This document shows positions 1 to 64,000 of a DNA stretch of 64,000 bases, piece after piece. Position 1 is the first letter of the stretch. Every line of letters begins with the position of its first letter. The stretch covers positions 992,001 through 1,056,000 of the forward strand of contig NZ_VTOJ01000001.1 in assembly GCF_009176545.1 (NCBI RefSeq), given 5' to 3'. The notes under the pieces are model-generated. The model was not told where the DNA came from. It saw nothing but the letters and a program-made list of their open reading frames with translations, and did not search any database. Origin of the DNA: Salinigranum salinum (lineage in GTDB: Archaea; Halobacteriota; Halobacteria; Halobacteriales; Haloferacaceae). The position numbers and the translations under genes were made by a program.

Positions 1-428
1 CGCTCCTGGACGACGACCCCGCCGTCGGCACGACAGGGGCCGAAGTCGCGTAGCTCCCCGCCTGGACAGTCGTCGTCCGCCCACGCGTCCGCCAGCGCCT
101 CGTTCTCGCGCACCACGAACACCCGTCCGCGTGTGGCGTCGCTCCGCTGGAGGTCGGCGATCGCTTCCCGGACGGCGTCCCGGACGTCCGAGACCGTGGT
201 GTTGCGCGCCACCCACGGTCGGGCCGTGTCGACTGCGGCCGCGTCCACGGTCGCCTGTAGCCGATGTTCCGCTATCACTACCGGCTCTTCGGCTCCGATC
301 GCGGTGGTGGTCCGGACGTCACCGTGGTAGCCGAGCCCGTGATACGCCGTCGACATCGCCACCAGCGCGACGGCGACGACGACCGCGGCGAGGAGGACGA
401 CCTGTCCTCTGTCTCCTGCGACGGTCAT
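1..428 (-). CDS. Pilin-like membrane-anchored protein, partial (3' end off the window)
   Basis: The ATG at 428 overlaps the stop of the gene before it (ATGA, 428-425), and the frame stays open to base 1, so the C-terminus is missing. The N-terminus reads RGQ followed by a hydrophobic run (VVLLAAVVVAVALVAM), the layout of archaeal pilin or pseudopilin signal segments. The remainder is a soluble domain with an xxRNTTVSD-type sequon. It is the last visible gene of the pilB-pilC operon and is probably an extracellular structural or accessory subunit. It resembles the small haloarchaeal pilus-linked DUF7261-7266 group from memory only. No enzymatic motif is visible. Confidence 0.7.
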   Translation of the reverse strand, partial: MTVAGDRGQVVLLAAVVVAVALVAMSTAYHGLGYHGDVRTTTAIGAEEPVVIAEHRLQATVDAAAVDTARPWVARNTTVSDVRDAVREAIADLQRSDATRGRVFVVRENEALADAWADDDCPGGELRDFGPCRADGGVVVQE

Positions 429-844
429 CGGAACCACACCCGGATCGTCACGTCACCACCCGCCACGTGTCGTCGCGCCCGACCGATCGGACGGGTGTGT
501 GGGAGCGGGTCGCCGATCACCCCGTGCGGCGTCTCGACCCGGTACCGGACGCTCGGCGGATAGATCGCACGGAGCTGTGCGTCGGCGTCACTCCGTTCGC
601 GGACGAAACTCGACTGATCGCGTGCGAGTGCGGTCAGCCGCGACGCACCGTCCTCCGCGGGGGGTGTCGCGTCGAGGACTGTCAGCCCGTCGGCGGCGAG
701 GACGCGCAGTTCTGCCGCCTCGGAACCGGGATCGGAGAGTCCGACGAGGAATGTCGTCGACGCGGCGAGGACCACGAGCAGCCCGACGACTGCCTCGACG
801 ACCGACAGGGAGACCTGACCACGTTCTGGTGAGGAGTCAGCCAT
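425..844 (-). CDS. Small pilin-like protein of pil operon (139 aa)
   Basis: The N-terminus (residues 1-35) carries RGQVSLSVVEAVVGLLVV, a charged tip followed by one hydrophobic helix, as in type IV pilin-like subunits. The rest is a short beta-rich-looking soluble domain. The start at 844 overlaps the preceding stop by 8 bp, and its own stop overlaps the next ATG (ATGA), so translation is probably coupled along the operon. A minor pilin or pseudopilin role is inferred from the N-terminus and neighbours. The exact family is not recognised with certainty. Confidence 0.72.
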   Translation of the reverse strand: MADSSPERGQVSLSVVEAVVGLLVVLAASTTFLVGLSDPGSEAAELRVLAADGLTVLDATPPAEDGASRLTALARDQSSFVRERSDADAQLRAIYPPSVRYRVETPHGVIGDPLPHTRPIGRARRHVAGGDVTIRVWFR

Positions 845-1625
845 CGACGGTCACCACCAGCGTCGCCGGCGCTCCGCTGACCGTGGTGTACGACACGTCG
901 ACACGCCCGCGCGGTTCCGGTGCCGGCGTCGTTCCGGACGTGTCGGTGGTGTTCGCCTCCTCACTCGGCGTGACGGACGTCTCGAACCGGAGTTCGGTCG
1001 TCCGCCGGACCGACGTCGGGACGATCGCCTCGCCCGCCAGTCCGCTGTCGTTGTGCAGGACGACCCGGCCGTTCACCCGCACCGTGTGGATGGTCGTGTT
1101 CGGTCCCGGATAGAGCCCGAGCGTGACGGCTGTGGTCCGGTCGTCGAGCGTCTCGACCTCTGCCGTCGTGAGGTTGACCGCCGCGGTTCGGCTCACCGGT
1201 GTCCCGACCACGACGCCTCGACGGACGGTGACTCCCCCGCTCGCGTCTCCACGCTGGAACAGCGTCCGTCCGTCGAGTTCAACCCTCACGGCGGCCCCTT
1301 CGAGCGCCGGCACCAGTCGATCCACTCTTTCGCCCGACAGCGTCTCCCTGGCTCTGACGACGCCACGTGGGGCGGCCGTCGGCGTGTCGGCTGCGAGTCG
1401 GGCTGCCAGCGTCGCCGCGGCGTGCCGGTCCACCGGGTCACGTGCCTCCGTCGCGTCGACCAGCACGCTCTCGGCGATGGCGATGCTCGCCCCCAGGACG
1501 CTCGTCAGGAGCACGAGTGCGACGGCGACGGCGATCAGGTTCGCCTGTCCACGTCGATCGGCTTCCTTCCCGCGTCGACGTCCACACGTCTCCGTACGAG
1601 TCGGTGCCTCGGGTCCGTCGATCAC
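837..1625 (-). CDS. Pilin-like membrane-anchored protein (262 aa)
   Basis: After about 25 charged residues the protein shows RGQANLIAVAVALVLL, one hydrophobic helix, then a roughly 200-residue Thr/Val-rich exported-type domain with several N-x-T/S sequons (for example NLTT, NTTI, NDSG). Its ATG at 1625 overlaps the upstream stop (ATGA 1625-1622). The charged leader followed by the RGQ-hydrophobic motif resembles class III prepilin signals, though I cannot prove the cleavage site. It probably works with PilB/PilC as a minor or scaffold pilin. An internal start just before RGQ cannot be excluded. Confidence 0.7.
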   Translation of the reverse strand: MIDGPEAPTRTETCGRRRGKEADRRGQANLIAVAVALVLLTSVLGASIAIAESVLVDATEARDPVDRHAAATLAARLAADTPTAAPRGVVRARETLSGERVDRLVPALEGAAVRVELDGRTLFQRGDASGGVTVRRGVVVGTPVSRTAAVNLTTAEVETLDDRTTAVTLGLYPGPNTTIHTVRVNGRVVLHNDSGLAGEAIVPTSVRRTTELRFETSVTPSEEANTTDTSGTTPAPEPRGRVDVSYTTVSGAPATLVVTVDG

Positions 1626-2074
1626 TGGAGTCTCACCTCGAATCGCCCGTCCGGCCGTCTCGTGACCGTCACGGTGGGTGACGCTCCGCTCCGGAGCGTC
1701 CCGTTCACTCCGGCGACGCGCGGCGGCACCGCCAGCGCCGTCTCACCGCCGATGGCCGCGTTCGCGTGGTCGAGCACGAGCGTCGGCGTCCCGTTCGTGG
1801 TCGTCGCCCGGACGGCGTACGTCTCGCCACGGATCGTCCTCGGAAGTGAGATGGCGACCCGCCGGTCGATCACCTCGTCCGGTGTTCTCGCGGCCTCTTC
1901 GATCTGTCCGGCCACGGCGACGAGCGCCCGTTCGCCGACCTCCGCACCGGCGGCGGTTCGGTACGTGGGGACGACGCTCCCGAACAGCGCCGCGCTCACG
2001 AGTCCGACGAAGACGACCAGCACGGCGACCTCCATCGCCTTGCCCACGACGGGGGCGCTGGCTCTGTCATCCAC
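1622..2074 (-). CDS. Small pilin-like protein of pil operon (150 aa)
   Basis: A short polar N-terminus (MDDRASAPVVGKAMEVA) leads into one hydrophobic helix (VLVVFVGLVSAALFGSVV) and then a domain of about 110 residues. The SAPVVGKAMEVAVL run is similar to the SPVIG pattern of haloarchaeal pilins. The start overlaps the previous stop by 8 bp, and its stop overlaps the next ATG. It is one of five consecutive small single-helix proteins behind pilC, so a structural or assembly role is inferred. I do not recognise the family beyond that. Confidence 0.7.
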   Translation of the reverse strand: MDDRASAPVVGKAMEVAVLVVFVGLVSAALFGSVVPTYRTAAGAEVGERALVAVAGQIEEAARTPDEVIDRRVAISLPRTIRGETYAVRATTTNGTPTLVLDHANAAIGGETALAVPPRVAGVNGTLRSGASPTVTVTRRPDGRFEVRLQ

Positions 2075-2777
2075 GGCGGATCACCATCCGGAGATCGTGA
2101 ATCGCGAGGTCGACGACCCGCTCGCCGGGCACGCTCGCCACGACGCTCGGGACGCCGTCCTCGTCGAAATCACGGCGGGAGAGTTCGGCTCCCGTCGCGC
2201 CGAACGCCCGCTCCCACGCGGTCGGTGTCGCCGTCTCCACGGCGACCGCGTACTGAGCCTCCCTGAACGTCCGGTACTCGCGTGTCGGTCGTGTCCGAAT
2301 CGTCACGGCCGTGGGCTCCGTGCCGCCGACTGCGGACGGTCCAGTGGCGTTCAGCGCGACCAGATCGACGAGGAGACGGTCGTCGCCGACCACGACCGGA
2401 AGTGGCCCACGGAGACGGGATCGGTCGTGTTCCCCCTCGACGAGTACGCCTCCGAGCCGCGTGATGCGCCGCCCACGGTTCTCGTAGACGAGCGCGTCGG
2501 CTTCGACGGTCACGACCGACCCCTCGCCACGGAGGAGCCTGATCGTCCGGGGCTCGACACTGAGCGTCCCGCGGCTGAACTCGACACGGGTCAGCCCGCC
2601 TCCCTCGAGTCCCGCGAGGTCGTCCGCGACCCGCTGGGTGTTCGCGGCCGCGACGCCGTCCTCAACGAACGTCCCCGCCGCCATCGTGAGCGCCCCGATG
2701 CTGAGAGCCGTCACGGCCACGAGGACGGCGACGCCGATGATGCTGGACTGGGCGCGGATCGACCGTGGCCCCGTCAC
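2067..2777 (-). CDS. Pilin-like protein following pilC (236 aa, GTG start)
   Basis: The start chosen is GTG at 2777, which overlaps the pilC stop as GTGA. A much longer open frame extends upstream but lies wholly inside pilC on the same strand in another frame, so it is not used. The N-terminus reads VTGPRSIRAQSSIIGVAVLVAVTALSI..., that is RAQSSIIG plus a hydrophobic helix, a pilin-type signal. The body holds many beta-type segments and ends in DLRMVIRRG. It resembles haloarchaeal DUF7289/type IV pilin proteins from memory. Membrane or extracellular location is inferred. Confidence 0.72.
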   Translation of the reverse strand: MTGPRSIRAQSSIIGVAVLVAVTALSIGALTMAAGTFVEDGVAAANTQRVADDLAGLEGGGLTRVEFSRGTLSVEPRTIRLLRGEGSVVTVEADALVYENRGRRITRLGGVLVEGEHDRSRLRGPLPVVVGDDRLLVDLVALNATGPSAVGGTEPTAVTIRTRPTREYRTFREAQYAVAVETATPTAWERAFGATGAELSRRDFDEDGVPSVVASVPGERVVDLAIHDLRMVIRRG

Positions 2778-4654
2778 ACCAGACCGACCCCCCGGTAGAC
2801 GAGGTAGCAGGCGACGACGAGCGCACCCGAGTGGAGGAACGCCTCGTACCGGTCGCGACTGGCGACACCTGCGAACCACCCCGAGGCGAGGACGGTCGCC
2901 TGCGTCACGACGTACACTCGGAAACGGTCTCGCTCGAGGTCGATCGCGTCGGCGACGAGGATCGTCGACGAATCCGACAGCGCCGACAGCTGGGCGAAGC
3001 CGTCGAAGACGTAGACGCTGACGGCGACCGTGATCCCGACGACGAGGATCGCCGTGGTCCACCCGACGGCGACGTACGCGAGCAGCGCCGCGCGGAGCGC
3101 GCGTTTCTCGTGGTACAGCCGACCGACCTCCGTCTGGAGCGTCTCGAACACGGTCTCTGTGTCGCTGCCGGCGTCGAGCGCCCCCGTGACGAGCCCGACG
3201 GTCTGCTCGGCGAGCGGGGTCCCGACCCGGGCGACGAAGCGGTCGAGCGCGGCCGTCCGGACGTTCTCGTCCGTCCCCGCCGCGGGACTCGTCAGGTTCA
3301 GGTTCAGCGCGAGGTCGGCCACGTCGGGATCGAGCGGTCCGAGGTCGATCTGCGTCGCGACGAGTTCCACGGCCTTCGGAAAGGGACGGCCGAGCGTGAC
3401 GTGTCCCGATACCGCGTGGACGAAGTCCTTCAGTTCGCGGTCCTTGGCGTCGTCGAGCCGTGCTCGCCGTGCGGCGACGAATCCGACCGGCAGCGCGTAC
3501 GCCGCGTAGCCGAGCAACGCCACGTCGACTGGACGGACCCCGAGAGCGCCGAGACCGACCACGACTGCGACGGCGGGAACGATCGCCACGACCGCCGCGC
3601 TCGCGGGGTTCAGCGTCGCGGATCGGACGACTGCGCCCGCGCCGGACGGGCGAGCGTACGTGATCCGCTGATCCGGCGGCCGGAGATCGGCGACGACGCC
3701 GCTCGCCGCGACGCCGACGACGAGGATGAAGGCGGCGCTGGCGTAGACGACGACGCCCCGGACGGTCGTCTCTCCCGCGGGGGTCGACACCGACGCGGAG
3801 AGGCCGGGTGAGATGACGCTCATCACGGTGAGCACGATGACGAGGAGCGCGGGCAGGACGAGGAGGACGATGAACAGTTCGGCCAGGAGCTGGAGGAACC
3901 CCTCCGCACGCTGGCGGGCACGGTCCTGCTGGAACCCGAGCATCCGGCTCTCCATCCGGAGATAGTTCCCGAGCGCGTCGGGGCCCTGGTTGGCGTGTTC
4001 GCGGAACTTCAGGAGGAAGGGGGCGAGGCTGTCCCGCGAGGGCGTGTCGCGGGCGACCCGTCGCAGTCCCTCGCCGACGCTCCCGGTGAGCGCGGCCGTG
4101 TTGAGCGCCTTGCGGAAGGCGACGGCCGTCTCGCCGTACGCGTCGGTGTCGGCGACGCGACGGAGCATCGTCGCGCGGTCGTCGCTGCCCGACGAGAGCA
4201 CGTGCAGGTACCGGACGGCTCCGGGGAGCGTCCGTTCGATGTTCTCGCGTCTCGCGGTCGCCTGCCACCGGAGGTACTGTCGTCCGAGCGCCAGCGTCGC
4301 TCGTCTCGTGCCCGCCGCGGCGACGACACCGCTGCCAACGAGCAGGACCGGCCCGGGGACCACGACGTCCGCGATCCTGGCCGTCGGCACCTGGATCGAG
4401 AGGACCGCGAGCACGCAGAACACCCCGACGACGCCGGCACAGAACCACGAGAGTCCGTAGACGCGGGCGAGGTAGAGATCGAAGCTCGTCCGCAGATCGG
4501 TCGCCCGGTAGCGATGTCGGTCGCGGTCGTGGCGCGGCGTGTCGGCGTGCCGGGCGAACAGCGCGTAGAGCGCACGGTCGAGCACCGACAGCGTGTGAGT
4601 CTCGTCGCTCGTGCTGGACCCGCTGTACGTGGTCGCCGCCGGCTCACGGCTCAC
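2774..4654 (-). CDS. pilC: Type IV pilus/type II secretion membrane platform protein PilC (T2SSF)
   Basis: This 626-residue multi-spanning protein has two T2SSF repeats. After a cytoplasmic N-terminus come paired helices (about residues 68-110 and 245-290), a cytoplasmic loop domain with LPGAVRYLHVLSSG, and a second copy with LKDFVHAVSGHVTLG and C-terminal helices. TadC/PilC proteins form the inner-membrane platform driven by the PilB ATPase. Length and architecture fit the archaeal PilC family. The ATG at 4654 overlaps the pilB stop (ATGA). Haloarchaea carry several pilB-pilC pairs; I cannot say which paralogue this is. Confidence 0.93.
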   Translation of the reverse strand: MSREPAATTYSGSSTSDETHTLSVLDRALYALFARHADTPRHDRDRHRYRATDLRTSFDLYLARVYGLSWFCAGVVGVFCVLAVLSIQVPTARIADVVVPGPVLLVGSGVVAAAGTRRATLALGRQYLRWQATARRENIERTLPGAVRYLHVLSSGSDDRATMLRRVADTDAYGETAVAFRKALNTAALTGSVGEGLRRVARDTPSRDSLAPFLLKFREHANQGPDALGNYLRMESRMLGFQQDRARQRAEGFLQLLAELFIVLLVLPALLVIVLTVMSVISPGLSASVSTPAGETTVRGVVVYASAAFILVVGVAASGVVADLRPPDQRITYARPSGAGAVVRSATLNPASAAVVAIVPAVAVVVGLGALGVRPVDVALLGYAAYALPVGFVAARRARLDDAKDRELKDFVHAVSGHVTLGRPFPKAVELVATQIDLGPLDPDVADLALNLNLTSPAAGTDENVRTAALDRFVARVGTPLAEQTVGLVTGALDAGSDTETVFETLQTEVGRLYHEKRALRAALLAYVAVGWTTAILVVGITVAVSVYVFDGFAQLSALSDSSTILVADAIDLERDRFRVYVVTQATVLASGWFAGVASRDRYEAFLHSGALVVACYLVYRGVGLV

Positions 4655-6951
4655 TCTCTCCCCCCGCTGGTCTGGACGGCATCGCTATCCTCCATCTCTC
4701 GATCGGCCATCCGCCCGCGTCTGACTCGCTCGACGGTCGCAGCCTCGTCGGTCCGGAGGTCGGAGATGAAGTCGAACAGGTCGTCGAAGTCGACGACGCC
4801 CTCGTCGACGAGGTACTGGACGTACCGGTGTTTTCGGTGGAATTCGGTCTCGACCGCTTCGGTCGATCTGTCGGTCGCTGCGGCAACGCGGTCGAAGAAC
4901 CGGTGGCCGACGTCGCGTGGCTCACCGTCGTGTTGGGGGTGGTGGTAGTCGAACGCGAGCGTCCCGTCGGTGGTGCGCCGGGCGACCGTGTTCCAGAACA
5001 TCTCTGTCCCACCTTTCTCGATGACACCGCACGCCCGCTCTGGTGGCTGGTCCGCACCGTCGTCGTCGCGGCCGTCGAGCCGCCGGAACGCCGGTTCGTC
5101 GACGAACTCCACGACCGACGAGACGTACCGTTGCCCGTCGACGTGGTGGGGGAAGACGACGAGGTCGATCTCGCGGAGGAGGTACGGCGGGAGTCCCTGT
5201 TCGATGACGCGGTTGACGAGCGTCTCGACGTCCTCGGCGTGGGTCGTCCCGATGACGCCGTGGCCCGTGTTCAGCGTCTCGGCGAACGTCTGGAACGACG
5301 CGGGCGTGTTGATCTCGGCGATGACCTCGACGTCGGGGTTGAGGTAGTTCGCCTCGGTCATCAGGTCCGCCATCGTGACGCGTTTGTGCTCGGACTCGTG
5401 GTCGCGCGTCGTGAGCGAGACGCCGGTCTCGTGCGGGAGGTGCACTTCGCGAGACCCCTCGTCGATACTGATCGGCCGGTCGTCGTACGGGATGAACGGC
5501 ATGTGGGCGTTCATCAGCGTGGTCTTGCCCACGCCCGTCGGGCCGGAGAAGAGCACAACACGGTGGTGTTCGTACGCCAGCCACAGCAGCGTCACGAGTT
5601 CGGTCGACAGTGCTCCCCCATCGACGAGGTCGACCGGCGTCATCGGATCGGCCGCCTGCTTGCGGATGGAGACGTGTGGGCCGTCCTCGGAGATGACCGG
5701 CAGGGCGACCGCACACCGGACCGTCTCCTCGACGCCGGGCGGCGAGAGGTTCACCTTCGCGCTCGGCACCGACGCCGACAGTTCTGTCCCGTCGGAGGCC
5801 GCCAGTTGGGTGACGACGTTGACGAACTCCGTCTCGTCCCCGAAGGTGAGGTTCGTCGGCACCCGCCCGCCGACCCCGCGCGGGATGACCTTCACCCGCT
5901 CGCCCACGCGGTTTGCCTCGACGTCCTCCAGATGCGGGTCCCGGATCGGCACCGTCAGGATGCCCTCGCCCACGTAGTCGCGAAGGACGTAGTAGACGAG
6001 GTCGTCGAGACGGTCCTCCGCGTAGCGCGAGTCCACGGGTGGCACTCCGAAGCCGTACGCGGCGAGCGCGCCCCTGAGACGGTAGTCGAGCGCGTCGAGC
6101 CACGCCCTGGTGTTTCGAGCCGTGAGCCGACGCGAGAGGAACTGCCGGGCGCGGGCGCGGACGAACTCCTCGCGCTCGGTCACGACCTCGTCGACGTTCG
6201 CCTCCCAGATCCGCTCCTTGCACTCCTCGACGAGTTCGTCGTCGCCGGGCAGGAGGTCGGGTTCGAGGACGGCGTACTTCGTCGTGAAGCGGTCGTCGCC
6301 GAGGAGGTGCTCGCGGTAGACGACGACGTCCACCTCGAAGCCCGCGAACGCCACGGTGTACGACGTGAGGCGTTCGCCGGCGGCCCGGGCGGCGTAGTCG
6401 GTGTCGGCGGCGTACTCCGTGGTCGCCGGCGCGTAGTCGGCCGTGTGGATGACGAGCCGGTCCGTCGCCTGGTCGCCCACGTCGACCACCTCCACGCGGT
6501 CGTCGAGCGCCAGCGGCGTCAGTTCGTCGAGGAGCCGCAGGTCGCGGAGCGTGTAGTACTCGATGCACCGACGACCCGTCGGCGTCACGTCGAGCAACCG
6601 GTCGAGCACCCGCCGGTATTTCGGTTCGAGTCCCGCGTGTGCGCGGGCAGCAGTCCCCTCGCGAGTGAGTGGTCGACGTCGCTGGACTGCGCTGAAGTGG
6701 TCCCGGACCGCGTCGAGCGCGTCGGCGTCGGCCGGCGTGAGATCGGGTTCTCTCGTGCGATACTGGAACCCGAACTCCGACTCCTCGATCGTCGCGACGA
6801 CGCCGGGGTAGACCTCGTACTGCGCCCGCACCGCGGGCGCGTACCACGCCTCGGGACTGCCAGGTGCCGCCGGTGCGGGGACTGCATATCGGCCCGTTCG
6901 GAGACGGTCGGTGGCTTCCGTCTCCCTTCCGTCTCCCCTCGGCGATTCCAT
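4651..6951 (-). CDS. pilB: Type II/IV secretion system ATPase PilB
   Basis: This is a GspE/PilB-type ATPase of 766 residues. Walker A GPTGVGKTT lies near residues 468-476, a Walker-B-like VEVIAEIN near 540, and the His-box region GVIGTTHAEDVE near 567. A long N-terminal domain precedes them. It powers assembly of pili or pilus-like filaments through PilC. The ATG at 6951 is preceded by a TATA-like box about 28 nt upstream, so the message is probably leaderless. The acidic composition is normal for a halophile. It is the promoter-proximal gene of a seven-gene overlapping operon. Confidence 0.95.
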   Translation of the reverse strand: MESPRGDGRETEATDRLRTGRYAVPAPAAPGSPEAWYAPAVRAQYEVYPGVVATIEESEFGFQYRTREPDLTPADADALDAVRDHFSAVQRRRPLTREGTAARAHAGLEPKYRRVLDRLLDVTPTGRRCIEYYTLRDLRLLDELTPLALDDRVEVVDVGDQATDRLVIHTADYAPATTEYAADTDYAARAAGERLTSYTVAFAGFEVDVVVYREHLLGDDRFTTKYAVLEPDLLPGDDELVEECKERIWEANVDEVVTEREEFVRARARQFLSRRLTARNTRAWLDALDYRLRGALAAYGFGVPPVDSRYAEDRLDDLVYYVLRDYVGEGILTVPIRDPHLEDVEANRVGERVKVIPRGVGGRVPTNLTFGDETEFVNVVTQLAASDGTELSASVPSAKVNLSPPGVEETVRCAVALPVISEDGPHVSIRKQAADPMTPVDLVDGGALSTELVTLLWLAYEHHRVVLFSGPTGVGKTTLMNAHMPFIPYDDRPISIDEGSREVHLPHETGVSLTTRDHESEHKRVTMADLMTEANYLNPDVEVIAEINTPASFQTFAETLNTGHGVIGTTHAEDVETLVNRVIEQGLPPYLLREIDLVVFPHHVDGQRYVSSVVEFVDEPAFRRLDGRDDDGADQPPERACGVIEKGGTEMFWNTVARRTTDGTLAFDYHHPQHDGEPRDVGHRFFDRVAAATDRSTEAVETEFHRKHRYVQYLVDEGVVDFDDLFDFISDLRTDEAATVERVRRGRMADREMEDSDAVQTSGGRE

Positions 6952-6976
6952 TGAACAGGAGTGTCTCTGTTCGCTA

Positions 6977-6983
6977 CATAAAC
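6977..6983 (-). promoter_or_regulatory. TATA-like box of the pil operon
   Basis: The minus strand reads CGTTTATGTAG centred about 28 nt upstream of the pilB ATG at 6951. That is the usual spacing for archaeal leaderless transcripts, where the TATA centre is near -27. Based on position and AT content only. Confidence 0.5.
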
Positions 6984-8051
6984 GTTGTACTGACGGTACT
7001 ATATTTGAGAACCGGTTGAGCCTGACTTGCGAACTCGGCTATCGGTTTCCGCTCCACGAACTCCAGGTCGATCCACTCGGAATTTCGGCCGAAGTGGTCG
7101 TTCTCGAGCGTGGAGCACTCGAAAATCGACCGCCTCACTCTAAACTCAACTTGACACGACCAACCGTGGGGAGCGGGTGTTTCGAGAGGAACAGGGCGAG
7201 TGCCTCGATGTCCGACCCCGAGGCCGTTCTGGGATGGCTCACGCAGTTCTCGGTCGAGTGAACAAGCTAGTGACGACGGTCTCGGTTCGATGGGGTCCGT
7301 TGGGTTCACGAAATAGATAAAATAAATTGGAAACAGTCGACCAGGATTCGGCTGGCGCTGGAGGTGACGCGCCGGCATTCATCGGGGAACCGTTCGGTGC
7401 TGACGACTCGCTCCCACGCTGCCGGTGGTCGAGCGAGAACGCGGGATAGCGTTCTCCGAACCCTCTCGAACGGCAACCGAATTCAATAACCGAGGCCGAA
7501 ACGGATCTCTCGAACCCCACGATCGGACGGAGGGTTGTCCCGGACCTCTCCGGTCACGATCAACGCACAGTACGAGTGTAGGACCGTACTGCGTGGGTCC
7601 ACGTCTCGCGGCTGTCTGTCGAACTCTCTGACTACTCCGACCGGACGTGCTTGCTCGGCGCGATCGCCGAGGACGGCATTCGATTCCTCTCACGCTTCGG
7701 AGGGAGGATCCCACCGATCACGTGAAACGCGTCGATCTCGCCGTGCACTAGATCCAACGAAATACATGAGTACACTCGTCGGAACACTGTGCTCTTGGCC
7801 GATATTTATCAGATTTTTATGTTTTTGGTGATCACGTTCTCCCGAGTCACCGGCGTCTCGCCCGATCGACGCCTGGGTCGAGGTGGATTACTGTTCGCCC
7901 TCAGTAGCCGATTCGTCGACCCTCCCGATCAGCTGCCGACAGCCGTGAATGCGGGTCTCGGTCACGTCCCCGTCTCGAGAAGCGAGCAGTCGTTTCATAT
8001 GGGTGAACCTATAGTATGCCGGCGTCATAGCACAACCGGGACGATCAACTC
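6984..8051. other. Intergenic region, no gene seen
   Basis: About 1.07 kb separates the pilB promoter from the lactonase gene. Short open frames exist on both strands, but none shows the acidic composition, hydrophobic pattern or conserved motif of a real haloarchaeal protein. The stretch is less G+C-rich than its neighbours (for example around 7300-7330 and 7790-7850). A TATA-like CCTATAGTATG near 8005-8018 may serve the gene at 8052. Confidence 0.5.
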
Positions 8052-9110
8052 ATGGATCCACAAACAGCGTTCGTAGGGACGTACAGTGACGGGGCGAGCG
8101 AGGGGATCTACACGTGTGAGATCTCGGTCGGAACGGAGCCGGCGCTTCGAAGCCGAGGCGTGACCGAAGTCACGGACAACCCCTCGTTTGTCACCATCCA
8201 TCCGACCCAGCAGTTCCTCTACACCGTGCACGAGATCGAGACGGGGGCAGTGACGGGGTTTGCTATCGACGAGAACGACGAACTCACGCGGCTCAACCGA
8301 GTCGAAAGCGGTGCCAGCGGTCCCTGCCACTGTCAGGTCCACCCGTCGGGGCGGTTCCTCTTCGTCGCTCATTACACCGGGGGTGCCGCCTCGGTCGTTC
8401 CGATCCGCGAGGACGGGCGGCTCGACACGCCGACGGACGTCGTCCATCACGAGGGGTCGAGCGTGCATCCGGAACGGCAGACGGCTCCGCACCCTCACGC
8501 GGTCGAATCCGGTCCCGACGGGAAGTACGTGTACGTCCCTGACCTGGGAACCGACGAGATCGTTCGATACGAGTTCGATCCGACGGCCGGACGGCTCCAG
8601 CGGGTGGGTGCAGTCTCAGCCGCAGCCGGCGCCGGGCCACGACACCTCGCCTTCCACCCGGACGCGCCGTTCGTATACGTCATCAACGAACTCGACTCGA
8701 CGATGACTGCTTACACGCGAGCCCCCGAAACCGGCGAGCTCGACGAGATCACCACCGAACCGACTCTTCCGACCGACTACGGCGGCGAAAACATCACTGC
8801 CGACGTCCACGTCCATCCATCCGGTCGATGGGTGTACGGCTCCAACCGCGGCCACGACTCGATCGTCATATTCGAGGTCGACTCCCGGACCGGCGGGATC
8901 TCACCTATCGGGCACGAGCCGACGGGGGGAGAGTGGCCACGAAACTTCGCGATCGACCTCACCGGGTCCCTCTTGCTCGCCGAGAATCGGTACACTGACG
9001 ACATCTTCGCGTTCGAGATCGACGACGAGTCCGGCGAACTCACGGAGACGAGCGCGACTCTCTCGATCCCCAGCCCGGCCTGTATGCAGATCCGGCGGGA
9101 GTCCCCATAG
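8052..9110 (+). CDS. Lactonase family protein (6-phosphogluconolactonase-like seven-bladed beta-propeller)
   Basis: The protein is 352 residues long. It is built from repeated blades with recurring VHPSGRFLFVAHYTGG, HLAFHPDAPFVYVINE and VHPSGRWVYGSNRGHD type segments, and has the FVGTYSDG opening of the YbhE/Pgl-type propeller (lactonase family). This family hydrolyses aldonolactones or 6-phosphogluconolactone, and also includes carboxy-cis,cis-muconate cyclases. Next to an ABC sugar importer and mannonate dehydratase it may open a sugar lactone. No signal peptide is visible, so it is likely cytoplasmic. It converges with the importer permease gene ending at 9234. The substrate is unproven. 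Confidence 0.85.
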   Translation: MDPQTAFVGTYSDGASEGIYTCEISVGTEPALRSRGVTEVTDNPSFVTIHPTQQFLYTVHEIETGAVTGFAIDENDELTRLNRVESGASGPCHCQVHPSGRFLFVAHYTGGAASVVPIREDGRLDTPTDVVHHEGSSVHPERQTAPHPHAVESGPDGKYVYVPDLGTDEIVRYEFDPTAGRLQRVGAVSAAAGAGPRHLAFHPDAPFVYVINELDSTMTAYTRAPETGELDEITTEPTLPTDYGGENITADVHVHPSGRWVYGSNRGHDSIVIFEVDSRTGGISPIGHEPTGGEWPRNFAIDLTGSLLLAENRYTDDIFAFEIDDESGELTETSATLSIPSPACMQIRRESP

Positions 9111-9233
9111 CGTCGCTGTGGCCCAACAGTACGGTGAGGTAGCAAGTGGAACGAGATGGATCGGGTGGCCACGGGCAGGATCGCCAGAACGAACCGTGTT
9201 CGAGAGCCGAACCGTTACCACGGCCGGGGCCGG

Positions 9234-10181
9234 TCAGGCACCGGTCTGGCTGAACCCTTCGGCGAACTGTTTAGTGAAGGCGATGTAGACTAACAGCGTG
9301 GGCAACGCCGTCAGGAAGCCGGCAGCCATGATGATGCTGAAGTCCTGAACTTTACCACTCGCGATGCCAGCGAAGGCGACAGTCACCGGTCGTGCCTCCG
9401 GGCTCGAGACGATGACGAGCGCGAACAGGAGGTCGTTCCAGACGGTCGTGAACTCCAGGATCATCACGACGACGAACACCGGTTTGGAGAGCGGCAGAAT
9501 GATCCGTCGATAGATGGTTCGCATCTTCACGCCTTCGAGGCGTGCTGCCTCGATCATCTCGTCCGAGAGGTCCTTGTAGTGTGAGCGGAACAGAAGCGTC
9601 GCGAGTGGGATCCCGAACGAGATGTGGGTGATGGCAAGTTGGATGAACTCCGCCTGATGGCGGCTCGTCATGGGAAGTTCCCAGACGTTCAGCGGTCCGA
9701 GGTTCGCCAACAGGCCGACGAGGTCCACCATCTGCCAGATGATGGCTAGCGGAACGAGCACCGCCTGCAGCGGAATGAAGATGCCGATGATGAAGAGGGT
9801 GTAGATCAGGAGCTGACCTCGCCAGTCCGTAATCGTGAGCCCGAACGCGGCGAGGCTTCCGAGAACGGGCAAGATGACCATGGCCGGGATGACGAACATC
9901 GCGCTGTTTACGATCGTCGACCGAAGGAGGTCCCAGGCTTCGATCCACCCCGCCAGCGTCGTTTGGTCCGGCGGCGGCGGCGAGAACGGGAGCGTGTTCG
10001 CGAAACCCGATGCGGTCTTCAGTGACGTCATCATGGCTGCCTCCAGCGGCAGTAAGAAGAGGCCGGCCATCGTGAACAGCGTGACGTACAGCGCGATACG
10101 GCTGCGTGACAGTTCACCGGTCGCCCCGTCGCGAAGGGAGGCGAGTCGGTCGACGAGGGGAAGCGAGGTTCGCTGGCTCAT
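9234..10181 (-). CDS. Carbohydrate ABC transporter permease (MalG-type)
   Basis: A permease of 315 residues with about six membrane helices and the EAA loop EAARLEGVKMRTIYRRIILP. It resembles the second permease of CUT1 sugar importers. The start is ATG 10181, 2 bp after the upstream permease stop. An open frame continues upstream but runs over that gene. It is the last gene of the ATPase - binding protein - permease - permease group on the minus strand and forms the channel with the permease at 10184-11140. Confidence 0.92.
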   Translation of the reverse strand: MSQRTSLPLVDRLASLRDGATGELSRSRIALYVTLFTMAGLFLLPLEAAMMTSLKTASGFANTLPFSPPPPDQTTLAGWIEAWDLLRSTIVNSAMFVIPAMVILPVLGSLAAFGLTITDWRGQLLIYTLFIIGIFIPLQAVLVPLAIIWQMVDLVGLLANLGPLNVWELPMTSRHQAEFIQLAITHISFGIPLATLLFRSHYKDLSDEMIEAARLEGVKMRTIYRRIILPLSKPVFVVVMILEFTTVWNDLLFALVIVSSPEARPVTVAFAGIASGKVQDFSIIMAAGFLTALPTLLVYIAFTKQFAEGFSQTGA

Positions 10182-10183
10182 GG

Positions 10184-11140
10184 TTACAACAACTCCTGTC
10201 TGTGTTGGTAGTACAGATACGGGATCAGTGCGACGAGTACCCCGACGAGAAGTACGACGGCGATCGCCGAACCGTAGGCCCAGTTGTTCGCCGCAAACGC
10301 TTCCCGATACATCATCACGGGCAAGATGTCGGTACCGGGCCCGGGGTTCGGGCCGAACAGCACGAAGATGAAGTCGAACGCCTTGAGCGAGAAGAGCAGG
10401 AGAATCACGGTCGCCGAGAACAGCGAGGTCTTCAGTTGCGGGATGATGACCTTCAGATACCGGATCCGGATCGGGGCGCCGTCCATCCGGGCCGCCTCGT
10501 ACTGCGAACGCGGAATCTTGCGCAGGCCAGCGAGGAGGATGATCATCGCTAACCCGCTGAACTGCCAGACGAGCGCGACCATGATCGCCAGTAACTGAAC
10601 CTGTGGATCGCCCAACCAGTCGACGGCGAACACGTCGAGCCCGATGGCGCGGAGGAAGACGTTGACGACTCCGTTGCTCGTATTGAACATCCATGCCCAG
10701 AAGATCGACGTCACCACGAATGAGATGCTCATCGGAAGGAGGTATATCGTCCGGATAGTCCCCTCGAACTTGATGTCGCGGTCGACGAGGATCGCCAGTC
10801 CCATTCCGACGAGCAGACAGAGGATCGTGAAGCCGACGATGAGAACGACCGTGTTCTGGGCGGCAGTGATGAACTGCGAATCCTCGAGCATCTGCGCGTA
10901 CATACTGACCCCGAGATCGGAGTAGTCCGGGTCACCGAACCCCTCGAATTCGGTCAAAGAGAGCAAGAGATTCCAGAGAATCGAACCGTAGACGAAGACA
11001 CCGATCAGGAGTGCCGGCACGATCAGGAACGGAAGCGATCTGACGAATTCACTCCGCCGCAGCGTGGTCAGGCGTGTCTCGAGCGTATCCGCTCCCCCCC
11101 CGATAGTAGCGGTTGCGTCGGTCGAGTTCTGATCGGACAT
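10184..11140 (-). CDS. Carbohydrate ABC transporter permease (MalF-type)
   Basis: A protein of 318 residues with a cytoplasmic N-terminus and about six helices. The first is LPFLIVPALLIGVFVYGSIL, and the EAA loop is EAARMDGAPIRIRYLKVIIP. It is a typical CUT1 sugar permease and partners the permease starting at 10181. It lies 24 bp downstream of the binding-protein gene, so it is co-transcribed with it. Confidence 0.92.
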   Translation of the reverse strand: MSDQNSTDATATIGGGADTLETRLTTLRRSEFVRSLPFLIVPALLIGVFVYGSILWNLLLSLTEFEGFGDPDYSDLGVSMYAQMLEDSQFITAAQNTVVLIVGFTILCLLVGMGLAILVDRDIKFEGTIRTIYLLPMSISFVVTSIFWAWMFNTSNGVVNVFLRAIGLDVFAVDWLGDPQVQLLAIMVALVWQFSGLAMIILLAGLRKIPRSQYEAARMDGAPIRIRYLKVIIPQLKTSLFSATVILLLFSLKAFDFIFVLFGPNPGPGTDILPVMMYREAFAANNWAYGSAIAVVLLVGVLVALIPYLYYQHRQELL

Positions 11141-11164
11141 GAATGATGGGCCCTTCGATGAGTG

Positions 11165-12502
11165 TTACACTTCGAAGGCTTCGACGATCCCGTTGTACCC
11201 TTTCTCGACGTCGTACGACCCTTTGAACGTGGAGAAGACGTCGTACATGTTGGTCTTGATCTGGGGGACGACGACGTTATTGTGTGCAATCGTACCGTTC
11301 AGATTGCTCGCGTTCAGGAAGTCTTCGTACTGGGATTTCTGATGGGCGTTGAACGAGAACTCGTCGTCGTCCATCGGCGCGTCCTTCCGACACGGCACGC
11401 CACCCTTGATCGAGTTGAAACGGATCTGTGCTTCCTTGGTCCCTGCGTACCGCAGCCATCTGATCGTCGACTCGGGCGCGGGGTTGTTCGCTGGGTACAT
11501 GAACGAGGCGGCCTGTCCCAAGAACGCGTCGCCGCTGCCCGGGAACGGGACGTGCTGCCACTGTTCGTCGTACTCGAAGCCCTCTGCACGATTGAAGTTC
11601 CCGACGGCCCAGTCACCTTGGTGGTAGAAGGCGGCCTCACCGGCGATCAACGTGCTCGCCGACTCGTTGAAACTGATCGATCCGGCGTCCTCGTTGAAGA
11701 ACTGGCGGTAATCCTTGTACACTTCGAGGGCACCCTTGATCTCCCCCTCGATACTCTCGATGTCGCCGTCGAGATACGTCGTGTAGACGTCGTAGCCGTA
11801 CTCGCCGAGGAGGATCGTCTCCCACAGCTGGAAGACCGTCCACGAACCCTTCGAGGACTGGGCCATCCCGACAGCGTCCGTTTCGCTCTGGACCTGTTCC
11901 ATCGCCGCCACCAGGTCGCTCGGGGCGGAGATACTCGACGGATCCACACCCGCCTCCTCGACGATCTCGACGTTGTAGAAGAGGTTGTTGAGTCGATTGA
12001 ACTCGATCGGAACGCCGATGTGGCCGATTCCCTCGAAGCGATGCAACCGATCAATGTACTCCGGGAAGACTTCTGAGAAGTTGCCCTGTTCCCAGACGGA
12101 GTCCGTGACCGAGGCCAGCAACCCGGCCTCCGCGAACGGTGCTAGATCGTTCCCCGGGAAGAAGCCCCACGTCCCGGGTGGATTGTCGTTGAACAGCCGG
12201 GTGTCGAGGGCGGTCGCGAGGCCCGTCCCCGCACCACCGGGGTTGTCGTTGATTTTCGTCGGGACGTCGGGGTACTCCTCTTTGAACCCGTTGTGGAGGG
12301 CTTCGAACGCAGCGGCGCCGTCTTCGCCCGTCCACGCGATCATAATCTCGAGCTCGTTGAATTCGGTCTCTCCCGACGACGACGATGTGGACGTCGATGT
12401 CGATCCGCCACCACCGGACGAACCGCTGCTCCCTGAACAGCCAGCCAGTGCCGCGGCCAGACCGGTACCTGCGGCCGTTACGTACCTCCGCCTCGATATC
12501 AT
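11165..12502 (-). CDS. Extracellular sugar-binding lipoprotein of ABC importer
   Basis: The protein has 445 residues. Its N-terminus is MISRRRYVTAAGTGLAAALAGC, a twin-arginine signal with a lipobox (LAGC). A Ser/Gly-rich linker follows, then a family-1 solute-binding domain (EIMIAWTGEDGAAAFEALH...). It is thus exported folded by Tat and lipid-anchored outside the cell, delivering sugar to the permeases. The start is taken at 12502, because a TATA-like ATTTAAGC lies 24-31 nt upstream; in-frame codons further upstream fall in or before that box. It probably has its own promoter in addition to read-through from the ATPase gene. Confidence 0.92.
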   Translation of the reverse strand: MISRRRYVTAAGTGLAAALAGCSGSSGSSGGGGSTSTSTSSSSGETEFNELEIMIAWTGEDGAAAFEALHNGFKEEYPDVPTKINDNPGGAGTGLATALDTRLFNDNPPGTWGFFPGNDLAPFAEAGLLASVTDSVWEQGNFSEVFPEYIDRLHRFEGIGHIGVPIEFNRLNNLFYNVEIVEEAGVDPSSISAPSDLVAAMEQVQSETDAVGMAQSSKGSWTVFQLWETILLGEYGYDVYTTYLDGDIESIEGEIKGALEVYKDYRQFFNEDAGSISFNESASTLIAGEAAFYHQGDWAVGNFNRAEGFEYDEQWQHVPFPGSGDAFLGQAASFMYPANNPAPESTIRWLRYAGTKEAQIRFNSIKGGVPCRKDAPMDDDEFSFNAHQKSQYEDFLNASNLNGTIAHNNVVVPQIKTNMYDVFSTFKGSYDVEKGYNGIVEAFEV

Positions 12503-12525
12503 GATCGAACGTGTAAGTCCCACTT

Positions 12526-12533
12526 GCTTAAAT
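12526..12533 (-). promoter_or_regulatory. TATA-like box of binding-protein gene
   Basis: The minus strand reads ATTTAAGC, 24-31 nt upstream of the ATG at 12502. It supports a leaderless message and decides against the upstream in-frame start at 12550. Confidence 0.5.
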
Positions 12534-12636
12534 CTTTTCATGAGACGCACGGTACGGAAGAGATTCCGCAGAGACGACTGAACCCGAGGGCGCTGATCGG
12601 GGGATTCGAAACCAGGGGGTCGCGTAGCCGAGCAGC

Positions 12637-13788
12637 TTACGAATCCGCTTGCTGGGGGGTCCGGTGGATCTTGTCCGTGCCGTCGGCAGTCGCGTTTCGG
12701 AGTACGTCGCCAGTCCGGGCGTCGAATAGATGGATGGCCGCTTCCGATATTCGGACCGTTACCTGTTCCCCACCCGTGAACGCTGGCCGCCCCTCGACGA
12801 TCGCTGTCAGTTCGTCACTGGTTCCCGAAACGGTGACGTGGACGTTGCTCTCCCGACCGAGGTGTTCGACGACGTTCACCTCTGCGTGGAACTCGGTGGG
12901 AGCGGATGGGTCGCCATCGGAGAGCTCGACCGCTTCGGGTCGGATTCCCACGATCACCTCGCCGTGACCGCCAGCCGTGGTCAGCGACGAGTCAGTCTCA
13001 CACTCGAAGTAGGCAGACGTGATACGGCCATCGTCCAGTTCCATCTCGATGAGGTTCACGGAGGGCTCCCCGAGGAACTCGGCCACGAAGGTGTTCGAAG
13101 GCTCGTGGTAACACTCCGCCGGCGTCCCGAACTGCTGGAGGCGACCGTCTTTCAGGATCGCGATCTTGTCTCCCATCGTCATCGCCTCGGTCTGGTCGTG
13201 GGTAACGTAGACGGTCGTCGTTCCGAGCTCTTCTTGGAGTTCCTGAAGATAGGTCCGCATCTCCGCTCGCAGTTTGGCGTCGAGGTTACTGAGAGGTTCG
13301 TCCATCAGGAACGCCTTGGGATCGCGGACGATCGCACGGCCCAGCGCGACGCGCTGTTGTTGCCCACCGGATAGGTCTGCCGGTTTTCGATCGAGCAACT
13401 CCCCGATTCCCATCATCCCTGCAGCCTTCTGAATGCGTTCTTCGATGTAGTCGGCACCGTGGTCGGTCGCGTATTTCAGGCCGAATCCCATGTTCTCCCG
13501 GACGGTCATGTGCGGGTACAGCGCGTACGACTGGAACACCATGGCGATATCACGGTCCTCCGGCGGGGTGTCCGTTACTCGCTCACCTGCCAGATGTATG
13601 TCTCCATCGGTCACCGTTTCGAGGCCGGCGATACACCGCAGGGTCGTCGTCTTACCGCAACCGCTCGGCCCGACGAAGACGACGAAATCACCGTCGTCGA
13701 TCTCGAGGTCCAGTTCGTCGACGGCCACAACCGTTTCTCCGCCGTCAGGGAAATGCTTCGATAGCTTTTCGATCGTGATTGCGGCCAT
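12637..13788 (-). CDS. Sugar ABC transporter ATP-binding protein (UgpC/MalK-type)
   Basis: The protein has 383 residues. Walker A GPSGCGKTT is at 40-48, the signature LSGGQQQR at 139-146, and Walker B ends in MDEP at about 162-165. A C-terminal TOBE-type regulatory domain (GIRPEAVELSDGD) follows. It energises the importer encoded just downstream. It begins 172 bp from the divergent mannonate dehydratase gene, with a TATA-like TCATAAGTAG at 13813-13822, so the two units are probably controlled together. Confidence 0.94.
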   Translation of the reverse strand: MAAITIEKLSKHFPDGGETVVAVDELDLEIDDGDFVVFVGPSGCGKTTTLRCIAGLETVTDGDIHLAGERVTDTPPEDRDIAMVFQSYALYPHMTVRENMGFGLKYATDHGADYIEERIQKAAGMMGIGELLDRKPADLSGGQQQRVALGRAIVRDPKAFLMDEPLSNLDAKLRAEMRTYLQELQEELGTTTVYVTHDQTEAMTMGDKIAILKDGRLQQFGTPAECYHEPSNTFVAEFLGEPSVNLIEMELDDGRITSAYFECETDSSLTTAGGHGEVIVGIRPEAVELSDGDPSAPTEFHAEVNVVEHLGRESNVHVTVSGTSDELTAIVEGRPAFTGGEQVTVRISEAAIHLFDARTGDVLRNATADGTDKIHRTPQQADS

Positions 13789-13960
13789 AATACCATCTAA
13801 TCATCGAAGCCGCTACTTATGATTTTTGCACCCCGTGTCTGCATCTGTGCTGTACTCGTCCACGGGTGGCAGTTCGCCTCGACGTGTCCGATTGCTGCCC
13901 ATCGAACACCGAACTGGTATTCCCAAATGTTTTAATCGCTTGTCGAAGAATAGCTCCGGC
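13789..13960. promoter_or_regulatory. Divergent promoter region, ABC importer / mannonate dehydratase
   Basis: This 172-bp region lies between divergent starts. On the minus strand a TATA-like TCATAAGTAG (13813-13822) serves 13788. On the plus strand TTTAAT (13931-13936) serves the ATG at 13961. Both spacings suit leaderless transcripts. I saw no clear operator palindrome here. Confidence 0.45.
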
Positions 13961-15085
13961 ATGACCGGTGGTAATCGCCAGAACGGTCTACCCAGCAACG
14001 TCGACGAACTGCCAATGCGGGCGGGGCTCGGCACGTTCATGGATCCCGATCCCGACCGGCTCGAGTTCATCAAACAGATCGGGGTCGACGACATCCTCCT
14101 AAACCTCTGGGGCGCCCCGGAGGCTGGCTATCCGAACCTGCCGCTGACCGGGCAACAGGAGTGGTCCTTCCAGAACCTCGTACAACTGCGAAACCGAATC
14201 GAGGACGCCGGACTGCGCTTGGTTGCTCTCGAGAACTTCCCATACTCGTTCTACGACGACGCGATGCTGGGTGGCCCACGACAGGAAGAACAACTCGAAC
14301 ACCTCAAGAACACCGTCCGCGCAGTTGGACGGGCGGGTATTCCCTACATGGGTTACAACTGGATGCCCAATGGGGTCTGGCGGAGTTCGACGACGCACCG
14401 TCTCCGAGGTGGCGCTGAGACGAGCGCGACGAACATGGCCGACCTCGAGCAGGCACCCGACACGCACGACCGAGAGTACACGGAGGATGAGATGTGGGCG
14501 AACTACGAGCGGTTTCTCGAGCAAGTGCTGCCCGTTGCGGAGGAGGCTGGCGTGAAGCTGGCTATCCACCCCGACGACCCGCCGGTCGAGTCGCTGGGTG
14601 GCATTCCGCGCATCCTCCGGAGCTTCGAGAGTTTCAAACGAGCGATGGAACTCGTCCCCAGCGACAATCACGTCCTTCAGTTCTGCCTGGGGAACTGGTC
14701 CGCGATGGGGGCAGACCTCCCCGAGGTAATCGAGTACTTCGGCGAGCGCGACAAGCTCGGGTACGTCCACTTCCAAACGATATCGAACCCCCTGCCGGAT
14801 TTCAACGAAGTCTTCATCGATCAAGACGGCTACTACGACCCGTACGAGATAGTCGCGAAACTCGACGAGGTGGGTTTCTCCGGGATGATCATCCCGGGTC
14901 ATGTACCGAAACTGACTGGTGACGGGCAGTATCTCGACCACGACGACCGGTCGGATCTCGACGTCGAGGGGCACGGGGGGTGGAAAGAGCGCGGCCGTGC
15001 CTTCACCATCGGTTACCTCAGGTCGCTTCTCGAGACCTATGGTCGGGAGACTGGTCGGGAAACCGCGATCTATCGACCCGAGTAG
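13961..15085 (+). CDS. uxuA: Mannonate dehydratase (UxuA family)
   Basis: The protein has 374 residues. The UxuA hallmark KLAIHPDDPP lies near residues 204-213, with upstream GVDDILLNLWG, GYNWMPNG and the C-terminal FSGMIIPGHVP. UxuA converts D-mannonate to 2-keto-3-deoxygluconate with a divalent metal in a TIM barrel. The start at 13961 is chosen because a TATA-like TTTAAT is 25-30 nt upstream, although the frame stays open further up. It is divergent from an ABC importer and followed by an IclR regulator and SDRs. A different acid-sugar substrate is possible, because the family is promiscuous. Confidence 0.88.
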   Translation: MTGGNRQNGLPSNVDELPMRAGLGTFMDPDPDRLEFIKQIGVDDILLNLWGAPEAGYPNLPLTGQQEWSFQNLVQLRNRIEDAGLRLVALENFPYSFYDDAMLGGPRQEEQLEHLKNTVRAVGRAGIPYMGYNWMPNGVWRSSTTHRLRGGAETSATNMADLEQAPDTHDREYTEDEMWANYERFLEQVLPVAEEAGVKLAIHPDDPPVESLGGIPRILRSFESFKRAMELVPSDNHVLQFCLGNWSAMGADLPEVIEYFGERDKLGYVHFQTISNPLPDFNEVFIDQDGYYDPYEIVAKLDEVGFSGMIIPGHVPKLTGDGQYLDHDDRSDLDVEGHGGWKERGRAFTIGYLRSLLETYGRETGRETAIYRPE

Positions 15086-15772
15086 GACGGCGCGGGCTCG
15101 TTCACCTCGACACAGTCGTGACGGAGAACAGAGTGAGGAGGACACACGCCCTGGGCGAGGGAGCCGGCGGTGCGATGGGGCTGGAATCGGATCCGTCCAC
15201 GAACCTCGGTTCAGTGGTGGACCACACGGATTCGTGGCCGCCGCTGGCGTTCGGTTCGACGACTCCGAGAGAATCTGGCCGGATCGGTTATTCGGGATCT
15301 GTTTCCGCCATTGTCGGGGCTGTTCCAACGATAGCGGAATTAAGAGTCCTCTGTTCGAGATAATTCCACGGTGACTGGAATCAGGGGTGGTATTATCCCT
15401 CATTAGAGGAGGAGGACCGCGACTCCGATCGGTGTGTGGTGTCGATTCTCGACGGTCTTTCGATGAGACTGTGGCCCAGCCCTGTCACACGAGGCCTCCC
15501 TTCGATCAGGAACCGGAGTGTTCGAGCAAAATCATTACACGAGTACGTCTGTAATTTTATGTGGTATGTCGCCTCACGACATGGGATCCGTTCGTAGGTA
15601 GCAGATCAACGATAATCCATGAAGGACAAAACTCAAAACCAATATTCCGATATTAGAAAAACTAAAGAACTCTAATCCAATAATAGCGAATCTAAATTTC
15701 GTTTTCCACAATAGTTAGATACACTGCGCATCGGAGAGCCACATTTATATATCTCCTCCACAGTCACGTCCC
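15086..15772. other. Intergenic region, no gene seen
   Basis: This region of 687 bp is G+C-rich up to about 15500 and then strikingly AT-rich (15520-15760), ending in the TATA-like box TTTATATA (15744-15751) of the IclR gene. I found no convincing open frame and no clear strong palindrome. Confidence 0.5.
15744..15751 (+). promoter_or_regulatory. TATA box of IclR-family gene
   Basis: TTTATATA lies 22-29 nt before the ATG at 15773, a strong archaeal TATA consensus at leaderless spacing. Confidence 0.6.
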
Positions 15773-16537
15773 ATGGCTGGTGAGCAGGCGACAGGCAATT
15801 CGATACAGTCTCTCGAACGCGCATTCGAGATCTTTCGGACACTTCAGGAACAGCAACCACTGACGCTGACGGAACTGTCGCACGCCCTCGATCTCCCGAC
15901 GAGTACCGCCCACGTGTACTTGAAGACGCTCGAGGGTGGCGGTTTCGTCGTCAAGGAAGGGCGACACTACTACAATAGCCTCAAATTCCTCGAATATGGC
16001 GGTCACGTCCGCCAGCGATACGAGCTATTCCACGCCTCTCGGCACGTCATGACGGAACTCGCTCTCCAGACCGGCGAGCGTGTCGGTCTCGGGGTCGAAG
16101 AGAACGGGAAGCGCGTCATGATCGCCATCCGAGACGGAAAGAACGCGATCAGCGACAACGTCCCGGTCGGCGAATCGACGGAGATGCACTGGACGGGACT
16201 CGGAAAGTGCATCTTGGCGAACCTCCCTGAAGAGCGTCGCGACGAGATCATCGAATCGAGCGAGTTGCCTCGGGCAACGCCAAACACGATCACGGATCCG
16301 ACAGCCCTTCGCGAGGAACTCGCTACGATCCGAGACCGGGGGTACGCGGTCGAGAACGAGGAACGTCGGAAGGGGATCCGCGGGCTAGACGTGCCCATTC
16401 TCGTCAGCGACGGCGAGGTCCTCGGTGCGATCGGTCTGACCGCTCCGGTCAATCGGTTCGACGCGTCCCGGATCTCCGAATACCTCGAACTCCTCCAGGA
16501 CAAGGCTAACGTAATCCGATTGAAGACGATTTACTGA
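15773..16537 (+). CDS. IclR family transcriptional regulator (copy 1)
   Basis: The protein has 254 residues. An N-terminal winged helix-turn-helix (about 10-65: SLERAFEIFRTL, LSHALDLPTSTAHVYLKTLE) is followed by an IclR effector domain (about 75-250) with GERVGLGVEENG and WTGLGKCILANLP. IclR proteins bind palindromes at catabolic promoters and sense small sugar or aromatic metabolites. The position between uxuA and two SDR genes suggests it controls this locus. The palindrome at 16613-16627 just downstream is a candidate target. The start is supported by the TATA box. Confidence 0.92.
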   Translation: MAGEQATGNSIQSLERAFEIFRTLQEQQPLTLTELSHALDLPTSTAHVYLKTLEGGGFVVKEGRHYYNSLKFLEYGGHVRQRYELFHASRHVMTELALQTGERVGLGVEENGKRVMIAIRDGKNAISDNVPVGESTEMHWTGLGKCILANLPEERRDEIIESSELPRATPNTITDPTALREELATIRDRGYAVENEERRKGIRGLDVPILVSDGEVLGAIGLTAPVNRFDASRISEYLELLQDKANVIRLKTIY

Positions 16538-16612
16538 GCCGGATGTGCTCGCGTCGTTCCTCGGGAGGGCGTGCGTTTTCGCCCGCGGACCGGACACTCA
16601 ACGATAGCGTCT

Positions 16613-16627
16613 GCTGGTTTGACCAGC
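16613..16627. promoter_or_regulatory. Candidate operator palindrome GCTGGTTTGACCAGC
   Basis: Perfect 6-bp arms (GCTGGT/ACCAGC) around a 3-nt centre lie between the IclR gene and the SDR gene starting at 16775. The GGT-N3-ACC core is shared with the palindrome at the second IclR promoter (47736-47754). A regulator binding site is inferred from that. A TATA-like GTTTAAC follows near 16736. Confidence 0.4.
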
Positions 16628-16774
16628 CTCATCGACCGGAATCGTGTCGACTGACTCACCGCACATCCCTCACTCACGCCAGGAGAACCTCCACGACACC
16701 AGCTGTCGGGAGACCCGAAAACGGCTCGTGCGAACGTTTAACAGACAGCCACCCATCTGTTGCCCACGAACCTC

Positions 16775-17560
16775 ATGAGTAGAACGCGCCATGCGGATCG
16801 GACCGTGATCGTCACCGGTGCATCCAGTGGGATCGGTCGAAGAATCGCCCAACAGTTCGGCCGCGAGGGAGCGAACGTCGTCTGTGCGTCACGGAGCAAC
16901 GAACCCAAACAGGGAAAATATCACGATGCTGATGTATCTGTTCCCACCGAGGAGTACATCAAGACGGAGACGGACGGTGACGCGACGTTCGTCTCGACGG
17001 ATGTGTCGGATCCAGATACCGTGCGGAATCTGATCGACGAAACCGTCGACATGTACGACGGCATCGACGTGTTGGTCAACAACGCCGGCATCTCCGTAGC
17101 GGGCGACTCTCAGTCGACGTCTATCGAGGACTGGCGGAGGATGATCGGGGTCGACCTCGACGGGACGTTCTTCTGCTGCAAGTTCGCCATCCCCTACCTC
17201 AAAGCATCCGAAGGACATATCGTGAACATCGCTTCGGTCAACGCCACCGAAGGCGGTTCAGGTCCGGCGTACGCAGCGGCCAACGCTGGCCAGGTCAACC
17301 TGACCCGAGACCTCGCCACCGAACTCGGCGCGGACAGCGTGAACGTCAACTGTGTATCCCCAGGATATATCAAAACGCCAATACAGGACTACCAAACAGA
17401 GGAGAGCATCCAGGTGAGTCGCGAACAGACGCTTCTCCCAGAACTTGGCGAACCCGAAGAGGTCGCGTCGGTGGTCACGTTTCTCGCGAGCGAGGAGGCC
17501 AGTTACATCCACGGTGCGGACATCTACGTTGATGGTGGCTGGGCTGCTCACCGTGTTTGA
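16775..17560 (+). CDS. SDR family oxidoreductase with atypical active site (YxxxN)
   Basis: The protein has 261 residues of Rossmann fold. The NAD(P)-binding TGASSGIG is near the N-terminus (residues 13-20), DVLVNNAG follows, and the C-terminal region has HGADIYVDGGW. The usual catalytic YxxxK reads YAAAN: Tyr166 is present, but the position of the Lys holds Asn170. An insertion with PKQGKYHDADVSVPTEEY after beta-3 is also unusual. It probably descends from a sugar or 2-keto-3-deoxy-acid dehydrogenase; whether it still oxidises is uncertain. The start is ATG 16775; a TTG at 16760 is possible but weaker. Confidence 0.85.
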   Translation: MSRTRHADRTVIVTGASSGIGRRIAQQFGREGANVVCASRSNEPKQGKYHDADVSVPTEEYIKTETDGDATFVSTDVSDPDTVRNLIDETVDMYDGIDVLVNNAGISVAGDSQSTSIEDWRRMIGVDLDGTFFCCKFAIPYLKASEGHIVNIASVNATEGGSGPAYAAANAGQVNLTRDLATELGADSVNVNCVSPGYIKTPIQDYQTEESIQVSREQTLLPELGEPEEVASVVTFLASEEASYIHGADIYVDGGWAAHRV

Positions 17561-18333
17561 TCACTCAGTGGAACAGAAGTTGATGGCGACAGCGTCTGGC
17601 ACGACTCCGTCGCGACTGACCGAGACCAGCTAGTGACATCCACGCTGGAGGACTCAGCGCGATGAACTCGTCCGCGGATATCCAGCGGTGAGTTCGAGTG
17701 ACGATCGCACTCGAAACTCCATATTTACCATATCACTGATACTGATTGATTAAGTGATTGATCCGGGACGATCGTGCATTCTGAGCAGGACTACCCTCGT
17801 ATTTTGTATGCGATATCGCTCCGTGATCCCTGCTCGACACTGCTCTCTCCGTCTCGCGAAACTCTGTCGACAGACTGGATCAGTCTCTGGCCAGAACGAA
17901 GCACGCTTGACTCCCGATAACCGACATCACCTCCGATCTCGGGGCGTGTCGCCATGGCTCTCGCAACACCACTAAAATTATATGATATTTGATGTTCTTT
18001 CAAAATTTCCCGTTCTCGAATACGTTCTCATATTATGGCTGCCGATCGGAGACTCGTGGTCGGACAGCGATGGCTTCGAGCCACGATCCCGCTGGCCGAC
18101 CCGTGAGGCGACCCGGAACGTTCTGCCATAGATGCTCGAATTTTTCGTCGGTGGTCTCGACTCGACGATACCGATCACGAGACGGCACCCACGCCCGTGT
18201 CGTCGTCACCAGCCAGATCGACTGCCCGGTGTCTGTCGACATCGGCCACGGGGTTTCACCCCATGCGTGGCGTGTCTCCCACGGATTCCTGCCCATCCCA
18301 AAGGTAATCTGCGTGCACTCCGAATTCGCTCCG
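17561..18333. other. Intergenic region, no gene seen
   Basis: This region of 773 bp is AT-rich around 17725-17750 and 17980-18040. A minus-strand frame at 18033-18431 looks weakly protein-like (Trp-rich) but overlaps the start of the next SDR gene and has no recognisable motif. I call no gene. A weak TATA-like GGTAATC near 18303 may serve 18334. Confidence 0.4.
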
Positions 18334-19104
18334 ATGTTCGACGAAACGACGGCGTTCGTTACAGGTGCGAGCCGCGGAATCGGTCGGTCGATCGCAGAAC
18401 GGGTGGTCGAGGGGGGTGGTAACGCCGTCATCGCGGCTCGAAGCGACGCGATCTACGACGTCGCCGCCGAACTCGGAGAGGATGCCGCACTCGCGGTCGA
18501 AACCGACGTGTCCGATGAACGCAGCGTCTCCAGTGCGATCGAGGCGACGGTCGAGGAGTTCGGCGGGCTCGACGTCCTGGTGAACAATGCTGCGGTCGCG
18601 GGGCCAACGGCACCGGTCGAGCAGGTGCCAACGGACGAATGGAAACGAACGCTCGACGTCAACCTCACGGGAGCGTTCCTGTCGATCAAACACGCAGTTC
18701 CGTCCCTCAAACAGAGCGACTGCGGGACGATTGTCAACATCTCATCGATAACGGGCAAGCGACCGCTCCCCAGTCGAACGCCGTACGCTGCCACGAAAAT
18801 CGCCCTCATCGGTCTCACGCGGACGCTCGCGTTCGAACTCGGCGAGTACGGCATCACGGTCAACACCATCTGCCCCGGCACGGTTCGGACCGAGCGGCTT
18901 CGACGAGTCTTCGAGCGACATGCCGAGGAGATGGGGGTGAGCTTCGAGGAGGCGTTGCAGGAACTCGTCCTCGACGACTGTGCCATCGACGAAGTACAGG
19001 AACCCGAGGAGGTCGCGGGGCTGGTGGCGTTTCTCGCCAGTGACCACGGACGCCACGTGACCGCCCAAGACATCAACCTCGACTCGGGTGCGACCTGGTA
19101 CTGA
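18334..19104 (+). CDS. SDR family oxidoreductase (copy 2)
   Basis: The protein has 256 residues. TGASRGIG is near the N-terminus, LDVLVNNAAVAG in the middle, the catalytic Ser region IVNISSITG, and an intact YAATK. The C-terminal end is DINLDSGATWY. It is a classical NAD(P)-dependent dehydrogenase, likely acting on a sugar, a sugar acid or a 2-keto-3-deoxy acid given its neighbours (uxuA, IclR, an amidohydrolase). The frame is open further upstream; the ATG at 18334 is chosen because SDR homology starts right there (MFDETTAFVTGAS). Confidence 0.9.
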   Translation: MFDETTAFVTGASRGIGRSIAERVVEGGGNAVIAARSDAIYDVAAELGEDAALAVETDVSDERSVSSAIEATVEEFGGLDVLVNNAAVAGPTAPVEQVPTDEWKRTLDVNLTGAFLSIKHAVPSLKQSDCGTIVNISSITGKRPLPSRTPYAATKIALIGLTRTLAFELGEYGITVNTICPGTVRTERLRRVFERHAEEMGVSFEEALQELVLDDCAIDEVQEPEEVAGLVAFLASDHGRHVTAQDINLDSGATWY

Positions 19105-19270
19105 GGACGGCTGCTGTGGCTAGTTTCTGGTCCCTCGCTGACCACTCCGGTAGAGAACGGTACTGATCGACAACCTACGGACACCATCGGCGGAATCACC
19201 GTCGGTCCCGACGGCGGTGCACCACGGATCAGCATAAACGTTGATAACAGTCCGCACCACCAGGTCAATC

Positions 19271-20170
19271 ATGGTCATCGACACCCATGCACACTGCTGG
19301 GGACCGCCGAGCGAAGCGCACCCGTGGACGAACTCGCAGATCGTCGGGGGGTCGGACGAGTACGCGAGCGGCGATTTCCTGCAGGATTTCACCGTCGACC
19401 TCGTCTACACGGGAGAGAAACTACTGGCCGACATGGACCGACTCGTCGTCGAGGACGCCGTGGTGGTCGGATATCCCATCTGTCCGTGGACGGACAACTG
19501 GTACACGGTGAAGGTGGCCGAGGAGTACGATCGGCTCACGGGGGTCGTGATGATCGACCAGTTCGCCGACGACGCCGTCGATCAACTCGAAGACGTGATG
19601 AGCGCCGAGGGGATCATCGGCATCCGGCTCGGGGCTGGCTGTCCGTACGACCGGATGTGGCAACGGTTCGATCCCACCGTCGACTGGCTGCTCGACGCCA
19701 TCGACGAAACGGAGTTCTGGGCGGCCGCCGAGGCTCTCGATGCGGCTGTCCACATCTGGACGCTCCCGCCACAGCTCGATCAGGTTGTCGAGTTCATCGA
19801 GACGTATCCGGAACTCACGTACGTGATCGACCACCACTCGTACATCCGGGGGGACGTCCGGCCGGGTGCGGAACCCTTCGAACAGCTCGCGACCCTCGCG
19901 GCACACGACAACGTCCTGGTGAAGCTGTCGGGTGTGGTGACACTCTCGGACGAGGAGTATCCCTACTCGGACAAACACGACCACGTGCTCTGGCTGCTCG
20001 ACCAGTTCGGGCGAGAGCGGATCGCGTGGGGGTCCGACTGGCCGAACGAGAGCAACGACGCCACGTACCTGGAGACGCTGACCTGGCTCAACCACGTCGA
20101 CGAGCTGTCCCAGTCGGATCTGGAGTGGATCACGGACCGATCGTTCAGACAGCACGTCGGCATGGACTAG
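19271..20170 (+). CDS. Amidohydrolase-superfamily lactonase-like protein (copy 1 of 3)
   Basis: A TIM-barrel Amidohydro_2 protein of 299 residues. The metal motif HAH is in MVIDTHAHCWGPP. A further His region is VIDHHSYIRG, followed by KLSG and WGSDWPN, which carries the barrel's last Asp. Relatives include 2-pyrone-4,6-dicarboxylate lactonase and L-rhamnono- or fucono-lactonases. It is clearly paralogous to the genes at 28889 and 36321 (shared xHAWGPPxPDHPWxN opening). Opening of an aldonolactone is inferred from context. Its stop abuts the convergent HD gene (20170/20171). Confidence 0.85.
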   Translation: MVIDTHAHCWGPPSEAHPWTNSQIVGGSDEYASGDFLQDFTVDLVYTGEKLLADMDRLVVEDAVVVGYPICPWTDNWYTVKVAEEYDRLTGVVMIDQFADDAVDQLEDVMSAEGIIGIRLGAGCPYDRMWQRFDPTVDWLLDAIDETEFWAAAEALDAAVHIWTLPPQLDQVVEFIETYPELTYVIDHHSYIRGDVRPGAEPFEQLATLAAHDNVLVKLSGVVTLSDEEYPYSDKHDHVLWLLDQFGRERIAWGSDWPNESNDATYLETLTWLNHVDELSQSDLEWITDRSFRQHVGMD

Positions 20171-20746
20171 TCAGGAGAAACGGTCCGGGGCGGGGACCTC
20201 CCGAAGGTCGTCGTACGCGCGCGACCGGATCGCGTTCGCCGTCGCGGCATCGGCCCGTTTGACGATGTCCGCCTCGAGCGTCGCCGGCTCGACGTCGGTG
20301 ACGTCCGTGTGCGACAGCACGATGTGCTGGATCTCCACCGGCAGTCCCGCTGTCCGAGTCAGGTAGACCCCGTAGTAGGGGTGACCGAGCAACGTGCCGA
20401 GCCGTGTCCACTGCTCCCCATCGCACTCACCGAGCTGACTGACGTCGTGAACGAGCGTACCCGCGACGACTGTATCGAGGTCGATGTCCATCCCCCGGCG
20501 GCTGACGAACGCCTCCGCAATCCCAACCGCGGCGGCGGTAACGTCCCGAATGTGATCGACCAGCAACTCGTCTGAGAGGCCGAGTTTCGACTGATATGGC
20601 CCAAGCCACGAAACGGACGAGAGCGTCGGCTCACCGTTCTCCTCCAAGGCAACCGCCCAGGCGTCGACCACGCCCCTCCGTAGCTGGTCGTCTTCGATCT
20701 CGGCTAACTCTGGGAACGCCTCGTTGATCTCTGCTCGAACACCCAT
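20171..20746 (-). CDS. HD domain-containing phosphohydrolase-like protein
   Basis: The protein has 191 residues. The HD-superfamily pattern is His65 (DHIRDV), His100-Asp101 (GTLVHDVSQLGE), His122 and His146, then a distal Asp166 in VKRADAAT. Such proteins bind two metals and usually hydrolyse phosphate esters, often nucleotides, though small catabolic HD proteins exist. The start is ATG 20746, because a TATA-like ATTTTTGAC lies 25-35 nt upstream, although the frame opens further. It is convergent with an amidohydrolase and divergent from the molybdenum hydroxylase operon 129 bp away. The substrate is unknown. Confidence 0.8.
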   Translation of the reverse strand: MGVRAEINEAFPELAEIEDDQLRRGVVDAWAVALEENGEPTLSSVSWLGPYQSKLGLSDELLVDHIRDVTAAAVGIAEAFVSRRGMDIDLDTVVAGTLVHDVSQLGECDGEQWTRLGTLLGHPYYGVYLTRTAGLPVEIQHIVLSHTDVTDVEPATLEADIVKRADAATANAIRSRAYDDLREVPAPDRFS

Positions 20747-20874
20747 GAACGCCCATTCGATCAGTCGGGTCAAAAATCATCGGGACGCCCGGCCCGGTCC
20801 TCGACGGGAGTCGGAGCCCCCAAACATTGAATATCGGTGGCCGTAACCTTCTTTCGGGAGTTGCATGAAAGAGT

Positions 20875-21372
20875 ATGACACACACGATTTCACTCACCGT
20901 CAACGGTGAGGATCACGAGGTGACCGTCAGTCCGGAGCGACTATTAGTACACGTTCTGCGGGAGGATCTCGGCTACACGGGAACCAACATCGGGTGCGAG
21001 ACGAGCCTCTGCGGGGCCTGTACCGTCCACGTCGATGGAAAAGCGATGAAATCCTGCACGATGCTCGCGGTCCAAAGCGACGGTCGGGAGATTCAGACGG
21101 TCGAGGGGCTCGCAGACGGCAGCGAGCTCCACCCGATTCAGGAGAGCTTCAAAACGGAACACGGCCTGCAGTGTGGCTACTGCACACCGGGCATGATGAT
21201 GACGTCCCTGGAACTCCTTGAGGACAACCCCGACCCGGACCGCGAGGAGATCCGGCACGCGCTGGAGGGCAACCTCTGTCGGTGCACTGGCTATCAGAAC
21301 ATCATCGACGCCGTCGAGGAGACCGCCCGGAAGCTCAATACCGCGACGGACGGGGGCTGTGATGTCGAGTGA
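20875..21372 (+). CDS. Molybdenum hydroxylase [2Fe-2S] subunit (CoxS/XdhC-type small subunit)
   Basis: The protein has 165 residues. A plant-type ferredoxin cluster uses Cys41, 46, 49 and 61 (CETSLCGAC...C). A second helical-domain cluster uses Cys100, 103, 135 and 137 (CGYCTPG, CRCTGY). It passes electrons between the Mo and FAD subunits encoded next. The stop lies inside the next gene (ATG 21362), so translation is coupled. The S-L-M gene order matches carbon-monoxide-dehydrogenase-like and aldehyde-oxidoreductase operons. Confidence 0.95.
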
Positions 21373-23773
21373 ACTCCGGCCCGGTGACCGCTCAGGTGAA
21401 GGTAGAATCGGCGATCCGGTCGATCGGCTGGAGGATCCTGCACTCCTGAAAGGAACGGCGACGTTCGTCGACGACATCACCGAACGGGGAATGCTCCACA
21501 TGGCCATCCACCGGAGCCAGTTCGCCCACGCGAGGATCGACGAGATCGACACCACAGCGGCCGAGGCGATGGACGAGGTGGTCGCGGTGTACACCGCTGA
21601 GGATCTGGAGGCCGCGGGCGTTCCCGGTCACATTCCGCCAGTGTACCGGGTTCCCGACATGGTGGAGCCCCACCACCCCATCCTCGCGAAGGAGCGGGTC
21701 CGCCATCAGGGCAAGCCCGTCGCACTGGTCGTCGCCGAGGACAGATACGTCGCCCACCGGGCGGCAGACCGGATCGACGTGGAGTACACCCGACTCGACG
21801 TCGTCACCGACCCGCTTGCCGCGATGGACGAGGCGGCTCCGACTCTTCACGAGGACGCCCCGGACAACCTCTGCTTCGAGTACGAGGACGGCGACCAGGA
21901 GGCCACCGAGAACGCGCTGAACGAGGCGGACCACAGGGTGGAGTTGAGTTACTCCTATCAGCGCCTCGCGCCGAGCGCGATCGAGCCGCGCGGCATGGTG
22001 GCCGACTACGACAGCGCGACGGACGACGTGACGATCCGGATGCCGACGCAGAACCCGTTCCTCCACCAGACGGTCATGTCCGACGTCCTCGACCACCCGC
22101 AGCGAAAAGTACGCGTGATCACGCCGAACATCGGCGGGAGCTTCGCCTCGAAGTCGATGATCCATCCGGAGGAGAACCTCACGGCGTTCTGTGCGATGCA
22201 ACTCGAACGGCCCGTGAAGTACGTCGCCAACAGAACCGAGTCCTTCCAGGCCGACGAACACGGTCGCGGCCTCGAAATCGACTGTGAGATCGGCGTCGAC
22301 GAGGACGGAACGATACGTGGCGCGAAGGTGTCCGCAGTGTGTGGACTCGGGGCGTCGCTCTCGACGAAGGGGACGACCGGTCCGACCGCCGTGTTCGGCC
22401 CGATGATCTCGGGCCAGTACACCATCCCTGCGCTGTACTATCGTGGGAGAGGCGTGTTCACCAACGCGACCCCTGCCTCGGCGTACCGGGGCGTCGGGCG
22501 GGCACCGGCGTCGTTCACCATCGAGCGCCTGGTGACGCTCGCCGCTCGCGAGATCGGCATGGATCCGGCGGAGCTCCGGCGAAAGAACTTCATTCCGGAG
22601 GACGAGTTCCCCTACGAGACGGCCGTTGGGGCCGTCTACGACAGCGGGACGTACGAGCAGGCGCTCGACCGCGCCATGGTGCTGGCCGACTACGAACGGC
22701 TCCGTGAGCGCCAGGCTGAACTGCGCGACGAGGGACGGTACCTCGGGATCGGCATCTCGTCGTTCGTCGAACCGGGCGGATTCGCGCCCTCGTTTTACAG
22801 CGCAGCGCTCCGGATGACCGAGGAGGACGCGACGGCTCGGACGAGCTTCTGGGAGAACGGTGGCGTCCGCATGCACGAAACCGGCGAGGTGACGGTGAAC
22901 GTCGGCACGGCGAGCCCCGGAACAGGGACCAAGACAGCCATCGCCCAGATCGTTGCCGATACGCTCGACGTCGATTTCGACGACATCACGGTCCTCGAGG
23001 GGACCGACACGCGGACCTCGCCGCAGGGAGCCGGCACCTCGGGGAGTCGAAACGCCGTCATGGGTGGAAACGCGGTGTACCGGAGCGCCGAGAAGGTCCG
23101 GGAGAAGGCCCGCCGGATCGCCGCTCACCAGCTCGAAGCCGCCGATGAGGACATCGACTTCACCGACGGCGAATTCCGGGTCGCTGGAGCCCCCGACCGA
23201 TCGATTGCCATTGCCGAGGTGGCCGCACAGGCGTATCTCGGTCACAACCTCCCGGAGGAGATGGAGCCGGGCCTCGAAGCGACGACCGGGTTCAATCCAC
23301 CGAACATCACTTGGGCCCACGGGACCCACATCGTCGTCGTGGAGGTCGATCCCGACACCGGCGAGATCGAGTTCGAGAACTACGCCGGCGTCGACGACTG
23401 CGGCGTTCGGATCAATCCCAAGATCGTCGAAGGGCAGGAACACGGTGGCGCCGTCGCCGGCATCAGTGCGGCCCTCTACGAGGGAATCCGGTACGACGAC
23501 AGCGGGAACCTGACGACCGCCTCGTACCAGGACTACGCGCTGGCGAGAGCCCACCAGCTGCCCGAACTGACTCTCGACCACACCGAGACGCCCTCGCCCT
23601 CGAACCCGCTCGGCGTGAAGGGCAAGGGTGAATCGGGCGCGATCGGCACGCCACAGGCCGTCGTCAACGCGGTGACCGACGCGCTCCAGCCGTTCGGCGT
23701 CGACCACATCGAGATGCCGCTCACCGCCGAGCGCGTCTGGCGTGCTGCCAACGGCGAGCAGGGGGGATCGTAA
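21362..23773 (+). CDS. Molybdenum hydroxylase large (Mo-cofactor) subunit, form II CoxL-like
   Basis: The protein has 803 residues. The N-terminal 'hammerhead' domain (GRIGDPVDRLEDPALLKGTATF) precedes Mo-cofactor-binding domains. The active-site loop reads AYRGVGRA (near residue 371), not the AYRCSFR of true CO dehydrogenase; it is closest to the form II AYRGAGR pattern. The catalytic Glu region KGKGESGAIG is near the C-terminus. CO oxidation is therefore unlikely. An aldehyde or heteroaromatic substrate fits better, possibly a sugar-derived aldehyde as in archaeal glyceraldehyde oxidoreductases. The start is ATG 21362, 11 bp inside the small-subunit gene. Confidence 0.93.
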   Translation: MSSELRPGDRSGEGRIGDPVDRLEDPALLKGTATFVDDITERGMLHMAIHRSQFAHARIDEIDTTAAEAMDEVVAVYTAEDLEAAGVPGHIPPVYRVPDMVEPHHPILAKERVRHQGKPVALVVAEDRYVAHRAADRIDVEYTRLDVVTDPLAAMDEAAPTLHEDAPDNLCFEYEDGDQEATENALNEADHRVELSYSYQRLAPSAIEPRGMVADYDSATDDVTIRMPTQNPFLHQTVMSDVLDHPQRKVRVITPNIGGSFASKSMIHPEENLTAFCAMQLERPVKYVANRTESFQADEHGRGLEIDCEIGVDEDGTIRGAKVSAVCGLGASLSTKGTTGPTAVFGPMISGQYTIPALYYRGRGVFTNATPASAYRGVGRAPASFTIERLVTLAAREIGMDPAELRRKNFIPEDEFPYETAVGAVYDSGTYEQALDRAMVLADYERLRERQAELRDEGRYLGIGISSFVEPGGFAPSFYSAALRMTEEDATARTSFWENGGVRMHETGEVTVNVGTASPGTGTKTAIAQIVADTLDVDFDDITVLEGTDTRTSPQGAGTSGSRNAVMGGNAVYRSAEKVREKARRIAAHQLEAADEDIDFTDGEFRVAGAPDRSIAIAEVAAQAYLGHNLPEEMEPGLEATTGFNPPNITWAHGTHIVVVEVDPDTGEIEFENYAGVDDCGVRINPKIVEGQEHGGAVAGISAALYEGIRYDDSGNLTTASYQDYALARAHQLPELTLDHTETPSPSNPLGVKGKGESGAIGTPQAVVNAVTDALQPFGVDHIEMPLTAERVWRAANGEQGGS

Positions 23774-24645
23774 TGTTTCCCGACGGGTTCATCTACAGGC
23801 GCGCCGAGAGCGTCGACGACGCGATCGACCTGCTCGCCGAACACTCGGCGGCCGAGACGGTGCTCCTCGCCGGCGGCCACAGCCTCCTCCCGACGATGAA
23901 AACCGGGCTGGCGAGCCCCGATGTCGTCGTCGATATCAGCCGGCTCGACGACGCACGCGGCATCGATACCACCGACGGCACGATCGAGATCGGTGCGCTC
24001 ACCAGCTACGCGGCCATCGAGGGTTCCGCGGAGCTCCGACGCGACTGTCCGGTCGTCGCCGAAGCTGCCGCCGAAGTCGGTGACGTCCAGGTCCGCAACG
24101 CGGGCACTATCGGCGGTAACCTCGCGCACGCCGATCCGGCGTCCGACATGACTGCCAGCGTCCTCGCCGCGGATGCGACGATCACCGTCCGAGGCCCCGA
24201 CGGCTCGCGATCGATCGCGGCCGAGGAGTTCTTCCAGGGGATCTTCGAGACCGATCTCGCGGAGGGAGAACTCCTCACGGGAATCGAAGTCCCGACCGAC
24301 GCCGCGAACACGACCAGTGCGTACGTCAAGCGACCGAGTCCGTCCTCGGGGTATCCCATCGTCGGTGTCGCCGCAGCCGTCGAGACGGCCGACGACACGG
24401 TCGAGAACGCTCGTCTGGCAGTCACGGGTGCGACGGATCACGCGGTCCGTCTCGGGGCTGTCGAGGAGGCGCTGACGGGCGAGACGCTCTCGTCGGATAC
24501 CATCGCGACGGCCGCCGAACACGCGACTGACGATCTCGGGTCGGCGACCCTGATGGACAACGATCGGGCCTCGAGCGAGTTCCGTGCACAGCTCCTCGAA
24601 CAGTACACCGAACGCGCACTGGGACAGGTGTCCGAACACGTATGA
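23773..24645 (+). CDS. Molybdenum hydroxylase FAD-binding subunit (CoxM-like)
   Basis: The protein has 290 residues. FAD-binding motifs are LLAGGHSLLPTMKTGLASP and TIGGNLAHADPASDM, and a CO-dehydrogenase flavoprotein C-terminal domain follows. It transfers electrons from the Fe-S subunit to an acceptor. The ATG overlaps the upstream stop (TAATG at 23771-23775). The gene ends with TGA exactly where an IS605-type right-end sequence begins (24646), so the insertion did not disrupt it. Confidence 0.94.
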   Translation: MFPDGFIYRRAESVDDAIDLLAEHSAAETVLLAGGHSLLPTMKTGLASPDVVVDISRLDDARGIDTTDGTIEIGALTSYAAIEGSAELRRDCPVVAEAAAEVGDVQVRNAGTIGGNLAHADPASDMTASVLAADATITVRGPDGSRSIAAEEFFQGIFETDLAEGELLTGIEVPTDAANTTSAYVKRPSPSSGYPIVGVAAAVETADDTVENARLAVTGATDHAVRLGAVEEALTGETLSSDTIATAAEHATDDLGSATLMDNDRASSEFRAQLLEQYTERALGQVSEHV

Positions 24646-24735
24646 TATCCTCCCCGGCGTGAACGCCGGGATTTCCTCACGCTGTGGGTACAGACTACCG
24701 ACCCACGGAGGCAACTTGCGGGTTCGTATGTTCCT
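24646..24735 (-). mobile_element. Solitary right end of an IS200/IS605 (IS1341-type) element, omega-RNA-like hairpins
   Basis: On the minus strand the segment ends GTTCACGCCGGGGAGGATAT. It contains an 8-bp stem CCCGGCGT/ACGCCGGG with a 2-nt loop (24653-24670) and a second hairpin GTGGGT/ACCCAC (24684-24689 with 24701-24706). This matches the remembered terminal structure of haloarchaeal IS605-type elements, whose right end forms the scaffold of the TnpB guide RNA. No tnpB or tnpA reading frame is present, so it is a relic or a solo end. Family assignment is from memory. Confidence 0.5.
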
Positions 24736-24789
24736 CGTTGGGAACTGAGCGTGATGACGACGACCGGTACACGGTGCCAACAGGCCGTG

Positions 24790-25983
24790 TCAGTCCGCCG
24801 ATCCGAACGGTTTGAGGATGTCGTGGTTCAGTTCGACGCCGAAGCCCGGGTCGTCGCCGAGGTCGATGCTGCCGTCCTCCGGGAGTGGTTCCCCCTCGAT
24901 GGCGTCGAAGATGGGGCGGACCTCGGTGCCGTCCGCGACGGTCAGATACTCGGCGTACGGCGCGTTTGTGTGGGCCATCACGAAGTGGTAGTTGTACACG
25001 CTCGCACCGTGGGGGCAGATGGGGAGGCCGTGGCCCTTGCACATCTCTGCGATGCGGTGTGCCTCCGTGAGACCGCCACACCACTGCAGTTCGGGCTGGA
25101 TGATGTCGCCCGCCCCTGCGTCGAGTAACTGGTGGTAGGCCTTGTAGCCGAACTCGAGATTGCCGACCGCCATCTGGATGGGGTGGATGTCGTGGCGGAT
25201 GTCGCGGTACTCGGTGACAGCACCGGGGTGCAGCGGGTCCTCGATCCACTTCACGTCGTACGGACGGAGCCGTTCGGCGACGCGGACCGTGAACTCCTTG
25301 TCCCACGCCATGTAGGCGTCGATCATCACGTCCGTATCCTCGCCGAACAGCGCCTGGGTCTCAGCAACCATCTCCTCGGTCTTCCGGAGGCCGGCCTTGC
25401 CGTCGGCGGGGCCCCACGGGGCGGCGAGTTTGACACCGAAGAAGCCCTCTCCGGCCATGTGCTCCATCACGTCCATGTGAGTCGTCACGTAGCAGGGAAT
25501 CTCGTCCATCGAGCGGCCGCCGAAGAGGTTATAGACGGGCTGGTCGGTGATCTTCCCGATGAGGTCGTACAGCGCGAGGTCGACACCGCTGATAGCCATC
25601 ATCGAGATACCGCGCTGGCCGTAGGGTAGTTGTGACCGGTACATCTGCTCCCAGATCCGCTCGACGTCGAACGGATTCGCGCCCTCGAGGAAGCGGCGGT
25701 AGTGGGTGTCGATGACGTCACACGCGTAGCGTCCGCCGCCGTAGTTCGCGCAGAACCCGACGTCGCCCTCGTCTGTCTCCAGTTCGACGACGAACGGGTC
25801 CTGTCCCGGCCCCATCCACGACGTGCGCGAGTCGCGGTACTCCTCGTAGATCGACATGGGGTTCGCGATGAGCGCGTCGGTCTGCCAGCCCCCACCCCAG
25901 TACTGCGACTCCCCCGCGTCGGCCCCGCGCTGTCCCTGTGTCCCCTCCGCAACGGTGTACAGTCTGACGTCTGTAATTTCCAT
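24790..25983 (-). CDS. Enolase-superfamily acid-sugar dehydratase, L-rhamnonate dehydratase-like (copy 1)
   Basis: The protein has 397 residues. Remembered RhmD features are present: NPMSIYEEYRDSR, WCGGLTEAHRIAEM, PHGASVYNYHF and a closing DDPGFGVELN. Lys185 (KLAAPWG) and metal ligands Asp222 and Glu248 (WIEDPL) are visible, with Glu277 a candidate third ligand. The catalytic His is 325. The residue that is Asp in RhmD before the His is Glu298 (QPELQW). Expected reaction: dehydration of an aldonate to a 2-keto-3-deoxy acid. The start at 25983 fits the TATA-like CAAACTATTTGC at 26009-26020. L-Rhamnonate is likely but galactonate-type substrates are possible. Confidence 0.85.
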   Translation of the reverse strand: MEITDVRLYTVAEGTQGQRGADAGESQYWGGGWQTDALIANPMSIYEEYRDSRTSWMGPGQDPFVVELETDEGDVGFCANYGGGRYACDVIDTHYRRFLEGANPFDVERIWEQMYRSQLPYGQRGISMMAISGVDLALYDLIGKITDQPVYNLFGGRSMDEIPCYVTTHMDVMEHMAGEGFFGVKLAAPWGPADGKAGLRKTEEMVAETQALFGEDTDVMIDAYMAWDKEFTVRVAERLRPYDVKWIEDPLHPGAVTEYRDIRHDIHPIQMAVGNLEFGYKAYHQLLDAGAGDIIQPELQWCGGLTEAHRIAEMCKGHGLPICPHGASVYNYHFVMAHTNAPYAEYLTVADGTEVRPIFDAIEGEPLPEDGSIDLGDDPGFGVELNHDILKPFGSAD

Positions 25984-26216
25984 GGCGCTAGAGACTCTCT
26001 GCGAACTTGCAAATAGTTTGTGACGAACCTGGCGACCGACCGGACACCCGCTCAGGTCGCTCGTGACACGGGCAACTGTGACCACTCCGGGCCTCTGCCG
26101 CGTCGAGCCCGCGATGGCTTCTCTGGTGTTGGCCGCCCGTGAGAGCGCGACGCGGTGTCACCGGCTACGGCCGGGGCGACAGAAACTATTTGGCTCGGGC
26201 ATCTGAACGTGAATCG
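25984..26216. promoter_or_regulatory. Divergent promoters with twin AAACTATTTG boxes
   Basis: The same decamer AAACTATTTG occurs upstream of both divergent genes: on the minus strand at about 26010-26019 (serving 25983) and on the plus strand at 26184-26193 (serving 26217). Each is about 25-34 nt from its ATG. They are probably TATA boxes with identical flanks, hinting at common control of the dehydratase and the demethylase-like gene. Confidence 0.5.
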
Positions 26217-27578
26217 ATGCCTGACAATTTAGCCGAGTTACTCGACTCAGTCGACAGCACCGTCGAGATGCTCCGGAACACGGACCTCTCGTTCAACCAG
26301 TACGTCTTCCCGGCGGAGTACACCAACTGGATCGAAGAACAGCGGGCCGTCCGTGAGACGTGCGCCGTCGTCGACCAGTCGTTCCACATGGAGCCGTGTT
26401 TCGTCCGTGGTCCCGACGCGGTCGCGTTCCTCGAGCGGATCGCGGTCAACAGTTTCGAGAAAATCCGCACCGAGGAGCCACCACGGGCGATCAATCTCCT
26501 TTTGTGTAATCCGGACGGCTACATAATCGGTGACCAGATCCTGTTCCACCTGGGCGAGAACGACTTCTCCTCCGTCGGGTCGGTCTGGGCGAACAACTGG
26601 ATCCGCTACACCGCCGAGACGATGGACTACGACGTCGAGACGGAGACGCCGTACGGGCCGTACATGGAGGGCGCCACACCACCCAGGTACCGCTTTCAGG
26701 TCCAGGGGCCGGACGCTCTCGACGTGATGGCCGAGGTGGTCGACGGCCCTCTCCCGGACATCCCGTTCTTCGGGATGGATGTCGTCGAGATCGACGGCCA
26801 CGAGGCCTACGCACTGGCCCACGGCATGGCGGCGATGCCGGGGTTGGAGATCTTCGGCCCGTACGAGCACCACGACGCGGTGCTGGACGACATCCTCGCG
26901 GCTGGCGAGGTGTACGACATCCGACAACTGGGGTCGAAAGCGTACAAGACCGGCAAGATCGGCTCCGGATGGCTCGTCGGTCCCGTCCCGGCGATCTACC
27001 ACAGCGAGGAGATGAGGGGGTACCGGGAGTGGCTGGACGCCGACGGCACCGAGGCGCGGTTCTCCATCGGCGGGAGTTTCGTCTCCGACGACATCCGCGA
27101 CTACTACATGACGCCGATGGAGCGCGGCCAGGGTCACCTCGTGCGGTTCGATCACGAGTTCGTCGGCAGGGCGGCGCTCGAGGCAATGATGGACGACCCA
27201 CACAGGGAGCGTGTCACCTTCGTCTGGAACGAGGCGGACGTGATCGACGTCTACGCCTCGCTCTTCCACGACGGCGAGACGAAGAAGCTCATCGACCTCC
27301 CCGACACGGCGAACACGTGGTCGAAAACCCACTACGACAGGGTGGAGAAGGACGGTGAGACCGTTGGGGTGTCGAAGTATCCCGGCTACCTCTACTATGA
27401 GCGCGAGATGCTATCGCTCGGGACCATCGACCCCGAGTACAGCGACCCGGGAACGGAGGTGACGTTCGTCTGGGGGGACGACTCGAACAAACGACGCGTC
27501 GAACGACACGAACCCACCGAGATCAGGGCGACGGTCGGGCCGGCTCCCTACGTCACAGGCGGTCGGGAGTCGATGTAG
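26217..27578 (+). CDS. LigM-like tetrahydrofolate-dependent O-demethylase (aminomethyltransferase family)
   Basis: The protein has 453 residues of GcvT fold. Its pattern follows bacterial LigM (vanillate/3-O-methylgallate O-demethylase, about 470 aa, remembered sequence): TVEMLRN, FQVQGPDALDV, HGMAAMPGLEIFGPYE, GSGWLVGPVPAIY, YREWL, IGGSFVSDDIRDYY, FDHEFVGRAALEAM. Such enzymes move a methyl group from a methyl ether to folate; haloarchaea use folate C1 carriers. It is divergent from a rhamnonate-dehydratase-like gene, so an O-methylated sugar acid or a methoxylated aromatic is a plausible substrate. The start at 26217 is supported by a TATA-like box; an upstream in-frame start is not needed. 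Confidence 0.82.
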   Translation: MPDNLAELLDSVDSTVEMLRNTDLSFNQYVFPAEYTNWIEEQRAVRETCAVVDQSFHMEPCFVRGPDAVAFLERIAVNSFEKIRTEEPPRAINLLLCNPDGYIIGDQILFHLGENDFSSVGSVWANNWIRYTAETMDYDVETETPYGPYMEGATPPRYRFQVQGPDALDVMAEVVDGPLPDIPFFGMDVVEIDGHEAYALAHGMAAMPGLEIFGPYEHHDAVLDDILAAGEVYDIRQLGSKAYKTGKIGSGWLVGPVPAIYHSEEMRGYREWLDADGTEARFSIGGSFVSDDIRDYYMTPMERGQGHLVRFDHEFVGRAALEAMMDDPHRERVTFVWNEADVIDVYASLFHDGETKKLIDLPDTANTWSKTHYDRVEKDGETVGVSKYPGYLYYEREMLSLGTIDPEYSDPGTEVTFVWGDDSNKRRVERHEPTEIRATVGPAPYVTGGRESM

Positions 27579-27813
27579 CGGAGTCCACGTCCCCGGCTCC
27601 GGACCGGGCCCCGGACGCCCGACTGCGGAGTCTCGACCCCCAGCACCAGACACACGAGAGCTGACTCTCGGTAGCGAGTGCCTCACTGACTCCCGGCCCG
27701 GCACAAACTGTTAACACGACCCCGTGACAACCGAGTTCCGTGACGTTCGCATCGGCCCCACACACTGACCGCTGTCCGCTGACCCGTACTGGCTCCGGCG
27801 CGGTGCGGCGCAC

Positions 27814-27818
27814 GGAGG
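27814..27818 (+). promoter_or_regulatory. Shine-Dalgarno GGAGG deciding the GTG start
   Basis: GGAGG is followed 7 nt later by GTG 27826. It supports a leadered message, probably an internal cistron, and a GTG start for the AroD-like gene. Confidence 0.55.
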
Positions 27819-27825
27819 CCTAACC

Positions 27826-28701
27826 GTGCGTCTCTCCGACCTCGAACAACCGTTCATCGTCACCAGTCTCGCCGAGACGACCATCGAGGAGACGGTCGCG
27901 ACGATCAAACAGGCGGAGTACGACGGCGCCCGGGCGTTCGAGGTACACCTGCCACTGGTCTCGTTTCCCGACCGCGAGGACGTCGAGCGGCTCACCACGT
28001 CGACGGCCGCTCCGATGTACGCGACGTGTCGCCGCGAGCACTTCTACGACCTGCTCGGTGCCGACGTGCCGGTCGAGTTGACCGACGACCAGCGCACCGA
28101 GGCGCTCGTCGACGCGGTCGAGGCCGGCTTCGACGGGGCCGACTTCGAGCTCGACACGTTCGACCCCACGGGCGGGCCCGAGGCGTTCACCGAGGCGGCC
28201 ATCACCGCCCACGCCGCCGACCCCGACGCCGAACCCGCCCAGATCACGGACGACGCGGACGCGGTCGCCCGACAACGAGAGGTCGTCGACCGCGTCCACG
28301 ACGCTGGCGGTGACGTGATGCTCTCGGCGCACACGTACACACACCTCACTCCCGAGGACGCGCTGGGCATCGCCGAACGGGCGACGGACCGCGGCGCCGA
28401 CTTCGCGAAGATTGTGGGTGTCGACCGCGACATGGACGAGGCACTGGAGACGCTCCGGGCGCACCTCCGCCTGAACGAGGCCGACGTCGTCCCGTACGGC
28501 CTGATGGCCATCGGCGACCCCTCGCGCATCGTCCGGCCGATCGCTCCCATGTTCGGGTCGGCCTGGGTGTTCGCCCAGCCGGAGTTGACTCCCGGTGGGT
28601 TCCACTCGTGGCCGCTCGTGGAGAACGCCCGCGAGGTCCTCAGACGGGTCGACTGGCGGACCGCCTACACCCCCCACGAATCGGGGACCCGTCGCCCGTG
28701 A
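27826..28701 (+). CDS. Divergent class I 3-dehydroquinate dehydratase-like protein
   Basis: The protein has 291 residues in an AroD type I barrel. The Schiff-base Lys195 (FAKIVG) and catalytic His169 (SAHTYTHLTP) are present. However, the substrate-binding E-x-R of true enzymes reads Glu39-x-His41 (FEVHL), and the EGG loop after TCRR is EHFYD. A changed substrate is likely, so I do not call it aroD. The start is GTG 27826, preceded by a clear Shine-Dalgarno GGAGG (27814-27818), unlike the leaderless neighbours. It lies downstream of the LigM-like gene within a catabolic island. Confidence 0.75.
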   Translation: MRLSDLEQPFIVTSLAETTIEETVATIKQAEYDGARAFEVHLPLVSFPDREDVERLTTSTAAPMYATCRREHFYDLLGADVPVELTDDQRTEALVDAVEAGFDGADFELDTFDPTGGPEAFTEAAITAHAADPDAEPAQITDDADAVARQREVVDRVHDAGGDVMLSAHTYTHLTPEDALGIAERATDRGADFAKIVGVDRDMDEALETLRAHLRLNEADVVPYGLMAIGDPSRIVRPIAPMFGSAWVFAQPELTPGGFHSWPLVENAREVLRRVDWRTAYTPHESGTRRP

Positions 28702-28888
28702 CCGATCGCTCCCGGCAGTAGTCCGTCGCGTCGTCGTCCGTGGCACACCGTGGGTGCCGGCGGTTTCAGAGGCCCACAGACGCCCGGCCTCGTAGGGCGG
28801 GCCGAGGCGGACTCGTCTCGTTCGCCGGCCACGCGTATACGATCGTTCGCCGACCGGTCCGAGGACCACTGAGACCGACCTGTGCGTC

Positions 28889-29770
28889 TCAGAGACCGAC
28901 CAGATCCCTGAACGCGTCCCCGGTGAGGTACCGCCGGTCGCGGTCCGAGAGAAACGGAACCTCGTCGAGCCACGACAGCGTCTCCTCGTAGGTCATCCCG
29001 CCGAACTCGGGGTGGCTGACGTTGGGGAAGTCGGACCCCCAGACGACGCGCTCGGCGCCGAACGTCTCGAGGAGCCACTGCAGGTGGTCGAACGTGTCCG
29101 CGTAGGGGTACTCCTCGTTGGAAGTGTGGGCCACCTCCGAGATCTTGACCGCGACGCGGTCGTGTTCGGCGAGCGGCTCGAACCCTGGGTAGCTGTCGGC
29201 GGGGTCGTCCGCGGCGTCGGCGTGGGCGTAGTGGTCGAACGCGTAGGCCAGGTCGGGGTACGCCTCGACGAGTTCCAGCGCCTGGTCGAGCTGGCTCGTG
29301 TGAGCCATGATCTGGACGAGGGCGTCGGTCTCGCGTGCGGCGTCCCAGAAATCGGTCTCGTCGATCGCGTCCCGCAGCCACGTCTGCTCGTAGTCGAACC
29401 GCTCCCACATCTCGTCGTAGGGACAGACCGCCCCCAGCCGGAAGCCCAGCATCCGGTCGTGGGACATGAGCTCGCGGAGCGTCTCGTCGGCGTCGTCGAC
29501 GAACTGGTCGAGCATCGAGACGGCGTAGAGCCGCTCGTTCTCCTCGGCCGCCTTCACCGTGTACCAGTTGTCCGTCCAGTCGGTGATGGGGTAGCCGACG
29601 ACGACACCTTCGTCGATGCCCGCCTCGTCCATGTCGGCCAGCAGTTTGTCGGCCGTGTAGACGATGTCAGTCGAAAAGTGACTGGCGAAGTTCTCGACGA
29701 GGGGGCCGTTCGTCCACGGGTGGTCGGGCGTCGGCGGTCCCCAGGCGTGGGTGTGCGTATCGAGTACCAT
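28889..29770 (-). CDS. Amidohydrolase-superfamily lactonase-like protein (copy 2 of 3)
   Basis: The protein has 293 residues. The metal motif is HTH in VLDTHTHAWGPP, with AFDHYAHAD, VKISEVAH and WGSDFPN. It is a close paralogue of the genes at 19271 and 36321, sharing the opening and TDFWDAARETDALVQ (with 36321). It probably hydrolyses a sugar or aromatic lactone. The start is ATG 29770; a GTG three codons upstream is possible. It is convergent with the AroD-like gene and divergent from the enolase at 30079. Confidence 0.85.
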   Translation of the reverse strand: MVLDTHTHAWGPPTPDHPWTNGPLVENFASHFSTDIVYTADKLLADMDEAGIDEGVVVGYPITDWTDNWYTVKAAEENERLYAVSMLDQFVDDADETLRELMSHDRMLGFRLGAVCPYDEMWERFDYEQTWLRDAIDETDFWDAARETDALVQIMAHTSQLDQALELVEAYPDLAYAFDHYAHADAADDPADSYPGFEPLAEHDRVAVKISEVAHTSNEEYPYADTFDHLQWLLETFGAERVVWGSDFPNVSHPEFGGMTYEETLSWLDEVPFLSDRDRRYLTGDAFRDLVGL

Positions 29771-30078
29771 CGGTGACACTCTCGACTGGCTGGCTCTTCA
29801 ATCTTTGTTCGGTGACGGCGTTCGGCTGTCGGACAGCTACGACGAGACGCGCGTGCCCGCGGACGGAGACTGGGACGGGTCGTCGCGAGCGCACATCGGG
29901 ATGTACCCCGGCGAGTACCACGACCCCCTGTTCACTGCGCACGTCTAGGCCCTGGCGGACGGCACCGGCCGCTCCACTCGTCAGTCCACGACGCGGGTAC
30001 CATTTATGCACTCGGTGGTCGAACCACTACCACCGCTCTGTCACGGCATCGTGACGGGCAGGGAATCTGGAGCACATC
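29771..30078. other. Intergenic region with possible coding remnant
   Basis: This region of 308 bp lies between divergent genes. A plus-strand frame closing at 29948 looks protein-like in its last 45 codons (VRLSDSYDETRVP, HIGMYPGEYHDPLF) but has no good start and overlaps the amidohydrolase promoter. It may be a relic or chance. A TATA-like CATTTATGC near 30002 and GGAG at 30072-30075 serve the enolase at 30079. Confidence 0.35.
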
Positions 30079-31254
30079 ATGAAAATCGAAGAAGTAGAGA
30101 TCCACGAGTTCACGTACGAGATCGAAGACGTCAGCCCGCGACCCGACGGAGAGATCGTCTACGTCCCGGGTGGGCGAATCGAGCCGCCGGGCTACGTGTT
30201 GACCGTCCGGTCTGACACCGGCCTCGAGGGCCACTACCGCGCACACATGTGGACCGCTGTCGGCGTCGCGCAGATCAAAGCGGTCGCCGCACACTTCCTC
30301 GTCGGCCGCGACCCACTCCAGCGGCAGGCAATCTGGAACGACCTCCGCCGGCAGTTGCGTCACACCGACCACAACGCGCTCGGCGCGATCGACAACGCGT
30401 TGTGGGACCTGGCCGGCAAGCACTACGACGAAAGCGTCTCGACGCTCCTCGGCGGACGGGTCCGCGACCGCGTCCCTGCGTACGCGTCGACGCTCTCCGG
30501 CAACCCCGAGCGTGACACGCCCGCGCGATACGCCGACTTCGCCGAGGAGTGTCTCGACCGGGGGTATCCGGCATTCAAGATCCACCCCCATGGGGAGCCG
30601 GCGGCGGACATCGAGATCTGCCGGGCCGTTGCCGACCGCGTCGGCGACGAGATGGAGCTCATGCTCGACCCCTCGAGCTGTTACGGCAGTTTCCACGATG
30701 CCGTTCGCGTCGGGAAAGTCCTCGACGAACTGGGGTTCCTCTGGTACGAGGACCCGCTGCGGGACACCGGAGACAGCATCTACGCGATGCGCCGACTCGC
30801 TGACGAGATCGAGACGCCCATCCTCGGCATCGAGCAGTCACGCACAGAACCGTTCGGTGCGTTCAACCACCTCGTGAACGACGCGCTCGAGATGGTCCGC
30901 GTCGACGCCCACCTCGGCGGCGGCCTGACGAGCGCACAGAAGATCTGTCACACGGTCGAGACCGCGGGGATGGACGTCGAACCGCACGTCGGTGGACCGG
31001 AGCACCTCCAGTTGGCCTCGACACTGCGGAACGCCCACTACTTCGAGCACGGACTCCTCCATCCGGAGGTCGGCTTCGAGTGGTACAACGACCAGGGGTA
31101 CGTCGGCTCGGTCGAATCCGTCGGCTCCGACGGCTGCGTTCCGGTGCCCGACGGCCCGGGGATGGGCGTGGAAATCGACTGGGACTTCGTCGAAGAACGC
31201 GGAACGGGCCACACGCTGATCGACGGGTCGAGCACGACCGACAGCTTCCCCTGA
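30079..31254 (+). CDS. Mandelate racemase/muconate lactonizing enzyme family acid-sugar dehydratase
   Basis: The protein has 391 residues. Enolase-superfamily MR-subgroup residues are Lys167-x-His169 (FKIHPHG), metal ligands Asp197, Glu224 (WYEDPL) and Glu252 (GIEQS), and the Asp276/His303 dyad (RVDAHLGGG, EPHVGG). It should abstract the proton alpha to a carboxylate and eliminate water, giving a 2-keto-3-deoxy acid. KxH in place of KxK marks specific acid-sugar dehydratase subfamilies. It is not RhmD-type, unlike its two relatives here. The substrate is unknown; context favours a hexonate or a 6-deoxyhexonate. Confidence 0.86.
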   Translation: MKIEEVEIHEFTYEIEDVSPRPDGEIVYVPGGRIEPPGYVLTVRSDTGLEGHYRAHMWTAVGVAQIKAVAAHFLVGRDPLQRQAIWNDLRRQLRHTDHNALGAIDNALWDLAGKHYDESVSTLLGGRVRDRVPAYASTLSGNPERDTPARYADFAEECLDRGYPAFKIHPHGEPAADIEICRAVADRVGDEMELMLDPSSCYGSFHDAVRVGKVLDELGFLWYEDPLRDTGDSIYAMRRLADEIETPILGIEQSRTEPFGAFNHLVNDALEMVRVDAHLGGGLTSAQKICHTVETAGMDVEPHVGGPEHLQLASTLRNAHYFEHGLLHPEVGFEWYNDQGYVGSVESVGSDGCVPVPDGPGMGVEIDWDFVEERGTGHTLIDGSSTTDSFP

Positions 31255-31338
31255 GCGGGAGACAGAGATAGCCGGTCTCTCCGGCCTCACCGTCCTCACG
31301 TCCTCTGTCGCCCTCCTCACGTCTTTGTTCTTCGGCCG

Positions 31339-32127
31339 TCACATCTTCGTGTAGCCCCCGTCGACGTTGATCGCCTCGCCGGTGATCCACTCGCCCTCGT
31401 CGGAGAGCAACAGCGTCGCGACGTGTCCGATCTCGCGTGGCTGGCCCATGCGGTCGAGCACGTGCAGGTCGAGCGCGTCTTCGAGGAGGTCCTCCTCTGC
31501 GACCCCGGCGCGTTCGGCGTTCTCCTCGAGCCACTGCTGGACCATCGGTGTGTCGACGGTGCCGGGGTTGATGCAGTTCGCTGTAATCCCGTGTTCGCCC
31601 AGTTCCTTCGCGAGCACGATGGTGAAGCCGACGACGCCGGCCTTCGTCGTCGCGTAGACCCCCTGTCCCGGGAACGGCCGTGTCGCCCCCGTGGAGGCGA
31701 TGTTGACGATACTCCCCTCGATCCCCGCCTCGACCATGTGAGAGCCCACCTCACGACAGCAGAAGAACACGCCCTTTGCGTTGACCGCCATGTGGGCGTC
31801 CCACTCCTCCTCGGAGAGTTCGAGGATCGGGATCGACCGCTGGATCCCGGCGTTGTTGACGAGTCCGTGGATCGGCCCGAGCCCGTCGATCGCGCGCTCG
31901 ACGCCCGCGGCGACATCGTCGCCGTCGCTCACGTCAACCTCGACTACCTGCGCGGTGCTGCCGTGGTCCTCGACGAGCGCGGCCGTCTCGGCTGCGGTCT
32001 CCGTGTCGACATCGAAGACTGTGACGTCGGCACCCGCCTCCGCGACTCGTGTTGCGATCCCGCGACCGATTCCCTGTGCTCCGCCGGTCACGACGACGTG
32101 CCGGTCCTGGAGTCTGTCGTCTCGCAT
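31339..32127 (-). CDS. SDR family oxidoreductase (copy 3)
   Basis: The protein has 262 residues. TGGAQGIGRG is near residues 14-23, then GLVNNAG, IVNIASTGA with an intact YATTK, and the C-terminal GEAINVDGGYTKM. It is a classical NAD(P) dehydrogenase, 130 bp downstream of the RhmD-like gene at 32258 on the same strand, in a run with rhamnose mutarotase. L-Rhamnose (or fucose) 1-dehydrogenase, or a 2-keto-3-deoxy-L-rhamnonate dehydrogenase, would both fit. The sequence alone does not decide. Confidence 0.9.
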   Translation of the reverse strand: MRDDRLQDRHVVVTGGAQGIGRGIATRVAEAGADVTVFDVDTETAAETAALVEDHGSTAQVVEVDVSDGDDVAAGVERAIDGLGPIHGLVNNAGIQRSIPILELSEEEWDAHMAVNAKGVFFCCREVGSHMVEAGIEGSIVNIASTGATRPFPGQGVYATTKAGVVGFTIVLAKELGEHGITANCINPGTVDTPMVQQWLEENAERAGVAEEDLLEDALDLHVLDRMGQPREIGHVATLLLSDEGEWITGEAINVDGGYTKM

Positions 32128-32257
32128 GAGAGGTCGCTGAACCGTTCTGCAGCGACGTGCATAATTGTTGCTGTGGTTTCACTGAGCCTGGCCGGGGTGT
32201 CGACGGTTTCCATCGCGGACTCGGCTCTCGCCCCCGCCCTCGACGACAACCGTTCGG

Positions 32258-33430
32258 TCAGGCCTCGTCCAGCGGAACGACGGTGACGCGGTCCAGTTCG
32301 ACGCCGAAGCCAGGGTCGTCGTTTAAGTGGATGACGCCGTCCTCGGGGAGGGGTTCACCGTCGATGACGGGGATGTTCGGTTCGACACCGGTGTGGTAGC
32401 CGCCCATGTACTCGCCGAACGGCGACTCCGCACAGGAGGCGATGAAGTGGCAGGTGTACGGCGTCGTGTAGTGCGGGATCACCGGCAGGCCGTTCGGTTT
32501 CGCCATCGCGGCGATCCGCTTCGTCTCCGTCAGCCCGCCGGTCCAGGAGACGTCCGGCTGGATGACGTCGCCGGCGTCGTTCTCGATGAGGTCGTGGAAG
32601 GCCTTGTGGCCCCATTCAAGGTTGCCGACGGCGAGCTGGATCGGCTTAATCGACCGACGGATGTCGCGGTACTGGTCGGTCGTGTGTCCGGGCAGGAGCG
32701 GGTCCTCGATCCACTTCACGCCGTACCCCGCCAGGCGATCGGCCACGCGAACGGTGAACTCGCGATCCCAGGCCATGTACGCCTCGATCATCACCTCCGC
32801 CTCCTCGCCGAAGACCTCTCGGGCGTCGCGGACCATCTCTTCGACGGCGTCGATCCCGGCGCGGCCGTCCGACGGTCCGTGATGGACGGGCAGTTTCACG
32901 CCGAGGAAGCCCTCGTCACCGAAGTGCTCCATCACCTCTGGGTACGCCGTGACGTAGCACTCGATCTCGTCGCGGACCTGCCCTCCGAGCAGGTTGTACA
33001 CCGGCTGGCCAGTGATGTTTCCGAGCAGGTCCCACATCGCGAGTTCCACGCCGGCCATCGCGTTGTGAGTGAGAAACCCCTGCCCCGTCGGCAACTGGGC
33101 GCGGTACATCTGCTCCCAGACCCTGTTGATCTCCCACGGGTCGGCACCCTCGACGAACCGCCGGTAGTGGCGGTCGACGAGCCGTGCTGCGTGTTCGCCG
33201 CCGCTCTCGTTGACCGCGAACCCGGTCGCGCCGTCCGCGGTCTCGAGCTCGACGACGAACCGCTCGTAGCCGCCGCCACCGCTCATCCAGTCCCCGTCGC
33301 GGTACTCGGGGAACATCGTCATCTGGTCCTGCTGTGGCGGGTATTTCGAGGACGACCGGGAGACGTTCGACGACTCGATCTGGCCCTCGTCGGAGTCCTG
33401 CAAGTACAGACGGACCTCGCTGATTGTCAT
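32258..33430 (-). CDS. Enolase-superfamily acid-sugar dehydratase, L-rhamnonate dehydratase-like (copy 2)
   Basis: The protein has 390 residues and is paralogous to 24790-25983 throughout. Shared features are HYRRFVEGADP, WEQMYRAQLP, MIEAYMAWDRE, KWIEDPLLPG, IQPDVSWTGGLTE and DDPGFGVELD. Here the Asp preceding the catalytic region is conserved (QPD) and the His lies in PHYTTPY. It is 115 bp downstream of the L-rhamnose mutarotase gene, which makes L-rhamnonate or a related 6-deoxyaldonate the best guess. The two copies differ around the active site (PHGASVY against PHYTTPY), suggesting different substrates. Confidence 0.86.
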   Translation of the reverse strand: MTISEVRLYLQDSDEGQIESSNVSRSSSKYPPQQDQMTMFPEYRDGDWMSGGGGYERFVVELETADGATGFAVNESGGEHAARLVDRHYRRFVEGADPWEINRVWEQMYRAQLPTGQGFLTHNAMAGVELAMWDLLGNITGQPVYNLLGGQVRDEIECYVTAYPEVMEHFGDEGFLGVKLPVHHGPSDGRAGIDAVEEMVRDAREVFGEEAEVMIEAYMAWDREFTVRVADRLAGYGVKWIEDPLLPGHTTDQYRDIRRSIKPIQLAVGNLEWGHKAFHDLIENDAGDVIQPDVSWTGGLTETKRIAAMAKPNGLPVIPHYTTPYTCHFIASCAESPFGEYMGGYHTGVEPNIPVIDGEPLPEDGVIHLNDDPGFGVELDRVTVVPLDEA

Positions 33431-33545
33431 GCGCTAGTCATTTATCGGTTCGGCGCATCAACGCGCGCGAACCGGAGAATGTTGCCCTGATCCGTCGGGA
33501 CAGCGAGTCCCCGACCGTCGCGTCCGGCTGGACGCCGCCGAGCGG

Positions 33546-33848
33546 TCAGATCATCCGGTAGACCTCGTCCATCCAGATGTCGTCGGCGTCCTCGAGAATC
33601 GGAGCCATCACCTCGGCCCATTCGGCCTGTGCCTCGCTGTTTGCCATCACGTGCTCGATGACGGCAGGGTCCTCGACCTCCATGTAGCCGAAGACGTGGC
33701 CGTCCTTCTCGAAGACGCTGTAGGTCTCGAGGCCGGCCTCGGAGTCGAGGTACGCCGACTCCAGCGCCTCGGGGACGGTCTCGTGTTTCTCGCGGTACTC
33801 CTCGCGCTTGCCCTCCCTAATCCGGAGGTGGAATGCAATTCGTTCCAT
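33546..33848 (-). CDS. rhaM: L-rhamnose mutarotase
   Basis: The protein has 100 residues, the usual length of the RhaM family (E. coli RhaM is 104). Tyr18 and His22, the anomer-exchange residues of E. coli RhaM, are at the same positions here (EEYREKHETV). The C-terminal half includes FGYMEVED and IWMDEVYRMI. The enzyme interconverts alpha and beta anomers of L-rhamnose (relatives act on fucose). It lies 58 bp after the LLM oxidoreductase and before the RhmD-like dehydratase. It is the strongest clue to the sugar handled by this operon. Confidence 0.88.
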   Translation of the reverse strand: MERIAFHLRIREGKREEYREKHETVPEALESAYLDSEAGLETYSVFEKDGHVFGYMEVEDPAVIEHVMANSEAQAEWAEVMAPILEDADDIWMDEVYRMI

Positions 33849-33906
33849 GGGTTTGGTGTCGTGGTCTGTGGGTCGGTCGTGTGTGGATTGGTCGGCCGTC
33901 GGGCGG

Positions 33907-34932
33907 TCACCGGAACTCGCTCATCACCTCGTCGGCGAACAGCTCCATCATTTCCAGCTCCGGGAAGTCGAGGAACCAGAACTGGAACTTCGTGACGCCC
34001 GTCTCGATACGCGCTTCGATCGCCGCGGCACACTCCGCTGGTTCGCCCATGATGAAGTAGTCATCGGCGTTCTCGCGGGTGATGTCCGGCTGGTCCGTGT
34101 ACTCCTCCTCGAACTGGATGGGCGTCATCAGGTCGACGAGTCGCTCGTACTCCGCCTCGTCGCGCGTACAGATGACGTGGCCGTCCCAGGAGTACTCGAT
34201 CTCCTCGGGGTCGCGTCCGACCGTCTCGCAGTGGTCCTCGATGACGCCGATCAGGTGCCGCAGCGTCTCCACGTCGCCGTTGAACACGTCGGTGTTCCAG
34301 CAGTCGGCGAGCTTCGCGACGAGTTTCAGCGTCACTTGCTCGCCCGTCCCGCCGACGAGGATCGGCGGGTGGGGGTCCTGGATGGGTTTCGGCGCGCAGT
34401 ACGCGTCCGTGACCGTGTAGTGGTCGCCGTCGAAGCTCGGCGCCTCTTCGGTCCACATCTGCTTGATGATGCGGATGCCCTCGTCGAGACGCATCAACCG
34501 CTCGAAGCCGTCGCGGAACTCCCAGCCGTACGCCTCGTACTCCGGCTCGTGCCAGCCCGCACCCATCCCGAGTTCGAGTCGACCACCCGAGAGCACGTCG
34601 AGCGTCGCCCCCATCTGAGCGACCAGCGCCGGGTTGCGGTAGTCGTTACACAGGACGAGCGAGCCGATGTTGACGTCCTCGGTGATGCCGGCGATGTAGC
34701 TCAACAGCGTCCACGCCTCGTACTCGGCGTGGTCGCGGCCCAGCAGGTGGTGGTCGGGCGCCCAGACGGCGTCGAACCCCAGCTCTTCGGCTTTCGCGAC
34801 GCCGCGTCTGGTCTGCTCCCACTCGAGCGCGTCGTAGCTCGGCGTGTCCCTGTGGACCGGCTCGCTACTGCCCTCGTCGGGCGCTCCGGCGAACACCGGG
34901 ACGTTGTACTCGAAGCTGATCTCACGGCTCAT
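33907..34932 (-). CDS. LLM class flavin-dependent oxidoreductase
   Basis: A luciferase-like TIM-barrel protein of 341 residues. Markers are GFDAVWAPDHHLLG, GSLVLCNDYRNPALVAQMGATLDVLSGGRLELGMGAG (non-prolyl cis region) and PPILVGGTGEQ. Members use F420 or FMN; haloarchaea make F420, so an F420-dependent sugar or alcohol dehydrogenase is possible, a monooxygenase less so. The ATG at 34932 overlaps the stop of a 53-codon gene (ATGA). It leads a same-strand run with RhaM, RhmD-like and SDR genes. The substrate is not known. Confidence 0.87.
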   Translation of the reverse strand: MSREISFEYNVPVFAGAPDEGSSEPVHRDTPSYDALEWEQTRRGVAKAEELGFDAVWAPDHHLLGRDHAEYEAWTLLSYIAGITEDVNIGSLVLCNDYRNPALVAQMGATLDVLSGGRLELGMGAGWHEPEYEAYGWEFRDGFERLMRLDEGIRIIKQMWTEEAPSFDGDHYTVTDAYCAPKPIQDPHPPILVGGTGEQVTLKLVAKLADCWNTDVFNGDVETLRHLIGVIEDHCETVGRDPEEIEYSWDGHVICTRDEAEYERLVDLMTPIQFEEEYTDQPDITRENADDYFIMGEPAECAAAIEARIETGVTKFQFWFLDFPELEMMELFADEVMSEFR

Positions 34933-35090
34933 CGTCCTTCACCTCCACTCACGGCCTCGTACTCGAAGTAGGCGGGCATCTCCTCGTTTCGCTCCGTGCC
35001 CGCACCTAGACGATCTGCGAGCGGGAACTCGACGAACTCCCCCCACGACTCCGTACTCACGCTCGTGACGGCGATGTCGGTGACCTCCAT
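34929..35090 (-). CDS. Small conserved-looking ORF (53 aa) coupled to LLM gene
   Basis: The ATG at 35090 gives a 53-residue acidic protein (MEVTDIAVTSVSTESWGEFV... ending AVSGGEGR). Its TGA overlaps the LLM start as ATGA. The preceding bases AGAGGTCACT give a weak Shine-Dalgarno. A TATA-like GATTTATGATAC lies near 35133-35144. The composition is typical of haloarchaeal proteins. No family is recognised. It could be a leader cistron ensuring coupled translation, or a residual N-terminus of a lost gene. Confidence 0.55.
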   Translation of the reverse strand: MEVTDIAVTSVSTESWGEFVEFPLADRLGAGTERNEEMPAYFEYEAVSGGEGR

Positions 35091-35311
35091 AGTGACCTCT
35101 CGATGACCTCGTACGGACCTATCCCCGATTGTATCATAAATCTTTGCAGCAGTCGAACACCTTCACCGTCGTCGGGAACCACCCAAGGGCCCGGTTCCCC
35201 ACCCTACCTGGTGCACTGCCTGGGTCTCCTCCATCGCGTCGTGTCGCACTCCCTGAGCCTCCTGCGCGCGTGTAGCGCGGGAACCTGCGGCCCCGTACGT
35301 CGTCGACCCAA

Positions 35312-35322
35312 TAGTTAACATA
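35312..35322 (+). promoter_or_regulatory. TATA-like box of DapA-type aldolase gene
   Basis: TAGTTAACATA lies 21-31 nt upstream of the ATG at 35343, at leaderless spacing. It decides the start over an in-frame codon at 35325. Confidence 0.5.
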
Positions 35323-35342
35323 CCGTGCGTCGACTGTCGCCC

Positions 35343-36254
35343 ATGTCATCCATCACTGGCGTCTACCCCGTTGTGGCGACGCCGTTCACCGCCGCCGGCG
35401 CCGTCGACTACGACGCGATTCGCGCCATCGTCGAGACGCAGGTCGAGCGGGGTATCGACGGCGTCATCTGCTTCGGCATCGCCGCGGAGTTCTACAAACT
35501 CACGGACGACGAACGGCGGCGGGTCGTCGAGGTGGCCGCCGACGCCACGGCGGGGACAGCCACGGACCTGTTCGTCTCGGTCACGGACCACGCGACGCGG
35601 CTCGCGGTCGAGTTCGCGGAGTTCGCCGAGGCGAGTGGTGCCGACGGACTCATGCTCCTGCCACCGTTCTTCCTCGGGCCATCGGAGTCGGCCGTCCTCG
35701 CACATACCCGTCGCGTCGGTGAGGCCGTCGACATCCCGGTCATGCTCCAGTACGCACCCGTCCAGACGGGCGTGTCCATCTCGCCGGCGACGCTTTCGGA
35801 TCTCGCCGCGTCGGTCGAGACGATCCGGGCGTTCAAGATCGAGAGCCGACCGCCAGGACCGTACATCTCCTCGTTGCTCGAGACTGCCGCCGACATCGAC
35901 GTCGACATCGACGTCCACGTCGGTTACGCCGGCGTCGCGATGCTCGAGGCGTTCGACCGCGGCGCGGTCGGGGTCGTCCCCGGCGCCTCGATCTCGGATC
36001 TGTACCGTGACGTCGTCGACCACCTCCGGGCCGGCCGACGGTCGGAAGCCGTGGCGGTCCACACGGCGATGCTGCCCCTGCTCTCGTTCATGATCCAGGA
36101 TATCGAGGGGTTCATTCACTACGAGAAGCGCCTCCTTGAGGCCGAGGGCCTCGTCGACGCCGTCCACGCCCGCGAGCCGGCGTTCCACCCCGATTCGCAC
36201 ACGGACGCGCGGTTCGAGGAGTGTCTGGCGGCTCTTGCGCCTCACCGCGTCTGA
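35343..36254 (+). CDS. DapA/KDG-type class I aldolase (dihydrodipicolinate synthase family)
   Basis: A TIM-barrel protein of 303 residues. The Schiff-base Lys is 165 (AFKIESRP) and the conserved Tyr is 137 (LQYAPVQ). The pyruvate-carboxylate loop, usually GTTGE, reads GIAAE here. The N-terminus ITGVYPVVATPF is typical. In this context it probably cleaves a 2-keto-3-deoxy sugar acid to pyruvate and an aldehyde rather than making lysine precursors. The start at 35343 is fixed by TAGTTAACATA at 35312-35322 (leaderless). It is divergent from the small ORF/LLM unit and followed by an amidohydrolase on the same strand. Confidence 0.87.
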   Translation: MSSITGVYPVVATPFTAAGAVDYDAIRAIVETQVERGIDGVICFGIAAEFYKLTDDERRRVVEVAADATAGTATDLFVSVTDHATRLAVEFAEFAEASGADGLMLLPPFFLGPSESAVLAHTRRVGEAVDIPVMLQYAPVQTGVSISPATLSDLAASVETIRAFKIESRPPGPYISSLLETAADIDVDIDVHVGYAGVAMLEAFDRGAVGVVPGASISDLYRDVVDHLRAGRRSEAVAVHTAMLPLLSFMIQDIEGFIHYEKRLLEAEGLVDAVHAREPAFHPDSHTDARFEECLAALAPHRV

Positions 36255-36289
36255 CGGCTGGCCCGGCGAACAGGGGTACGTCGCCACTG

Positions 36290-36296
36290 TTTATAC
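36290..36296 (+). promoter_or_regulatory. TATA box of third amidohydrolase gene
   Basis: TTTATAC lies 25-31 nt before the ATG at 36321, so this gene probably has its own promoter despite following the aldolase closely. Confidence 0.5.
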
Positions 36297-36320
36297 TTCC
36301 ACCGCGAGAACGTGATCGTC

Positions 36321-37199
36321 ATGACCGTCCTCGACTGTCACACCCATGCCTGGGCCCCGCCGAGTCCCGACCACCCCTGGGTGAACGAGTCGCTCATCCA
36401 GCTCGTCGACGGCTACGCCGTCGACCCGGTGTACACGACGGAGAAGCTGCTTGACGACATGGACGCCGTCGGCATCGACGAGGCAGTCCTCGTGCCGTTC
36501 CCGCTCGTCGACTGGCAGGACAACACGTACATCATCGAGTCGGTCGGTGCACACGACCGTTTCGCTGGCATCGTCATGCTCGACCCCTTTGCCGACGACG
36601 CGGCCGACCGGCTCCACGAACTGATGAGCGAACCGGACGTCATCGGGTTCAGGATCGGTTGCATCTACCCGCGGGATCACATGTGGATGGACCACTACTT
36701 CGACCCCGGGCAGGAGTGGCTGCTTGACGCGATCGACGAGACCGACTTCTGGGACGCCGCACGCGAGACGGACGCCCTCGTCCAGCTGTTCGCCCACCGC
36801 GAGCAGCTCCCACAGGTGACGCGGCTCGTCGACGCACATCCCGACCTGACCTACGCCGTCGACCACCTCGCCCACGTCGACACGAGCGTCCCGCCCGACG
36901 AGGGCGCGTTCGCCGAGTTCGCCCGACTCGCCGAGTACGAGACCGTCGTGGCCAAGCTGTCGGAGGTGCCGCACCTCTCGACGGAGTCGTTCCCCTACGC
37001 TGACGTCCACGATCACGTGCGGTGGCTGCTCGACCGCTTCGGTCGGGAACGGCTGGCCTGGGGGTCGGACTACCCCAACATCAGCGCCGTCACCGATTAC
37101 GAGCGTGGGCTCCGCTGGCTCGACCACGTCGAGGGGCTCTCCGACGCCGACCGCGAGTGGCTGACTGGGCGGTCGTTCCGGCGACACGTCAGCCTGTAA
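36321..37199 (+). CDS. Amidohydrolase-superfamily lactonase-like protein (copy 3 of 3)
   Basis: The protein has 292 residues. The metal motif HTH is in VLDCHTHAWAPP, with AVDHLAHVD, AKLSEVPH and WGSDYPN. It shares DAIDETDFWDAARETDALVQ with the paralogue at 28889. It probably hydrolyses a lactone formed by one of the nearby dehydrogenases. It lies 66 bp after the DapA-type aldolase and is convergent with a zinc dehydrogenase gene. Three such paralogues within 18 kb is unusual. Confidence 0.86.
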   Translation: MTVLDCHTHAWAPPSPDHPWVNESLIQLVDGYAVDPVYTTEKLLDDMDAVGIDEAVLVPFPLVDWQDNTYIIESVGAHDRFAGIVMLDPFADDAADRLHELMSEPDVIGFRIGCIYPRDHMWMDHYFDPGQEWLLDAIDETDFWDAARETDALVQLFAHREQLPQVTRLVDAHPDLTYAVDHLAHVDTSVPPDEGAFAEFARLAEYETVVAKLSEVPHLSTESFPYADVHDHVRWLLDRFGRERLAWGSDYPNISAVTDYERGLRWLDHVEGLSDADREWLTGRSFRRHVSL

Positions 37200-37301
37200 C
37201 GCGGCAGACACCGTCGCGTATCCGAGCCGATTTCACCGCCCCGGTCGTCCGGTCTCCGCGGTCGATGGCCGTCGTCGACTGCCGCCCGTCGTCCACCGTC
37301 G

Positions 37302-38345
37302 TCACGTCCGCAGCTCGGAGATGTCGAAGCGGATCTTGCACGCCGCCGCGTCGTACGCCGCCTCGAACGCCTCGACACCGTCGCGGAGGGAGTACCCCGT
37401 CTCGACGAGTACCTCGCTCTCGACGGCACCCGACTCGAGCACGTACAGCGCTCGCTCGAAGTCCTCCCAGTCGGAGGCGTAAGAGCACTGGACGTCGAGT
37501 TCGGCGCGGAGGAGCGCGGCGTAGTCGAGTTCGGCCAGCCCGCCGAGTCCGACCACGACGATCTGTCCACCCTTCCGCGTGACGTCGGCGGCGGTCTCCA
37601 GTCCCGAGGGGTGTCCCGTCGAGTCGAGGACGACGTCGAACCCGAGCCCGTCCGTCCGTTCGTCGGCGACTGTCCCGATGTCGGTCTCGCTGACGTCGAC
37701 CGCCTCGAAGCCGAGCTCGCGCGCGATGGGCAGTCGGACCGCGGCGTCCTTGCCGACCCCCGAGACGATGACCTCGCCGCCCTGTGCCCGGGCGATCTGG
37801 GCGGTCAGGAGACCGATGGGACCGGGTCCCTCGACCAAGACGCGGTCACCCGCGCCGACCCGCGAGCGGCGTTTGACCGCCCGGATGGCCACACTCGTCG
37901 GCTCGACGATCGACGCGGTCGCCAACGAGAGGTCGTCGGGTACGTGGTGCAGATGCGCCTCGGGAACGGCGACGTACTCGGTGAACGCGCCGTCGTGGTG
38001 GATGCCGGTGATGTGGGCATCGATGCAGAGGTTCGGCGCCCCCGACAAGCAGTGATAGCAGTCCCCGCACGACCGGATCGGCATCTCGACCACGCGGTCG
38101 CCGACGTCGAAGCGGGTGACACGCTCGCCCGTCTCGACGACGGTCCCGGCGTACTCGTGGCCCACGATCCGGGGGAACTCCATGAAGCTGAACGCGTCCT
38201 TGAACGTGTAGATGCCGAGGTCGCTTCCACAGAGCCCGGCGTACGCCACCTCGACGAGTGCCTCGTCCGGTCCCGGAGCGGGCTTCGGCCGCTCGAGCAA
38301 CTCGATGTTCCCGTGACTCCCCGCAGTTTTGGCTAGCCCGTCCAT
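37302..38345 (-). CDS. Zinc-dependent medium-chain alcohol/polyol dehydrogenase (copy 1)
   Basis: The protein has 347 residues of MDR family. Catalytic zinc ligands are Cys39, His63 and Glu64 (GLCGSD, GHEYAG). The structural zinc uses Cys93, 96, 99 and 107. The Rossmann part begins VLVEGPGPIGLL. Relatives include threonine, sorbitol and galactitol dehydrogenases. It is 72 bp downstream of the IlvD-type dehydratase, so oxidation of a sugar alcohol or a 2-keto-3-deoxy acid is plausible. It is about half identical by eye to the MDR at 41210. Confidence 0.9.
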   Translation of the reverse strand: MDGLAKTAGSHGNIELLERPKPAPGPDEALVEVAYAGLCGSDLGIYTFKDAFSFMEFPRIVGHEYAGTVVETGERVTRFDVGDRVVEMPIRSCGDCYHCLSGAPNLCIDAHITGIHHDGAFTEYVAVPEAHLHHVPDDLSLATASIVEPTSVAIRAVKRRSRVGAGDRVLVEGPGPIGLLTAQIARAQGGEVIVSGVGKDAAVRLPIARELGFEAVDVSETDIGTVADERTDGLGFDVVLDSTGHPSGLETAADVTRKGGQIVVVGLGGLAELDYAALLRAELDVQCSYASDWEDFERALYVLESGAVESEVLVETGYSLRDGVEAFEAAYDAAACKIRFDISELRT

Positions 38346-38417
38346 ACGGTCGGATTCGTGGCTGTCAGTATTGAACCTACTGTCGGTCGGGTTCGTGGGC
38401 GTGGGTGGTTCTCCGCG

Positions 38418-40142
38418 CTACGTCTCGGTGAGGAAGGGGTTCGTCACTGCGCCGTGCTCGGCGGAGCCGAACAGCGCGCCGTACTTCGCCAGCACGGCGC
38501 CGGAAGGGGTAGGCGTCGACGGTTCGTACCGCTCGAGCCGCGCCTCGAGTTCGGCGTTGCTCACGTCGAGGGTGATCGTCCGCGCCGGCAGGTCGATCTC
38601 GACGACGTCGCCCTCCTCGACGACGCCGATCGGGCCACCCAGCGCCGCCTCCGGTGCGACGTGGCCGAACATGGGGCCCCGCGATCCCCCCGAGAAACGA
38701 CCGTCCGTGACGAGCGCCACGTCGTCCTCGTGGCCCTGGCCGACGACGGCGGCGGTGACTCCGAGGCTCTCGCGCATCCCCGGTCCGCCACGCGGTCCCT
38801 CGTTACGGATGACGAGCACGTCGCCGGACTCGAGTTCGCCCGCCTGGACGTAGTCCATCGCGTCCTCCTCGCGCTCGAAGACGCGGGCCGGCCCCCGGTG
38901 GTGGAACGCGTCGCTCCCGGTGATCTTGTGGACGGCGCCGCCGGGCGCGAGGTTGCCCGAGAGGATAGCCAGCGCCCCCTGCTCGTGGATGGGATCGTCG
39001 AGCGGCCGGACGACCGCCGGGTCGACCGCATCGTCCGGTGGCAGGTCGAGGGCCGCGAGGTTCTCCGCCATCGTCTTCCCGGTGACGGTCATCGCGTCGG
39101 CGTGGATGAGGTCCGCCTCGAGTAGCCGCCGGAGGACGACCGGGACGCCCCCGTTGTCGTCGAGGTCTTTCATCAGGTAGGTGCCGCCTGGACTGAGATT
39201 GCAGATGTGGGGCGTCCGTCGCGAGATCTCGTCGAAGTCGTGGACGTCGAGTTCCACACCGGCCTCGGCGGCGATGGCGAGCAGGTGGAGGACGGCGTTG
39301 GTCGACCCGCCGAGCGCGACGAGCAGGGTGATGGCGTTCTCGAACGCGTGTCTGGAGAGGACATCGCTCGGGCGCAGGTCCGCCTCGACGCAGCGCATGA
39401 CGGCCTCCCCTGCCTGCCGGGCGATGTCCTGTCGCGCATCCGAGACCGCCGGCGCGGCGGCCGTCCCGGGCGGAGCCATCCCGAGCGCCTCGGCAATCGA
39501 GGCCATCGTGTTGGCGGTGTACATCCCGGCACAGGAGCCCTCGCCGGGGCAGGCGACGCACTCGAGTTCGTACAGGTCCTCGTCCGTCATCTCGCCGACC
39601 GCGTGAGTCCCCACCGCCTCGAAGACGTCGAGCAGGGTGACGTCCTCGCCCCGGTACTGACCAGGGAGGATAGCGCCGCCGTAGAGGAACACCGAGGGGA
39701 GGTCGGTCCGGGCCGCCGCCATCAGCATCCCGGGGAGGTTCTTGTCGCAACCGGCGACCGTCACGAGCGCGTCGAGTTTCTCCCCGATTGCGACGAGTTC
39801 GACGCTGTCGGCGATGAGTTCCCGCGAGATGAGCGACGTCTTCATCCCCTCGTGTCCCTGCGTGATGCCGTCGCTGATCGTGACGGTACCGAACTCCATG
39901 GCCATCCCGCCGGTTGCGTCGACGCCCTCGCCGGCCGCCTCGGCTACCCGATCGAGGTGGACGTTACACGGCGTCAGGTCGGCTGCGGGGTTCGCTACCC
40001 CCACCATCGGCGAGGCGAGGTCCTCGTCGTCGAACCCCATCGCGCGGAACATCGCCCGGTGCGGCGCGTGCTCCGGCCCGTCGGTGATCTCGTGGCTCGG
40101 CAGACGCTCGGACTTGGAGACGCTTGGCTTCCCGTCGTGCAT
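38418..40142 (-). CDS. ilvD: IlvD/Edd family dehydratase
   Basis: The protein has 574 residues. Cluster cysteines are Cys59 (TPCNVH), Cys132 (AGCDKNLPG) and Cys204 (EGSCAGMYTANTM). The phosphate/substrate loop TDGRFSGG is near the C-terminus. Family members dehydrate dihydroxy acids for branched-chain amino acid synthesis or sugar acids (xylonate, arabinonate, gluconate). The usual GSCGGMYTANTM reads GSCAGMYTANTM. Flanked by a CMD protein and an MDR in a catabolic island, a sugar-acid role seems at least as likely as isoleucine/valine synthesis, so the symbol is tentative. Confidence 0.88.
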   Translation of the reverse strand: MHDGKPSVSKSERLPSHEITDGPEHAPHRAMFRAMGFDDEDLASPMVGVANPAADLTPCNVHLDRVAEAAGEGVDATGGMAMEFGTVTISDGITQGHEGMKTSLISRELIADSVELVAIGEKLDALVTVAGCDKNLPGMLMAAARTDLPSVFLYGGAILPGQYRGEDVTLLDVFEAVGTHAVGEMTDEDLYELECVACPGEGSCAGMYTANTMASIAEALGMAPPGTAAAPAVSDARQDIARQAGEAVMRCVEADLRPSDVLSRHAFENAITLLVALGGSTNAVLHLLAIAAEAGVELDVHDFDEISRRTPHICNLSPGGTYLMKDLDDNGGVPVVLRRLLEADLIHADAMTVTGKTMAENLAALDLPPDDAVDPAVVRPLDDPIHEQGALAILSGNLAPGGAVHKITGSDAFHHRGPARVFEREEDAMDYVQAGELESGDVLVIRNEGPRGGPGMRESLGVTAAVVGQGHEDDVALVTDGRFSGGSRGPMFGHVAPEAALGGPIGVVEEGDVVEIDLPARTITLDVSNAELEARLERYEPSTPTPSGAVLAKYGALFGSAEHGAVTNPFLTET

Positions 40143-40263
40143 GATCTGTGACGCCGCGCTGCGAGCCTAAGTGTTTCGTCGGTCGCGACAATCCGGCGTG
40201 CCTGGACCCGGCTCTCGCTCCGTCGACCCTCGCTGTCCCGGTTCGATCGTCCACGACTTCCTG

Positions 40264-41025
40264 TCACTCTTCCAGCAGCCCGCGTTTCGCTGCCTCTTCG
40301 CGGAGGATCGGGACGCCCGCCAGCATCGTGTCGTACCCCTGTAAACTCGCCAGCTCCAGGACACAGACCAGCTCCGCCTGCGTCGCGCCGTGACCGATGG
40401 CGTTCTCGACGTGTGCCTCCAGTCCCGGACCGTACAGGTGGGTCGTCGAGGCGTCGATAGCGACGTAGACGAGTTCGCGGAGCTTCGGGTCGAGGGTGCC
40501 TCGTTCCCACGGTGACGCCGACAGGTCGGTGTACTTCTCGAGGAACGCGTGGTCGCTCTCCAGCACTGACTCCCAGAACGCCGACCAGTAGCCACGGCGC
40601 TCCTCGAACGCCTCGCGGACGCGCGTGCGGTCGGCCGCGTCCCCGGCCGGTGGGCCGTCGAACGCGTCGGCGACGAGCGGCAGCCCCTCGATGAGCGAGT
40701 GCATGCCCACCCCACAGGTCAGCTCGAACACCTCCCTGATCTCCGCCGGTGTCGCGCCTGCGTCGAGCGCGTGGCCGACGCTGGCGCGCAGTCCGTCGGC
40801 GTAGAGGTGCGTCACGGTGGCGTCGAGCGCAACGGCGATGAGCGCCGTTTCGCGTTCGTCGAGAGCGTCCTGCGTCCACACGTGTGCGGCCAGCCGCTCG
40901 TACCGACGGAAGGACTCCTCGTCCAGCCGCAGCCACTCCCCATGTGCCGCCCGCCACAGCCCCACCGCCTCGAGGAATGACGTCTTCAGGGCTCGCTGTG
41001 TGTCGGAGAGTTCGTGATCGGTCAT
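40264..41025 (-). CDS. Carboxymuconolactone decarboxylase family protein, two CMD domains
   Basis: The protein has 253 residues with two CMD/AhpD-like alpha-helical repeats: DERETALIAVALDATVTHLYADGLRASVGHALDAGATPAE, then DPKLRELVYVAIDASTTHLYGPGLEAHVENAIGHGATQAE. No CxxC pair is present, so thiol-dependent AhpD chemistry is unlikely. True 4-carboxymuconolactone decarboxylases act in protocatechuate breakdown, but many relatives are uncharacterised. It heads a minus-strand run with the IlvD-type dehydratase (121 bp on) and MDR. The start is ATG 41025; a long upstream extension is open but not protein-like. Confidence 0.85.
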   Translation of the reverse strand: MTDHELSDTQRALKTSFLEAVGLWRAAHGEWLRLDEESFRRYERLAAHVWTQDALDERETALIAVALDATVTHLYADGLRASVGHALDAGATPAEIREVFELTCGVGMHSLIEGLPLVADAFDGPPAGDAADRTRVREAFEERRGYWSAFWESVLESDHAFLEKYTDLSASPWERGTLDPKLRELVYVAIDASTTHLYGPGLEAHVENAIGHGATQAELVCVLELASLQGYDTMLAGVPILREEAAKRGLLEE

Positions 41026-41209
41026 CGACCCGCCAGACGGCCGATCGGGACAAAGGTGTTGTGTCGGCACGTCGGGTGGCTGCCGAGCGAGCTGGTTCGA
41101 CCCTCCGAGACGCCGGACTGCTCCGTGTGTGGCCGTCCCACAAAGGCTTAATAGTCGCCTCTCGAACGACTCGTTCAACGGAGACGACTACCTCCGTAGC
41201 GAGCCATCT

Positions 41210-42247
41210 ATGAAAGCGATAGTCCAGACTGGACCCGAGACAGTCGAACTCCAGGAGCACGAGGAGCCGTCGCCGGGCGACGGGGAGGTACTCGTTCGCG
41301 TCCACACGGCCGGCATCTGTGGCAGCGACGCCCACGCGTACCGGTACGAGGGCGGCTACGAGTGGATCAAACTCCCCCGGATCATGGGCCACGAGTACTC
41401 GGGGACGGTCGCCGCCGTCGGTGACGACGTCGACACCCTCGACGTGGGCGACCGCGTCATCGAGGAACCGATCCACGACTGTGGCCACTGCTTCCAGTGC
41501 AAGAACGGCCAGTCGAACGTGTGTCAGAACTTCTCGATCACCGGCCTCCACCGCGACGGGGCCTACGCCGAGTACACGGTCGTCGAGCCCCGACATCTCC
41601 ACGCCATCCCCGACGGCGTCCCGCTCGGGCACGCGGCCATCACGGAACCCACGAGCATCGCCACCCGTGCCGTCTTCGACCAGTCTCGGACGACGCCCGG
41701 CGACGACGTCCTCGTCGAGGGGCCTGGTCCCATCGGGGTGCTCGTCGCCACGGTTGCCGACTCGATCGGTGCGAACGTCCTCGTCTCCGGCCTCTCGCAG
41801 GACGAGACGGCGCGGCTTCCCATCGTCGAGGAACTCGGTATCCAGACGCTCAACTCCGACACCGACGATATCGAAGCCCATCGTGAGACGTTCACCGACG
41901 GCCGCGGGTTCGACATCGTCTTCGACACGACCGGTCACAGGAGCGGTGTCGAGATGGCGACCGACCAGGTCCGGAAGGGGGGACAGATCGTCGTCGTCGG
42001 GCTCCCGGGCGAACCCAGCGAACTGTTCATGACGCCGCTCGTCCGCGGCGAGGTCGACCTCAACACCTCCTACGGCTCGATGTGGTCCAACTTCGAGCAG
42101 GCGCTCCGGCTGATGGAGAACGGGACCATCGACACCGAGACGATCGTCGACGACTCCTACACCGTCTCCGATCCGACCAGCGCCTTCGAGTCGTTCCTCA
42201 ACGCCGAGGCGGTCAAGCCGGTGTTCCGGTTCGAGGAGGGGACCTGA
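41210..42247 (+). CDS. Zinc-dependent medium-chain alcohol/polyol dehydrogenase (copy 2)
   Basis: An MDR protein of 345 residues. Catalytic zinc ligands are Cys37, His61 and Glu62. The structural zinc uses Cys91, 94, 97 and 105. VEGPGPIGVL opens the NAD-binding domain. Paralogous to 37302-38345 throughout. A TATA-like GGCTTAATAG near 41145-41154 is about 60 nt upstream of the ATG, so this message probably carries a leader of about 30 nt, unlike most genes here. It is divergent from the CMD gene and convergent with the second ABC ATPase. Confidence 0.9.
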   Translation: MKAIVQTGPETVELQEHEEPSPGDGEVLVRVHTAGICGSDAHAYRYEGGYEWIKLPRIMGHEYSGTVAAVGDDVDTLDVGDRVIEEPIHDCGHCFQCKNGQSNVCQNFSITGLHRDGAYAEYTVVEPRHLHAIPDGVPLGHAAITEPTSIATRAVFDQSRTTPGDDVLVEGPGPIGVLVATVADSIGANVLVSGLSQDETARLPIVEELGIQTLNSDTDDIEAHRETFTDGRGFDIVFDTTGHRSGVEMATDQVRKGGQIVVVGLPGEPSELFMTPLVRGEVDLNTSYGSMWSNFEQALRLMENGTIDTETIVDDSYTVSDPTSAFESFLNAEAVKPVFRFEEGT

Positions 42248-42396
42248 GCGGACACCCCTCGGACGGTCGACTCTCCTCTGTCGCGTCGCTCCGCCCGCTC
42301 TCGAGATTCGTGCCACCGCAGACCACGATCCGGACAATCGAAGCGTGGTCCGTCCGGCTCCCCCCGCGACGACTGGCCTATCTCTCGACCTCGCTC

Positions 42397-43560
42397 CTAC
42401 ACCTCGACCTCGCCCGTGACCTCGCTTTCGGCCCGCTCGGTCATCAGACGACCCTTGAGGAGCCGTTCCGTGGTCGCCTCGAACGCGTAGATGTGTTCGG
42501 GAGCGATGGTCAGCGTCACCTCGTCGCCCTTCCCGAGGTCGTGGAACTGGCTGACCAGCGCCGTGATGTCGGTTTCACTAGTGTCAGCGTAGAGCACTGC
42601 CTCCGTGCCCAGCGGTTCGACGACCCGGACGGTCGCCTCGATCTCGGGGCCGTCGGTTCGACGCATCGACCGCTGGTAGAGGTCCTGCGGTCGGAATCCG
42701 ATGCGGGCGTCGACCTGCTCGGCGTCGGTGTCGACGAGTGCCGCGGGCAGGTCGAACGAAAGCGTCCCGGTGTCGACCCGGTAGCTGTCACCCTGTCGGA
42801 TCAGCGTCGCGTCGAAGAGGTTCATGTCCGGGCTGCCGACGAACTGCGCGACGAACAGGTTCGTCGGTTCGTTGAACACCTCGCTCGGTGTCCCGAGCTG
42901 CTGGAGCTCGCCCCCGTTCATGACGGCGATCTTGTCGGCGATCGACATCGCCTCCTCCTGGTTGTGGGTGACGTAGACCGAGGTGATGCCCACCTTCGAC
43001 TGGAGTTCGTCGATCTCGGTCCGCATCGTCTTCCGGAGTTTCGCGTCGAGATTCGCCAGCGGCTCGTCGAAGAGGAACAGCCGGGGTTCGCGGATGATGG
43101 CACGGCCCAGCGCGACGCGTTGTTTCTGCCCGCCGGACAACGCGGACGGCTTGTTGTTGAGGAGGGCTTCGATCTCCAGCATCTCGGCGACAGCCTCGAT
43201 CTCGCTGTTGATCTCCTCGTCGGAGAGGTTCTTCTTCTCCCGCCGGAGTCCAAACCCGAGGTTCCGGCGGACGTCCATGTGGGGGTAGAGTGCGAAGTCC
43301 TGAAACACCATCGCGACGTCGCGGTTGCGGGCCTTCACGTCGTTGACGACGACTCCGTCGAAGGAGATCGTCCCAGACGTCGGCATCTCGAGGCCGCCGA
43401 TCATCCGGAGCGTCGTCGTCTTGCCGCAGCCGCTCGGGCCGAGAAGCACCAGGAACTCCCCGTCGTCGACGGTGAGTGAGACGTCGTCGACGGCAACGAC
43501 CCCCTCGCCGTCGGGGTCGCCGAAGACTTTCGTGACACTGTCGAGTTCCAACTCGGTCAT
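42397..43560 (-). CDS. Sugar ABC transporter ATP-binding protein (second importer)
   Basis: The protein has 387 residues. Walker A GPSGCGKTT is at 41-49, the signature LSGGQKQR at 140-147, and Walker B ends FDEP at about 163-166. A TOBE-type C-terminal domain follows. It belongs with the permeases and binding protein upstream on the same strand. TTTAATAAGG at 43581-43590 lies 21-30 nt upstream of the ATG at 43560, giving it its own promoter and deciding against the in-frame codon at 43572. Confidence 0.94.
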   Translation of the reverse strand: MTELELDSVTKVFGDPDGEGVVAVDDVSLTVDDGEFLVLLGPSGCGKTTTLRMIGGLEMPTSGTISFDGVVVNDVKARNRDVAMVFQDFALYPHMDVRRNLGFGLRREKKNLSDEEINSEIEAVAEMLEIEALLNNKPSALSGGQKQRVALGRAIIREPRLFLFDEPLANLDAKLRKTMRTEIDELQSKVGITSVYVTHNQEEAMSIADKIAVMNGGELQQLGTPSEVFNEPTNLFVAQFVGSPDMNLFDATLIRQGDSYRVDTGTLSFDLPAALVDTDAEQVDARIGFRPQDLYQRSMRRTDGPEIEATVRVVEPLGTEAVLYADTSETDITALVSQFHDLGKGDEVTLTIAPEHIYAFEATTERLLKGRLMTERAESEVTGEVEV

Positions 43561-43719
43561 GGCTGAGAGCATGCAATCGGCCTTATTAAAAGTACTGTCG
43601 ATGAACGACCAGGGACGGTCGTCCGTCGGACGGAGGCGGACTACGAGGTGTCTGTCTCACGTCGGATCGGTAGCAGCGACCGCGACCGAGTGCAGGAGGG
43701 AAACTGGAGCCGCCGGTCG

Positions 43720-44685
43720 TCAGCCTTTGATGGCGCCGCCGGTCAGCCCCTGGACGAAGTACCGCTGGATGTAGGCCAGCCCGACCAACACCGGGAGCGA
43801 CACCAGGATGGACGCGGCCGCGACGACGTTCCACTGCGTGTTGAACCCCTGGACGAAGGTGAGAAGTCCCGGTGGGACAGTGAACTTCTCCTGGTTGAGG
43901 AGCGTCAGCGCGAACACCAGCTCGTTCCAGGCCAGGAGGAACGCGAAGATGAACGACGCGATGAGCGAGTTCCGCGCCATCGGGACGAGCACGTGCCAGA
44001 ACGTCTCGAAGGGCGTACACTGATCCATCCGCGCGGCATCGAGGATGGAGTCCGGGAAGTCGTCGAAGAAGCCTTTCATCAGCCAGACGACGAACGGTGC
44101 GGTCATCGCCCCGTAGATGAGCACCAGTGCGAGGTGGCTGTTGAACAGGTTGAGCGTCGAGATGAGTTCCCACTCGGGGACCATGATTGCCGTCCCCGGG
44201 AACATCAGCGATGCCAAGAGGAGGCTCATGATGGCGTTCTTTCCGAAGAACTCCTGCCGAGAGAGCACGTAGGACGCCACGGTCCCGAAGACGACGGCGA
44301 TGAGACCAGCGCCGATGGAGACCTTCAGGCTGTTGGCAATGAGCAACAGGACGTCGATATCGATAGCGGAGGAGATCTCCCATCCGAACGTGTTCCGGAG
44401 GAACGCTGTGTGGCCGCCCGCCTGCAACGACGACTCGACGACGAGGCGGAACCCCTCGAGCGACGGCGTGGCGGGGAACACGGTCGGCGGGATCTGCTGG
44501 ATTTCGGCAGTCGTCTTGAACGCCGTCACCACCATCCAGTACAACGGGAAGAGGACGAAGAGTGCGAGCAGTGCCGTCGTGAGGCCGATCACCACCTTCC
44601 GGAGATACGTGCCCGCGGTCGAGTCGTACAGCCACGACTGGTTGGTACGGAACTCTTCGACCGTCTCGGGGCGCTTGATCGCCAT
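43720..44685 (-). CDS. Carbohydrate ABC transporter permease (MalG-type, second importer)
   Basis: A CUT1 permease of 321 residues. The first helix is VVIGLTTALLALFVLFPLYWMVV, about six helices in all, with the EAA-type loop DAARMDQCTPFETFWHVLVP. It forms the channel with the product of 44687-45613, whose stop lies 1 bp before this start (44685). Translational coupling is likely. Confidence 0.92.
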   Translation of the reverse strand: MAIKRPETVEEFRTNQSWLYDSTAGTYLRKVVIGLTTALLALFVLFPLYWMVVTAFKTTAEIQQIPPTVFPATPSLEGFRLVVESSLQAGGHTAFLRNTFGWEISSAIDIDVLLLIANSLKVSIGAGLIAVVFGTVASYVLSRQEFFGKNAIMSLLLASLMFPGTAIMVPEWELISTLNLFNSHLALVLIYGAMTAPFVVWLMKGFFDDFPDSILDAARMDQCTPFETFWHVLVPMARNSLIASFIFAFLLAWNELVFALTLLNQEKFTVPPGLLTFVQGFNTQWNVVAAASILVSLPVLVGLAYIQRYFVQGLTGGAIKG

Positions 44686-44686
44686 C

Positions 44687-45613
44687 TCAGAACCCTCCCT
44701 GGACCTTGTCGTAGGCCTTGATGTAGTAGTACGAGAACACCAACAGGATGCCGAACAACAGCATCGAGAGCGCCGATGCGAAGCCCACCTGGAAGTCGAC
44801 GAACGCGGCCCGGTAGATCATCACCGGGAGCGTGCTGCTGGAGACACCGGGACCGCCTTTCGTCATCACCCACACCATCGAGAAGTTCCTGATATTGTAT
44901 ATGAGCATCAGGAGGAAGCCGATGGCGAGGTTGTACCGCATCATGGGAAGCGTGATGTGCCTGAACTGTTCCCACGGCGTCGCACCGTCCATCCGTGCGG
45001 CCTCGTAGAGGTGCTCGTCGATCCCCTGCAATGAGGTAAGCGTCAGCAGCGCGAACAGCGGTGCGAGCCGCCAGACCATCCCGACGATGGGTGGCCACAG
45101 TGCCAGGTCGGTCGACCCGAGCATGACGATGTACTCGTCGATGAGGCCAATCTGGACGAGGAGTTCGTTGATGATGCCCTGCGAACCGCCGAACATGAAC
45201 TGCCAGATCGACGCCCCGACTACGCGCGGGAGTACCCACGGGATGAGGACGATCGCGCTCGCGACACTCGTGTACGGCAGCTTCTCTTGCAGGAGCCACC
45301 CCAGCACGAATCCGATGACGATCGCCGCGAGCGTTCCGACCGTGACCCAGACGAACGTGTTCCAGAGGACCTGGTGTATCTCCGAATTCGTCCAGATCTC
45401 CGCGTAGTTCTCGAGGCCGACGAACTCCGCCTCCTCCGGGTTGAGGAGGCGCTTGTCGGTGAAGCTACTCCTGATAGCCTGTGCGATGGGGTAGAGGATG
45501 AACACCCCCACCAGCACCATGACCGGGAGGATGGGAAGATACACCCTGAATCCCTCCGGCACCCGACCGAGTGCCCTCTCGTACGACGCCTGCGCTTGGT
45601 CTCCGTAACTCAT
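44687..45613 (-). CDS. Carbohydrate ABC transporter permease (MalF-type, second importer)
   Basis: The protein has 308 residues with six predicted helices. The first is LPILPVMVLVGVFILYPIA, and the EAA loop is EAARMDGATPWEQFRHITLP. The start is ATG 45613, with a TATA-like GATAAAT at 45634-45640; the frame stays open upstream but the extension lacks coding character. A 231-bp gap separates it from the binding-protein gene, so it may be transcribed independently. Confidence 0.92.
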   Translation of the reverse strand: MSYGDQAQASYERALGRVPEGFRVYLPILPVMVLVGVFILYPIAQAIRSSFTDKRLLNPEEAEFVGLENYAEIWTNSEIHQVLWNTFVWVTVGTLAAIVIGFVLGWLLQEKLPYTSVASAIVLIPWVLPRVVGASIWQFMFGGSQGIINELLVQIGLIDEYIVMLGSTDLALWPPIVGMVWRLAPLFALLTLTSLQGIDEHLYEAARMDGATPWEQFRHITLPMMRYNLAIGFLLMLIYNIRNFSMVWVMTKGGPGVSSSTLPVMIYRAAFVDFQVGFASALSMLLFGILLVFSYYYIKAYDKVQGGF

Positions 45614-45844
45614 GTTAAGTCGGTGTTCAACGGATTTATCCGACGACCGCAAAAGTATTTCCCCACCCGTGTGAGCCGCTGTGGCGGTGATGGGAGAGGG
45701 TGATCCCAGTGGTCGATGGAACCGGGGTCGTGGCCGTCGACGATGCGGGTGCAGCCGGAACCACCGAAGCAGGAGCAGCGACGGAGTCGGGCGTGGCGAT
45801 GGTGAGCGATACGACGGGCCGGCCAACGACTCGACGACAGCGCC

Positions 45845-47323
45845 TCAGAGGTTGTCGTCGAGGATCTCCTGGATGTCCGAGTTGACGTCGCTGCAGGCCT
45901 GTTCGGCGGTTTTCTCGCCCAACATGACTGGCTGGAGTACCTTGGTGTTGATCTCGCTTTGGACCGACGCGATGCCCGAGAACGAGGGGAAGCTGGAGGT
46001 CTGGTTGAACAGGTTGCCGTCCTGATACAGCGTCACCAGATCGCCGAACTGGCTCATGAACAGGTCTGACGGGTCCTCGAACGCGCTCTTGAGGGTCGGA
46101 ACCCGTCCCCTGATCCCGACGTCGGCCTCCTCCGTGTAGGTCCAAGGGGCGAGCTGCTCGGGCTGGCTCCACCACTCGATGAAGTCGAACGCGGCCTGCC
46201 GCTCGGCATCGTTGGCGCTACCGGACGCAAGCATATGTCCCTGGGCGTTCTGCAGGAGCAGGTTCTTCGGCTCGAACTGACCCGTGACGCTATCGGGCAG
46301 TGGTGCGCGGGTGACCACGTGGCCCTCGCCGTCGAGGAACGGCTGGGGGGCACCGAGCGTCTGGTACACTGCGTTCGCGTGTGAGTATGTGATGAAGATG
46401 CCCGACTCACCCTCGCGGAGGAGTCGTCCGGCATCGATGTGGTTGTTCTCGACGACCGAGTCGGGGAACAGCCCTGCCTCGGCGATGTCCTGGTACAGTT
46501 TGACGCCATCGACGAAGCCAGGCTGGTCGACCGTCGCTGTCCCCGTCTCGGGGTCGAAGTACCGGCCGCCGTTCGCGTAAACGAAGCCGATGAAGTAGCC
46601 GGTCGTTAGCCCGAAGTCGGTCCCAGAAGCGGTGATGGCCGCCGACACCTCGTCGAGTTCCTGCATCTCCTGACCGACCTGGATGAGTTCTTCCCAGGTC
46701 CGGGGCGGCGCGTCGAAGCTCGTCTGCTCGAGGTAGTCGGTCCGGATGTCGATGAACGGTCCGAGGTCGGCGTAGCCGCCGGGAAGCCCCCAGAGGTGTT
46801 CACCCTCCGTGTCACCGAGGTCCGCGTAGGTGTTGACCTGGTGGTTGGCGTCGACGAACGGTTCCATAATATCCTCGAGCCGGTCTTGGAATGGTTCCTG
46901 GTCGAGTGGCTCGAGCGCTCCTGCCGCCACGTAGTCGGGGACTTGCTGGAGCTGGCCCGCCATCACATGTGGGAGGTTATTATTGGCCGCCGCGGAGGCG
47001 ATAATCTGGTACTTCTGTCCCCACTCCTGGTGCTGGTAGTTGACGTTGTGTGTCTGGAAGTTCTCGTAGTGGGTGCTGACATACTCCCGTTCCGCGGGGA
47101 TCCCACCGAACACCCAGAAGTCAAGGTTCTGTGCGCTGCTTCCGCCGCCACCACCACCGTCGCCGCCACCGCCGTCACCACTCCCGCCGCTTCCACCATT
47201 GCCGTTACCGCCGTTGCCACCGTTACCGCCACCGCCACTGCAACCCGCGAGTGCTGCGGCCATGCCGGTTCCGACTCCTGCCATGTACCTGCGCCTGCTG
47301 AGACGGGTCTTTTGCTTACCCAT
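45845..47323 (-). CDS. Extracellular sugar-binding lipoprotein of second ABC importer
   Basis: The protein has 492 residues. The twin-arginine signal is LSRRRYMAGVGTGMAAALAGC with lipobox LAGC. A very Gly-rich linker of about 35 residues precedes the family-1 solute-binding domain. It is thus lipid-anchored outside the cell. Four in-frame Met codons lie close together (47353, 47350, 47338, 47323); 47323 is chosen because the TATA-like TTATTTAAT at about 47353-47361 would put the transcription start just upstream. It is divergent from the IclR gene at 47784. Confidence 0.9.
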   Translation of the reverse strand: MGKQKTRLSRRRYMAGVGTGMAAALAGCSGGGGNGGNGGNGNGGSGGSGDGGGGDGGGGGGSSAQNLDFWVFGGIPAEREYVSTHYENFQTHNVNYQHQEWGQKYQIIASAAANNNLPHVMAGQLQQVPDYVAAGALEPLDQEPFQDRLEDIMEPFVDANHQVNTYADLGDTEGEHLWGLPGGYADLGPFIDIRTDYLEQTSFDAPPRTWEELIQVGQEMQELDEVSAAITASGTDFGLTTGYFIGFVYANGGRYFDPETGTATVDQPGFVDGVKLYQDIAEAGLFPDSVVENNHIDAGRLLREGESGIFITYSHANAVYQTLGAPQPFLDGEGHVVTRAPLPDSVTGQFEPKNLLLQNAQGHMLASGSANDAERQAAFDFIEWWSQPEQLAPWTYTEEADVGIRGRVPTLKSAFEDPSDLFMSQFGDLVTLYQDGNLFNQTSSFPSFSGIASVQSEINTKVLQPVMLGEKTAEQACSDVNSDIQEILDDNL

Positions 47324-47783
47324 GTGTACGTTTATCATATCTGTCGTCATCATTAAATAAGTGTGTCGGTGAGTGCTAGAGTGGGTGTCACCGCCGGCGC
47401 ACCCACGCCTGGCGGGTTTCACCTTCACCCTGTCTCAACGCTCGTCACGCCGGACGTCCGGTGATGGCGAACGACCTGACTCACGTATCATGTCATTCGA
47501 CGGATTGATCCTGTGAGTGATACCATGTCACAATCTCTCACGATCTGGAGCCGTCGGCCGTTTTGCACCGGTCAGGCGGGCGAAAGTGAGAGGCGTTCGA
47601 CGGGGTGGATCAGTAGCGATGTGCCGTTCGGCCATGCCGTCTGACCGTTTGGTTGTCAGCCATCGTTCGACCCGTGAATCTACCGGATAAAGTCCACAGA
47701 CAACGGTTCTAAGGGGACCAACGCGAATAGACGATTGTTTGGTATGACCAAACATTTATGCCTCTCGCTCTAAATGATCGATC
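47324..47783. other. Divergent intergenic region between binding protein and IclR gene
   Basis: This 460-bp region has no gene I can support. It contains the binding-protein TATA-like box (47353-47361), an isolated GTTTGGT half-site at 47647-47653, and the perfect palindrome plus TATA box of the IclR promoter (47736-47760). Both transcription units could be controlled from here. Confidence 0.5.
47736..47754. promoter_or_regulatory. IclR-promoter operator palindrome TGTTTGGTATGACCAAACA
   Basis: Perfect 8-bp arms TGTTTGGT/ACCAAACA around ATG overlap the upstream edge of the TATA-like ACATTTATG (47752-47760) of the IclR gene (start 47784). The position fits a repressor site blocking TBP/TFB, so autoregulation by the IclR protein is inferred. 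A near-identical copy is at 48743-48759. Confidence 0.6.
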
Positions 47784-48557
47784 ATGAACCATCTGGAACA
47801 GACGGACGGCATCCGGGTCGGGGCGACGAAGACGACGTTCGAGATCATACATGCACTCAAAAACCTCGATGGAGCCGGCGTCTCGGAGGTCGCACGGCAC
47901 CTCGACAAACCCAAGACGACGGTATTCGACCATCTTAAAACGCTCGAGGAGCTCAACTACGTCACCGCCGACGAGGACGAGTACCGCATCGGTGCCCGGT
48001 TCCTTGATCTCGGGGGATACGCCCGCGACCGCATGAAGATCTTCCAGGTCGCTCAGCCACAGGTGGACGAACTCGCCGCGAAAACCGACGAACACGCCAA
48101 CCTGATGATCGAAGAACACGGACTCGGTATCTTCCTCTACACCGCTGAAGGTGAGAACACGGTCAAACTCGACACCTACTCCGGCCGTCACGTCCACCTC
48201 CAGACGACAGCGCTCGGAAAGGCTATCCTCGCACACACTCCGCGCGAACGCGTTGAGGAAATCCTCGACAAACACGGGATGCCGCAGATCACCGAGTGGA
48301 CCATCACCGATCGAGATTCGCTGTTCCAGGAACTCGCCGAGATCCGTGAGCAGGGCTACGCGACCGACACGGAAGAGCGCGTCAAAGGGATGTGGTGCGT
48401 CGCCGCACCGATCACGGATTCGGAAGGCGCGCCGGTCGGCGCCGTGAGTGTCTCGGCGCCGAAGAACCAGGTCCAGGGCGAGCGCTTCCGGGACGAACTC
48501 CCGAGTGTCGTTCAGGGAACGGCCAACATCATCGAAGTCAACTTCACCTACATCTAG
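47784..48557 (+). CDS. IclR family transcriptional regulator (copy 2)
   Basis: The protein has 257 residues. A winged HTH (about 12-70: ATKTTFEIIHAL, VARHLDKPKTTVFDHLKTLEEL) and an IclR effector domain (about 80-255, TTALGKAILAHTPRE, TEERVKGMWCVAAPI) are present. It is divergent from the second ABC importer, which it probably regulates. The palindrome on its own promoter and the TATA box at 47752-47760 support the start. The ligand is unknown; a sugar-acid intermediate is likely by analogy with other catabolic IclR proteins. Confidence 0.93.
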   Translation: MNHLEQTDGIRVGATKTTFEIIHALKNLDGAGVSEVARHLDKPKTTVFDHLKTLEELNYVTADEDEYRIGARFLDLGGYARDRMKIFQVAQPQVDELAAKTDEHANLMIEEHGLGIFLYTAEGENTVKLDTYSGRHVHLQTTALGKAILAHTPRERVEEILDKHGMPQITEWTITDRDSLFQELAEIREQGYATDTEERVKGMWCVAAPITDSEGAPVGAVSVSAPKNQVQGERFRDELPSVVQGTANIIEVNFTYI

Positions 48558-48965
48558 GCCTGATCCGATGGGCCGGATTCACGTTCGGCAGATCTCTTCT
48601 CTCGACCATATCTTACATCTATAGTACTGTAATTGAGTGTCTCCTTAGTTGATCGGTCCTCCGCTCTGTGTGGACGATCCGTTGAACTGCCGGGACGGTT
48701 CTGGAACCCGCTTCCATCTCCACTCGGGCGGAGCCCATCGGTGTTTGGTCATACCAAACGACCGTTTCCGGTGGCTACGTTTCTCGTGTGCCGTGTAAAT
48801 TCCGGTCAGGGTCCATCGAACGACATCGTGGTCCCGAAGTGATCTCGGTAACGGCCGTTCACGATTTGGCGACCGGTCTCGGCACCGACTACTCTCGGTA
48901 CCGACTGCACAGCCACATCGAGGGGACGCAACAAGATTCATACCCCTTCCACAAGGTCGTCCCCC
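48558..48965. other. Intergenic region with second operator copy
   Basis: This region of 408 bp holds the palindrome at 48743-48759 and, near 48934-48939, a weak TATA-like TTCATA before the gene at 48966. No gene-like frame is seen. The palindrome is about 200 bp from the next start, so its target promoter is unclear. Confidence 0.45.
48743..48759. promoter_or_regulatory. Second copy of operator palindrome GTTTGGTCATACCAAAC
   Basis: Perfect 7-bp arms GTTTGGT/ACCAAAC with a CAT centre. It is the reverse-complement form of the site at 47736-47754. Two copies about 1 kb apart flank the IclR gene, suggesting DNA looping or a lost target gene downstream. Confidence 0.5.
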
Positions 48966-49628
48966 ATGGAGCAGCCCACGGAGACGAACTCGCTTGAGGT
49001 GCGCTGGTTCGACTCGGGGTCACCACCGCAGGAGCTGGTCGAGTGGATCACCGACCTGGGACCAGTCGACACCACGACGCGGATGGACCTGTACTGTGCG
49101 CCGGTCGATCCCGCCTCGAACCTCAAACTGCGGGGCGGGGACGGCGAGTACGTCGAGTTGAAGCGCCGCCTGGGCGGCCCCGACCGATACGAGTTCGGCC
49201 CCGATGTCACAGGCAGCGTCGAGCAGTGGTACAAGTGGAGTTTCCCCCTCGATCACACGCCGAGCCTCTGGACGGACGATCCGACCGGGCTGTGGCTCCC
49301 CGTGGAGAAGACGCGCACGCTCGCCGTCCTCGACAGCACCGACCACCCGTCGGTCGACGACGGCGTCTCGGACCTTTCGGTGACGACCCACGTCGAGGTG
49401 ACAGAAGTGAGGGCGCTGTCGGAGACGGCCTGGACCTGCGGTCTCGAGGCAGCCGGACCCCCCGAACACCTCGAAGACGCGCTCAGTGCTGTCGGGTCGG
49501 CAGTGTTCGGTGATGCGTTCCCGATCGGACTCTCGGCGAAGCAGTCGGTCGGATACGCCGGGTGGATCCAGGGACTCACGGCGGACAGCGGTCCGTCCGA
49601 GGCGGTCCTCGTGCCATCGAACCGGTGA
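48966..49628 (+). CDS. Conserved-looking protein of unknown function (220 aa)
   Basis: An acidic soluble protein with no signal or membrane segment. Alternating beta-type segments include LEVRWFDSG, MDLYCAPVDPASNLKLR, EYVELKRRLGG and THVEVTEVRAL with AWTCGLEAAG. The order of charged beta strands (xLKLR...VELKRR) is loosely like a CYTH/triphosphate-tunnel fold, but I cannot support that. Codon and amino-acid usage are typical of the window. The ATG at 48966 has TTCATA about 27-32 nt upstream. Confidence 0.65.
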   Translation: MEQPTETNSLEVRWFDSGSPPQELVEWITDLGPVDTTTRMDLYCAPVDPASNLKLRGGDGEYVELKRRLGGPDRYEFGPDVTGSVEQWYKWSFPLDHTPSLWTDDPTGLWLPVEKTRTLAVLDSTDHPSVDDGVSDLSVTTHVEVTEVRALSETAWTCGLEAAGPPEHLEDALSAVGSAVFGDAFPIGLSAKQSVGYAGWIQGLTADSGPSEAVLVPSNR

Positions 49629-50211
49629 GTGCTGGCGCTCCGGGAACGTGGCTCGTATATCAAATTCGAATATATCCGAGAAATATGTCACTTGTGGCGT
49701 CGATCGTCACTCGAGTGTCGAGAGACGACGTCCCCACGGCTCTGCGCGCCGTGGCTTCTCCCTGCCGCGCTCGCTTCGGCGAGATCGTCGGTCGACTCCA
49801 GCGACAACGGCCGAGACAGCACGACGGACCAGAGTCGCCCCGGTCGCGCATCCACGACGTCTTTCAGAGCGGTCCTGATACGGTTCACGCGGTCGACCGG
49901 GCCGAAAGAGAGCTCACGAATTGCGGTTCACCAGGGTCGTCCGAGGGAGATTCACTTCCCATCGACGTCGAGAGTTCGTCGGCAGGGATATGTCGCTCTC
50001 CCGGCCGATTCGCGATCGAAGATCGGTCATGTCTATAGCCGGACTTAAACGAACAAATATCAAGTATCAGTAAAGAAAAATGATAGAGTACACTACTACT
50101 CCGGGCTCGCCGAGTGGCTCGACACTCCCGGTGGCCTGTGTCTTTTATACTGGTGGGAGTCGTACGCTCCTTCCACTGGTCCGGTCGCGCCAGCGAGAGG
50201 TGCCATCCACC
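49629..50211. other. Intergenic region, no gene seen
   Basis: This region of 583 bp is AT-rich at 49655-49690 and 50045-50095. Several overlapping short frames exist on both strands, none gene-like. A TATA-like TCTTTTATAC near 50137-50146 precedes the relic at 50212. Confidence 0.45.
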
Positions 50212-50560
50212 GTGAAACTCTCAGTGAAAGCCAACGATCTGCTCGGATCGGACGTCGAAGACACCGACATGGTCCGTCGCGCCGCGGACGCGGGAGCCGA
50301 CGCGATCGGGTACTGGCCCTGGTCCGCCGAACGTCCGGGTGACGTGGTCGACACCGCCGCGAGCGAGGGGGGTCGACGTCGCGTCCCTCTCGGGCGGGAG
50401 TCCACGACTCACGGGGCCGGAGTTCCCCCTGACCGACCCCACGGCTCGTGACGACACGGTTACGGAACTCGCTCGTGCGATCGACGGATCGGCCGGCGGA
50501 CGGTCGGGCAACGCGGCTGGCGTGTCTCTCCGACACTCGACCGCTGGCTCGGGTTCGTGA
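50212..50560 (+). pseudogene. Frameshifted, truncated hydroxypyruvate-isomerase-like/TIM-barrel sugar isomerase relic
   Basis: From GTG 50212 the frame reads KLSVKANDLLGSD... ADAGADAIGYWPWS..., the N-terminus of a xylose-isomerase-like TIM barrel. It then loses frame at a run of six G (50367-50372). Dropping one G restores GVDVASLSGGSPRLTGPEFPL and TVTELARAIDGSA in the next frame. That frame ends at 50560 after about 110 residues in all, where a full protein would have about 250-290. It is therefore frameshifted and 3'-truncated. It lies beside aldolase and dehydrogenase genes of sugar-acid metabolism, so it was probably once functional there. Confidence 0.65.
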
Positions 50561-50576
50561 ATCCCTCTGCTCTCGT

Positions 50577-51371
50577 TCAGCCCAGGTCCCTGTCCACCCC
50601 GGCCAGCCTGTCTCCGAGGACCGCACGGACCGACGAGACGTCCCCGCCGATTCGGACGATCTGATAGCCTGCGTCGACGGCCGCGCGTGCCTCCTCGACG
50701 CTGTTCCGGATGCGTCCGATGGGAACCCCCGCGTCGAGACAGGCCTCGAGCGTGCGGTCGACCGCGGTTTGGACGCGTTCGGGATGTTTCGCGAGCGGGT
50801 CGCCTCCCGACATCGACATCGCCAGATCTGCGGGGCCGACGAAGGCGAAGCCCAGCTGTGGGACGGCGAGGATCTCCTCGATGTTCTCCACGGCGCGTTC
50901 GTTCTCGATCATCGTCCCGACGAGGATCTCCTCGTCCTCGCCGCCGATGAAGCTGTCCACGTAGCCGGCCCACCGCCCCGACCGGCCGACGCCGACTCCT
51001 CGATCCCCGACGTCGTCGTCGTAGGCGAAGTACGCGGCCTCGACCGCCGGACGCAGTTCGTCGGCGGTCTCGATTCGCGGCAGGAGGATCGTCCGGACGC
51101 CGGCGTCGAGCACCTTTCGGATCAGCGGCGGATCGGGCGCAGGAAGTCGAATCAGCAGGTCGATGTCGGCCGCCTCGGCGGCCCGGGTCAGCTCTTCGAG
51201 GGCGGTGCTGTCGTACGGGCTCGGTCCCCCGTGTTCGAGGTCCAGCCAGACGTAGTCCAGTCCGAGCTCTCCCATGACCTCAATCACGGTCGGCGAGAAC
51301 GTCGCACAGCTGGCACCGAACACCGTCTCACCGCGCTCGAGCGCCCGACGGAGGCCGTTCTCGGTCCTCAT
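50577..51371 (-). CDS. HpcH/HpaI-type class II aldolase (2-keto-3-deoxy acid aldolase)
   Basis: A TIM-barrel protein of 264 residues. The His region is LDLEHGGPSPYD, the Arg LIRLPAPD, and the metal ligands fall in GTMIENERAVEN (Glu) and FVGPADLAMSMSG (Asp). Relatives are 2-dehydro-3-deoxyglucarate aldolase (GarL) and 2-keto-3-deoxy-L-rhamnonate aldolase (RhmA), which make pyruvate plus an aldehyde. With RhmD-like enzymes elsewhere in the window, RhmA-type activity is attractive but not provable here. The ATG at 51371 overlaps the stop of the dehydrogenase gene (ATGA). Confidence 0.9.
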   Translation of the reverse strand: MRTENGLRRALERGETVFGASCATFSPTVIEVMGELGLDYVWLDLEHGGPSPYDSTALEELTRAAEAADIDLLIRLPAPDPPLIRKVLDAGVRTILLPRIETADELRPAVEAAYFAYDDDVGDRGVGVGRSGRWAGYVDSFIGGEDEEILVGTMIENERAVENIEEILAVPQLGFAFVGPADLAMSMSGGDPLAKHPERVQTAVDRTLEACLDAGVPIGRIRNSVEEARAAVDAGYQIVRIGGDVSSVRAVLGDRLAGVDRDLG

Positions 51372-52354
51372 TCCGCTCCCTCCTCGTCTTCGTTCTCGAG
51401 GGCGTCGCGGTTCACCGTCGACTTCGGAAGCCCTCCTTCGTAGACGGTTCGGACGTTCGCGGCCGCCCGCTGGCTCATCCGGGCGAGCGCCTCGCCGGTC
51501 ACGCCGGCGACGTGGGGCGTCAGGAGGACGTCGTCGCGGTCGTAGAGCGGATTGTCCACCCCCGGCGGCTCCGTCTCGAACGTGTCGAGACCGGCGCCAC
51601 CCAGCGCACCACGTTCGAGCGCCGCGAGGAGCGCCGCCTCGTCCACGACGGGTCCCCGCGAGGTGTTGACGAGGACGCCGTGTTCGCCGAGCGCCGCCAG
51701 TTCGTCGGTCGAGACCGCGTGTCGCGTCTCTGGCGTGAGCGGCGCGTGAACACTCACGGCGTCCGACCGTGCGAAGAGGGCCGGCAGCTCCCGCACCCGC
51801 TCGACACGCGCAGGAACGTCGTCGTCGGGGACGTACGGATCGTACGTGAGGACCGTCTGTCCCATGCCGTGTGCGAGGTCCGACACCTCGCGTGCGATGG
51901 CACCGAACCCGAACAGCCCGAGCGTATCCCCCGTGAGTTCGCGGCCGACGAACGCCGACCGGTTCCACTCCCCCGCCCGCACGTGTCGGTCGGCCGTGCG
52001 GAGGTTCCGACGGACAGCGAACAGTAGCGCGATCGCGTGCTCCGCGACGGATCGTGCGTTGGCCCCGGGCGTGTTGCAGACGACGATTCCCCGGCGGGAC
52101 GCCGCGTCGACGTCGACGTTGTCGAGGCCGGCGCCGTGTTTGGCGATCACCTTCAGCTTCGACGCCCGCGCGATGACGTCCGCGTCGAGTTCGGCGACTC
52201 TGACGACGACGGCGTCGTAGCGGCCGACGTCTTCGAGTGCGTCCTCGACGCTGTCGTACTCGTCCATGCCGGTGCACCGGGCGATGTCCGCGAGCGACTC
52301 CGGGCCGGATGGGTCGATCTGCGGCGGGAGCAGCACGTTCCAACTGTCGGTCAT
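51368..52354 (-). CDS. D-isomer-specific 2-hydroxyacid dehydrogenase
   Basis: The protein has 328 residues. The NAD-binding GLFGFGAIA motif sits in the middle, the catalytic Arg in LVNTSRGPVVDE, the Glu in FETEPP, and the His in LLTPHVAGVTGE. The family includes glycerate, glyoxylate/hydroxypyruvate and phosphoglycerate dehydrogenases. Coupled by ATGA to an HpaI-type aldolase, it could reduce tartronate semialdehyde, hydroxypyruvate or glyoxylate produced by aldolase cleavage. It is divergent from the HAD-TreT pair 104 bp away. Confidence 0.92.
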   Translation of the reverse strand: MTDSWNVLLPPQIDPSGPESLADIARCTGMDEYDSVEDALEDVGRYDAVVVRVAELDADVIARASKLKVIAKHGAGLDNVDVDAASRRGIVVCNTPGANARSVAEHAIALLFAVRRNLRTADRHVRAGEWNRSAFVGRELTGDTLGLFGFGAIAREVSDLAHGMGQTVLTYDPYVPDDDVPARVERVRELPALFARSDAVSVHAPLTPETRHAVSTDELAALGEHGVLVNTSRGPVVDEAALLAALERGALGGAGLDTFETEPPGVDNPLYDRDDVLLTPHVAGVTGEALARMSQRAAANVRTVYEGGLPKSTVNRDALENEDEEGAE

Positions 52355-52458
52355 ACAGTGCCCCTTCAGTGGTGAGAGACAAAAGTGTGTAGCCCGGGGA
52401 CGGGACCGGACGGACCCAGGGTAACCACTTATGACGCTGCCAGTTCCATCACGCCTCT

Positions 52459-53715
52459 ATGGAACGATACGATCGGCTGTACGAACTGTACACCAACCAC
52501 GATACGGAGACCTTGCGGGCGCTCCAGAACCTCGCCGACCTGTTCCCGCTGGTGGAGTCGTCTGTCGCCCTCGACCGCTGGAAAGAGATCAACGAGGAAC
52601 TCGCGGCGGGCAAACGAGAGATCCAGCACGCCTTCGTCGATGGCGGAGCGGTGCTCGCCGATCTCGCGACCCGGGCACGACAGGAACAGGCGTTCGCCGG
52701 CCTCGACCTGTACAACAAGTACGGTCGCGCGGTGAACGTGTTCGTCCTCGACGTCGACGAGACGTTGCGCTCGACGGGGAGCACCGACAACGAGATCCCG
52801 AACGACACGCTCAACCTGCTTACCAAGTTCCACGACGAGGGGATCCCCATCGTCATCTGTACGGGACAGACCCTCGAGAACGTCAAGGGGTTCGCGATCC
52901 AGGGGCTGGGCAGTGAGATCGTCCACTCGGGAAACTTCGGCATCGTCTACGAGACCGGGACCGGGGTCTTCGCCCCGGGTCACGGGGCTCGGACGAAGCA
53001 ACTGCTCTACGAGGACCTCGACGACGAGATCAGGGCTGTCTTCGACGACGTCCGGACGCGGGTGCTCTCGGCGGCACCGGAGAAGCTCCGCACGGGCTGT
53101 CACCTCCAGGGAAACGAGTTCAACATCACGATGAAGCCCAACTTCGACACGGGGTCCGACGCAGCCGTCGAGATCATCGACGAGGCGCTGGTCTACGAGA
53201 TCGAACTTCTGGCCGATGCCGTCTCCTCGCTCGACCGGATCGACGAACGCCACGGGGCGTCCGTCTCGGCGTGGACGCGCGCGTACTACGCCGAGCAGGA
53301 CCCCGAGATCCACGCGGTGCTCGAAGAGGAGGGGGCACTCCCGGACGTCCCCGTCGACGACGTTCCCGAGAACCTGGCGAACGTGCTCGAACGGATCGAC
53401 ATCGGCTACTACGAGGGTGACGCCGCCGAAGTCGGCAGTCTCGAACTGACGAAGGTGGTCGGGGTCGAGGCGGCGTTCGACGTGCTCGACATCGAGAACC
53501 CCTTCGCGGTCGTCATGGGCGACTCCAAGAGCGACCTCCGCGTCATGCGTTGGGTCCAGGAGCACGACGCCGGGATCGGCGCCGCTCCGGAGCACGCCTC
53601 GCAGGCAGTCCTCGACCACGTCGAGTCGACCGACGACCTCGTCTTCGACGAGGGGCGCGCTGGCGACGTCCTCCGGACGGTGTACGCGCTGAATCGGTTC
53701 GCCGAAGAGAGGTAG
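52459..53715 (+). CDS. HAD-superfamily phosphatase-like protein with helical N-terminal extension
   Basis: The protein has 418 residues. An N-terminal helical region (1-90) is followed by a HAD core with motif I Asp98-x-Asp100-x-Thr102 (FVLDVDETLRS), motif II CTGQTLENV and motif III VVMGDSKSDLRVM. The cap insertion suggests the HAD-IIB group with trehalose-phosphate and mannosyl-3-phosphoglycerate phosphatases. It precedes treT by 149 bp on the same strand, so removal of phosphate from a compatible-solute precursor is a reasonable inference. Why the N-terminal helices are present is unclear. Confidence 0.85.
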   Translation: MERYDRLYELYTNHDTETLRALQNLADLFPLVESSVALDRWKEINEELAAGKREIQHAFVDGGAVLADLATRARQEQAFAGLDLYNKYGRAVNVFVLDVDETLRSTGSTDNEIPNDTLNLLTKFHDEGIPIVICTGQTLENVKGFAIQGLGSEIVHSGNFGIVYETGTGVFAPGHGARTKQLLYEDLDDEIRAVFDDVRTRVLSAAPEKLRTGCHLQGNEFNITMKPNFDTGSDAAVEIIDEALVYEIELLADAVSSLDRIDERHGASVSAWTRAYYAEQDPEIHAVLEEEGALPDVPVDDVPENLANVLERIDIGYYEGDAAEVGSLELTKVVGVEAAFDVLDIENPFAVVMGDSKSDLRVMRWVQEHDAGIGAAPEHASQAVLDHVESTDDLVFDEGRAGDVLRTVYALNRFAEER

Positions 53716-53864
53716 GCGAGCGACGGACCGCACCCGGCGGGTCAGCGGCCGGTGTCATCGCCACCGCCGTAGGGGGCGAGGGTGCCGAGGTCGGCACCAC
53801 GGACGGCGTACGCCACCCAAACCGTCATGTACCGTGGTCGAGAAGTTTTCTCAGTGACCTGACA

Positions 53865-55115
53865 ATGCACCACGCACACACCGACGCACAGAGCCTCTCG
53901 GCGTACGAAGCGCATCTCACTGCCGACCAGCGTCGAGCGATCGAAGAGACGGCGGCGGATCTCACGGGCCTCCACGTGGCACACGTCAACACGACCGCGG
54001 GCGGTGGCGGCGTCGCCGAGATGCTCCATGGAGTGGTCCCGATCGCCAACGATCTGGGCGTAGACACCGACTGGCTGGTCATGGAGGCACCCGACGAGTT
54101 CTTCGACGTGACGAAGGCGATCCACAACGGTCTCCAGGGCGGCGACCGCGAGTTCACGACGGAGATGCGTGAGCTGTACCGCTCGGTTACCCGCCGGAAC
54201 GCCGACGCTCTCGACGGGGCGTACGACGTTCTCGTCCTGCACGACCCACAGACGCTGGGAATGATCCCGACGATCACCGAGCGGTTCCCGGAGACGGCGC
54301 TGGTCTGGCGCTGTCACATCGACCTTACGGACGCCACACCGGCGTACCTCGACTTCGCGCAGTCGTACGTGGAGCCGGTCGACACCGCGGTGTTCACGCT
54401 CCCGGCGTACGGGGAGGCGATCTCGGGCGTCGAGAAGGTGATAATCCACCCCGCGATCGACCCGTTGACCGAGAAGAACCGTCCACTGGACGAACTCTCG
54501 GGAGAGGCGGCCGAGGCTGCGGCGCTCGAGAACTACCCGTTCGATCCGTCCCGACCGCTGCTGGTGCAGATCTCGCGGTTCGACCCCTGGAAGGATCCGC
54601 AGGGCGTGATCGAGACCTACCGGACGGTGACTGCGTCGGTCCCCGACGCACAGCTCGCGCTCGTCGGCGCGATGCCGGAAGACGATCCCGAGGGGATCGA
54701 GGTGTTCCGCGAACTGGAGGCGATCGCCGAGGACGACGGCGACGTCCACCTCCTGACGAACCTGCCCGACGCCGGAATCAACGCCGTGCAGCGACACGCC
54801 GACGTCGTGCTCCAGAAGTCGTTGCGCGAGGGGTTCGCGCTGACCGTCTCGGAAGCACTCTGGAAGGGGACGCCGGTCGTCGGAGCGAACGTAGGCGGCA
54901 TCCCGCTCCAGATCGACGACGGGGAGAACGGCTTCCTGATCGACCCACGGAACATCGAGCAGACGGCCGACCGCGTCACCCGGTTGCTCGAGGACGATCA
55001 GCTGCGACGGCGGCTCGGCGAGCGCGGACGCGAGACCGTGCGCGAAGCGTTCCTGACGCCGCGTCTCGTCGGCGACTTCCTGACGTTGCTCGCCGACGTC
55101 ACCCCCACCAACTGA
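53865..55115 (+). CDS. treT: Trehalose glycosyltransferring synthase TreT (GT4)
   Basis: A GT-B glycosyltransferase of 416 residues. TreT-like markers are HVNTTAGGGGVAEML, LHDPQTLGMIP, WRCHIDLT and, in the donor domain, QISRFDPWKDPQGVIETY and LREGFALTVSEALWKGTPVVG. TreT links glucose from NDP-glucose to glucose to make trehalose, an osmolyte. The start at 53865 is the first Met with coding character; the frame is open upstream inside the HAD gene. The HAD gene before it suggests a shared osmolyte operon. Confidence 0.88.
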   Translation: MHHAHTDAQSLSAYEAHLTADQRRAIEETAADLTGLHVAHVNTTAGGGGVAEMLHGVVPIANDLGVDTDWLVMEAPDEFFDVTKAIHNGLQGGDREFTTEMRELYRSVTRRNADALDGAYDVLVLHDPQTLGMIPTITERFPETALVWRCHIDLTDATPAYLDFAQSYVEPVDTAVFTLPAYGEAISGVEKVIIHPAIDPLTEKNRPLDELSGEAAEAAALENYPFDPSRPLLVQISRFDPWKDPQGVIETYRTVTASVPDAQLALVGAMPEDDPEGIEVFRELEAIAEDDGDVHLLTNLPDAGINAVQRHADVVLQKSLREGFALTVSEALWKGTPVVGANVGGIPLQIDDGENGFLIDPRNIEQTADRVTRLLEDDQLRRRLGERGRETVREAFLTPRLVGDFLTLLADVTPTN

Positions 55116-55136
55116 CAGGGGGCGCCGACGGCCAGT

Positions 55137-55763
55137 TCACTCCTCGCCCATCCGGACCATCTTGATGAGCGAGTACACCGGGACGCCCTCGATCTCGCTC
55201 TGCCCGAGTTTGTCCGTCAGCACGACGCAGGCCCGTGGGGTGCCGCCGCTCTCGCGGAGTCGCTCGATGGTCTCGGTCATCGTCTGTCCGGTGTCGATGT
55301 TGTCGTCGACGATGTAGCAGTCGCGGTCCCGGATCGTCGCGAAGTTCTGGGAGAACGATCCCGTTTCGACCTCACGCTCGTCCTCGTTCCACTGGTACTT
55401 GCTGGGCATGTAGACGCTGAGGTCGGTGTCGAGCTCCTGGCTGATCACCGTCGCCAGCGGCGCGCCGGATTTGCCGATCCCGACCGTGAGGTCGACGTCC
55501 TCCCCCTCGTGGGCGAGCAGATCCGCCATGATCGCGCCGAGGAGACTCAGTCGGTGACCGTCGCGGCCGATCGCGCTCCAGTCGACGTGGACGTCGCTCG
55601 GACTGGCCGTGGCCGGTTCCGGGGTGGCCCCCGGATCGCTCTGGTTGACGAGCCAGCTCGCCGTCTCCCGCGAGACGTTCAGTTCGTCGGCGATCTCCCC
55701 CTGTGAGAGCCCGTGTCGCGTGAGTTCACCCGCCCGTTCGATGAGTTTGTCGATCGATTTCAT
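55137..55763 (-). CDS. gfcR: Transcription regulator GfcR (PyrE-like, glucose/fructose catabolism)
   Basis: The protein has 208 residues. An N-terminal HTH (about 17-40, GLSQGEIADELNVSRETASWLV) is fused to a phosphoribosyltransferase-type domain with PRPP loop CYIVDDNIDTGQTM (149-162). In Haloferax volcanii GfcR activates glucose and fructose catabolic genes, including pyruvate kinase. The start at 55763 is supported by TATA-like GATAGTTATC at 55790-55799. It is convergent with treT. A pyruvate kinase gene lies 2.6 kb away and a GAPDH pseudogene in between, matching that regulatory context. Confidence 0.92.
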   Translation of the reverse strand: MKSIDKLIERAGELTRHGLSQGEIADELNVSRETASWLVNQSDPGATPEPATASPSDVHVDWSAIGRDGHRLSLLGAIMADLLAHEGEDVDLTVGIGKSGAPLATVISQELDTDLSVYMPSKYQWNEDEREVETGSFSQNFATIRDRDCYIVDDNIDTGQTMTETIERLRESGGTPRACVVLTDKLGQSEIEGVPVYSLIKMVRMGEE

Positions 55764-55799
55764 TCGGCATCCGATTGCACACCCCCGGGGATAACTATC

Positions 55800-56560
55800 G
55801 TTTATGAATGCTGAGGGGTAGCTGCTGCAAATAATCGGCCGCGTCACGCGTCGCTGCTCTACCGTGAGTCGAGGACCCGGTCCGGATCGTCGTCGGGCAA
55901 GACGTCGTCGATCCCCTCGACGAGTGAACTGTCGACGTCGGCGTCGCGGTCGTCGCGGACCGCCGCGAATTTCGATCCCGATCTGGCTGTCGGACAGCCC
56001 CGCACCGCCGACGTCCGCTGGCTCCTCCTCGATGCGGTCGAAGCTCCTCGTGGAACCGAGCGCGACGAGGTGGTCACTCCGTGCCACGGTCTCGTGACGA
56101 AACGTCACGAATCTCTGGACTCACTCGGTCCCGTCACGCTTCCGGGTCTCTCCCCGTGAGGCGGCCGGTCCGACTGTCAGGGGACGCCAGAATTTTCAGT
56201 ATCATTGTTGTAAATACTCTTCGTGCAGACCTCAACGATCATACGGGTGATAGGTATACGATTACAATCGTAGGTCCGTAACGCGACGGTACCGTAGCAA
56301 CTACGTACTAACTGCCGGATGACACGTTTCCGTACACGTGTGAACCGGCCCGTCTTCGCCGCGGTGTCCATGCATTCTATACAATTTCAAGTTGTCATGA
56401 CAAAATATACTCATACGTGTATAAGTAACGATGCCGTATCCTTCATGATCTATCGTCAGAAAATTTATTCCGTCTCGACGTCCCCGCCGCAACCTCCCAT
56501 TTGATACCAGCCGCTCGGCATCGTCGTCGCCCGTTCGTCGCGCCTCTCCTGGATCAGTTC
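55800..56560. other. Degenerate and AT-rich intergenic region
   Basis: Apart from the broken frame at 55859-56110, no gene is visible. The stretch 56190-56510 is strongly AT-rich and holds a perfect 12-bp palindrome TTGTCATGACAA (56392-56403) and ACGATT/AATCGT arms (56258-56271). It may be an old promoter region. Confidence 0.45.
55859..56110 (-). pseudogene. Frameshifted gene fragment of unknown family
   Basis: Two minus-strand frames look coding in succession: SDHLVALGSTRSFDRIEEEP...SDSQIGIE in one, then AAVRDDRDADVDSSLVEGIDDVLPDDDPDRVLDSR with a stop in the next. Each half is acidic and haloarchaeal in style, and they join at about 55970 by an indel. The family is not recognised. It lies in the same decayed stretch as the GAPDH relic. 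Confidence 0.4.
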
Positions 56561-56572
56561 GTTGTCCTGTTC

Positions 56573-57050
56573 TCACTGGCTGTCGATCAACGACCGCGAT
56601 CCGGTGTCGGATGTGGTCGTCAGCGGGTCCGCCTCGATGCCGAACTCGTCGTCGAGCACTGTCGCTATCGACGCGATGGAGTTCGTCGTCCGGGAGGTGT
56701 TCGAGACGATGTCCTCGCCGTCGTATTCGTGGTGGTCGACACCGTAGTCGAACTGTGGAACCGCCCGTCCCCCGTCGGGGACGCGGAGATTAACACCTCG
56801 TCGGCATCGGTCTCCGGATACTGGCTCGTGTCCTCGGGCGTCCGAAAGCTGCCCGGACAGTCGAAGCCCACGTCGACGTCCAGCTCGTCCCGTGAGAGCC
56901 GGGACGGCGACCGCTCGTCGCACACGGGAGACGTGTTCCCGCCGGGGATCGGACGGCCTGTGGCAACACCGGTCTGGACGCGCTCACGGCCGGCCGTGAC
57001 GTCTCGTCGTCCCCACGGATCCACTCTTACGAGCACGGCTCTCCCCACCG
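56573..57050 (-). pseudogene. gap: Type I glyceraldehyde-3-phosphate dehydrogenase pseudogene
   Basis: In one frame DELDVDVGFDCPGSFRTPED and DADEVLISASP follow the GAPDH middle region. After an indel near 56770 the next frame continues VPQFDYGVDHHEYDGEDIVS and VLDDEFGIEADPLTT. The active-site motif SNASCTTN reads SNTSRTTN (codon 56690-56692), so the catalytic Cys is Arg. The N-terminal NAD domain and the C-terminal third are missing. It is a dead fragment of a catabolic GAPDH. It begins immediately after the glpA-like stop. Confidence 0.72.
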
Positions 57051-57081
57051 GACTCCAGACGCTGCCTCGTTGTGACCTGGT

Positions 57082-58305
57082 TCACTCCGCGACGACGACG
57101 TCCTCGTCGGTCGGTCCCTGTCCGTCGAACTCGGCCACGAGTGCGTCCAGTTCATCGGGGTCGTCGACCGCCGGCATCCGTCGTTCGGCGGTCACGCAGT
57201 CGGTGTCGACGCCCAGGTCGTCGCAGACGAGGTCGGCCACCGCCTCGGCCATCTGTCGGTAGGTGGTCAGTTTGCCGCCGACGATGCTCGCCATATTGTC
57301 GATTCCGTCGTCGGCGTGGTCGAGCAGGAAGAACCCGCGCGAGATCCCCCGTCCGCCGCGCGCGTCCTCGTCGGGGGCGTACAGCGGCCGGACGCCCCAC
57401 CACGTCCGGACCGCCGATGCGTCCGCGATGGGTGGGAGCATCTCCGCACACTCGTCGATGCTCTTCTCGACTTCCCACTCCTCGGTCTCGTACTCGTCCG
57501 GGTCGCGGACGGGGACGCTCGTCGTCCCGACGACCGCCTCGTCCTCGTGTGGCACGACGATGTCCCCGTCGTCGGGGTCCCGGCAGCGGTTGAGCACCGG
57601 GCCGAGTTCGTCGTAGTCCATCGAGACCATCACGCCCCGTGTCGGCTTCATCTGGACGTCGAGGCCGGCCATCGCGGCGACCTTGCCCGCCCAGGCGCCC
57701 GTCGCGTTGACGAGGTAGTCGGCGTCGATCCGCTCGTCGACCGCCCCGCCGAGCCGCACGCCCGTCACCTGCCTGTCCTCGACGACGATGTCCTCGACGG
57801 GCGCGTGGGGGTGTACCGTCGCGCCTTGGTCGCGAGCGGCGGCGGCGTTCGCGGCGACGAGCCGCGACGGGTAGATGACCGCGTCCGGGACCTCCATCAC
57901 CCGCTCGGTCTCCGGTGCGAGCCCCGGGACCACCTCGCGTGCCTCGTCGGGGGCGAGCGTCTCGGTCGGAATCCCGATCTCCGCGCACGCGTCCCGTTTG
58001 GCCTCGAAGTAGTCCGGGTCGTCCTCGGCGAGCTGGACGAACAGACCGCCCGTGTCGCGGATGCAGGCGCCTGCGATGTCTCGGAGAATCTCGTTCTCCG
58101 CGAGACACTCCTCGGCGCCACGCTCGTCGGCCTCGGCGTAGCGGGCGCCACTGTGGAGCAACCCGTGAGACCGACCCGTGGTGCCGCTGGCCAGTCCGCC
58201 GCGTTCGACCAGGACCACGTCGACGCCACGCAGCGCGAGGTCACGAGCGATGCCAGCCCCGGTCGCACCGCCACCGGCGACGAGTACGTCTGTTTCGACG
58301 GACAT
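57082..58305 (-). CDS. glpA: Glycerol-3-phosphate dehydrogenase subunit GlpA-like, short form
   Basis: A FAD-dependent oxidoreductase of 407 residues. The dinucleotide fold is DVLVAGGGATGAGIARDLALRG, followed by ASGTTGRSHGLLHSGARYAE and VGGKLTTYRQMAEAVADLVC. GlpA oxidises glycerol-3-phosphate to dihydroxyacetone phosphate. Full-length GlpA is near 540-580 residues with a C-terminal [2Fe-2S] domain. Here the protein stops after DEDVVVAE, directly before the GAPDH relic, and glpB and glpC are not adjacent. It may be truncated or a stand-alone paralogue. The start has a good Shine-Dalgarno (GGAGGT just before ATG). Confidence 0.85.
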   Translation of the reverse strand: MSVETDVLVAGGGATGAGIARDLALRGVDVVLVERGGLASGTTGRSHGLLHSGARYAEADERGAEECLAENEILRDIAGACIRDTGGLFVQLAEDDPDYFEAKRDACAEIGIPTETLAPDEAREVVPGLAPETERVMEVPDAVIYPSRLVAANAAAARDQGATVHPHAPVEDIVVEDRQVTGVRLGGAVDERIDADYLVNATGAWAGKVAAMAGLDVQMKPTRGVMVSMDYDELGPVLNRCRDPDDGDIVVPHEDEAVVGTTSVPVRDPDEYETEEWEVEKSIDECAEMLPPIADASAVRTWWGVRPLYAPDEDARGGRGISRGFFLLDHADDGIDNMASIVGGKLTTYRQMAEAVADLVCDDLGVDTDCVTAERRMPAVDDPDELDALVAEFDGQGPTDEDVVVAE

Positions 58306-58385
58306 ACACCTCCGTTTGGACGGCTGACGTAATACTCTACTGGCGGGCGAGGGGCCGCTGCGTGAGCCGTCCGGTGTCGACTGTC

Positions 58386-60143
58386 TTACTCGCCGCCGTG
58401 TCTCCGCTCATGGGTCACGTCGTCGTAGACGATGCCGCGGTCGGCGTCGAGCGTCACGACGTCGCCGTCGACCGTCTCGTCCGACAGCTTCGCGCCAGCG
58501 ATCATCGGGATGCGGAGTTCGCGTGCGACCATCGTGGCGTACCCCGTCAGACCCTGGTGACTGTCGATGATCCCGGCGAGTTTCTCGACGTCCCCGGCGA
58601 ACTCCCCGTCGAACCCGGCCGGCACGCCGAGAATCGCCCCCTCTGGCACGCTCGACAGGTCGCCGTCTTCGGTCCAGTGGAACTCGCCCGAGACGAGCCC
58701 GCTCACGACCGACCGACCCGATCCGATCGTCTCCGAGGCGACGTGAATCTTGAGCACGTTGGAGGTGTTCGCGCCCTCGAGTTCGGTCATCATCCCCGAC
58801 AGCACGACGACCGTGTCACCGCTCTCGGCCACACCCGTATCCAGCGCCGACTGGACGGCGTTGTCGATCACTGCGTCGGCACCCTCGGTCGTGTAGGGTG
58901 CGAGCTCCGACACCGTCCCCCACGAGAGCGCCAGCCGACGGCGGACGTCGTCGTTCGGCGTCGAGGCGACGACCGGGATCGGGGGTCGGAACTTCGCGGC
59001 CTTCAGCGCCGTGTAGCCGGATTCGCTCGCCGCGACGACGGCCGTGGCGTCGATGTCTCGCGCGAGGTATCTGGCCGCGCGTGCCAGCGCGTCGGCCTCC
59101 GTCTCGTCGGCGTCCGGCACGCGCTGTTCGCGGTGCTCGTCGTACTCGGCCGAGCGCTCCACCTGGCGGACGATGCGGTCCATCGTCTCGACGACCCGCA
59201 CCGGGTGGTCGCCCATGGCCGTCTCCCCCGAGAGCATCACGGCGTCCGTCCCGTCGAGGACCGCGTTGGCCACGTCCGAGGCTTCCGCGCGCGTCGGCCG
59301 GCGGGCGGCGACCATCGAATCGAGCATCTCGGTCGCCGTGATGACCGGCACTCCCGCGTGGTGGCACTTGCGGATGATCCGTTTCTGGATCATCGGCACG
59401 TCCTCGAGGGGCATCTCGACGCCGAGATCGCCGCGGGCGACCATCACGCCGTAGGCGGCGTCGATGATGCTGTCGATGTGCTCGACCGCGACGTCGCGTT
59501 CGATCTTCGCGACGACCGGGATGTCGGCACCCAGTTCCGCCAGCGCCCGGCTGATCTCGTGGACGAACTCGCCGTCCCGGACGAAGCTCGCGGCGACGAG
59601 GTCGACGCCCTCCTCGGCGGCGACTTCGAGTTCGCGCCGGTCCTTCTCCGTGACCGTGGGCAGTCCGAGTTCGACGCCGGGGACGTTCACGCCCTTCCGC
59701 CCCCCGAGCGTCCCGCCGTTTTCGACCGTGGCCGTGACTACGCTTCCCTCGATCGATTCGACCGTCGTCTCGATGCGGCCGTCGTCGAGCAGGACCCTGT
59801 CGCCGTGTTCGACCGCAGCGATGCCGTGCGAGACGCCGATCTCCTCGGGGGTGGCCTCCACCCCCTCGACGAACCGGACCGTCGATCCGGGTTCGAGCAC
59901 GATGGGTTCGTCCAGCGGGGCCGTCCGCACTTCCGGCCCGGGCAGGTCGTGCATGACTGCGACGGCGTGATCGCTCGCCGCGTCCACCTCGCGGACCCTG
60001 TCGATCACGGTCCGACGGTGTTCGGGCGACCCGTGGCTCGCGTTCATCCGTGCGACCGACATCCCTGCATCCGCGAGTGCCTGCAGTTTCTCCGTCGAGT
60101 CGGACGCCGGGCCGACCGTGCAGACGATCTTGGCGTTTCTCAT
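58386..60143 (-). CDS. pyk: Pyruvate kinase with C-terminal PEP-utilizer-like domain
   Basis: The protein has 585 residues. The N-terminus RNAKIVCTVGPASDS and RMNASHG, the signature IPVVAKIERDV, the ARGDLGVE loop and TATEMLDSM are all intact, so catalysis of PEP + ADP to pyruvate + ATP is expected. After about residue 470 an extra domain resembles the mobile phosphohistidine domain (LTGYATMVARELRIPMI), but the phosphorylatable His is Tyr535. The start is ATG 60143; an in-frame codon four residues upstream is possible. A known target of GfcR in Haloferax, and gfcR is nearby. Confidence 0.95.
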   Translation of the reverse strand: MRNAKIVCTVGPASDSTEKLQALADAGMSVARMNASHGSPEHRRTVIDRVREVDAASDHAVAVMHDLPGPEVRTAPLDEPIVLEPGSTVRFVEGVEATPEEIGVSHGIAAVEHGDRVLLDDGRIETTVESIEGSVVTATVENGGTLGGRKGVNVPGVELGLPTVTEKDRRELEVAAEEGVDLVAASFVRDGEFVHEISRALAELGADIPVVAKIERDVAVEHIDSIIDAAYGVMVARGDLGVEMPLEDVPMIQKRIIRKCHHAGVPVITATEMLDSMVAARRPTRAEASDVANAVLDGTDAVMLSGETAMGDHPVRVVETMDRIVRQVERSAEYDEHREQRVPDADETEADALARAARYLARDIDATAVVAASESGYTALKAAKFRPPIPVVASTPNDDVRRRLALSWGTVSELAPYTTEGADAVIDNAVQSALDTGVAESGDTVVVLSGMMTELEGANTSNVLKIHVASETIGSGRSVVSGLVSGEFHWTEDGDLSSVPEGAILGVPAGFDGEFAGDVEKLAGIIDSHQGLTGYATMVARELRIPMIAGAKLSDETVDGDVVTLDADRGIVYDDVTHERRHGGE

Positions 60144-60369
60144 CTCACTCCACACCCCTGCCCGCTCCGTCGCTCCGGCACCGTTTGGTAGTCATACACT
60201 GACACGTTTCTCGAGGTCGGGCATAAACCGCCCGGCTGCTCGGTCCGCTCGGACGGCGAGACCCCGGGCAGGAGCCGCGACGCCCGAGGCACCGGCGCTG
60301 GCGACGGACGCCGAACGGCTTCCGCCGATCCGTCCGCGTCTGCGCGAGAACGGACGTCGCCGAGTGGCC

Positions 60370-60792
60370 CTAGAAGAGACTGTCCGTCGTCACCGCCCCG
60401 ACGACGCTGAAGAGGGCAGCGACGCTGATCGCCTGCGCCGTGACGGACAGGCGAGCACGGGGAGCGAGGTCGGCGAGGAACAGGTCGGGCGCAGTGATCG
60501 AGAACGCGAGGATCGTGACGGATCCGAACGCGACGATCAACACCGAGATGAACCGCACCGGAACGCCGAACACGGCCGCCTCTCGACGGGGGTCGCGGTC
60601 GTTGTCGGCGCCGTACAGTCCACCGTACCCGATCGTCGTGACGATCCCGACGAGGAACAGGCTGTGGAAGACGGTCATGTTGCGTGCCAGCAGCCACACC
60701 TCCTCGGTGACGACGAACGGCCCGGAGAGCAGGAACCCGCCGACGATCTGCTGGGCGGTGTCCGCGAGTTTGTGCTTCTGACGTTCTCTCAT
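60370..60792 (-). CDS. DUF2391-type small membrane protein
   Basis: The protein has 140 residues and four predicted helices: VGGFLLSGPFVVTEEVWLL, MTVFHSLFLVGIVTTIGYG, VRFISVLIVAFGSVTILAFS and AQAISVAALFSVVGAVTTD. The MRERQKHKLADTAQQI opening is cytoplasmic. It resembles the DUF2391 (TIGR02587-like) family from memory. The frame is open further upstream but that part is Arg/Ser-rich and unlike haloarchaeal protein, so ATG 60792 is used. Function unknown. Confidence 0.75.
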   Translation of the reverse strand: MRERQKHKLADTAQQIVGGFLLSGPFVVTEEVWLLARNMTVFHSLFLVGIVTTIGYGGLYGADNDRDPRREAAVFGVPVRFISVLIVAFGSVTILAFSITAPDLFLADLAPRARLSVTAQAISVAALFSVVGAVTTDSLF

Positions 60793-61238
60793 ACGTCGGT
60801 ACTGTCGACCCACGCCCATCCCTGTTCGGGTCGATCGCCCCGTGAGTCTCGCCGTCGACAGACGAGCCGATCTCCGGCCTCTTCGGCTGCCGGTCGTGCC
60901 GATAGAACAGCTTGAAGTAACTCGTCGATGCTCGTCGTCCGGTTCGTCGGTAGAACCCGCCAGAACGGCCGACAGATACGTCTGCACCTCTATCTCGACT
61001 CGAACCTCGTAACCGACGTAATACTCTAACTCTGTGTGGGACACTCGGAGAAGTAACTACAGTTGCCATGACGAGCGAGATACTCTTCTCGGTCTGGGCC
61101 GTTTTTGAACGTCACGTCGACCGTACGCACGAGTCCAACGATTTAGATTCGAGCCGTGCAACTCGTCGTGATCGACCGGCTGCCACGTATCAGTCCTCCC
61201 GTCCGGCGCGAGGAGCCCGACCCCGGTCGAACGACTGC
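60793..61238. other. Intergenic region, no gene seen
   Basis: This region of 446 bp between same-strand genes has no convincing frame. A TATA-like stretch lies around 61015-61030 (GTAATACTC on the plus strand), without an obvious target. Confidence 0.4.
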
Positions 61239-62216
61239 TCAGTCCCAGAGGTCGTACATGGCCTCACGGACGGTATCCGTGTACCGGGTGCCGTCGTAGA
61301 CGACTCCCTGTTCGTCCGCCGTCGCCGCCTCTTCGACCGTCGCGACGACCGTCGCGTCCACGCCTTCGGCCGCGAGTTCGGCGAGTACCCCGTCGACCCG
61401 TTCCGGGGGAACTGCCGCGAGCAAGCCGCCGGAGCCGAGCACCCGGAGCGGGTCGAGGCCCATCGCGTCACAGAGCGTCCGCGTCTCGGGACGGACGGGG
61501 ACGTCCTCGGCCCGCAGTTCGACGCGAACCCCCGAGGCGCAGGCGAGTTCGACCACTCCGTTGAGCACGCCTCCCTCCGTGGGGTCGTGCATCGCGGTCG
61601 CGACCGGCGCGAGGACCGTCGACTCCAGGAGGACGCTGATCCGGTCGAAGTAGTCCACGGCACGGTCGATGGTCGCGTCGTCGACGGCCGCCGCCTCCAG
61701 GTCCCCACGGAAGTCGGTGGCGAGAACGGCCGTCGCCTCGATCCCGGCCCCTTTCGTCAGGATCACCGCGTCTCCGGCTCTCGCCCCACCAGTCGGCACG
61801 TACCGGTTGGCCCACCCCATGCACGTCAGCGAGAGGAGCGGCCGGGAGAGTCCGGTGACCGTCTCCGTGTGACCGCCGACGATGGTGATCCCCAGCCGTC
61901 GTGCCTCGGCGTCGAGCTGGGCGGTGATCTCGTCGAGGAGCGACACGTCGGGGCTGGTGAGGAAGATCGTACTCACGAGCCACTCGGGAACACCACCGCA
62001 GGCCGCGACGTCGTTGCTCGCGATCGCGACGCCGAGCGTGCCGATCCGGTCGGCGGCCAGCGAGATGGGGTCCGCACTGACGACCATCGTCCCGTCGCCG
62101 GTCGCCACGGCGGCGGCGTCCTCGCCGTAGCCGGCACCGACGAGCAGGTCGTCGTTGGGCGCACCCGTTCGCGAAAAGACGTACCGGTCGAGGTCCGCGG
62201 GTGAGAGCTTTCCCAT
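61239..62216 (-). CDS. AIR synthase-related (PurM/HypE-like) ATP-binding protein
   Basis: The protein has 325 residues. The N-terminal PurM fold has GAGYGEDAAAVATGDGTMVVSADPI and IASNDVAACGGVPEWLV (ATP/metal region), then GGHTETV. The C-terminal domain has MHDPTEGGVLNGVVELA and VLGSGGLLAAVP. The fold is shared by PurM, ThiL, SelD and HypE; HypE matures NiFe hydrogenase, but no hydrogenase genes are visible. Real function is open. The start ATG 62216 is chosen; the frame continues upstream through the heptanucleotide repeat, which would only add Glu/Lys/Arg-rich sequence. Confidence 0.85.
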   Translation of the reverse strand: MGKLSPADLDRYVFSRTGAPNDDLLVGAGYGEDAAAVATGDGTMVVSADPISLAADRIGTLGVAIASNDVAACGGVPEWLVSTIFLTSPDVSLLDEITAQLDAEARRLGITIVGGHTETVTGLSRPLLSLTCMGWANRYVPTGGARAGDAVILTKGAGIEATAVLATDFRGDLEAAAVDDATIDRAVDYFDRISVLLESTVLAPVATAMHDPTEGGVLNGVVELACASGVRVELRAEDVPVRPETRTLCDAMGLDPLRVLGSGGLLAAVPPERVDGVLAELAAEGVDATVVATVEEAATADEQGVVYDGTRYTDTVREAMYDLWD

Positions 62217-62240
62217 ACCCTTCCCCTTGTCGTGGGCCAC

Positions 62241-62308
62241 TCTTCTCTCTTCTCTCTTCTCTCTTCTCTCTTCTCTCTTCTCTCTTCTCTCTTCTCTCTT
62301 CTCTCTTC
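62241..62308. repeat. Heptanucleotide tandem repeat (TCTTCTC)n, about 9.7 copies
   Basis: 68 bp of perfect TCTTCTC units lie in the 161-bp region between the divergent genes at 62216 and 62378. A 7-bp unit shifts both reading frame and promoter spacing when copy number changes. On the minus strand it reads GAGAAGA without stops in any frame. Confidence 0.95.
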
Positions 62309-62377
62309 GTGTCGAGCCGCCCCCGTGTCCGCGCGACGGATCCGCACACCTAAGCCACGTCCGTCGAATCGTTCGCC

Positions 62378-63427
62378 ATGCAGATGACACCCGGCCCGAC
62401 GGCGGTTCCACCACGGGTCCGCGAGCGGCTGAGCGACCCGATGCCCAACCCCGACGTGGAACCGGTCTTCTTCGAACTCTACGACGACGTCTGTGGGAAG
62501 CTCCAGCGCGTCTACGACACCGACGACGACGTCGTCGTCATGGGCGGCGAGGGGATCCTCGGTCTGGAGGCGGCCATCGCCTCCACGGTCGCGCCCGGTG
62601 ACGAGGTGCTGTGCGTCTCGAACGGACTCTACGGGGACGGATTCGCCGACTTCGTCGAGAGCTACGGTGGGCGACCGACGCTCGTCACGGCCGACTACGA
62701 CGGCCCGCTCGATCTGGCAGCCGTCGAGACGACGCTCGAGGAGTCCACGTTCGAGGTCGCGACCATGGTCCACTGTGAAACTCCGACGGGAGCGCTCAAC
62801 GACGTCGAGCCGGTCCTCGAACTGCTCGACGACCACGACGTCCTGACGATCGTCGACGCCGTCTCCTCGCTCGGGGGGACGCCGGTTCCGAGCGACCACG
62901 TCGACATCACCCTCGGGGCGTCCCAGAAGGCGTTCAGCTCCCCACCCGGACTGACGACTGTCGCCGTCAGCGACCGCGCGTGGGACGTCGTCGAGCGACG
63001 CGATCCACCGTCGCTCTACACGAACCTCCTCCCGTGGCGCGAGACCGACGAGGGGTTCCCCTACACGCACCTCGTCGCCAACGTCGCCGCGCTGGACGAG
63101 TCGCTCTCGATGCTGTTCGAGGAGGGACTCGACGCCGTCTACGAACGCCACGAGACGGCCGCCGCGCACTGTCGCGACCGTGGTGCCGACCTCGACCTCG
63201 ACGTCTACACCGAGGCCGAACTGAGCGCGCCGACGGTGACGGCCTTCCACCTGCCGGGCGAGGCCGAGCGTCTCCAGCGTGAACTCGCCGCGGAACACGA
63301 CGTCGTCCTCGCAACGGGACTCGGCGACCTCGCGGGCGACGTCCTCCGGGTGGGTCACATGGGATACAACGCGGAGGTCGAGAAGGTCGACCGCGTCATG
63401 GATGCACTGCGAGCGGTACGTCGGTAG
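62378..63427 (+). CDS. Class V aminotransferase (alanine/serine-glyoxylate aminotransferase-like)
   Basis: A PLP-dependent protein of 349 residues. The opening is MQMTPGPTAVPPRV. MGGEGILGLEAAIAS is followed by VHCETPTGALNDVE, the Asp in TIVDAVSSLGG, and the Schiff-base Lys184 in ITLGASQKAFSSPPG. The family moves amino groups from serine or alanine to glyoxylate or pyruvate. The ATG is 70 bp downstream of the heptanucleotide repeat, which may influence its promoter. A phosphoserine-transaminase-like role is possible. Confidence 0.9.
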   Translation: MQMTPGPTAVPPRVRERLSDPMPNPDVEPVFFELYDDVCGKLQRVYDTDDDVVVMGGEGILGLEAAIASTVAPGDEVLCVSNGLYGDGFADFVESYGGRPTLVTADYDGPLDLAAVETTLEESTFEVATMVHCETPTGALNDVEPVLELLDDHDVLTIVDAVSSLGGTPVPSDHVDITLGASQKAFSSPPGLTTVAVSDRAWDVVERRDPPSLYTNLLPWRETDEGFPYTHLVANVAALDESLSMLFEEGLDAVYERHETAAAHCRDRGADLDLDVYTEAELSAPTVTAFHLPGEAERLQRELAAEHDVVLATGLGDLAGDVLRVGHMGYNAEVEKVDRVMDALRAVRR

Positions 63428-63922
63428 TACGCCGTCGACACCGCCCGAGAGGACTTCGAGCCGTGCGACGGGGCGGCGCTAGGCGTCCGGACCGACGCGG
63501 ATCTCCCGTAGACACGGGGCTCGAGCCAGACGAACGCCAGTCCGTCATTGGTGATGCACGGCCGGCTCCGTGCTCACCGGGCACTTCGCGCTTCGCTGCC
63601 GGCGGCACGATGCCCTATCAATCGAGTCGAAATGTACACATTACGTTAGATTTATCAACCAGTGTGTAGTTGTCGGTCACCGTCGGCCACAAAGCGGTCC
63701 CTAGCGGGTCGTGAGTGTCTCTGAAGCCTTTTAGTATCTTAGTTGGGACACGCTTCGAATAGCAAACTATAGCCCACGCTCCTGTAAGAACGGTAGAGTG
63801 GGGTCTCGTTACAGGTTTTGATTGGCGAGTGGGACGAGAGAACCACTTCTTCGCTCGTGCTCCCGCACAGCGGTACAAGTACTATTATCTACCGACGTCG
63901 GAGACCGACGCCCTCGACGGGT
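63428..63922. other. Intergenic region, no gene seen
   Basis: This region of 495 bp is AT-rich at 63630-63670 and 63725-63780. A TATA-like GATTTATC (63648-63655) points rightward but no frame follows; an unannotated RNA cannot be excluded. No tRNA-like cloverleaf was found. Confidence 0.4.
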
Positions 63923-64000
63923 TCACGCGTTCGGATTCCAGCGTTCCTCGTCGTCCGGTCCGAGATAGCCCCACGCCTGAAGCCGGTCACCGTCTCCGCC
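63923..64000 (-). CDS. C-terminal end of an unidentified protein (partial)
   Basis: A minus-strand frame enters from the right edge and ends with TGA at 63925-63923. The visible 25 residues read GGDGDRLQAWGYLGPDDEER then WNPNA, acidic and Trp-containing, with codon use like the neighbours. Too short to identify. Confidence 0.5.
   Translation of the reverse strand, partial: GGDGDRLQAWGYLGPDDEERWNPNA

Follow-up and report, generated by a model that had tools for sequence, protein, structure and literature searches.

A LigM/DesA-superfamily protein of a haloarchaeal clade, predicted to be a tetrahydrofolate-dependent O-demethylase, in a sugar-acid island of Salinigranum salinum

Folate-dependent O-demethylation is known from bacteria feeding on lignin-type aromatics, and methoxy removal by archaea is known from the multi-protein corrinoid O-demethylase systems of methoxydotrophs. 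Which reaction, and on which substrate, is then to be expected from a LigM-like protein encoded among sugar-acid genes of the haloarchaeon Salinigranum salinum? Archaeal methoxy removal would be common to this protein and the corrinoid systems, but here a single predicted folate-dependent protein is involved. A literature search, with most subscription journals outside its coverage, retrieved no paper on folate-dependent O-demethylation in haloarchaea. We analyzed the gene in a window of 64,000 nucleotides (the whole stretch of DNA under study) from an assembly flagged for 6.5% contamination, together with its relatives in other genomes.

Family, fold and substrate site of the window protein

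The LigM-like open reading frame is intact, with an ATG at 26217, 453 codons and a stop at 27576-27578, and it has the codon-position composition and amino-acid content of a genuine halophile gene. A longer version starting at a GTG at 26139 had no backing from relatives and was discarded. An internal TGA suspected in some LigM-like copies turned out, in the one copy checked (L020), to be the C-terminal stop overrun by the alignment.

The best match among solved structures was LigM, the vanillate/3-O-methylgallate O-demethylase of Sphingobium sp. SYK-6 (PDB 5x1i-5x1n, 5tl4), with residues 2-452 aligned to LigM 7-462 (5x1i/5tl4) at E 1.8e-101 and about 40% identity. GcvT came next at 2e-12, with most of that match falling in the first half. 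The full-length likeness to LigM asserted in an earlier note on this DNA was thus confirmed, and both peptides quoted there were found. Pfam detected a single domain, GCV_T. Among the curated NCBIfam models, DesA (syringate O-demethylase, NF047633), which has the same architecture, scored 465.4 bits and LigM (NF047885) 415.6 bits, under the respective cut-offs of 800 and 580. The GcvT, DmdA, sarcosine oxidase and TMAO demethylase models gave only 26-80 bits (GcvT 79.7 against a cut-off of 300, DmdA 34.2 against 410). An AlphaFold model based on the window protein together with 29 relatives (mean pLDDT 85, pTM 0.87) was compared with solved structures by Foldseek. LigM chains came out on top (TM up to 0.93), including complexes with vanillate, 3-O-methylgallate, THF and THF/protocatechuate, followed by GcvT-fold enzymes including DmdA (TM 0.63-0.65). 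The LigM-specific C-terminal half aligned throughout, both in sequence and in the model. By full-length homology and fold, the window protein is a member of the LigM/DesA superfamily. The view that LigM is its nearest kin stands on the best solved match and the fold, but not on the profile scores, which are slightly closer to DesA (465 vs 416). With DmdA (DMSP demethylase) and GcvT it has in common the GCV_T folate-binding domain and, as predicted, methyl or aminomethyl transfer to THF, but these enzymes are shorter, match mostly its first half and reach only 34-80 bits and a TM of about 0.63.

Residues were compared in an alignment of 128 family members (84 bacterial and 44 haloarchaeal). LigM H60, E215, Y247 and W256 are kept in 44/44 haloarchaeal and 84/84 bacterial members, and Gln165 in 123 of the 128, the other five having Glu. 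We take Tyr247 and His60 of LigM to be catalytic, and Glu215 and Gln165 to belong to its folate site. The window protein keeps all five of these residues (its H57 and Y243 correspond to LigM H60 and Y247) as well as Y31, the equivalent of which falls in a low-confidence region of the model. On the other hand, Arg122, presumably the clamp that holds the carboxylate of the benzoate substrate, is present in 80/84 bacterial but in 0/44 haloarchaeal members and is Ser in the window protein. The residue at LigM-286 is small in 80/80 proteins with Arg122 and bulky in 39/48 without it; relative to LigM, the window protein has Phe for Gly at this position and Trp for Pro124. The bulky replacements are hydrophobic (F, W, V), and polarity has not increased at the substituted positions. 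Four bacterial members with Arg122 were scanned and all exceeded the LigM cut-off (608-765), one of them also the DesA cut-off, whereas haloarchaeal members scored 405-465, above neither.

The curated cut-offs and the missing Arg122 exclude simple orthology of the window protein to LigM or DesA. Likewise, an ordinary GcvT or sarcosine-type enzyme lacking the LigM residues, which the earlier note set against its own reading, is excluded by the LigM match, the profile scores, the Foldseek ranking and the presence of H60, Q165, E215 and Y247. The comparison with LigM and DmdA by alignment and model that it had proposed gave a folate site that is kept and an Arg122 that is replaced. Because the clade has lost Arg122 and carries a bulky residue at the covarying site, vanillate and syringate are not expected to be taken in the manner of LigM. 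Since the part of the bacterial enzyme that grips lignin acids is absent, the window protein probably acts on a different compound, with chemistry that is probably as in LigM.

Two sister proteins with 38-43% identity (L150:9522 and L151:9015) have LigM His60 and Tyr247 replaced, and probably catalyze another reaction or are inactive.

The haloarchaeal clade and its folate linkage

LigM-like genes were detected in 18 of 392 genomes of the order and in 14 of 171 genomes of the family. The source genome has three: in addition to the window copy, contig C2 carries a 70% paralogue and contig C1 a 50% copy (L010) some 40 kb to the left. In the tree, all haloarchaeal members fell on one side of a branch with an SH-aLRT of 97, and the window protein clustered with the C2 paralogue and L120. 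The sister clade of haloarchaea to which it belongs is patchy in distribution and multi-copy. The genome designated G429 encodes a 79% homologue of the window protein and three more at 66-69%. Six to nine copies each were counted in genomes G427-G431, G254, G352 and G355 (genus g3, probably Halobellus).

Of the 392 genomes, 100 carry an MTHFR-family gene. Such genes are present in 17/18 genomes with a LigM-like gene and in 83/374 without (Fisher p 4e-10, ignoring genome relatedness), and 14 of 40 LigM-like copies have one within 10 kb, against an expectation of 0.34 (relatedness again ignored; ten genomes from several families contribute). Several copies are also flanked by genes for FolD, PurU, PabA/PabB and FolC-FolP-like proteins. 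The source genome encodes FTHFS, FolD, two MTHFR, PabA/PabB and a DmdA-like protein, and no MTHFR gene was found within 10 kb of the window copy, the nearest being 46 kb away. As genomic context, the use of folate in a haloarchaeon, suggested in the earlier note, is borne out by these one-carbon genes and by their strong link to the family across haloarchaea. Since the clade is tied to genes of folate metabolism, folate-linked O-demethylation in haloarchaea is a well supported prediction, mostly for what look like aromatic compounds. A separate, expanded branch with up to nine copies per genome, tied to folate-making and recycling genes, suggests that salt-loving archaea may run a methyl-ether economy of their own.

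A folate/C1 island was observed at G000 C2:876001-912000 (L011, L012), with genes for FTHFS, FolD, a DmdA-like protein, MTHFR, PabA/PabB, a FolC-FolP-like fusion and three dimethylglycine-dehydrogenase-like proteins.

The island around the window gene

The gene surroundings described in the earlier note were all recovered: a divergent promoter region shared with a rhamnonate-dehydratase-like gene, further rhamnose-type and sugar-acid enzymes, an AroD relative and a CMD protein (Table 1). The rhamnonate-dehydratase-like neighbor matched solved L-rhamnonate dehydratases at 1e-75 to 3e-77. The top models of both ADH1 and ADH2 were threonine dehydrogenase and scyllo-inosose dehydrogenase, below the cut-offs in each case. 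The island sits between two sugar-type ABC systems.

Table 1. Features of the window around the LigM-like gene
Feature	Position	Strand	Remarks
Amidohydrolase-2 lactonase-like protein	19271-20170		
Molybdenum hydroxylase, three genes (CoxS/L/M-like; glyceraldehyde or CO dehydrogenase type)	20875-24645	+	below cut-offs
Enolase-superfamily sugar-acid dehydratase, L-rhamnonate-dehydratase-like	24790-25983	-	341.6 bits, cut-off 393
Divergent promoter region	25984-26216	.	233 bp between rhamnonate-dehydratase-like (-) and LigM-like (+) genes
TATA-like element AAACTATTTG	26010-26019	-	26 nt ahead of rhamnonate-dehydratase-like start codon
TATA-like element AAACTATTTG	26183-26192	+	24 nt ahead of LigM-like start codon
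THF-dependent O-demethylase-like protein (LigM/DesA superfamily, haloarchaeal clade)	26217-27578	+	453 aa
AroD-like protein (type I dehydroquinase)	27826-28701	+	Schiff-base type His and Lys motifs, GTG start
Amidohydrolase-2 family lactonase-like protein	28889-29770	-	
Second enolase-superfamily protein (galactonate-dehydratase/lactonizing type)	30079-31254	+	
Second rhamnonate-dehydratase-like protein	32258-33430	-	
RhaM-type mutarotase	33546-33848		
DHDPS/KDG-aldolase-like protein	35325-36254	+	
Amidohydrolase-2 lactonase-like protein	36321-37199		
Zn-alcohol dehydrogenase ADH1 (threonine DH/scyllo-inosose DH type)	37302-38345	-	relative flanks 79% homologue in G429
IlvD/EDD dehydratase (dihydroxy-acid dehydratase subfamily)	38418-40142	-	808 bits over cut-off
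CMD-family protein	40264-41025		two CMD stretches
Zn-alcohol dehydrogenase ADH2	41210-42247	+	67% relative divergent to 79% homologue in G429
IclR-type regulator IclR2	47784-48557	+	54% relative near 79% homologue in G429

The CoxS/L/M-like operon points toward the rhamnonate-dehydratase-like gene. The G+C content is 58-62% at 10001-20000 and 44001-50000 of the window and 63-71% in most of the rest; these dips suggest a mixed origin of the island.

The TATA-like element is identical at the two divergent starts and has no third copy in the 64 kb, for a motif that was picked post hoc; in a shuffle control, two matches at one mismatch were reached in 3 of 100 shuffles.

Comparison with other loci revealed which of these neighbors accompany the gene elsewhere. 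In G429, the 79% homologue is flanked by relatives of ADH2 and ADH1 (67% and 62%, respectively) with the relative of IclR2 nearby, and an IclR-ADH2-LigM-ADH1 module of four genes is common to the window and this genome. This module provides a short list of candidate genes. Among the catabolic genes of the window, only ADH1, ADH2, IclR2 and a 41% relative of the second enolase recurred at other LigM-like loci, and the remaining sugar-acid genes were not found at those examined. The rhamnonate-type gene was present in this genome only among the 171 of the family. The idea that LigM-like genes sit in a conserved sugar-acid operon was rejected, as no such operon was present across the fetched loci and these 171 genomes.

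Proposed reaction and candidate substrates

We consider it likely that the window protein is a THF-dependent O-demethylase with a clade-altered substrate site. We infer the methyl transfer itself, the substrate class and an activation step as follows. THF would be bound at the conserved GcvT-type site, and the methyl group of the methoxy substrate would pass to it with the aid of Y243 and H57, giving 5-methyl-THF and a hydroxylated compound. Three kinds of enzyme encoded in this genome, MTHFR-family, FolD and formyl-THF ligase, could then recycle the methyl unit. Our best guess for the substrate of the window copy is a methoxylated compound that is also processed by the two linked Zn-alcohol dehydrogenases; their oxidation next to the methoxy group might create an enol-type methyl ether, with a leaving group usable for folate.

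For the window copy, aromatic and non-aromatic substrates appear about equally likely. On the one hand, it could well act on a methoxyaromatic other than a benzoate (a methoxyphenylacetate, a phenylpropanoid or a CoA-thioester), the sugar-acid neighbors being unconnected members of a wider catabolic island, although we would put this short of an even chance. Known THF O-demethylases act on aryl ethers, and the new bulky residues of the site are hydrophobic. Many haloarchaeal LigM-like loci carry an AMP-forming CoA ligase (66-71% among loci), a 4HBT thioesterase and an HpaI-type aldolase, and loci of the same type also include a catechol 2,3-/homoprotocatechuate-type extradiol dioxygenase, an HpaB-like oxygenase, a 2-hydroxyacid dehydrogenase, an IclR regulator and MTHFR; two ABC ATPases with membrane proteins are present at several. 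Part of the aromatic set (extradiol dioxygenase, aldolase and MTHFR) accompanies L010, and the 70% paralogue lies amid genes for a TRAP transporter, a CoA ligase, an acyl-CoA dehydrogenase and enoyl-CoA hydratases. This context argues strongly for aromatic substrates in the cassette-bearing subclades, including that of L010. However, the window copy is an exception in the clade: the aromatic cassette is missing from its nearest relatives. A search beside it and beside those relatives in G429 turned up no gene for ring cleavage or MTHFR and no close CoA-ligase homologue, and no ring-cleaving dioxygenase was detected among the window proteins scanned. The linked Zn-alcohol dehydrogenases, moreover, are of a polyol/amino-alcohol type.

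On the other hand, the loss of Arg122 and the conserved linkage with two Zn-alcohol dehydrogenases point toward a non-lignin substrate, and a sugar- or cyclitol-type compound is possible. Folate-dependent demethylation needs a good leaving group, which in LigM is a phenolate; on chemical grounds, alkyl methyl ethers are ill suited to direct methyl transfer to folate, and plain sugar alkoxides are unsuitable. Since sugar alkoxides leave poorly, prior oxidation by the dehydrogenases to an enol-type ether would help a polyol ether to react. A bolder reading, less likely than not, is that the protein uses folate to demethylate the O-methyl ethers of non-aromatic polyols (cyclitols, sugars or their acids), the linked dehydrogenases oxidizing the ring beside the methoxy group so that an enolate would leave. 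If true, this would be a new substrate class for the enzyme family, in an archaeon. The narrower proposal of the earlier note, that an O-methylated deoxysugar or its acid feeds the adjoining rhamnonate-dehydratase/lactonase/aldolase route, now seems unlikely. Its premises of fold, catalytic and folate-site residues and a sugar-acid island held, and the divergent gene pair with its shared TATA-like element, the mutarotase, the two rhamnonate-dehydratase-like and three lactonase-like proteins, the KDG-aldolase-like protein and the sugar ABC transporters are all in keeping with it. However, the linkage to the rhamnonate-type gene is conserved at none of the other copies examined, the substituted positions of the site have not gained polarity, and direct transfer from an alkyl ether would require an alkoxide leaving group, for which we know of no precedent among THF O-demethylases.

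Very unlikely, in our view, is a GcvT-family enzyme that shares only the fold of LigM and catalyzes another reaction, such as N- or S-demethylation or methylene transfer. The GCV_T domain would be compatible with this, and some THF-dependent members of the family are demethylenases (PMC5547118). The profile scores, far higher for LigM and DesA than for the enzymes of such reactions, and the alignment of the LigM-specific C-terminal half speak against it.

Elsewhere in the clade, at loci L123, L127, L131, L136, L138 and L141, MTHFR, a CoA ligase and a 4HBT thioesterase accompany one to three LigM-like copies, and at several of them FolD, PurU, Pab genes, an HpaI aldolase and an extradiol dioxygenase are present as well. 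Judged by its gene content, this cassette looks like an undescribed archaeal methoxyaromatic route.
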